From a virus: 27,167 nt of DNA. Both the position numbers and the translations under genes were made by a program. Where the stretch lies: positions 1 through 27,167 of IMG/VR virus record IMGVR_UViG_3300007229_000062. One strand, written 5' to 3'. How positions within the stretch are numbered: the stretch's first letter is position 1; the number at the start of each line of letters is the position of its first letter. This document shows positions 1-27,167 of this stretch, in pieces. Below the pieces are notes generated by a model, which saw nothing but the letters and a program-made list of their open reading frames with translations, made no database searches and was not told where the DNA came from.

Positions 1-318
1 AATTCTTGTTCTGCCTTGAGACTGTATAACTTGTAATGCTTTTATGATAGTGTTGGCAGTTGAGTTGCCAATTTCTAAATTTGGATCTTGTATCTGGCTG
101 TTGATGTAATCTTGCTTTTGTTGGAAAGTTAATGGATCTGTTTTATTGTTTTGTTTGTGAGATAAAAATATAAAGCCTTTGCCATTCACTTGTTTGGCCA
201 TTGACTGTACTTTTTCTATTAATTTTTGGTGTCCTATTGTGGGAGGATTAAATCGGCCAAAGGCAAAGACTGCTGTGGACCTATCGTCCTCTCTAAGAAA
301 CAGTTCCTTTAATATCAT
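1..318 (-). CDS. Nucleotidyltransferase (NMNAT / cytidylyltransferase-like), 3' end outside the window
   Basis: This is the first 106 codons of a gene that runs off the left edge. The N-terminal part reads FAFGRFNPPTIGHQKLI at about residues 18-34. That is the GRFxPxxxGH signature of the HxGH nucleotidyltransferase superfamily (NMN adenylyltransferase, phosphopantetheine adenylyltransferase, cytidylyltransferases), here with TIGH in the nucleotide-binding position. Such enzymes transfer a nucleotidyl group to a phosphate, for example in NAD salvage. The ATG at 318-316 has GGAGA about 5 nt upstream and overlaps the end of the preceding gene by 26 nt. Substrate cannot be decided from the visible half; NMN is plausible because T4-like phages often carry NAD-salvage genes. 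Superfamily is fairly sure, exact reaction is not. Confidence 0.75.
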   Translation of the reverse strand, partial: MILKELFLREDDRSTAVFAFGRFNPPTIGHQKLIEKVQSMAKQVNGKGFIFLSHKQNNKTDPLTFQQKQDYINSQIQDPNLEIGNSTANTIIKALQVIQSQGRTRI

Positions 319-652
319 TATATTCTCCTGCCTGTATGTTTTCGTATTCTTGATCTGCTACTTGTTGTGCTACATCTGTTCTGATCTCTTTAGGAAACAT
401 ATCCTTAACATCTTGATCAGGAGTACCAAATTCTTTCACATACTCTACTGCCGCCGCGTCTACCAAATACATCCACAGTTTAGGAGCCAATTCATGATTG
501 TAGGTTCCGTTTTTGATTTTTCTTTGAATATTATAAATTATCGGCACAAACCGTCTTCTGTACAATTCTTCATTGTTCAGCATGTATTGTTTTAATTCAT
601 TGACAGCATCTGAATCAAGTGCTTCAGTTACAAAATGATGTGCTCTTACCAT
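293..652 (-). CDS. Conserved phage protein of unknown function, 119 aa
   Basis: The protein is helical and charged, with a tyrosine-rich central part (residues about 25-60) and an acidic tail. I do not recognise a catalytic motif. A stretch around HELAPKLWMYLVDAAAVEYV and a following MFPKEIR segment resemble hypothetical proteins I associate with T4-like marine phages, so conservation is likely but function unknown. I start it at ATG 652-650, with GGAG about 9 nt upstream, rather than at the in-frame TTG at 661. The ATG lies inside the end of the upstream gene, so the two are probably translationally coupled. The gene sits between the RHNC/YWSC-motif protein and the nucleotidyltransferase. 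Confidence 0.7.
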   Translation of the reverse strand: MVRAHHFVTEALDSDAVNELKQYMLNNEELYRRRFVPIIYNIQRKIKNGTYNHELAPKLWMYLVDAAAVEYVKEFGTPDQDVKDMFPKEIRTDVAQQVADQEYENIQAGEYNDIKGTVS

Positions 653-1077
653 TTTCTGCAACTCCAGTATCTTGCTTTGGTTTTTGGTCCTGGGTTTGCA
701 CAGTTGTGTCTTGCTCTGAAACTTCTTCTAGCGGCTGGATTAGATTTTCTAATTCTCATTGTTGGTCTCTTTGCTGAAGTACCACCGTGACCAAAATTTA
801 CTTTTTTAACGTTGCCTGACTTTGGATCTTTTACATAAACTTTGAACTTTTTTACATCGCCTCTCATTGGTTTATTAAGAGAAACTTTTCTGCCTCTGTA
901 TTCTGCCTCCCATAACTCATCTTCAGGAAAGCCTAATACTCCCAATACTTCTTCAAAATTTTCTTCTTCATTGATGTCGAATTCGTCAGCTTCTGGCATT
1001 GGTTGGTATTCAGGTGCATTTACAATGCCGTCTATTCTGCTTAAAATTGTTTTAATATCTTCGTAAGTTATGCTCAT
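646..1077 (-). CDS. Phage protein with C-terminal RARHNC...ARYWSC motif, 143 aa
   Basis: The N-terminal half is acidic (EADEFDINEEENFEEV region). The C-terminal half is strongly basic and ends in a conserved cysteine/aromatic motif: SFRARHNC followed about 10 residues later by ARYWSCRKW. Comparable C-termini occur in proteins of many tailed phages, sometimes linked to prohead or core functions, but the role is not established as far as I know. The paired cysteines and histidine could bind metal. The acidic-then-basic layout suggests a nucleic-acid- or scaffold-binding protein; this is inference. A perfect TATAAATA late motif lies only 5 nt upstream of the ATG and there is no Shine-Dalgarno sequence, so late expression from a leaderless message is predicted. 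Confidence 0.75.
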   Translation of the reverse strand: MSITYEDIKTILSRIDGIVNAPEYQPMPEADEFDINEEENFEEVLGVLGFPEDELWEAEYRGRKVSLNKPMRGDVKKFKVYVKDPKSGNVKKVNFGHGGTSAKRPTMRIRKSNPAARRSFRARHNCANPGPKTKARYWSCRKW

Positions 1078-1079
1078 GT

Positions 1080-1099
1080 CTGTATTTATATTAATACAG
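1080..1099. repeat. 7-bp inverted repeat around a late promoter
   Basis: CTGTATT (1080-1086) and AATACAG (1093-1099) are perfect inverted arms around a 6-nt loop. The element spans the TAA stop of the upstream gene and the TATAAATA motif. No T-run follows, so it does not look like an intrinsic terminator. Confidence 0.6.
1083..1090 (-). promoter_or_regulatory. T4-type late promoter, TATAAATA (perfect)
   Basis: On the minus strand the octamer TATAAATA matches the T4 late consensus exactly. Only 5 nt separate it from the ATG at 1077, so the predicted transcription start falls on or next to the start codon. Confidence 0.75.
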
Positions 1100-1573
1100 G
1101 TTCTCTAGAAGCCACATATAAAAAGGTGATTGAAATTGTATTTTCCATGTGCCATTATGGCCCATAGAGGTCACATTTTTAAATGATTTTTCTGGTGTGT
1201 TGCCCGCGGTAACCTGTTGACTATACCATGGTTCTGGATAAGATGGTGTGTAAACACCCGAATAAACAAGAGACCCTAGATCGATCTCGTCTATCTCTAT
1301 GGATTTAATGTGTAACAGTTGATCTTTTTCAATGTCACCCTGGGAGTTAACCACTGTCTGTTTGCGGTCTTTGCCAGATCTTGATATGGTTAGATCGTAC
1401 TTTTCACCCTCAGTAAGTGATTTTTCAAATTCTATAATGGTAGGTTTCTTTTCGGTACCGGTAATCTCTGCTTTGTACTGTGATTCATTGTTGATTAATA
1501 TTTCTGCAACTGGTGATTTATCCCAACTGGTTGCGTAGAGCTGTAGTTTAAATTTTAGTGTTTCAGTCGTCAT
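1091..1573 (-). CDS. Conserved phage beta-rich protein, 160 aa, unknown function
   Basis: The sequence alternates short hydrophobic and polar stretches typical of a beta-sandwich, with a mid-section on EILINNESQYKAEITG and a C-terminal GHNGTWKIQFQSPFYMWLLE region. I recall similar proteins in marine T4-like phages, where a binding-module-like fold has been suspected, but I cannot name a family. No signal peptide or membrane segment is visible. The ATG at 1573 overlaps the end of the preceding 62-aa gene by 11 nt, so the two are probably co-translated. A virion or glycan-binding role would fit the fold-like pattern but is speculation. Confidence 0.7.
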   Translation of the reverse strand: MTTETLKFKLQLYATSWDKSPVAEILINNESQYKAEITGTEKKPTIIEFEKSLTEGEKYDLTISRSGKDRKQTVVNSQGDIEKDQLLHIKSIEIDEIDLGSLVYSGVYTPSYPEPWYSQQVTAGNTPEKSFKNVTSMGHNGTWKIQFQSPFYMWLLENLY

Positions 1574-1751
1574 AGGTAAATTCTAATCCTGCTTTGCTTC
1601 CAATGTATGGTCTATTTAAATCTGATCGATGCAGTTCTATGGCCATTGTGGTTCCTTCTACAACTACTTTTAGATATTTGTCTGTTCGCATCAGCACATC
1701 TACTGTTTTGCTTTTACCGTTGTCTGAACAGGTTATTATTATTTTTTCCAT
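1563..1751 (-). CDS. Small unknown protein, 62 aa
   Basis: This is a short, beta-rich, soluble protein (MEKIIITCSDNGKSKTVDV start) with no motif I recognise. A strong Shine-Dalgarno sequence, TAGGAGAAAG, precedes the ATG at 1751, in contrast to the neighbouring genes that lack one. It is followed by an 11-nt overlap with the 160-aa gene. It is probably transcribed from the sigma70-type promoter at 1972-1999 together with the small membrane protein upstream. Confidence 0.65.
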   Translation of the reverse strand: MEKIIITCSDNGKSKTVDVLMRTDKYLKVVVEGTTMAIELHRSDLNRPYIGSKAGLEFTYDD

Positions 1752-1770
1752 GTATCTTTCTCCTATCTTA

Positions 1771-1965
1771 TTAACTATTTAAAAAATGTGCCGAGATGTA
1801 CACACCTAAAAAGAAAAATAATGTATAGGCTGTAAATAGTGCAAATGGTTTTTTAACCTTATAGCCATTATCTTTTAAACACTGCACGTGGGCATCCATG
1901 GATTCAGCTGTCACCGTAATATCCACTGTCTGTATATTCTCTATGTCTTTATCATTCATGCTCAT
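1771..1965 (-). CDS. Small tail-anchored membrane protein, 64 aa
   Basis: The N-terminal two thirds are soluble and polar (VDITVTAESMDAHVQCLKDN). The C-terminus carries one hydrophobic segment of about 20 residues (FALFTAYTLFFFLGVYISAH) after a KVKK patch, as in an inner-membrane protein with a cytoplasmic N-terminus. I place the start at ATG 1965 (or the in-frame ATG at 1959), not at the TTG at 1983, because a consensus sigma70 promoter sits immediately upstream and would start transcription near 1965. There is no Shine-Dalgarno sequence. Function unknown; an early host-takeover protein is possible given its promoter. Confidence 0.65.
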   Translation of the reverse strand: MSMNDKDIENIQTVDITVTAESMDAHVQCLKDNGYKVKKPFALFTAYTLFFFLGVYISAHFLNS

Positions 1966-1971
1966 AGTATT

Positions 1972-1999
1972 ATTATAAAGCAAAAAATAGATCTGTCAA
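1972..1999 (-). promoter_or_regulatory. Consensus sigma70 promoter (TTGACA-16-TATAAT)
   Basis: On the minus strand TTGACA (1999-1994) and TATAAT (1977-1972) are both perfect and 16 nt apart. The ATG at 1965 begins 7 nt after the -10 box, so the expected transcript begins at the start codon. Likely an early promoter used by the host RNA polymerase. Confidence 0.85.
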
Positions 2000-2010
2000 C
2001 TGTAAATATT

Positions 2011-2592
2011 TTAGTTATTATAAAGGATTTTAGTAAGTGAACCGGCAGTTTGGGATGAAAATTTGGCTCGAACAAACACAAAATTTCCTGTAAAGTTTAC
2101 AGGACTAACTGTAGTACTCTGGTCGGTAGTAAATGTTGTATTAGCAATATCAAAGTAATCATCTTCTGTGGGTGTGGTTGCCAATGTACCTTGCATTTTA
2201 ACATTACCTGTACAAGTTGAATTTACATGATACGCAACTGTGTGAATGCCATCTGCTTGTGAATAGTACCCATCACCTTTAAATTTTTCTGTTACAAATC
2301 CTGAATATGTTAAAACTGTGTCTGTAGAACCATCCGAACTTTCTGCTGTGACTGTTTCTTCTACAGTGATAAAAGTTCCGTTTGCATCTACACTTTTTAT
2401 TGTAAATGTGGAATTGTTGTTTGAAGTTCCTGTGATAGTGACTAAATTTCTTACTTCTAGATTGGCAAGGCTTGTGCTGGCCGCCGCAATTTTATTAACT
2501 CCTGCGGTAGCTGTAAAAGTACAACCTTCAGTGACATTAACTGCCGATTTGAAAGTCTTTTGACCTGATATTGTTGAACTTGATTGTGCCAT
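2011..2592 (-). CDS. Virion structural protein, beta-rich, 193 aa
   Basis: The protein is rich in Thr, Ser, Val and Gly with low charge. Its C-terminus (VSPVNFTGNFVFVRAKFSS...LTKILYNN) resembles beta-sandwich ends of phage tail and decoration proteins. The central TFTIKSVDANGTFITVEE segment looks like a repeated-strand beta domain. I infer a tail, baseplate or decoration component; the exact position in the particle cannot be told. It is preceded by an AATAAATA late motif 7 nt from the ATG and no Shine-Dalgarno sequence, which fits a late gene and separates it from the early-type DnaJ operon upstream. Confidence 0.65.
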   Translation of the reverse strand: MAQSSSTISGQKTFKSAVNVTEGCTFTATAGVNKIAAASTSLANLEVRNLVTITGTSNNNSTFTIKSVDANGTFITVEETVTAESSDGSTDTVLTYSGFVTEKFKGDGYYSQADGIHTVAYHVNSTCTGNVKMQGTLATTPTEDDYFDIANTTFTTDQSTTVSPVNFTGNFVFVRAKFSSQTAGSLTKILYNN

Positions 2593-2599
2593 ACGTTGT

Positions 2600-2607
2600 T
2601 ATTTATT
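2600..2607 (-). promoter_or_regulatory. T4-type late promoter, AATAAATA
   Basis: The octamer includes the TAA stop of the upstream 101-aa gene (2605-2603). There are 7 nt between it and the ATG at 2592, giving a predicted leader of only a few nt. Confidence 0.65.
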
Positions 2608-2908
2608 GTTCTTTGCGTCTCTTGAATCGTTCAGTTTTTGGTGTTAATCCATACACAGCGGCAAGTTCAATTGGTTCCATGCCATCTACTATCTGTATTG
2701 AATCATACATTATTTTTCTCATAGGCACATTGGCTTCTATAGCATATTCTTCATCGGCAAAACAATGATCATCTGCCAACTCTTTTACTCTTAGCACTGC
2801 TTGTTTCTTCATTGGAGACCCCATGAATGATTTGGTTATTTCTGCTTCGATTAGTGTTTGTTCTTTAAATATTTTTTTGTCTTTAAGTTTTTGTATTATT
2901 TCTTTCAT
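2603..2908 (-). CDS. Unknown protein, 101 aa
   Basis: This is a charged, lysine/glutamate-rich protein beginning with a predicted amphipathic helix (MKEIIQKLKDKKIF) and ending in a very basic tail (ERFKRRKEQ). No family recognised. The ATG at 2908 follows the TAG stop of the 210-aa gene with no gap, and AGAAAGG lies upstream, so it is the last gene of the proteostasis operon. The basic tail could contact nucleic acid; this is only a guess. Confidence 0.65.
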   Translation of the reverse strand: MKEIIQKLKDKKIFKEQTLIEAEITKSFMGSPMKKQAVLRVKELADDHCFADEEYAIEANVPMRKIMYDSIQIVDGMEPIELAAVYGLTPKTERFKRRKEQ

Positions 2909-3541
2909 CTATACCTTTCTAAATTGCACTACTCGATCTATAATATGATTAGAAATCATGTAGATTGGGGTTAATGCTTTTTGATCTATTACGTAGAAGT
3001 AGCCGTTGAAGTCGTAGTGTATGGCACCTTTACCTGACAACCATTGACCTAAATTTTTAGTAGTCACTATGGCATTGTCTTTGTTTTGTGTCAAGTATTG
3101 ATTCAGTAATTCTTTTTGTTGTTTAGTAATATTATAAGGCATTTTCTTTTGTACATGCACTTGATATTGATATTTGCCCAATGGCAATCTGCTACATAGG
3201 ACTGTGTCCTGGTCCAACATGTCTGTATTGTTAGGGTCTGTAGTGGTTACACCTACCCAGTATTGCCAAAATTGATCAATTAACTTTAAAATTAGCTCTT
3301 TAGGACCATAGAAAATTGAATTGAGATGCTGTATTCTAAATTTTATTTCATCCCTATGAGCTAAAATAAATTTAGATATCTTGCTTAAATTTTGATTTGC
3401 TTTTTTATTTCCTTCTGTCAGTTCAATTATTGTTGACAGATGTGCTTGTGTCGTTGGATATAACATATTTGTGCCAGGTATCTTAAAAATAGCTTTGTAA
3501 CTATACTTGCCAAAGAATAGTTTATTATGATGTTTTCTCAT
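2909..3541 (-). CDS. Unknown basic protein, 210 aa
   Basis: The protein is basic and aromatic-rich throughout. Recognisable local features are KYQYQVHVQKKM in the middle and a GYFYVIDQKALTPIYMIS segment near the C-terminus, suggesting an alpha/beta soluble protein. I recognise no catalytic motif and cannot name a function. Its ATG at 3541 overlaps the end of the ClpA-like gene by 17 nt, so translation is likely coupled to that of the unfoldase. Being tied to ClpA it could be an adaptor or substrate, but nothing in the sequence proves this. Confidence 0.65.
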   Translation of the reverse strand: MRKHHNKLFFGKYSYKAIFKIPGTNMLYPTTQAHLSTIIELTEGNKKANQNLSKISKFILAHRDEIKFRIQHLNSIFYGPKELILKLIDQFWQYWVGVTTTDPNNTDMLDQDTVLCSRLPLGKYQYQVHVQKKMPYNITKQQKELLNQYLTQNKDNAIVTTKNLGQWLSGKGAIHYDFNGYFYVIDQKALTPIYMISNHIIDRVVQFRKV

Positions 3542-5831
3542 CTATCTTCAAAGGTTTTACTTTCTCTTCAACAATATTTTTTTTATATTCGATAGACAGT
3601 TCTTTGTCTTTAATTGTAACATCCACTCTTCCACCGTTATGCAATTCACCAAATAGCATCATTCGAGAAAGTGGTTTCTTGATCTCATTGTCTATAATTC
3701 TATTCAACGGACGAGCACCCATTTTAGAATCAAATCCTTTTTTAATTAAGTAATCTATAGCTTCGTCTGTGGCATTAACTTCAACACCTTTTTCTACAGT
3801 CATTGCATTCAATTCCAGTAAGAACTTTTTTACAATTTTTTTCATTGTATCTTTGCCCAATTTGGCAAACTTAACCATTGCATCTAATCTGTTTCGGAAT
3901 TCAGGTGGAAAGAACCTTTTCATTGCATCTTCATCTTCAGTCCTTTGTGGGTCACCAAATCCTAATGTGGCTTTCTCCATTTCTTCAGCACCTAAATTTG
4001 AAGTCAAAATAAGGGTAATGTTTCGGCAATCTGCCTTCTTACCATTAGATCCGGTCACTGTACCATAATCCATAACCTGTAACAACATATTGGATACGTC
4101 TCGGTGAGCTTTTTCTACTTCGTCAAACAGTACCACTGCGTGTGGATTTTTTTCTACTTCGTTAATGAACATACCGCCACCCATGTTTGAATCTTCATAT
4201 CCCACATAGCCCGGAGGTGAGCCAATTAATTTAGCAATTGAATGTTTTTCTTGATACTCTGACATGTCAAATCTTAACAGTTCAACACCTAGTGTTTTAG
4301 CTAGTTGACGAGCAGTTTCAGTTTTACCGCAACCAGTAGGTCCTAAAAACAAGAATGAACCAACAGGTTTGTTCACGGTTTTTAATCCTGCTCTAGATAC
4401 AAGTATCTTATCAATCACAGTGTTCAGTGCTTTGTCTTGGCCAAACACTTGCAATTTCATTTTTTCTTCAAGAGTTTTTAGATTAGATGCTTGTTTCTGT
4501 GACAACTGTTCAATAGATATACCAGTTATTTTACTCACTTCGTGAATAATTTCCTCATGATCAATCTTGCCATCTTTAACGCCTTTTAATCTCAGTCGGG
4601 CACATGCAGAATCTAATATATCAATTGCCTTGTCTGGTAATTTTTTATCTGCTATAAACTTACTAGAGTATTCAACTGCATCTTCACAGGCCTCGTCTGT
4701 GATAGAACAACTGTGAAACTTTTCATAATACTGTTTAACACCTTTGATAATTTTGACACAGGTTTCGTTGGTAGGTTCACCAACCTGTACTCTTTGGAAT
4801 CTACGCATAAGAGCCCGGTCCTTCTCAAAAAATTTCCTATATTCTTCCCAAGTGGTTGAGGCAATAACTTTTAATGCTCCTTTAGTCAACACAGGTTTAA
4901 TCATCTGTGCAAGGTCTACTCCGCCTTGTCCTGTAGATCCTGCTCCTACCATCATGTGTGCTTCGTCTACAAATAGTATAGCTTTGCCTTTTTTCTCTAA
5001 AGCACTTAAAATTAATTTCAATCTTTCTTCGAAATCACCTCGGAATTTGGAACCTGCTATCATGCCTGATATATCCAAACTGTACACAATGTGATCTTTT
5101 AAATATTCTGGTATGTCATCTTTATTTTTAGCAATTCTTCGAGCAAGTCCTTCTACCACGGCAGTTTTACCCACACCTGGATCACCTACTAACAGTACGT
5201 TACTTTTATTTCTTCTTGCTAAAGTTTGTTTAACAATATCTAGCTCTTCTTCTCTGCCAATCACAGGATCAATTTTTTTATCAAAGTATTTTTGGTTTAA
5301 GTTTTCTGTGTAATGTTTTAGTATCTTATCTGCTTGATCCGGTCTCAGTTTTTGTTCAGCTCCTGGCCCAGCAAATCCTGAGTCATCAATTATAGTTTCA
5401 GCAGAAACCATATCTGTGATATCATCTTTGTTTACATTAAATTTTTTCAATAAGAAAGCAGAGTAACTTCTTTTTTCAGCAAATATACTTAAAAGTATAT
5501 CCATGGGTGTTAGATCCTGCCTACCTTGGAACAGGGCTTGTGTAAATGCTCTATTCATTAATCTTTCTAATGATGCTGTTTTTCTTGGTACTACTGGTTT
5601 AGTAGGATCTTTTACCACAATATCCTTTACTTCATTGTCTAGATACCCTTCTAACTCTTTAATTAGAGAAGCTACATTTACTTTGAAATCTACCAGTATT
5701 GCTCCGATACCTGCGTCCTTGATCAAAGACAGGAACAAGTGTTCTATGGTTACGTATTCATGTTTTCTCTTTTCAGCTTCTTTAACTGATTGTTCAAATA
5801 TGTGCTCTAGATCGTCATTGGATTCTATCAT
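3525..5831 (-). CDS. clpA: ClpA-like AAA+ unfoldase, 768 aa
   Basis: All parts of a ClpA/Hsp100 protein are present. A Clp N-domain with KHEYVTIEHLFLSLI occupies about residues 1-140. The first AAA+ module has Walker A GDPGVGKT (216-223) and Walker B ILFVDEA (285-291). The second has Walker A GPTGCGKT (497-504), Walker B VVLFDE (566-571), the pore-like GYVG segment, and RNRLD with the arginine finger. A TLGFG segment at about 622-626 aligns with the ClpP-docking loop (IGL/IGF). It should unfold proteins and feed them to a ClpP peptidase; no clpP lies in the window, so host ClpP is the likely partner. I start at ATG 5831, which overlaps the deformylase stop as ATGA, because this matches the ClpA N-terminus; the longer version adds 11 residues. 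Length is close to the usual ~750 aa. Confidence 0.93.
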   Translation of the reverse strand: MIESNDDLEHIFEQSVKEAEKRKHEYVTIEHLFLSLIKDAGIGAILVDFKVNVASLIKELEGYLDNEVKDIVVKDPTKPVVPRKTASLERLMNRAFTQALFQGRQDLTPMDILLSIFAEKRSYSAFLLKKFNVNKDDITDMVSAETIIDDSGFAGPGAEQKLRPDQADKILKHYTENLNQKYFDKKIDPVIGREEELDIVKQTLARRNKSNVLLVGDPGVGKTAVVEGLARRIAKNKDDIPEYLKDHIVYSLDISGMIAGSKFRGDFEERLKLILSALEKKGKAILFVDEAHMMVGAGSTGQGGVDLAQMIKPVLTKGALKVIASTTWEEYRKFFEKDRALMRRFQRVQVGEPTNETCVKIIKGVKQYYEKFHSCSITDEACEDAVEYSSKFIADKKLPDKAIDILDSACARLRLKGVKDGKIDHEEIIHEVSKITGISIEQLSQKQASNLKTLEEKMKLQVFGQDKALNTVIDKILVSRAGLKTVNKPVGSFLFLGPTGCGKTETARQLAKTLGVELLRFDMSEYQEKHSIAKLIGSPPGYVGYEDSNMGGGMFINEVEKNPHAVVLFDEVEKAHRDVSNMLLQVMDYGTVTGSNGKKADCRNITLILTSNLGAEEMEKATLGFGDPQRTEDEDAMKRFFPPEFRNRLDAMVKFAKLGKDTMKKIVKKFLLELNAMTVEKGVEVNATDEAIDYLIKKGFDSKMGARPLNRIIDNEIKKPLSRMMLFGELHNGGRVDVTIKDKELSIEYKKNIVEEKVKPLKIDEKTS

Positions 5832-6334
5832 GTTTTCATTGCTTTCTTTTTTGCCATGTCCCATCTCATCTTTGAGACACGTTTGTTAAAATTAATTCCG
5901 TCTAAGTGATCTAGTTCATGTTGAAAGCACTTGCTTTCCATTCCGTCTAGATGTTGTACTAATTTTTCATTATTCATATTTTGCCAAGTTACTGTTACTT
6001 TTTTTGGTCGTTTTACTTGTACCCAAATGTCTGGAAAACTTAAACAACCTTCCAAATCAAGTACAGTTTCTTCCGAACTACGAACTATCTTTGGATTCCA
6101 TATTATAACAGGTTTTGAGAATACGTCAAATGATTCATGACCGATACAAAAAAAACGTTTGTTAATACCAATTTGATTGGCGGCCAAACCAATTCCTTTG
6201 GATGCTATCATGAGATTAATCATGTCAGTTTGAAATTTTTCTAGGTCGTTGTAACCAGGTACCCCTTTTTCAAAATCAAAAGGTGTGCTTTTGGTGTTTA
6301 AACATTTTGTTGGCCATGTGTAAATTTGTAACAT
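5828..6334 (-). CDS. def: Peptide deformylase, 168 aa
   Basis: The enzyme removes the formyl group from the N-terminal methionine of nascent proteins at the ribosome exit. All three signature motifs are intact: GIGLAANQ (47-54), EGCLS (95-99, metal-binding Cys97) and HELDH (139-143, metal-binding histidines and catalytic Glu140). The protein has the size of bacterial PDFs but lacks a long C-terminal helix extension, as is usual for marine phage PDFs. I choose ATG 6334 over the TTG at 6358: the ATG follows the TAA of the 41-aa gene by 1 nt and gives a normal N-terminus. The stop overlaps the ClpA-like start (ATGA). Co-expression with DnaJ and ClpA suggests a phage protein-quality module. Confidence 0.95.
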   Translation of the reverse strand: MLQIYTWPTKCLNTKSTPFDFEKGVPGYNDLEKFQTDMINLMIASKGIGLAANQIGINKRFFCIGHESFDVFSKPVIIWNPKIVRSSEETVLDLEGCLSFPDIWVQVKRPKKVTVTWQNMNNEKLVQHLDGMESKCFQHELDHLDGINFNKRVSKMRWDMAKKKAMKT

Positions 6335-6335
6335 A

Positions 6336-6461
6336 TTATAATATATAAGCCAATACAAGCCAGATTACAAGAGCCCAGCATAATCCTGCAATAATTGGGT
6401 CATCTAACCAACCGTCTATCATGCTCCAAAACAATCCAATTATTTCTTTTATTGTTGGCAT
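6336..6461 (-). CDS. 41-aa single-span membrane peptide
   Basis: A short open frame fills the gap between the DnaJ-like and deformylase genes. It starts MPTIKEIIGLFWSM, continues with a DGWLDDP turn, and ends in a hydrophobic span of about 19 residues (IIAGLCWALVIWLVLAYIL). The ATG at 6461 overlaps the DnaJ-like stop as TAATG, with AAGGA about 7 nt upstream. The stop lies 1 nt before the deformylase ATG. The precise fit between two coupled genes and the clean Shine-Dalgarno sequence argue that it is real. It would insert in the inner membrane with a very short C-terminus; its function is unknown. Confidence 0.75.
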   Translation of the reverse strand: MPTIKEIIGLFWSMIDGWLDDPIIAGLCWALVIWLVLAYIL

Positions 6462-7297
6462 TATAAGTCCTTTATTTTATTTAATTGTCTTTCGTTTAAT
6501 TTAGGAATTGTAACATGCACTTTAATATACATATTTCCTCTAATATTTAATTTTTCGTGTACTGGCATTCCTTTACTTTTTAATTGCAACACACTGCCTG
6601 GTTGTGTGCCAGCTGGTGCTCGTACATTAACTATGTTGTCCTCAAGATCACGGATAGTGAATTCACAACCTCTCATCGCTTCAAAGGCAGTAATAGTACG
6701 GTCGCTCCAAAGGTCACTACCTTTCCTTGTAAATCCATCAGAATCTAACACAATTACTTTGACTAATAAATTACCTCTAGGCACACCTGCATCTGAATCA
6801 TCACCTATGCTGTTATAACGGAATGTTACGCCATTCTGCACTCCGGCTGGGATCTTAATTTCTACAATTTCATCTCGGCCCGATGGCAATTTAAAACTTA
6901 AAGTTCTTTTACTAGCTTTCATTATTTCTTTAATGCTCAATGAAAGATTCATTCTTATATCTCTGTTTTGTCTTTTCCTATGTCTCTGTCTAAATCCACG
7001 ACCACCTATGCCTGACATAAACTCATCAAAGAAGTCACCACTTACAAATTCATCAAAGTGTCCGCCATATGACTGTCCGCCCGCACCCATACTGGCACCA
7101 TATTTTTTCATGGTGTCATACTCTTGTCTTTTATTTTTATTTTTAAGGGTATCGTATGCTTCGTTGGCTTCTTTAAATGTAGCTTCGTTTCCACCCCTGT
7201 CTGGGTGTTCTTTCTTGGCTATGTTCTTGAACGCTTTCTTTATCTGTTCATCTGATGAACCTTCACCTACACCTAGAATCTTGTAATAATCTTTCAT
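6461..7297 (-). CDS. DnaJ-like (J-domain) co-chaperone, 278 aa
   Basis: A full J domain occupies residues about 3-65 (YYKILGVGEGSSDEQIKKAF, HPD at 32-34, then EANEAYDTL). It is followed by a Gly/Phe-rich linker and the two-lobed C-terminal substrate-binding domain (IPAGVQNGVTFRYNS; VRAPAGTQPGSVLQLKSKGMP). The zinc-finger domain of classical DnaJ is missing and only one cysteine is present, so it is of the CbpA/type II kind. It should stimulate the ATPase of host DnaK and deliver clients. A near-consensus sigma70 promoter lies 7 nt before the ATG with no Shine-Dalgarno sequence, marking this as the early-type first gene of the operon 7297-2603. Confidence 0.95.
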   Translation of the reverse strand: MKDYYKILGVGEGSSDEQIKKAFKNIAKKEHPDRGGNEATFKEANEAYDTLKNKNKRQEYDTMKKYGASMGAGGQSYGGHFDEFVSGDFFDEFMSGIGGRGFRQRHRKRQNRDIRMNLSLSIKEIMKASKRTLSFKLPSGRDEIVEIKIPAGVQNGVTFRYNSIGDDSDAGVPRGNLLVKVIVLDSDGFTRKGSDLWSDRTITAFEAMRGCEFTIRDLEDNIVNVRAPAGTQPGSVLQLKSKGMPVHEKLNIRGNMYIKVHVTIPKLNERQLNKIKDL

Positions 7298-7304
7298 TAG
7301 CTAT

Positions 7305-7332
7305 ATTGTATGACAGATTTACTATTTGTCAA
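7305..7332 (-). promoter_or_regulatory. Sigma70-type promoter (TTGACA-16-TACAAT)
   Basis: On the minus strand TTGACA is at 7332-7327 and TACAAT at 7310-7305, 16 nt apart, one mismatch in total. The ATG of the DnaJ-like gene begins 8 nt after the -10 box, so the transcript should be leaderless or nearly so. Confidence 0.85.
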
Positions 7333-7342
7333 TGGTTGGTAA

Positions 7343-7663
7343 TTATTTCTTGATGTTTGTTTTTTTGCCGTTTACGTAAAGGCCAAACCAGGCCGCACCT
7401 GCACCAACAACAACTGAAACAAATCCAGCCTGTGCGTTGTTTGGTTCTGGTAGAGCCATGAACCATTGCATTGTGTTGTAGAATACTAGACCATACAATC
7501 CCATCATGATTCTTGGAACTGTTCTCCAGTTGGATAAAAACTGTGGTAATTCGTCTCTCAAAAACAGCCAAATGATTTTTATAAGTTCCCAACCATCCTT
7601 GGCACTTTTCTTTACGACGTTTTCGTTCTTGACGATCAGTTTATCTTCGTTTAGCTGAACCAT
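7343..7663 (-). CDS. Holin-like membrane protein, 106 aa
   Basis: The N-terminal 50 residues are charged and helical. Two hydrophobic segments follow (about IMMGLYGLVFYNTMQWFMAL and AGFVSVVVGAGAAWFGLYV), separated by a PEPNNAQ turn, and the tail is basic (NGKKTNIKK). The turn and the VVGAGAAWFGLY segment resemble holin-like proteins seen in lysis cassettes of marine phages. Location at the end of a cassette with an endolysin and spanins supports a membrane-permeabilising role. The ATG at 7663 overlaps the upstream TAA (TAATG); a longer reading from 7741 lies entirely inside the previous gene and is unlikely. Holin identity is inference. Confidence 0.7.
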   Translation of the reverse strand: MVQLNEDKLIVKNENVVKKSAKDGWELIKIIWLFLRDELPQFLSNWRTVPRIMMGLYGLVFYNTMQWFMALPEPNNAQAGFVSVVVGAGAAWFGLYVNGKKTNIKK

Positions 7664-8253
7664 TATTTTAAACCTTTGATCTTGGCGTTTCTTTTTCTGT
7701 GACCGTTCCATGCAACAAAGCCACCTACTCTTAATGACCAATATGCAAGTCTGTTCATTGTGTAGAATCCGTTTACAATTATGTTAATGTCTCTGAATAT
7801 TTCATCTGCTCTTTTTTGTGTAAGTTCACCCATTGTGTCTTTTTTATTTGTCTTAAGGAGTGTTTTGTATTTGTATGCGTAGTCATGAACAAGTCCGCCC
7901 ATTAACAATACACCAACCGGTGAAAAGAAAGATCTTAAAAATTTTGGAATACTTGCTCCGTCAAATTGGAAACCTGCTGGTATCACATACTCCGTGCCAT
8001 CGATGTTGTACTTCCAGTCATCTGTTAGCACCCAGTTTCTTGTTGACAATAACCACATAACAATACCTTTCCAGAAGCCTTTACCTTTTGTTTTGATCGG
8101 TACAGGTTGTAACTTAGGCATTCCCTTGTAGTAAAATTTTAATTTTGTTGTTGCTCTTTTGTCTGTAAAATTTATAATTGCGGCAATTATTACAACAGCG
8201 ATTAATACTGTCCATTGCCAAAATTTCATTGCTAGTGCTACTATCATTTCCAT
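7663..8253 (-). CDS. DUF1353-family protein with N-terminal membrane anchor, 196 aa
   Basis: An N-terminal hydrophobic segment (about residues 10-30, WTVLIAVVIIAAIINF) is followed by a soluble domain with VIPAGFQFDGASIP and GLVHDYAYKYKTL. These are the conserved parts of DUF1353, a family common in tailed phages near lysis genes and of unproven function. The conserved His-Asp pair suggests a metal- or catalytic site. The anchor would place the domain at the membrane. The late motif at 8278-8285 and a GGAG Shine-Dalgarno sequence about 10 nt before the ATG make it one of the few leadered late genes here. Confidence 0.8.
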   Translation of the reverse strand: MEMIVALAMKFWQWTVLIAVVIIAAIINFTDKRATTKLKFYYKGMPKLQPVPIKTKGKGFWKGIVMWLLSTRNWVLTDDWKYNIDGTEYVIPAGFQFDGASIPKFLRSFFSPVGVLLMGGLVHDYAYKYKTLLKTNKKDTMGELTQKRADEIFRDINIIVNGFYTMNRLAYWSLRVGGFVAWNGHRKRNAKIKGLK

Positions 8254-8277
8254 GTTTTATTCTCCGTTTAATATACG

Positions 8278-8285
8278 TATTTATT
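8278..8285 (-). promoter_or_regulatory. T4-type late promoter, AATAAATA
   Basis: The octamer includes the TAA stop of the nuclease gene (8283-8281). A 24-nt gap holding a GGAG Shine-Dalgarno sequence precedes the ATG at 8253, so a normal leader is predicted. Confidence 0.7.
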
Positions 8286-8715
8286 CAATGGCACCTTTGA
8301 CAACTCCCTGTGCCACTAGTTTCTTCCTGTTCTTAATGTGTTGCTTTTGAACATCTGCTTTTGCACCACCAAAGTATGCAACTGCGTGTCCTGTTTCACA
8401 CATTATTTTTGCCACGGATTTATCATTCTGCAAGAAGTCGCCTAGCACCCTGCCAAACTTACCCTTCATGTCAACACCTTTTTTGTTGATTGTGGTTTTC
8501 AATACAGTTATTTTTCCTAGTATTGATTTAAGTTTGACTTTTGCCGCCAATCCAAATTTCTTTTCTATCTTATCTCTTGTTCTTGATTCTGGAGTGTCAA
8601 TGCCCATGATCCTCACACGTTCATTCTTCTGCCAAATTCCAAACCCTAGATCGATGTCCACGTCAACTGTGTCGCCATCTATGACTCTAACAACTTTTGC
8701 TCTATAGGTCCACAT
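8281..8715 (-). CDS. Staphylococcal-nuclease-like (thermonuclease) protein, 144 aa
   Basis: The SNase fold is clear. RVIDGDTVDVDIDL (10-23) holds the calcium-binding aspartates, RVRIMGIDTPE (33-43) supplies the catalytic Arg35, Asp40, Thr41 and Glu43, and a downstream KFGRVLGDF supplies the second active-site arginine. All key residues of the S. aureus enzyme are therefore present. No signal peptide is visible, so it should act in the cytoplasm on DNA or RNA, perhaps in host DNA breakdown, unless lysis releases it. The ATG at 8715 follows a GGAGTAAC Shine-Dalgarno sequence and the upstream stop by 6 nt. Its place inside the lysis cassette is notable. Confidence 0.9.
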   Translation of the reverse strand: MWTYRAKVVRVIDGDTVDVDIDLGFGIWQKNERVRIMGIDTPESRTRDKIEKKFGLAAKVKLKSILGKITVLKTTINKKGVDMKGKFGRVLGDFLQNDKSVAKIMCETGHAVAYFGGAKADVQKQHIKNRKKLVAQGVVKGAIE

Positions 8716-8721
8716 TATTTG

Positions 8722-8934
8722 TTACTCCAATATTATTGCTCGGATTGATCTACTGCCGTCAATGTTAGTCTCTAGTTGTGCTTTAGCCTTAAGGCACTGA
8801 TACTTTGTACCTGCACTGTATTGTCTTTCTGCTGTGCGTTTACCTCTTAGGCAAATTGCCATTGAATCTTGTATTCTGTGTTCTTTGATCTCACCGTTGA
8901 CCAACATTAACAAGGCTACTACTGTTTCGATCAT
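8722..8934 (-). CDS. Small exported or membrane-associated protein, 70 aa
   Basis: A hydrophobic N-terminus (MIETVVALLMLVNG) looks like a short signal or anchor. Two cysteines (about residues 28 and 47) in the remaining basic domain could form a disulfide in the periplasm. I recall very similar small proteins in lysis regions of marine phages but know no function. The ATG at 8934 overlaps the upstream stop as ATGA, so it is coupled to the two-span membrane protein. Confidence 0.65.
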   Translation of the reverse strand: MIETVVALLMLVNGEIKEHRIQDSMAICLRGKRTAERQYSAGTKYQCLKAKAQLETNIDGSRSIRAIILE

Positions 8935-9128
8935 TTAGATCCCATCCATCCAGCAATAATGCCAATTAGTCCTGTAAGTGCCATTTTCATCAAAGTGATA
9001 ACACTTTCGTCTATGGGTCTATTTTCTTGTAGTGCAACATAATAGTCGCCTATGATTATCACTCCTAGCAGAGCAAGTATGCCAGCTACCAATATAACTA
9101 TAACTAGATCTTTTAAATTTTTTATCAT
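8931..9128 (-). CDS. Two-span small membrane protein, holin/antiholin candidate, 65 aa
   Basis: Two hydrophobic helices (about residues 8-28 and 46-63) are joined by a polar loop with ENRPIDES. The C-terminus is short and basic. Size, topology and position next to the endolysin and spanin genes fit a small holin or antiholin, but no family signature proves it. The ATG overlaps the preceding stop (TAATG) and its own stop overlaps the next start (ATGA). Confidence 0.65.
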   Translation of the reverse strand: MIKNLKDLVIVILVAGILALLGVIIIGDYYVALQENRPIDESVITLMKMALTGLIGIIAGWMGSK

Positions 9129-9571
9129 TAGTGTTTTCCGTTTCCGTTTTTGTAAACTATTTCTCTGTCAGCGTCTTTTAACTTCTCAATGTTTTGTTGT
9201 GCTTTTTCCATCTGTTCTTTTAAGAACTCGATGTTGATCTTGTTGTTAGACATGCTGTCAAGATGCTTTTGCATTCGGTCAAATGATTTGTACAAGTCTT
9301 CAATTAACATGAATTGTTCTATGTCCTGTGAACTTTGACCTAATTCACCTCTTGGGTACTTGATTCTAAATTCGTTGTTCTTCTCAATATCTGCTGTAAG
9401 TTTCTGCACTTGGTGTTCTAGATCTTTTACTATCGATGCATTTTGCATTTCTAAAAGTGTAAGTCTTTCCACTAGGCCAAAATATCCCCACACTCCAATT
9501 GCAACTGCGGCCAAGATGGAAAGTAAATTCCGCATTGGCATTGAAATTGCTGTGTTATCGCTGATCTTCAT
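9128..9571 (-). CDS. Membrane-anchored coiled-coil protein, 147 aa
   Basis: After a short N-terminus ending in ISMPMRNL there is one membrane span (about 15-33, SILAAVAIGVWGYFGLVE) and then a long helical, heptad-rich region with several Gln/Glu/Lys-rich stretches (about 35-140). The start through the span closely resembles hypothetical proteins I know from cyanophages and pelagiphages. Topology fits a periplasmic or cytoplasmic coiled coil anchored in the inner membrane, so a lysis or envelope role is likely but unproven. The AATAAATA motif 8 nt before the ATG and the absence of a Shine-Dalgarno sequence predict a late, nearly leaderless message. Confidence 0.75.
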   Translation of the reverse strand: MKISDNTAISMPMRNLLSILAAVAIGVWGYFGLVERLTLLEMQNASIVKDLEHQVQKLTADIEKNNEFRIKYPRGELGQSSQDIEQFMLIEDLYKSFDRMQKHLDSMSNNKINIEFLKEQMEKAQQNIEKLKDADREIVYKNGNGKH

Positions 9572-9579
9572 TATAGTAG

Positions 9580-9587
9580 TATTTATT
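9580..9587 (-). promoter_or_regulatory. T4-type late promoter, AATAAATA
   Basis: The octamer includes the TAA stop of the lipoprotein gene (9585-9583). There are 8 nt between it and the ATG at 9571. Confidence 0.65.
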
Positions 9588-9948
9588 CGGATTTACCAGA
9601 GTCTTCGTAGTACTTCTTGTATTCTAGCAAAAGGTTGTTTGTTTCTTGCAGTTTTTGCCTGATCTGTGCAAAATTTCTGGCAAGTACTTGAAAGTCTTTG
9701 TCTGTGATTCCAAACAACACAGGGTCTATGCCTGCTTCTTCAAGTTTTTTAAACACTTCTTGTGCGTTTTTACTTGTGATAATGTGCCAGTAGATCTCTT
9801 CCATTTGTAACGGTGTTGGCATTGGATAATCTAATTTCTCTCTTGGCTTCTCCAAAGAAAATATTTTAATTTTCTTTTCACCACCTATACTACAACCTGT
9901 CAGTAATATGATAAATGCTACTGCTAATATTTTATTGAAATGGTACAT
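9583..9948 (-). CDS. Lipoprotein, o-spanin-like, 121 aa
   Basis: The N-terminus is a classical lipoprotein signal: basic start, hydrophobic core and lipobox LLTGC with lipidated Cys19. The mature part contains DYPMPTPLQMEEIYWHIIT and a PVLFGITDKDFQVLARNFAQIR region, a pattern I recognise from phage lysis-region proteins. The gene begins inside the end of the i-spanin-like gene (17-nt overlap, different frame), which is the typical arrangement of Rz/Rz1-type pairs. It would sit in the outer membrane and act with the i-spanin to fuse the membranes at lysis. The mature part is longer than in most o-spanins, so another lysis function is possible. Confidence 0.75.
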   Translation of the reverse strand: MYHFNKILAVAFIILLTGCSIGGEKKIKIFSLEKPREKLDYPMPTPLQMEEIYWHIITSKNAQEVFKKLEEAGIDPVLFGITDKDFQVLARNFAQIRQKLQETNNLLLEYKKYYEDSGKSE

Positions 9949-10405
9949 AGTTTGGATTTGCTAGTGCCGGGCACTCTGGGTTAATCTCTGATTTTAATGT
10001 TGCTTTTAATTCGGCTTCTGTGTGTTCTGCACCTGATGCCAACTCTATACATCTTGCCGCATTGTTACCACCACCGTTTACAATTCTTTCAATTGATTTT
10101 GTTCTTTGTAGTGCTAGTTTGCCGATGTCTCTATTTTTCTTTGTGAATCTTTTGTCTAGGTCTTGTAAATCTTTTTTGAAAGTGTTTATTAAAACATTTA
10201 ACTTTTTGTTGCTTTCCATTATGGCATTAAAGTCTTTTTTCTGTTGTTCAAGCATTTTAGTCTGTTCTGCAACTGCCGTTTCTAATTTCACTTGATTTGC
10301 TTTAAGTGTAGCATTGTCCGCTTTTAATTTCATAACGTATACACCTGCTCCTGCTAAACCTAGGACCATTATAAGGGTCATTACCATTTTAATCTGTGTA
10401 AACAT
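9932..10405 (-). CDS. i-spanin-like protein (Rz type), 157 aa
   Basis: The protein begins with one inner-membrane span (MVMTLIMVLGLAGAGVYVM) and continues as a long periplasmic coiled coil. It ends in a region with conserved cysteines (ARCIELASG ... NPECPALANP) that resembles Rz-type i-spanins. It probably pairs with the overlapping lipoprotein to disrupt the outer membrane. I start at ATG 10405; the longer frame from 10519 lies inside the endolysin gene. The late motif 8 nt upstream and lack of a Shine-Dalgarno sequence predict a nearly leaderless late transcript. Confidence 0.8.
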   Translation of the reverse strand: MFTQIKMVMTLIMVLGLAGAGVYVMKLKADNATLKANQVKLETAVAEQTKMLEQQKKDFNAIMESNKKLNVLINTFKKDLQDLDKRFTKKNRDIGKLALQRTKSIERIVNGGGNNAARCIELASGAEHTEAELKATLKSEINPECPALANPNYVPFQ

Positions 10406-10413
10406 AATGTACG

Positions 10414-10421
10414 TATTTATT
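10414..10421 (-). promoter_or_regulatory. T4-type late promoter, AATAAATA
   Basis: The octamer includes the TAA stop of the endolysin gene (10419-10417). There are 8 nt between it and the ATG at 10405. Confidence 0.65.
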
Positions 10422-10881
10422 GAATTAGACCAGGCTTGTAAACAGTTTTGCCATTTTCTTTCATTGCAGTCAAAATGCTTTTGCGATTGCCTTCTGCTTT
10501 GTATGAAACGTGTACCCAACCTGAATCAGGTATGCCTGGTGTGTAAAATTCTAATATCAGTTGATCAAAGTCGAGGTTGTCGGATATCCAATTGGCCACA
10601 TCATAGTTAGGTGTACCAGGACATTCAATATCAACCGCTTCGCCTTTGCAGTGCTGTGAGTTGCTTGAACCACCTACTGCTGTGTTCAATGCTGGTCCTC
10701 TGTACCCTGAGTTAATGACTGTTACGCCAAAGTTATCTCTAACTTTTTGTACTACGTTCTCAAACAGTGCTGTTGCACTAGTCATGTGTGCTTCGTTAGG
10801 AGTGTTGTCCAGACCCTGCCTTATAGCAGTCTGGCTCTTAGTATATTCTTGTAAACTGAAATTTGTGCTTAATCTTACCAT
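10417..10881 (-). CDS. Peptidase M15-type endolysin, 154 aa
   Basis: The zinc-binding pattern of M15 (D-Ala-D-Ala carboxypeptidase or L-Ala-D-Glu endopeptidase) peptidases is complete. SGYR sits at 58-61, NSQHCKGEAVDIE holds His77 and Asp84, and WVHVSY holds His124. It should cleave peptide bonds in the peptidoglycan stem at lysis. No signal peptide is visible, so a holin or host export is needed. The ATG at 10881 overlaps the upstream 246-aa gene by 7 nt. It is followed by the spanin pair, as expected for a lysis cassette. The size is typical for single-domain phage M15 enzymes. Confidence 0.92.
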   Translation of the reverse strand: MVRLSTNFSLQEYTKSQTAIRQGLDNTPNEAHMTSATALFENVVQKVRDNFGVTVINSGYRGPALNTAVGGSSNSQHCKGEAVDIECPGTPNYDVANWISDNLDFDQLILEFYTPGIPDSGWVHVSYKAEGNRKSILTAMKENGKTVYKPGLIQ

Positions 10882-11615
10882 CCACTTTTACTTAACAGGG
10901 CTGACTGGTCACCCTTGGTGAAAATGAATTGGTTCTCGTTTGTTTTGGTAATATCATATGTGCCAAAATACTTTGTAAGATGTGTGCATTCTGCCATAGA
11001 ATCCACGTCGATCTTAAATGCCTGAGTTTCTTTCATGATAGCATCTGTTGATCCGAACTTATGTATTTCAAATTTTAATTCTTGTTCTGCACCTGCTTTT
11101 TTCACAGACATTGTGTTCTCATTTATTTTACACTCCATCATGTCATACTTGTCAAAGAAGTGTCTGGCTTCGCTGACTCTCATCTCATTGACTCTCATCT
11201 CATATGCTTCTGGTGTGGTTGGTAGTTCTGATAGGTTTTTTCTTGATGCTTCAATAGGTGTGGCTGTGCTCTTGTGATAGGTAAATTCAAATGTTTCAAT
11301 ATTGGTTAGTTTTTTTAAGTCTTCTAGAAGCTCACCGATATATAAATCTAATTTTTCATCTCTTGGAAACTCTATGAATACTCGATACTTGCCATCTGAC
11401 ATTGTTCCTGGAGTAGCATCAGCATCTAACACTTTCTTATAACCTTTTTCAGCAAATGATTCTAAATCTTTGGCTCCTGCTTGTGATCCGCAAGTAAAAG
11501 TAACTACACAAACATCTTTGTCTTCGCCCATTTTAGATTTATGTTGGTCCACTGAAAAAACTTTTTCAACAATACCTTCTAAATCTCCTGTTTTTAAACC
11601 TTCTGTAATTTCCAT
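10875..11615 (-). CDS. Conserved T4-like phage protein, 246 aa, unknown function
   Basis: The N-terminal half shows an alternating alpha/beta pattern with VFSVDQHKSKMGEDKDVCVV and AEKGYKKVLDADATPG. I associate these with hypothetical proteins conserved in marine T4-like phages. The middle is charged and helical, and the C-terminal part is again beta-rich. It does not resemble the gp45 sliding clamp, although the position next to clamp-loader genes would fit. An in-frame 15-bp tandem duplication (11174-11203) gives two EMRV blocks near residue 140. The ATG follows the upstream TAA by 1 nt. I cannot assign a function. Confidence 0.75.
   Translation of the reverse strand: MEITEGLKTGDLEGIVEKVFSVDQHKSKMGEDKDVCVVTFTCGSQAGAKDLESFAEKGYKKVLDADATPGTMSDGKYRVFIEFPRDEKLDLYIGELLEDLKKLTNIETFEFTYHKSTATPIEASRKNLSELPTTPEAYEMRVNEMRVSEARHFFDKYDMMECKINENTMSVKKAGAEQELKFEIHKFGSTDAIMKETQAFKIDVDSMAECTHLTKYFGTYDITKTNENQFIFTKGDQSALLSKSGW
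11174..11203. repeat. 15-bp perfect tandem duplication inside a gene
   Basis: The unit tgactctcatctcat occurs twice head to tail (11174-11188 and 11189-11203). It keeps the reading frame and encodes EMRVN followed by EMRVS. Confidence 0.9.
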
Positions 11616-11616
11616 A

Positions 11617-12078
11617 TTAGATATCTAGATTTTCTTCTTGATCATTAGGCACTTCTTCTTGACCTGCAGTGCTGTATTTAAAATTACCAATTAATTCCTT
11701 TGGCATTCGTATTTCTACTATCCATATTGCGTGAGGATCAATTTTGCCTTTGGTTGTGCCTGGACGGTAATCTTCCGGTTTCATGATTATTCTTGGCTTG
11801 AATAGCACGTCTTTTTTATAGGTTACTTTACAACCTCGGTCCAGTAATCTTTTGCCACCCGATGGATCTGGCATTTGGTCTGCTGGCCACATAAATGAGC
11901 AGGTTACAAAATGTCTAGAATCCTTTGGTCCTTCTAGTAGTTCACCGTCTTCCCAATTTTTAAAAACATATACATCTAGTTCGTCTATCACTCTTTCAAA
12001 GTCTTTAAGTATGCCAAGACTAGGTGAAATAGCGTATAACGATTGTACATTACGGATTATGTCTAAAACATCATGCAT
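11617..12078 (-). CDS. Conserved phage protein, 153 aa, unknown function
   Basis: The protein begins MHDVLDIIRNVQSLYAISPS and has a FVTCSFMWPADQMPDPSGGKRLL segment plus a basic middle. I recall the same general pattern from T4-like cyanophage and pelagiphage hypothetical proteins. It occupies the place of regA in the T4 order 44-62-regA but shows no RegA-like sequence. I start at ATG 12078, because the longer reading begins with TTG at 12111 and adds a sequence without support. GCTAAATA, a weak late-type motif, lies 5 nt upstream. The C-terminus is acidic and probably flexible. Function unknown. Confidence 0.7.
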   Translation of the reverse strand: MHDVLDIIRNVQSLYAISPSLGILKDFERVIDELDVYVFKNWEDGELLEGPKDSRHFVTCSFMWPADQMPDPSGGKRLLDRGCKVTYKKDVLFKPRIIMKPEDYRPGTTKGKIDPHAIWIVEIRMPKELIGNFKYSTAGQEEVPNDQEENLDI

Positions 12079-12083
12079 GATTA

Positions 12084-12091
12084 TATTTAGC
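12084..12091 (-). promoter_or_regulatory. Degenerate late-type promoter, GCTAAATA
   Basis: The TAAATA core is kept but the first two positions differ from TATAAATA. The 5-nt spacing to the ATG at 12078 equals that of the perfect motif at 1083-1090. Confidence 0.3.
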
Positions 12092-12144
12092 CTATAAATG
12101 CCTAGCGGCAATTATGCTACTATTAATACATTGACTGAGATTAG

Positions 12145-12411
12145 TTATTTTAAAAATTGATCAATGGCATCAGCATAGTGCTTTCTAAAGTGCTGATAAA
12201 CATTGTTATACGGTACGTCTATGCCTTGTGTGCCAGGCAAATCTAATTTAAGCACTGCTTGATTTATTAAATCCAATACCACTTTAGCATCAGCCATTTT
12301 GCCTGAACCTACTTTTTTCCTAGACAATTCTATTAATTCGTCAAACTTGCCATCTGGTTTAGCCCTGTATTTGACTATAAGGAATCTTTTTTTATCTTTC
12401 TTGCTACCCAT
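12145..12411 (-). CDS. Conserved small protein downstream of gp44, 88 aa
   Basis: The sequence is basic at the start (MGSKKDKKRFLIVKYRAKPDGKF), then has a helical middle and a C-terminal FRKHYADAIDQFL helix. It lies exactly where gp62, the small clamp-loader subunit, is found in T4. It is less than half the length of T4 gp62 and I see no similarity to it. Similar small proteins seem to occur in other marine T4-like phages, but I know of no function. The ATG at 12411 overlaps the gp44 stop by 8 nt, so the two are co-translated and a partnership with gp44 is possible. Confidence 0.7.
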   Translation of the reverse strand: MGSKKDKKRFLIVKYRAKPDGKFDELIELSRKKVGSGKMADAKVVLDLINQAVLKLDLPGTQGIDVPYNNVYQHFRKHYADAIDQFLK

Positions 12412-13330
12412 TTTTCAGTCTTGCTAATTTTATCATGACCGACGACAAATTTATTTCTGGATCAGCAACAAATGAATGATCAACCAATCCTTGTTTAATA
12501 ATCAACACCGCCTTATCTTGTAGTTCATCTTCTTTTGATATGATGTCTAAATTGTCATACAGCCATCTATATATCTCCTCACACTCTTCTGGTCTCGCTT
12601 GGGCACAAACAAGTTTCCTTGCTTCATTTATTTTGCCCTGTTTAAACAGTTCAACCATCTGTAATCTATAATCTTGTTGTCCTGAATCACCCGATGCTGG
12701 TGGCATCAGTTTGCCATTTCTACAATTCTGTTGCAACATATTGATACACTTCCTTAGATCTGGGTACGATGCTTTAACATATGTGTCAAGTATTTCAATG
12801 TCTGGAGTGATGTTTTCTGTGATAAGAATTTCACAAGCTCTTGCAGTGTATTCTGTCTTGTCAATTGTTTCCATGTGGAATCCTTGGCATCTGCTGTGCA
12901 GTGCAGGAATAACTCTGTTGGGATAGTTGCAAGTCAAAATAAATCTTGCTGATGTGTGATACATCTCCATAACACCACGCAAGGCCGCTTGTCCGTTTGG
13001 ACTCATGTAGTCTGCCTCATCCAGTAATACATACTTGTAATCACCAAATGGCATAATCTGTACGAAGTTGTTGATCTTCTCTCTCACTGTATCAACGGAA
13101 TTCTCTCTTGAAGCATTTATTTCTAGTATGTCATAACTGCTCACATCAAGTTCGTTGAATAGTACTTTTGCCAGTGTGGTCTTGCCTACACCTGGTGCAC
13201 CACTTAATAATAAATGTGGAACTGCTTTGTCTGTGATCCAGGATTGTATCTGCTGTCGCTGTGCGTCATCCCTGACAACATATTCTTTCAATGTTTTCGG
13301 TCTGTATTTTTCTACCCAAAGTTCTTTCAT
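12404..13330 (-). CDS. 44: DNA polymerase clamp-loader ATPase (T4 gp44-like), 308 aa
   Basis: An AAA+ clamp-loader subunit: it uses ATP to open the sliding clamp and load it on primed DNA. The N-terminal LWVEKYRPKTLKEYV is typical of RFC/gp44 proteins. Walker A is GAPGVGKT (44-51), Walker B VLLDEAD (101-107), sensor 1 is in LTCNYPN (132-138) and the SRC arginine-finger motif is HSRC (145-148). The length matches T4 gp44 (319 aa). A TAGACA-17-TATAAT promoter ends 8 nt before the ATG with no Shine-Dalgarno sequence. Neither gp45 nor a recognisable gp62 lies beside it. Confidence 0.96.
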   Translation of the reverse strand: MKELWVEKYRPKTLKEYVVRDDAQRQQIQSWITDKAVPHLLLSGAPGVGKTTLAKVLFNELDVSSYDILEINASRENSVDTVREKINNFVQIMPFGDYKYVLLDEADYMSPNGQAALRGVMEMYHTSARFILTCNYPNRVIPALHSRCQGFHMETIDKTEYTARACEILITENITPDIEILDTYVKASYPDLRKCINMLQQNCRNGKLMPPASGDSGQQDYRLQMVELFKQGKINEARKLVCAQARPEECEEIYRWLYDNLDIISKEDELQDKAVLIIKQGLVDHSFVADPEINLSSVMIKLARLKNG

Positions 13331-13338
13331 GTGTTGTT

Positions 13339-13367
13339 ATTATATAAGATTAAGTACTTGTTGTCTA
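13339..13367 (-). promoter_or_regulatory. Sigma70-type promoter (TAGACA-17-TATAAT)
   Basis: On the minus strand TAGACA (13367-13362) differs from TTGACA at one base; TATAAT (13344-13339) is perfect. The gp44 ATG begins 9 nt after the -10 box. Confidence 0.75.
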
Positions 13368-13370
13368 TTT

Positions 13371-13610
13371 TTATTTAAACATTGAAGGAGATAGGCGCTG
13401 TATGATTTGCCACTCAGGACCTTTTGGGTATGGGTTTCTTCTTATTTCCCAATCTTTTACATTATTTTCTTTGTGCCAGGCATCTACACAGATTGGTCCA
13501 CAGAAAGGTTTTAATTCTCTGTGATCGAATTTTTCAAAATATAATGAATCAAACCAATATCTACAATCATCAAATTCTACTGCACATTTAGTACACGTAA
13601 ATTTAATCAT
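13371..13610 (-). CDS. Zinc-ribbon-like miniprotein, 79 aa
   Basis: The cysteine spacing C6-x2-C9, C16 and C37-x3-C41 (FCGPIC), with several nearby histidines and aromatic residues, suggests a small zinc-binding fold. The C-terminal part (NPYPKGPEWQIIQRL) is conserved-looking but unknown to me. The ATG at 13610 lies 11 nt downstream of the GroES-like stop, within a tandem 19-bp duplication that supplies GGGGA right before the ATG. Its function could be nucleic-acid or protein binding; no direct clue exists. Confidence 0.7.
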   Translation of the reverse strand: MIKFTCTKCAVEFDDCRYWFDSLYFEKFDHRELKPFCGPICVDAWHKENNVKDWEIRRNPYPKGPEWQIIQRLSPSMFK

Positions 13611-13648
13611 TCCCCGGCAGTTTAGTCATTCCCCGGCAGTTTAGTCAT
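13607..13648. repeat. 19-bp tandem duplication at a gene junction
   Basis: The unit tcattccccggcagtttag occurs at 13607-13625 and 13626-13644, followed by another tcat. It covers the stop of the GroES-like gene and the start of the zinc-ribbon gene. Confidence 0.92.
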
Positions 13649-14068
13649 CTGTCGAGCACCGCCCATGTTGATATAGCCGGCTTTCAAGTTTACTTCGTCT
13701 ATAGGTTCTTCGTCTGACACTAAAAGTATATCATTTTCGTCTATCATTCTTACTTCTAGTTCTGTATTTTCTTTTACAACTTTAAATGCTCTTGACCATC
13801 TACCGTGTGCTACCATGACCCACTGTCCAACTTTTACATCTTCTTGTTGGCTACCAATAGCATAAACTTCTGCCCACCTAGGATGAATACCGTGTTCTGA
13901 GCCGTCATCATCTGGCATTATGATTCCACCTTTGGTTTTAATTTCACCAAATTTCATTTTGCTTACTAAAACTCTTTTCTTAAGTGGAGTTATATCGTTA
14001 TCAACAGTGTACTGTTTTCCACCATCTGATCCAAAACCTTTTGCTTGTAAATCTTCTATTTGTCCCAT
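13622..14068 (-). CDS. GroES-type co-chaperonin (functional analogue of T4 gp31), 148 aa
   Basis: The central domain (about residues 25-115) follows the GroES layout. DITPLKKRVLVSKM opens it, a KTKGGIIMPDDDGSEHG stretch resembles the mobile loop whose hydrophobic tripeptide docks on GroEL, then comes AEVYAIG and a closing VKVGQWVMVAHG. T4 gp31 replaces GroES to fold the capsid protein, so this protein likely serves host GroEL during capsid production. It carries a 24-residue N-terminal addition and a C-terminal extension of about 30 residues beyond the fold. A perfect TTGACA-17-TATAAT promoter ends 7 nt before the ATG and no Shine-Dalgarno sequence is present. Confidence 0.88.
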   Translation of the reverse strand: MGQIEDLQAKGFGSDGGKQYTVDNDITPLKKRVLVSKMKFGEIKTKGGIIMPDDDGSEHGIHPRWAEVYAIGSQQEDVKVGQWVMVAHGRWSRAFKVVKENTELEVRMIDENDILLVSDEEPIDEVNLKAGYINMGGARQMTKLPGND

Positions 14069-14075
14069 ATTACAA

Positions 14076-14104
14076 ATTATACGACTAATTTGTTAATTTG
14101 TCAA
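14076..14104 (-). promoter_or_regulatory. Perfect consensus sigma70 promoter (TTGACA-17-TATAAT)
   Basis: On the minus strand TTGACA is at 14104-14099 and TATAAT at 14081-14076, with the optimal 17-nt spacer. The -35 box begins directly after the stop of the upstream gene (14107-14105). The ATG of the GroES-like gene begins 8 nt after the -10 box. Confidence 0.9.
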
Positions 14105-14476
14105 TTATTCTATGCCGTCTAACGCGGCGTCAATGCCTGACTTTGGTTTACTTTTTGGTTTGTTTGTAACTTTAGGTTGAGTAACCTTTGGAGTTATTTT
14201 TTTAGTTTCAACCACTTTAGGCTGAGGCTGAGGAGGTACTTTAACTCTGGGTGTATCCTGAGCTCTGCCTTTAGGAGTTTCATAGTACTCTTTCATAACA
14301 GTTTCTTTTGGTTTTAAAATAGTGCCACCTTGTCCTAACATATCTCCACGAGCATTTACTCGCATATTTCCAACTGCTTGAACCTGTTCGTTGGCTCCTC
14401 TTAATTTTTCAATGTCTACCATACGACCTTGCATGGTCTTATACATTTTTCTTCTGGGTGCTCTTGATACTGCCAT
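14105..14476 (-). CDS. Conserved basic proline/lysine-rich phage protein, 123 aa
   Basis: The N-terminus (MAVSRAPRRKMYKTMQGRMVDIEKL) and the NMRVNARGDMLGQGG segment match a pattern I know from T4-like marine phages, always of unknown function. The C-terminal 50 residues are low-complexity, rich in Pro, Lys, Val and Thr, probably disordered, ending in an acidic helix (GIDAALDGIE). The protein is strongly basic overall, so binding to DNA or RNA, or to capsid, is possible. A good Shine-Dalgarno sequence (AAGGAGA) precedes the ATG at 14476. Confidence 0.75.
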   Translation of the reverse strand: MAVSRAPRRKMYKTMQGRMVDIEKLRGANEQVQAVGNMRVNARGDMLGQGGTILKPKETVMKEYYETPKGRAQDTPRVKVPPQPQPKVVETKKITPKVTQPKVTNKPKSKPKSGIDAALDGIE

Positions 14477-14501
14477 TATGTTCTCCTTGTTATTTTACTT
14501 A

Positions 14502-15023
14502 TCATCTCAAAAATTCACGATAATCTAAATTGTACAGTAGTGGATTAATTTTGTGTATGCCTATCAGAAACAGACAAAAACTGCTCACAGATGATCCTCT
14601 ACCCACTCCCCATACAATGTTGTTCTGCCTTAGAGTATCCACGAAATAGATCAGGAACTGTAATACTTTGGTAAACCCTTTTTGTTCAAATAGGATATAT
14701 TCTGCTTCCACTCGCTCACGCTCTTGATCAGTTCCACATTTATCCAACAGATATTTTTTTACGTCAGTCTTTGTGTAGGATTCTGGCATGTGCCACTGTG
14801 CATAATTGTCACAATCAAAGTCAACTACAGATTGTGATCTTTGCACGTGTTCTGGCAACTGTGGCAAGTCTATTTCTAACTCTTTCAGTGCTTGATTGTA
14901 TTGTTTTGCCTGTGTGGGTATTTTGGAGATGTCTAATTCAGGATTTTGATACAGTAAATTAATTACAGCATCTTCGCTGTAGACACAATCACCATAATCA
15001 TTAATTTTTATTTTTTCCGCCAT
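14502..15023 (-). CDS. Truncated DnaE-like protein (Pol III alpha fragment), 173 aa
   Basis: Residues about 105-173 align by eye with the PHP-to-palm junction of bacterial Pol III alpha (DnaE). Both read: a FLIYFVDTLRQNNIVWG segment, the phosphate-binding GVGRGSSVSSF (139-149), then LIGIHKINPLLYNLDYREFL. In DnaE the catalytic PD(x)D(x)DF motif follows a few residues later; here the gene stops after EFLR. So the protein cannot polymerise by itself. A proper stop and a Shine-Dalgarno sequence for the next gene follow, so this is not a sequencing cut. The 214-aa gene upstream overlaps it by 23 nt. Role unknown; it might bind a nucleotide, template or clamp partner. Confidence 0.8.
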   Translation of the reverse strand: MAEKIKINDYGDCVYSEDAVINLLYQNPELDISKIPTQAKQYNQALKELEIDLPQLPEHVQRSQSVVDFDCDNYAQWHMPESYTKTDVKKYLLDKCGTDQERERVEAEYILFEQKGFTKVLQFLIYFVDTLRQNNIVWGVGRGSSVSSFCLFLIGIHKINPLLYNLDYREFLR

Positions 15024-15645
15024 CTATAATTTTTGGGTTGAACTCAAATATTTTAGCATGTTCATGGTGCTGTTGGTCAACCGAATCTGTAATTGCTTCA
15101 TGGTTGTGCCAACGATAGTGTCCTGTGTATATGCCTTTGTCCAATATTTTATCATAAGTTGCTGTGTCAGATCTCAACCACCATGGATCAAACTTATTAT
15201 ACTGCGTTGTAAACCAATTGTCAATGTCTAACAGTTGTATCTCAGGACCTTCTTTCAGTATTCTGTAGGTAATACCATCTCCTTGATAACTGCTTAACTC
15301 CAATTCATTGATAATAATTTTACCCTGTAATATAGCATTGGCCTTGGTAAAACACACTGCCGCCATGAGTTGATCATAAGGTTGTCTTGGTAATTGAATA
15401 AATCTATTGCTGGTTTGTTTTTCTAAGATTTTGTAAAGTTTTGCATCGCGACAGACGGTAATTGTGTTGTTAAAAATATGTTCAAACAACATTTTCAATC
15501 TTTCAAAAAAATCTCCCTGTTCTTTTAGATCTGCTGTGACTGGAGTGAGGTGTAATTTTATAGTGTAGTCGTTGTTGAACAGTTCATCGTCAACAACAAT
15601 GATAGATTTAAATCCGGTGCTCCAACTGAAATATTTTTTTGACAC
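15001..15645 (-). CDS. Conserved phage protein, 214 aa, unknown function
   Basis: An alpha/beta protein with FFERLKMLFEHIFNNTI, a QPYDQLMAAVCFTKANAILQGKIIINEL segment and a histidine-rich region near the C-terminus (HYRWHNHEAI, QQHHEHAKIF). The QPYDQL...AILxGxxxI arrangement recalls hypothetical proteins that sit beside the DnaE-like gene in other marine T4-like phages. It starts with GTG at 15645; no in-frame ATG exists upstream. AGTAAATA, a weak late-type motif, lies 5 nt before it. The coding sequence holds a perfect sigma70 promoter (15196-15224) that could transcribe the overlapping DnaE-like gene. Confidence 0.75.
   Translation of the reverse strand: MSKKYFSWSTGFKSIIVVDDELFNNDYTIKLHLTPVTADLKEQGDFFERLKMLFEHIFNNTITVCRDAKLYKILEKQTSNRFIQLPRQPYDQLMAAVCFTKANAILQGKIIINELELSSYQGDGITYRILKEGPEIQLLDIDNWFTTQYNKFDPWWLRSDTATYDKILDKGIYTGHYRWHNHEAITDSVDQQHHEHAKIFEFNPKIIDGGKNKN
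15196..15224 (-). promoter_or_regulatory. Internal perfect sigma70 promoter (TTGACA-17-TATAAT)
   Basis: On the minus strand TTGACA (15224-15219) and TATAAT (15201-15196) lie 17 nt apart inside the 214-aa gene. The nearest downstream gene start is that of the DnaE-like gene at 15023, about 165 nt from the predicted transcription start. It may be functional or a coincidence of codons. Confidence 0.55.
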
Positions 15646-15650
15646 ACATT

Positions 15651-15658
15651 TATTTACT
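15651..15658 (-). promoter_or_regulatory. Degenerate late-type promoter, AGTAAATA
   Basis: The TAAATA core is present; the start differs from the consensus. It overlaps the TAG stop (15659-15657) of the 84-aa gene and lies 5 nt before the GTG at 15645. Confidence 0.3.
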
Positions 15659-15911
15659 ATTCTATGTTGATCAACTCGCCAAGGTCTGGCTCATTACGAT
15701 TTTTTTTATTGGTATCGATCCATCCTTTAATTCTTTTCTGTCTTAGAGTTTGTTGATAACTCATTAATGCTTTATGAATCTGTCCTTGAAGTTCTGGATT
15801 TCGTCCAAATCTTTTAGCACTGGTATATTTTTTAGAAAGTTCACGAATTCTATTGCCCAGTTGTTCTTCTGACATGTTATCTAATTCTTCTTGTAGGGGA
15901 TGAAAGTACAT
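15657..15911 (-). CDS. Small helical conserved protein, 84 aa
   Basis: The protein is predominantly helical and highly charged (MSEEQLGNRIRELSKKYTSAKRFGRNPELQGQIH ... QTLRQKR), with an acidic tail. Its sequence resembles small hypothetical proteins of T4-like phages. The best Shine-Dalgarno sequence in the window, TAGGAGGTACTG, precedes the ATG at 15911. The motif layout suggests a DNA-binding or structural coiled-coil role, but no assignment is possible. Confidence 0.7.
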   Translation of the reverse strand: MYFHPLQEELDNMSEEQLGNRIRELSKKYTSAKRFGRNPELQGQIHKALMSYQQTLRQKRIKGWIDTNKKNRNEPDLGELINIE

Positions 15912-15927
15912 CAGTACCTCCTAGTTA

Positions 15928-16491
15928 TTAGGCGTAGTCCATGCCTAGTTGATGCATAAAAACACTGGTGCCAGCATCTGTGGTCATAAATTCCCACATG
16001 TAAATACCTACACCTGGGTTTACCGTGACAGATGATCCATCACTACCTTCTACATTACTTGCTTTTTTTACAGCAGATGGCATAGTTAAGGCAGTTACTC
16101 CTGCATTAACAGTGGTTAATAAAATAATTCTTCCTAGTCTTGCTGAAGCAGGAAAATTACTGAAAGCAAACGTTACGTTGCCTGTTATGGTAACAGTTTG
16201 GAAGTTTCCATTTTCGTGATCTAATGTTAAAGTGCCTGTTGATACTGAACCATGGGCATAAACAACTTCTGCTGTGTCTTGCAGTGCCGCTCTAGACACA
16301 ATATTATCTGTAAAATTAGATGATGCATTCGTGGCCGCTGTATTGGCTTGTAGACTTGTTATCTCTGAAGCCGCCGTAGTCAAATTGTTTTTGGTTGCTG
16401 TAAAATTATCTCTAAACCCTTGTGAAGAGTTGTCTTGCCCTGCTATCGGGAAAGTTCCATCTATGTTGCCTGGTACTATTGCACTTGTCAT
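15928..16491 (-). CDS. Small virion/tail-associated protein, 187 aa
   Basis: The N-terminus (GTFPIAGQDNSSQGFRDNFTATKNNLTTA) belongs to the family of short anchors that start several fibre-like proteins here, followed by a Ser/Ala/Thr-rich helix (about 30-70). The C-terminal half is a beta domain (GTLTLDHENGNFQTVTITGNVTFAFSNF). It resembles C-terminal modules of marine phage tail and decoration proteins. Its place next to the Ig-rich and fibre genes supports a tail or decoration role. A GATAAATA motif 28 nt upstream and AAGGA before the ATG predict a leadered late message. Confidence 0.75.
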   Translation of the reverse strand: MTSAIVPGNIDGTFPIAGQDNSSQGFRDNFTATKNNLTTAASEITSLQANTAATNASSNFTDNIVSRAALQDTAEVVYAHGSVSTGTLTLDHENGNFQTVTITGNVTFAFSNFPASARLGRIILLTTVNAGVTALTMPSAVKKASNVEGSDGSSVTVNPGVGIYMWEFMTTDAGTSVFMHQLGMDYA

Positions 16492-16494
16492 AAT

Positions 16495-18843
16495 CTATGT
16501 TGTCCTTTTGAACGCTAGATATTTATCTCCAACTCGCTCCACTCGTATCTTACTTAAGGCGGTAGGAGCATTGGTAAAGTTAATGGTGGTTTTTTGCGTG
16601 TCTGAGTCATGAGACAGGCTAAATTCTGGTTCATAATCTGCAGATCTTAGTTGAGTGTCTGCTGAAAGATATAGAGGAGATAGATTATTATCTGCAGTAA
16701 CCTGTTTACCAAACGACAGTACCGCGGCGTCTTGTCTTAATTTAATCTCATCTGCATGTATAATCTCATTTATAGTAAATGATGTAGTGGATCCATCTGC
16801 AGTTATTGTGCCGGTGTCCACAAGATTGATATCAGTCATATATCGATCTATAACAAAATTTATTTTTTTAAAATCAATTTTTTTATCTTGAATCCTTTTC
16901 TTTACCAGAGCTGATTGACCAGGCTTACAATAAGCCAACACAATCGCCATTTTGTAACCTAAGGGCACACCTGAAGAATCTTGAGAAGTTCTCATCCATA
17001 ATGGTAAATTTATATATTCTCGTTCCCCTAACAACTTCATTCTAGTTCTCATATCAGTTATAGCTTTGTTTAATGGGTCGTCCTTCATTTCAATATAGAC
17101 CACTTCATATTGTGTGACAGCTAGAGGTGACTTAGCAACGGCAGTTTTTATATCTCCAAAATAAACTGCTGTTAGTTTATGAAACTGTTCCATTTGATTT
17201 TGAAGTACAGTGAGTGTTTGGTGCTCCAACCCAGCTATCAATAACATTTCTGGAATACTTCTCATACCAAATGCAGGGTCTTCCGGACGGAAAATATTTT
17301 GTGAACTATTAATATTTGGATCTTGTGATAATTGATAGAACAAATCTCTGTTAGTGCCGGATATCAATCCTCGAGCAGTCATGTTGCCGTATTCTACACC
17401 AAATGGTAGACTCACATCCAACGTAAATTGTGTTGTTGTTGCTACTGATTGGTACTGGTCAGTAACTGCAACAGTAAAAGCGTACTGTCTATCAATGCTC
17501 ATCGTGTTAGTATCAAAAGTTATGCCGTTATCATCTACTGTGGTGAATTCTGTTTTATCTACAGTACCAATGATATTGCCTGCAGGTGAAAGTGTCAATC
17601 CAGTTGGCAGTGAACCACTGGTTATAGAATATTCTAAAACTCTGTTGGCCTCAACAGTGGTGGCTTCCAATGAAATTAAACTTGGAATACCTGCTGTGAC
17701 TGTGCCTAAAGCTGTGGCACTAGTGAAACTGACTCCAATATTGATATCACCAATCACTGTTATTGAGAATGTTCGTTCTCCAAAAACAGTAATTCCTGTA
17801 TGCGGAGTCCTAGATGCTCGTACAGTGAAAGAATAGTCTATGGACACCAACGATTGAGCAGGCAGTGTACCTGATATTTCTCCTGTAGCAGAGTCTATGC
17901 TTAAACCAGGAGGTAAAGAACCTGACTGTATAGAATAAGTCAAGGCTCCTTGCAGTGCATCAGCATCATATACATCTATCTTGATTACTGTTTTATTATC
18001 GTGTCTGAATTCACCAAGAGCTGAATCAGTTGTGAATACTGGTACTCTGCTAGAACTCAAACTCATGTCTAGAGGATAAGTTTCATAATCTGTACCGTCT
18101 ATGGTAAGTCTTTCATTGTCCACTCTCCAAAAGTCTGGTGTGAAAACAAGAATGTTATGCTCTTGCTGACTGGTAGCAGAACCATCTGATACCCTTACAG
18201 TGAATGCAAAATTTTCTGCTCGACTTATTGTTTTAGTAGTTGAGTCATCTCCATAAATGTTGAATCTCTCTGAATCAGTTAATTCTATTATACCACTGAC
18301 TAAACCAGATGTGGTCATGGTTACACCTACTGGTAAACGACCGTCAACAATATCATAGGTCAAAGTTTTTCCTGTAGCTGTATCAATGTCTGAGGCTGAT
18401 ATTTGATACTGTATATAACTGCCATCAAGCACAAGAACTGTACCTGCCGTGTCTGCAGTGACTATTGTATTGTCGGCCAATATAGTTGCATCATCGGCTC
18501 TGTACACAGCATTTAATCTTTGATTCAATACCCCTGCGGCTGTGCTAAAAACAGGAACGTCAACTCCTAGAATTTGTAATGTGAAAGAACGGTCAGCAAT
18601 ATTAGTGCCATCAGTTACCCTTGCAACAAATGTGTAAGGTACTCTTGTTGCTACTTCTGTTGGTACACCGTGTAGTAATCCTGTTGAAGATAGTTCGATA
18701 CCTGTAGGAAGAGTGCCTGCTATTTTGGAGTAAGTCAGAGCAGTGCTGTCTAAATCTTCTGCTTCCAGCTGTACTGAGTAGTAATCACGCTCGTTTATGA
18801 TAGCAATTAAACCTGCTGTTGTTTTCCAGACGGGTGACGCCAT
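16495..18843 (-). CDS. Ig-like-domain-rich virion structural protein, 782 aa
   Basis: The N-terminal 500 or so residues carry at least four putative-Ig (He_PIG) repeats. Each has the YSIxSGxLPxGLxLxxxTGxIxGTxP hallmark, for example SIQSGSLPPGLSIDSATGEI and SITSGSLPTGLTLSPAGNII, followed by a FTVxVTDxxxxxxx strand. From about residue 510 a helical part follows (MEQFHKLTAVYFGDIKTAVAKS; INLPLWMRTSQDSSG), then a beta-rich tail. I recall this C-terminal region from marine T4-like phage structural proteins. It probably forms an exposed tail or baseplate element that contacts the host surface. A late motif and AAAGGAG precede the ATG. Confidence 0.85.
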   Translation of the reverse strand: MASPVWKTTAGLIAIINERDYYSVQLEAEDLDSTALTYSKIAGTLPTGIELSSTGLLHGVPTEVATRVPYTFVARVTDGTNIADRSFTLQILGVDVPVFSTAAGVLNQRLNAVYRADDATILADNTIVTADTAGTVLVLDGSYIQYQISASDIDTATGKTLTYDIVDGRLPVGVTMTTSGLVSGIIELTDSERFNIYGDDSTTKTISRAENFAFTVRVSDGSATSQQEHNILVFTPDFWRVDNERLTIDGTDYETYPLDMSLSSSRVPVFTTDSALGEFRHDNKTVIKIDVYDADALQGALTYSIQSGSLPPGLSIDSATGEISGTLPAQSLVSIDYSFTVRASRTPHTGITVFGERTFSITVIGDINIGVSFTSATALGTVTAGIPSLISLEATTVEANRVLEYSITSGSLPTGLTLSPAGNIIGTVDKTEFTTVDDNGITFDTNTMSIDRQYAFTVAVTDQYQSVATTTQFTLDVSLPFGVEYGNMTARGLISGTNRDLFYQLSQDPNINSSQNIFRPEDPAFGMRSIPEMLLIAGLEHQTLTVLQNQMEQFHKLTAVYFGDIKTAVAKSPLAVTQYEVVYIEMKDDPLNKAITDMRTRMKLLGEREYINLPLWMRTSQDSSGVPLGYKMAIVLAYCKPGQSALVKKRIQDKKIDFKKINFVIDRYMTDINLVDTGTITADGSTTSFTINEIIHADEIKLRQDAAVLSFGKQVTADNNLSPLYLSADTQLRSADYEPEFSLSHDSDTQKTTINFTNAPTALSKIRVERVGDKYLAFKRTT
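16520..16527 (-). promoter_or_regulatory. T4-type late promoter, GATAAATA
   Basis: The motif lies in the last codons of the Ig-rich gene. A 28-nt gap with AAGGA precedes the ATG at 16491, so a normal leader is predicted. Confidence 0.6.
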
Positions 18844-18852
18844 GTTAAATTA

Positions 18853-18867
18853 ACTCCTTTATGGAGT
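18853..18867. repeat. Small inverted repeat covering a Shine-Dalgarno sequence
   Basis: ACTCC (18853-18857) and GGAGT (18863-18867) can pair around a 5-nt loop. On the minus strand the second arm contains the GGAG ribosome-binding site of the Ig-rich gene. The first arm lies between the late motif and the expected transcription start. Confidence 0.5.
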
Positions 18868-18874
18868 ATTTATT
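18867..18874 (-). promoter_or_regulatory. T4-type late promoter, AATAAATA
   Basis: It lies 23 nt upstream of the ATG at 18843, and AAAGGAG sits between them, so a leadered late transcript is predicted. Confidence 0.7.
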
Positions 18875-18909
18875 TGACAAAATGATATAGTGATGTGTGT
18901 TATTAACTA

Positions 18910-20841
18910 TTAACTTACTGCCGCTGTAAATGGTGTTGCTGGGTTGGCACCTGCCGCCACCCTCATAACACCTCTTACGTGATATTGGTTGGTCGCGATG
19001 TCAATCAGCTCAAGATAATCACCAACAATACCGCCGGTAGTACCACCGTTGAGTGTGATTGTGTCCGAAGCCGCCACTGTTGGGAAGGCTGTAACTGCTG
19101 TTCCGTCTTCATCTAGATAGATCATGATTCCATCGATAGTGTCTGTTGCATCTGCCACCTGTATCTTGTAGTTTGATGTGTTTGTAACACTCACGATAAA
19201 TTTGTATACTGCGCCTGTGCCAGTAGCCGCTGGTAGCGTTAAAGTCACTGCCGCGTCACCACCAACTTCACCAAGCAGTAAAGTTCTGCCGGCGTGTTCT
19301 GCTATTGTGACTGCGTCAGTTGCCACGAACGTGTGTATTGCTGGCAGGAATGATCCTTCCAGTGTAAGCTGTGAAGGTATTGAAACTACACCAGTACCCT
19401 GTGTGCTGATAGTTAAATTCGAGTTACTAGTGATACCTCTGAGGTTGTTAGTATCGACACTACCACTTGCACTGACTTCAATGTCTGTGGCTGATAGTGT
19501 ATTTGTTATACCTACAAAAGTTCCGTTAATGGTAACTGTACCAGTACCATTTGGTGTTAATGCAATACCACCATTTGTGTTGGTTGCCGAAATAATGTTG
19601 GCATCTGCTCTAAGGTTGTCCACATTTAATTGTCCAGTGACTGTTGCTGTACCTACTATGTTAGTTGCTCCTGTTAAATTAATTGCACCTGTTCCAGCTG
19701 GATCAATGTCTACGTTTCCGTTGGTGTCTGTTGTTATTCTGCCATCATCTTCTATGTTTAAATCACCAACATTAAAAGTTCCTGTCGTTAATGATCCTGA
19801 AACAGTTGTGTTACCTGTGGTAACCACATCTGCTGTGTTTGTTGTTCCTGCCACAGTCACTGCACCTGACACTGTTGCTGTGCCGTCAACTACCAACCCT
19901 TCGTTGATGTTGATAGTGCTTGAATCTGTTGCAGTTAAAGTTGTGCCACTTAATGATAAACCACCCAAAACCAGTGCACCTGTGCCACCTGGAATTATAC
20001 TGATAGGTGCGTTGGTATCTGATGTTATATTGCTGTCCGTGATGTTTAAATTATCTATTTGCACTGTACCTGTTAGTGTGCTTGTGCCAGTAATGGCTAA
20101 ATTGCCACTGCCAGTTACGTTGCCAGTGACTGCAAGAGTAGAAGCCATTGTAACTGCTCCTGATACTGTTGCTGTGCCATCAACTATCAATGCTTCGTTG
20201 ATGTTGATTGCCGCTGAGTCATCTGATGTGATGGTTGTTCCGTGAATTCTAACTGCACCTGCGACCACATCTCCTGTGCCACTTGCTGACAGTACCAAAT
20301 CTGAATTTGTTACTGTGGCTTGTATTTCATTGTCTTCGATAGAGATAGATGAAGTTGCTGTGCCTACTACAATGCTGGGCACTGTGGTTGCACTCGATAA
20401 AACAATGGAACCTGTACCATTCGGTGTCACTGTAATATTGGTGTTGGTTACTAATCCTGTTATAGTTGTGCCGTTAAATTCTAAACCATCAACTTCCAGT
20501 TTTCCAGTAACCTGTGTAATATCTGTGTCATCGTTGCCTAGGAAAATTGTTCCGGAAACACTTAAATCGCCAGTAACATTTGTATTGGCTTCAAGTTCTA
20601 CTGTGCCAGTGCCGGCTGGAATAATTCTGATGTTTTCATTTGTTCTTGCTGATACAATGTTAAATCCGTTTATGTCTAGATCTCCACCCAGTTGAGGACT
20701 TACGTCGTCTATGATACTGTCATCAGCTGACGTACCATACAACTCCGTAAAATTGTCGTTAATTTTGTCGAATGCTGTTCTTAACGGATCACCGGTGCCG
20801 TCGTTAGCTAAAGTACCTATGTTGATTGCTTGTTTTGCCAT
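18910..20841 (-). CDS. Repeat-built tail fibre-like protein, 643 aa
   Basis: The N-terminus has NIGTLANDGTGDPLRTAF, a docking motif found at the start of several marine T4-like tail proteins. The body is a beta-helix-like series of NSDLVLSASGTGDVV, GTTITSDDS and LVVDGTATVSGAV repeats. The last 150 residues form a separate domain (LLLGEVGGDAAVTLTLPA, YLDEDGTAVTAFPTV) that I know as an exchangeable C-terminal module in marine phages. Its DNA is GC-richer than the flanks (33 of 60 bases at 19021-19080), a sign of transfer. GATAAATA lies 7 nt before the ATG. Confidence 0.85.
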   Translation of the reverse strand: MAKQAINIGTLANDGTGDPLRTAFDKINDNFTELYGTSADDSIIDDVSPQLGGDLDINGFNIVSARTNENIRIIPAGTGTVELEANTNVTGDLSVSGTIFLGNDDTDITQVTGKLEVDGLEFNGTTITGLVTNTNITVTPNGTGSIVLSSATTVPSIVVGTATSSISIEDNEIQATVTNSDLVLSASGTGDVVAGAVRIHGTTITSDDSAAININEALIVDGTATVSGAVTMASTLAVTGNVTGSGNLAITGTSTLTGTVQIDNLNITDSNITSDTNAPISIIPGGTGALVLGGLSLSGTTLTATDSSTININEGLVVDGTATVSGAVTVAGTTNTADVVTTGNTTVSGSLTTGTFNVGDLNIEDDGRITTDTNGNVDIDPAGTGAINLTGATNIVGTATVTGQLNVDNLRADANIISATNTNGGIALTPNGTGTVTINGTFVGITNTLSATDIEVSASGSVDTNNLRGITSNSNLTISTQGTGVVSIPSQLTLEGSFLPAIHTFVATDAVTIAEHAGRTLLLGEVGGDAAVTLTLPAATGTGAVYKFIVSVTNTSNYKIQVADATDTIDGIMIYLDEDGTAVTAFPTVAASDTITLNGGTTGGIVGDYLELIDIATNQYHVRGVMRVAAGANPATPFTAAVS

Positions 20842-20848
20842 TTGCTAT

Positions 20849-20856
20849 TATTTATC
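20849..20856 (-). promoter_or_regulatory. T4-type late promoter, GATAAATA
   Basis: There are 7 nt between the motif and the ATG at 20841, so the leader should be very short. A second, weaker TATAAATT lies at 20861-20868. Confidence 0.6.
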
Positions 20857-20884
20857 CAAGAATTTATAAACCCATTGTAAAGTT

Positions 20885-22768
20885 TTATACGTCAAAGGCG
20901 ATCCTTTGAAATTTAAACACACAGGCGTCACTGGTGATGTTGCTGGCAATTAGTCTTACATCATCGCCATTTACATCAACGCTGAGACTGGCCAACGGAG
21001 CTGTGTAATTTGTGGTAGAACCAAAAGAAACAATATATGCAGTAGTTCCGTCATGAGTGACATTGGCTTCAGTGTATTCAAATCTGGTGTCTGCGGCATT
21101 AGAAATGGAAATAAAGTATTTGGCACTTCTGTACACTGTTTTATCAAAGGTGTTGACCACCGATGCGGCAGAGCTTGATATTGTGGTTGTAGCATCAGCG
21201 ATATCTGAATGACTTAGAGACACACCAGCTGAGGCGAAAGATAACACACCTAATCCGTTGGTACTAAGAAACTGTCCACTGGAACCGTCAGTGGTTGGGA
21301 AAGTAAATCCACTCAGGCTCACTCCACCAGTTCCATTACCGGTTAATTCTAAAGTAGAATTTGAGGCATTGGTTGATACAGTGTTGTCTGCAATGGTTAC
21401 ACCGTCTATGATCACCGAAGCTGTAGTGGATAAAGTAGTGAAGGTACCAGCAACAGCAGTGCCGCCACCAATTACGGTGCCGTCAATGGTTCCGCCATTG
21501 ATGTCTAGATCACCTGTTACCTTGACAGACCCTGTGCCACTTGCTGATAATACCAAATCCGAATTTGATTGTGTGCTTGATATCACGTTGTCTGCAATTG
21601 ATATACTTGAATCGATAGTCAGTGGTTCGTTGATCTGTATTGCCGATGAGTCATCTGATGTGATGGTAGTTCCACTTATTCTCAGAGCACCTGCGAGTAC
21701 ACCTCCTGTGCCACTGGCCAAAAGAACTAGATCTGAATTTGTTTGTGTCGCTTGTATTTCGTTGTCTGTGATAGATATGTTTGAATCTATAGTAACTGCC
21801 TCATTGATCTGTATTGCTGTCGAGTCATCTGATGTAACGGTTGTTCCGTGTATCCTGATGGCGCCGGCGACCACATCTCCTGTGCCACTTGCTGACAGTA
21901 CCAAATCTGAATTTGATGCCGTGGCTTGTATTTCGTTGTCCGTGATAGAGATATTTGAATCTATAGTCAGTGCTTCATTGATCTGTATTGCCGATGAGTC
22001 ATCTGATGTAACGGTAGTTCCACTTATTCTTAGAGCACCCACAACCACATCTCCTGTGCCACTGGCTAACAGAAATAGGTCTGAATTTGTTGCTGTGGTT
22101 TGTATTGCGTTGTCTGTGATATTAATATTTGAATCTATGGTTAGATTGTCTATAACCACTGTACCAGTTCCGCCTGGTGACAGTATAATATCTGAATTTG
22201 ATGCTGAACTAATAATGTTATCATTAAGGGTTAAATTGTCTATCCCTACTGGGCCGGCTAAAGTAGTTGCACCGGTCACAGATAAACTGGAAAGAGTAGT
22301 TAATCCACTGGCAACGTCTAGAGTAGACGACATGGTAACAGCACCTGACAGAGTAGATGCTCCGGAAACATTTAAAGTGCCGTCAACAATCAATCCATCG
22401 TTGATATTAATAATGCTTGAATCAGCAGATGATAGTGTTGTACCGCTGATACTAATAGCTCCAAAAATTACCGATCCCGTACCTGCAGGAAGTAAATTAA
22501 TATTTTCATTGGTTCTAGTACCTTCAATATTGTTGTCATTTATTCTGATAGCAGGAAATGATACACCACCTGTGCCAGCTGGACTAAGGACTAGATCATC
22601 GTTGGTTCGTGTTGCGGCAATTTCATTGCCAGTAATGCTAATAAAACTGCTGAGCTGTGCCGAATCATATATTTCAGTGAAATTGGTATTCACTTTAATC
22701 ATCGCCGCTCGAAGTGTATCGCCATCTCCTCCGTTTGCTGTTCCTATGTTTAATACTAGTTGTGTCAT
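20885..22768 (-). CDS. Tail fibre-like protein with 58-aa repeats, 627 aa
   Basis: The N-terminus (LVLNIGTANGGDGDTLRAAM ... NTNFTEIYD) is the same docking motif as in the 643-aa protein. The middle has at least three tandem 58-residue repeats (DNEIQATASNSDLVLSASGT and so on), conserved at the DNA level with a 174-bp period. The last 95 residues hold one copy of the FDKTVYRSAKYFISI domain that recurs ten times in the next protein upstream. It is probably a fibre or baseplate-attached adhesin. The ATG follows the upstream TAA by 1 nt. Confidence 0.85.
   Translation of the reverse strand: MTQLVLNIGTANGGDGDTLRAAMIKVNTNFTEIYDSAQLSSFISITGNEIAATRTNDDLVLSPAGTGGVSFPAIRINDNNIEGTRTNENINLLPAGTGSVIFGAISISGTTLSSADSSIININDGLIVDGTLNVSGASTLSGAVTMSSTLDVASGLTTLSSLSVTGATTLAGPVGIDNLTLNDNIISSASNSDIILSPGGTGTVVIDNLTIDSNINITDNAIQTTATNSDLFLLASGTGDVVVGALRISGTTVTSDDSSAIQINEALTIDSNISITDNEIQATASNSDLVLSASGTGDVVAGAIRIHGTTVTSDDSTAIQINEAVTIDSNISITDNEIQATQTNSDLVLLASGTGGVLAGALRISGTTITSDDSSAIQINEPLTIDSSISIADNVISSTQSNSDLVLSASGTGSVKVTGDLDINGGTIDGTVIGGGTAVAGTFTTLSTTASVIIDGVTIADNTVSTNASNSTLELTGNGTGGVSLSGFTFPTTDGSSGQFLSTNGLGVLSFASAGVSLSHSDIADATTTISSSAASVVNTFDKTVYRSAKYFISISNAADTRFEYTEANVTHDGTTAYIVSFGSTTNYTAPLASLSVDVNGDDVRLIASNITSDACVFKFQRIAFDV
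21560..22140. repeat. 174-bp (58-aa) tandem repeats in a fibre gene
   Basis: The sequence gagtcatctgatg recurs at 21648, 21822 and 21996, each 174 bp apart. The encoded units share DNEIQA and SGTGDV and differ at a few positions. Confidence 0.9.
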
Positions 22769-22769
22769 A

Positions 22770-25700
22770 TTATACGTTTATAAGTCTTTTAACCGCGGTG
22801 ATCACATGATCATTTGTATTACTTATTGCACCAAGCAGTCTTACGTTCCCACTATCTATATCCGCAGTAAGAGTGAAAAGATCTGATGGAGTACTGTTTC
22901 CTATTCTAGCTCCCTCACTGATAAAAGCAGTTGTTCCATCGTGCATCACAGTTACATCAAAAATTTCAAAATTGCCTCCGACAGAGTCACTTGCCTGAAC
23001 AGTATATTTTGCACCTCGGAATGAAGACACACTGAAAGAATCCAACACTTGCTGTGAAGAAGCACTTCCAGCCCCTCTAGCTAAATTGATTCTATAAGCA
23101 TTTACAGTGAATGAACTTGTTCCATCTGCCGCTAATGCTCTTATTTCTGCTGTGGATCCTGTGTTGCCTGCTGTATAGTTTACTAAACTACTACCAGTTG
23201 AAGAAACAATAGGATCGCTGTTTATAAAAGTGTCACTGCCATTTGTTACTGCTTGTATTTCTGAAATTTGACTGTCAGCGGCCCCTACTTTTTTGGCAAC
23301 CACAACATAATAAGCACCATTGTAAGTGCCACTTACGAAACTATCAATAGTTGTTGTCGATGTTGCCTCTGGTCGCAACATATGAATTCTATATGCATTG
23401 ACCGTTGTTGAGCCTCCACTTGTTGAAGATGCACTTATTGTTACAGTTGATGAACCGTTGTGTGCCGCTGTTAAAAATATTTGTCCTGTGCCTTTCGTGC
23501 TGACCTCAGGACCTTGTGCCACACTGGCATCTACGCCATCTGTGACAACTGTAAATTCTGATATACTAGCCGCTCCCTCTGTGGAATTGTTTGCAACCAT
23601 GACATAATGAGCACCTGTGTGTTGCGTGTCTTCAAATGTGTCTATGTCTGTGGCGGCACTTGCAACTGTGACTGCCCCGATAGTGTTTGCGTCCGTGCCT
23701 GTGGCATCACTTTCATTGTCTGCCAATCTAATTCTATAAAATTTTATTCTTATATCTCCACTTTGTGGTGTGGCATCAATTGAAACAGTTGAACCGCTGA
23801 GAGTTGCTGTAAGAGTCACAAGTCTGCTGTTTGAAAAATGTTCATTGGACACAGTTATAAATGCTTCACTGCCGTTGTGTACAACCAGTGCTTCAATGTT
23901 ACTGACGTTTCCATTGTCAGTGTCCTCCGCACTGATGTAATACTTGGCACCTCTGTAACTGGCATGAGCCCAACTGTCCATGGTTTTAGCGGATGTTGCA
24001 GGTGCTTTTAATCTTACTGCATAGGCACTCACTGCTGTTGAAGCACCTGACGTTGAACTTGCTTTGACACTGACAGTGCCTGCCGAAATAGTAGCAGTAA
24101 GTTCCAACATGTCTGTGCCTTTGGTGCTGACATTGGGACCTTGGGCTATAAAAACTCCTGTGCCATCTGTTACCACAGTGGCCTCACAAATAAATTTCTC
24201 ATTGGCACCGTTCTGTCCACACACCACATAATGTACAGCATCAGTGTCACTGGATTGGAAAGTGTCAAAGGTTGTTGCCGAGCTTGATGCAGTGACGTTT
24301 CCAATCACCTTCCTTGTGCTGTCAGTGGTTGCCTCGTCTGATTCTGTGTCCGCGAATGCCACTATCCTGTTGACAATGACCTTTGTGCTGGCACCTGACG
24401 TGGCAGAACCTCTCAACCTAACACTGGTGCCACTTATGTCCGCTGTCAGTGTGATGAGGCTGTTGTTGCCTGAGAAGTGCTCGTTGTATGACGTTATGTA
24501 AGCATTTGTGTTGTCGTGCGTGACCAGTGCTTCTATGTTGCTGGTTTCGCCTGTTGATTGATTCCTTACATTTATGAAATATTTTGCCGCGGCGTGTGGA
24601 GCCTTTGTAAATGCATCAAGGTTAACAACACTGCTACCTATTATATCAACATGCATGATGTCATGAACTAGTCCTAGTTCTCCAATGTAGCCTGTGGAGT
24701 CATCGGTTCCGATTCCTATCCTGTAGTAAGCCATTGTGTTTGATGGTGTGACGGATGAACCATCACCGTCTGTCATTCTTAATCTTATTTTGGATGCACT
24801 GTCATCCGCTGTCACCATGTCCGCATCAAACGTTGGATGGGTGTCACCCACATCTGATCTAGTCACTGCTGATGATGTAATGAAAGCGTTATTGAAATTG
24901 TGTAGCACAGAAACTTTCTGTGTCTCGAAACTGCCGTTGGCCACGTCCTTGGTCACGATATGATACAATGCACCGTTGAATTGACTAGCAGTAAATTCTG
25001 CACCTGTTCTTGCTTCAGCTAAACTGCCCTGTGTTGTGCCTTCGGCAATTACATGGTCTATCTGTGTTTCGTTGTTTCCTCCTAGAATGATACCTGCTTC
25101 TGTGCCTATGTTTCCAGATGTGGCATCTGCTGTGTTTGATCCAAGTCCTAGTGCATAATAGGTCATACTGTTACTAATCGTTGTTGATCCATCACTGACT
25201 CCTGTGGTTCTTAATCTTACATTGGACCCATCAATGTCAACATCATGACTCATCACATCATTGTGGACTCCACTTTTAACCACACTTGAACTTGTGATAA
25301 AAGCGTCTTGGGTGCTTCCGTCTGTGGTTGTTCCATGCATGACCGATAATTTTTCCATGTTGAATTCACCATTAGTTTGATCTCTGTTTATCAGGTGATA
25401 CCAAACACTATCAAAATCTGTTGTGGCAAAAGTGCTGGCTGTCTTTGTGCTACTGAAATCTGGTTTGGCAGTGCCTCTAAAACTGTTTGTGTCAATTGTT
25501 GTTTGTGATATGGTGCTGACTGTGGTTGCTCCTACCACATTGACATTGGTTCCTGTTGATGAGCTTTCGTCGTCTGCCAGTAAAATTCTATACATGTGTA
25601 CTCTTAAATTTGGAGTGTTACCTGAAGCTCTAAGTCGCACATTATTGCTGTCAATGTCAGCTGTGATTGTTAGAAGATCATTGTTGCCGGTATTCACAAT

Positions 25701-27167
25701 GTTGTAAGTGTTCACAAACGCATTGGTGCCATCATGGACCACTAGACATTCTATGTTTCCTAATTCTGTTTTTGCCCCATCATTTACTGATATGAAATAC
25801 TTTGCTCCCCTGAAATCTGCTTTGGCCCATGAGTCTAGTGTTTCAATGGCAGAATCAATATCGGTGTTGATCTTAGCTACAGCATTTGTGGCATCTTCAC
25901 TGACATAACCAGTAGAATCATCATCTCCTAGTCCTATTCTGTAGAACTGCAAATTCATATCAGTACCGGCACCTGCGCCGGATACTCTAACAAAACCACC
26001 GGAAATGCCTGCAGTGGCAGTGATGTAATTGTTGGTATCAGATTTAACTAGATTTGAAGTGGTTATAAACGCATTTGTGTTATCGTGAACAACTGAATAT
26101 TTTGCAATTTCAAAATTTGCGGCATCATCATCTCGTGTTAGAACCACGTACCATGCACTGTCATATTTTGCTACCGCGAATGAATTTATTACAGAGGCAC
26201 TTGATTGTATCAACTCATGAGCACCAGTGGCTGTGACATGATCTACCGTGACTTCAGAGGAAAAAGAAATTGTGCCTTGTACATCTTGTAGGTTAGATGT
26301 ACTGAACAGTATCGGTGATGTGAACCAATCTAGCACCTTTGACCCATCAGTTCGTATAAGTTGTCCTATATTTCCGTCAGCATTGGGCAGGTAGAATTGG
26401 TTTACTCTCACAGTGCCTGTGCCATTGCCTAAAAATTCTAAATCATCATTGCTTTGAGTGGATGTAATTGTGTTGTCAGTGATTTTAACTCCTGATGAAG
26501 ATAATGATGCTGTGTCGGTCGGAGAAAGAGTTATGGTTGAAAATGTACCCGCCGCCGGAACTTCACCACCAATGACTACATCGTCAACGGTACCGCCATC
26601 GATGTCTGCTTTGGTAATTTTAACTGCTCCTGTTCCTGCAGTCAACAACAGTAGATCTGAATTTGATGCTGTGGTTTGAATTTGATTTTCTGATATGCTG
26701 ATGTTTGAATCTACAGTTAGTCCTTCATTGATCGCTATCTCTGATGAGTCATCTGAGGTTAAAGTAGTGCCATGTATTCTGATAGCACTCAAAACCACGT
26801 CTCCTGTGCCACTGGCTGACAGGACTAATTCCGCATTTGATTGTAGGAGTTGAATTTTGTTGTCTGCGATTGATATGCTCGATTCTATAGTAACTGCCTC
26901 ATTGATTTTTATTCTTGATGAATCATCTGATGTTAAAGTAGTTCCATGTATTCTGATGCCACCTGCAACAATGTCTCCTGTTCCACTAGCTGATAGTACC
27001 AACTCTGAATTTGTTGTGGTAGGTTTTATTTCGTTGCCTGCGATTGACATACTTGAATTGATAGTCAGTGCTTCATTGATCTCTATTCTTGATGAATCAT
27101 CTGATGTTAAAGTAGTTCCATGTATTCTGATGCCACCTGCAACAATGTCTCCTGTTCCACTAGCTGA
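22770..27167 (-). CDS. Giant repeat-rich tail fibre-like protein, at least 1465 aa, 5' end beyond the window
   Basis: The open frame continues through the right edge. The internal ATG at 27050 is not the start, because the same 58-aa repeat is encoded upstream in frame. The first visible part has 58-aa repeats (ADNKIQLLQSNAELVLSASG type). After a linker with GNGTGTVRVNQFYLPNADG there are ten related domains of about 95-120 residues with the cores FRGAKYFISV and LVVHDGTNAF, running to the C-terminus. Such YRxAKY domains occur in marine phage tail proteins. The size suggests a long exposed fibre. GC content rises in the middle (30 of 60 bases at 24361-24420), so parts may have been imported. 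Confidence 0.85.
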   Translation of the reverse strand, partial: SASGTGDIVAGGIRIHGTTLTSDDSSRIEINEALTINSSMSIAGNEIKPTTTNSELVLSASGTGDIVAGGIRIHGTTLTSDDSSRIKINEAVTIESSISIADNKIQLLQSNAELVLSASGTGDVVLSAIRIHGTTLTSDDSSEIAINEGLTVDSNISISENQIQTTASNSDLLLLTAGTGAVKITKADIDGGTVDDVVIGGEVPAAGTFSTITLSPTDTASLSSSGVKITDNTITSTQSNDDLEFLGNGTGTVRVNQFYLPNADGNIGQLIRTDGSKVLDWFTSPILFSTSNLQDVQGTISFSSEVTVDHVTATGAHELIQSSASVINSFAVAKYDSAWYVVLTRDDDAANFEIAKYSVVHDNTNAFITTSNLVKSDTNNYITATAGISGGFVRVSGAGAGTDMNLQFYRIGLGDDDSTGYVSEDATNAVAKINTDIDSAIETLDSWAKADFRGAKYFISVNDGAKTELGNIECLVVHDGTNAFVNTYNIVNTGNNDLLTITADIDSNNVRLRASGNTPNLRVHMYRILLADDESSSTGTNVNVVGATTVSTISQTTIDTNSFRGTAKPDFSSTKTASTFATTDFDSVWYHLINRDQTNGEFNMEKLSVMHGTTTDGSTQDAFITSSSVVKSGVHNDVMSHDVDIDGSNVRLRTTGVSDGSTTISNSMTYYALGLGSNTADATSGNIGTEAGIILGGNNETQIDHVIAEGTTQGSLAEARTGAEFTASQFNGALYHIVTKDVANGSFETQKVSVLHNFNNAFITSSAVTRSDVGDTHPTFDADMVTADDSASKIRLRMTDGDGSSVTPSNTMAYYRIGIGTDDSTGYIGELGLVHDIMHVDIIGSSVVNLDAFTKAPHAAAKYFINVRNQSTGETSNIEALVTHDNTNAYITSYNEHFSGNNSLITLTADISGTSVRLRGSATSGASTKVIVNRIVAFADTESDEATTDSTRKVIGNVTASSSATTFDTFQSSDTDAVHYVVCGQNGANEKFICEATVVTDGTGVFIAQGPNVSTKGTDMLELTATISAGTVSVKASSTSGASTAVSAYAVRLKAPATSAKTMDSWAHASYRGAKYYISAEDTDNGNVSNIEALVVHNGSEAFITVSNEHFSNSRLVTLTATLSGSTVSIDATPQSGDIRIKFYRIRLADNESDATGTDANTIGAVTVASAATDIDTFEDTQHTGAHYVMVANNSTEGAASISEFTVVTDGVDASVAQGPEVSTKGTGQIFLTAAHNGSSTVTISASSTSGGSTTVNAYRIHMLRPEATSTTTIDSFVSGTYNGAYYVVVAKKVGAADSQISEIQAVTNGSDTFINSDPIVSSTGSSLVNYTAGNTGSTAEIRALAADGTSSFTVNAYRINLARGAGSASSQQVLDSFSVSSFRGAKYTVQASDSVGGNFEIFDVTVMHDGTTAFISEGARIGNSTPSDLFTLTADIDSGNVRLLGAISNTNDHVITAVKRLINV
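22773..26210. repeat. Ten degenerate ~95-120-aa domains in the giant fibre gene
   Basis: Domains start near FAVAKYDSAWYVV, WAKADFRGAKYFI, FATTDFDSVWYHL, FTASQFNGALYHI, FTKAPHAAAKYFI, FQSSDTDAVHYVV, WAHASYRGAKYYI, FEDTQHTGAHYVM, FVSGTYNGAYYVV and FSVSSFRGAKYTV. They are clear at protein level only. Confidence 0.85.
22775..22782 (-). promoter_or_regulatory. Weak late-type motif, TATAAACG
   Basis: Six of eight positions match TATAAATA. It lies 6 nt before the ATG at 22768, inside the last codons of the giant fibre gene. Confidence 0.25.
26640..27167. repeat. 174-bp (58-aa) tandem repeats at the right edge
   Basis: Three units with a 174-bp period are visible. At least 83 bp (26911-26993 and 27085-27167) are identical in the last two, pointing to recent duplication or gene conversion. 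More copies probably lie beyond the edge. Confidence 0.92.

Follow-up and report, generated by a model that had tools for sequence, protein, structure and literature searches.

An order-conserved phage gene module links dnaJ to clpA and couples clpA to a neighbouring gene, u210

Published accounts treat phage genes for ClpA, DnaJ and peptide deformylase as auxiliary genes that occur scattered and whose roles are a matter of guesswork. A genome fragment of 27,167 bases from the record of an uncultivated aquatic virus, referred to here in its entirety as the window, raises the question of whether such genes can act together, and if so on what. A reading made from the sequence alone had described six open reading frames in the window, from dnaJ to a 101-aa gene, as one coupled proteostasis operon whose components were each known singly in phages. 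All six frames are open and lie on the minus strand (Table 1), and the single genes are indeed on record (PMC6102473, PMC7824862, PMC7029224, PMC12619734).

Table 1. Features of the dnaJ-s193 region of the window and its flanking promoters.
Feature	Coordinates	Strand	Description
dnaJ	6461..7297	(-)	class-B zinc-free J-protein, 278 aa, HPD intact; Pfam PF00226 6e-19, PF01556 2e-31
membrane peptide	6336..6461	(-)	41 aa, one-pass, Shine-Dalgarno-like AAGGA; accessory
pdf	5828..6334	(-)	peptide deformylase, 168 aa; PF01327 1.9e-43; TIGR00079 above cut-off
clpA	3525..5831	(-)	ClpA-type double-AAA+ unfoldase, 768 aa; phrog_4871 3e-247; TIGR02639 870 bits
u210	2909..3541	(-)	210 aa, no family match; predicted ferredoxin-like alpha/beta fold; obligate clpA neighbour
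u101	2603..2908	(-)	101 aa, no family match; predicted SH3/Tudor-like small barrel
s193	2011..2592	(-)	virion-type protein, 193 aa, phrog_13657/14467 domain; seventh gene of probable unit
operon promoter	7305..7332	(-)	TTGACA-16-TACAAT, 11/12 consensus match, upstream of dnaJ
next promoter	1972..1999	(-)	TTGACA-16-TATAAT, 12/12; starts following unit

The junctions between the six genes are those that the sequence-only reading had listed: dnaJ and the 41-aa frame meet in TAATG at 6461, a 1-nt gap separates the latter from pdf, the pdf stop at 5828 overlaps the clpA start as ATGA, clpA and u210 overlap by 17 nt (3541-3525), and the gap between u210 and u101 is zero. Two of these junctions follow from the start codons chosen, namely ATG 6334 for pdf, the most likely start, and likewise ATG 5831 for clpA; the alignments of clpA relatives begin at that residue. 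The operon had been taken to end at the 101-aa gene; this overlooked the conserved virion-type gene s193, which lies 10 nt beyond u101 with no promoter between them, the next strong promoter being the one at 1999-1972. s193 probably belongs to the same transcription unit, and from this layout we infer that the genes from dnaJ to s193 are co-transcribed.

The promoter upstream of dnaJ is a strong one of the sigma-70 type and looks like a promoter for host RNA polymerase. Its geometry is present in 17/17 marine relatives (score of at least 10 of 12, reached by 2.6% of shuffles), with the spacer fixed at 16 nt throughout, and this, together with a gene order kept in dozens of phages, places the operon far beyond chance. 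In the window 7 nt separate the end of the -10 element from the dnaJ ATG; the distance is 6-8 nt in 15/17 of the marine relatives and 11 nt in 2/17, so that the dnaJ mRNA is predicted to be leaderless or nearly so. Promoters of this geometry also stand before the GroES-like gene, the clamp loader and numerous genes of the relative G010. The label 'early-type' that had been given to the promoter is drawn from its class, and a search for the late-promoter string TATAAATA over the 70 bp before dnaJ gave no match. Two further candidate elements were rejected: an internal promoter inside pdf (6129-6102), which is a single consensus match with none at the same place in G010, and a conserved palindromic operator within the spacer of the dnaJ promoter, where arms of at least 6 occur in only 4/17 relatives (4.7% of shuffles).

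Promoters of the form TTGACA-16/17-TATAAT with the -10 ending 5-8 nt before an ATG are numerous (window 14104, 13367, 7332 and 1999; L310-L318), and leaderless mRNAs are accordingly predicted to be widespread in this phage group. One 12/12 promoter belongs to a further chaperone gene of the window, which encodes a GroES/gp31-like co-chaperonin (13622-14068). Among freshwater relatives (L027, L042, L048, L065, L075) the dnaJ promoter lies inside a terminator-like hairpin, GGCTCC...GGAGCC-TTTTT, an element that may both terminate transcription from upstream and initiate that of the operon.

Conservation of the arrangement was surveyed by IMG/VR scans with ClpA and DnaJ and by an iterative HMM survey, which together gave 75 non-redundant clpA loci. 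The order dnaJ-(pdf)-clpA-(u210)-(u101)-s193 is repeated in dozens of phages only distantly related to one another. dnaJ lies upstream of clpA in 60/60 loci where the contig reaches far enough, u210 follows clpA in 67/74 testable non-redundant loci, and pdf is found in 55/69, u101 in 25/74 and s193 in 39/69. Absence of the arrangement from close relatives was looked for and did not occur. Reverse scans started from clade-level alignments of u210 and of u101, whose wide alignments were too divergent to be used, run against any bias of the clpA-started scan; some contigs recur between scans, and all counts are of loci and not of independent events. The module and the coupling of clpA to u210 are firmly established by these observations. 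The idea of a coupled proteostasis set holds insofar as the set is conserved and the catalytic motifs are intact in each of its enzymes. It is not an all-or-none set: roughly one locus in five has no pdf, and a few have no u210.

The module extends to cultured jumbo phages, in which dnaJ-(pdf)-clpA-virion protein is the common core. Sinorhizobium phage Phosso (PV764938) has dnaJ-pdf-clpA-u101-...-s193 and Agrobacterium phage Atu_ph07 (MF403008) dnaJ-clpA-u101-s193, in both cases in the same orientation as in the window and just after the Rz/Rz1 spanin genes. These two phages differ from the window in lacking u210 and, in Atu_ph07, also pdf, and their genomes of 469-490 kb encode their own ClpP and ClpS. 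Pseudomonas phage PA5oct resembles the window in its core, dnaJ-clpA followed by an s193-type structural protein, and in two upstream virion genes of families that the window likewise has upstream (12075-10875); unlike the window, it lacks pdf, u210 and u101 and has a short J-protein of 229 aa. The comparison would suit an ancestral unit of J-protein, ClpA and virion protein, to which pdf, u210 and u101 may have been later or lineage-specific additions. ClpAs of the RaK2/121Q/GAP32-type jumbo phages belong to the same ClpA family (about 36-40% identical) and differ in setting, their genes standing solo between tail or structural genes with no adjacent dnaJ and with an altered docking tripeptide.

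Earlier accounts describe parts of this arrangement. ClpA and DnaJ of Atu_ph07 are numbered gp292 and gp293 (PMC6102473) and deformylase and DnaJ of AP-J-162 gp154 and gp155 (PMC11242549), and the accessible text of neither paper presents them as a single module. Moraphages have ClpA in their core and commonly DnaJ (PMC12619734), and pelagimyophages have deformylase in theirs (PMC7029224), with neither the coupled cluster nor u210 reported in the accessible parts of these two papers. Within the open literature, subscription papers and supplements aside, the operon as a coupled unit and the family of u210 appear to be new; the single genes were known.

The J-protein of the window consists of a J-domain with HPD and a DnaJ_C domain, with no zinc finger, as in class-B proteins. 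Against class-A DnaJ (TIGR02349) it scores 184 bits where the cut-off is 377, the CxxCxGxG repeats are absent, and it falls under the equivalog cut-offs of both DnaJ and CbpA. HPD is present in every clpA-linked J-protein except those truncated at a contig end, and the zinc finger in 0/86 of them, compared with 53/60 other phage J-proteins. The deformylase retains GIGLAANQ, EGCLS and HELDH in the window, where it scores 133 bits against a TIGR00079 cut-off of 104, and its motifs are likewise intact in the survey. The 41-aa membrane peptide had been counted as a component of the module and proved to be peculiar to the window, with no counterpart among the relatives; we rejected it as a core part. 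Insertions recur in the interval from dnaJ to pdf, a hotspot which holds this peptide in the window, a DUF1289-like frame in L010-L012 and an alternative-oxidase-like frame in L017, the latter two names having been assigned by eye. The frame at 4905-5516 of L017, the closest long relative, has di-iron motifs read by eye and no NCBIfam match.

The window ClpA has two AAA+ modules with Walker A and B motifs, arginine fingers and pore loops, carries LGF as its ClpP-docking tripeptide and lacks the ClpB middle domain. Its match to TIGR02639 (ClpA) is a single unbroken alignment, whereas the ClpB match is split; its score lies below the curated TIGR02639 cut-off of 993, and it is therefore filed as ClpA-type rather than as a cellular equivalog. 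[ILV]GF occupies the docking position in 76/76 surveyed phage ClpAs and in the cellular control, whereas five solo phage ClpAs with no dnaJ beside them have LGM, IGY, IGV, IGM and MGM there. With so small a solo set, made up largely of close relatives, the contrast between a docking tripeptide kept in dnaJ-linked ClpAs and one altered in solo ClpAs is suggestive. The dnaJ-linked phage ClpA would, on the strength of this motif, dock ClpP. A ClpP is encoded in 9/31 records, including both rhizobial phages and large freshwater or jumbo contigs, and the Ser and His motifs (MGQ.CSMGS, MIHQPSGG) are present in the canonical ClpPs read. ClpS is encoded in 5/31 records and DnaK in 2/31, and ClpP, ClpS and DnaK each occur among the larger relatives. 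In these possibly incomplete records, neither ClpP nor DnaK was found in G010, the closest long marine relative (172 kb).

These data bear on whether the phage ClpA serves degradation at all. A ClpA that acted independently of ClpP, serving virion assembly as a remodeller or translocase and fed by DnaJ/DnaK, would fit the structural-gene context of clpA and the position of the solo jumbo-phage ClpAs, with their altered tripeptides, next to tail genes, and such a role has been suggested for jumbo-phage ClpA/ClpX (PMC7824862). We consider it quite improbable for the dnaJ-linked proteins, in which the docking tripeptide is conserved throughout and many of whose relatives encode a ClpP of their own.

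A second proteostasis cluster, clpX-bS21-hsp20-clpS, was observed in G010 (L326, G010:C1:42500-46000), and clpS-hsp20-dnaK with bS21 nearby in two larger relatives (L319, L320); bS21, Hsp20 and ClpX were recognised by eye in these genomes.

The 210-aa and 101-aa proteins had been proposed as candidate adaptors, and they fare differently. In the scan started from u210, this gene lies directly 3' of clpA with overlapping frames in 118/118 loci (two clades, of 80 and 38 loci), the overlap commonly being 11, 17 or 20 nt, which makes u210 a very good candidate for a ClpA partner. Its predicted fold (mean pLDDT 89.6) is read as an alpha/beta order of two ferredoxin-like halves. u101, predicted as a small SH3/Tudor-like barrel with flanking helices (mean pLDDT 86.0), follows u210 in 43/43 loci in the scan started from u101 and is a weaker candidate: it turns up in the marine clade and in a handful of others, and the rhizobial jumbo phages have it without u210, so that it need not be a ClpA adaptor. 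Neither protein has a recurrent match across its members in Pfam, PHROG, NCBIfam, PADLOC or PDB sequences. In Foldseek searches of the PDB neither model had a hit below E 0.001, and VIA-align Z values of at most 5.9 (u210) and 7.0 (u101) reflect common arrangements with no function-telling match. The possibility that either is a ClpS adaptor (PF02617) was discarded, there being no Pfam match and ClpS being a separate gene in relatives. Neither the patterns used on 84,980 prokaryote species genomes nor tblastn against 50,697 phage records found u210. The correlated divergence of u210 and ClpA is explained by shared descent (partial correlations weak, 0.08-0.30); co-evolution with any one domain of ClpA is inseparable from it and was also rejected as a line of evidence.

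The constancy of the clpA-u210 junction also bears on whether the genes are coupled in function. They may have stayed together simply because this stretch rarely recombines, with nothing beyond the use of each gene, and in keeping with this the order of the flanks is also conserved in the marine clade (the gene at 7663-8253, a 132-aa gene and s193) and the unit holds other cargo, such as the alternative-oxidase-like and DUF1289-like frames and the 41-aa peptide. Such passive synteny is unlikely, in our view, to account for an overlapping adjacency that is invariant while pdf, u101 and the flanks vary, for a dnaJ-clpA pair that persists in marine, freshwater and soil or clinical jumbo phages with differing neighbours, or for linked J-proteins that are all zinc-free where other phage J-proteins mostly are not. 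Judged by its genomic position, u210 would bind ClpA as a dedicated adaptor or regulator. That it is the first of a family of Clp adaptors or regulators confined to viruses, programming the phage ClpA to direct ClpP at substrates of the phage's choosing, is possible, if on balance doubtful.

The last gene of the unit points to what those substrates might be. s193 falls in phrog_13657/14467, of which phrog_14467 is named virion structural, and its homologue in PA5oct is annotated as structural by ESI-MS/MS; the presence of a conserved virion-protein gene downstream shifts the likely purpose of the unit to virion-protein quality control. The reading we favour, tentatively and at a little less than even confidence, is that of a phage-owned ClpA(P) quality-control arm in which u210 is a dedicated ClpA partner and virion proteins are the likeliest clients. 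The class-B J-protein would recruit host DnaK, or phage DnaK in the largest relatives, to new and misfolding proteins, and the deformylase would keep pace with N-terminal processing during the translation burst. The ClpA-type unfoldase would dock ClpP (the host's in the marine lineage, the phage's in larger relatives) and with it destroy proteins that cannot fold, with u210 attached to ClpA as its own adaptor or regulator. Virion proteins are put forward as the main clients because the ancient core of dnaJ, clpA and virion protein lies inside a structural and lysis region; as a counterpoint, the sigma-70-type promoter is common to the GroES-like and clamp-loader genes, and the structural context could be a matter of location. 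Such a set would work like the bacterial ClpS-ClpAP and DnaK-DnaJ systems, with a docking-loop unfoldase, an HPD J-protein and, in relatives, ClpS, and would differ from them in that u210 and u101 are not ClpS and the J-protein is zinc-free. We know of no bacterial operon in which clp and dnaJ genes stand together with deformylase.

The main rival to quality control, ahead of passive synteny, is host takeover or counter-defence. A ClpA steered by u210, and elsewhere by phage ClpS, would, early in infection, turn host ClpP on selected proteins of the host or of its defences, while DnaJ would divert or disarm host DnaK-dependent sensing. A host-type sigma-70 promoter, like those at other phage genes of probable early or middle class, agrees with this, as does the fact that jumbo relatives and the closest long relative encode ClpS; control of host ClpAP by a ClpS of phage origin has been proposed (PMC7824862), and DnaJ is reported to take part in phage sensing by bNACHT25 (PMC12169576). 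We nonetheless think it rather unlikely, since in three phage groups distant from each other the core has structural and lysis genes around it and a virion protein as its last member, and since u210 and u101 have no defence-family match. An order-conserved operon with a strictly coupled ClpA partner turns separate puzzles into one testable system, of which the cultured relatives PA5oct, Atu_ph07 and Phosso carry the core, and a natural contrast exists between dnaJ-linked ClpAs with the ClpP-docking tripeptide and the solo ones examined, which are without it.

Two other regions of the window are of note. At 14502-15645 a short DNA-polymerase-III-alpha-like fragment (phrog_11127) adjoins a gene for a 214-aa unknown protein, which is unexpected near a T4-type clamp loader, and at 18910-27167 there are long fibre-like proteins (643, 627 and >1465 aa) that are rich in repeats, their units being nearly identical.
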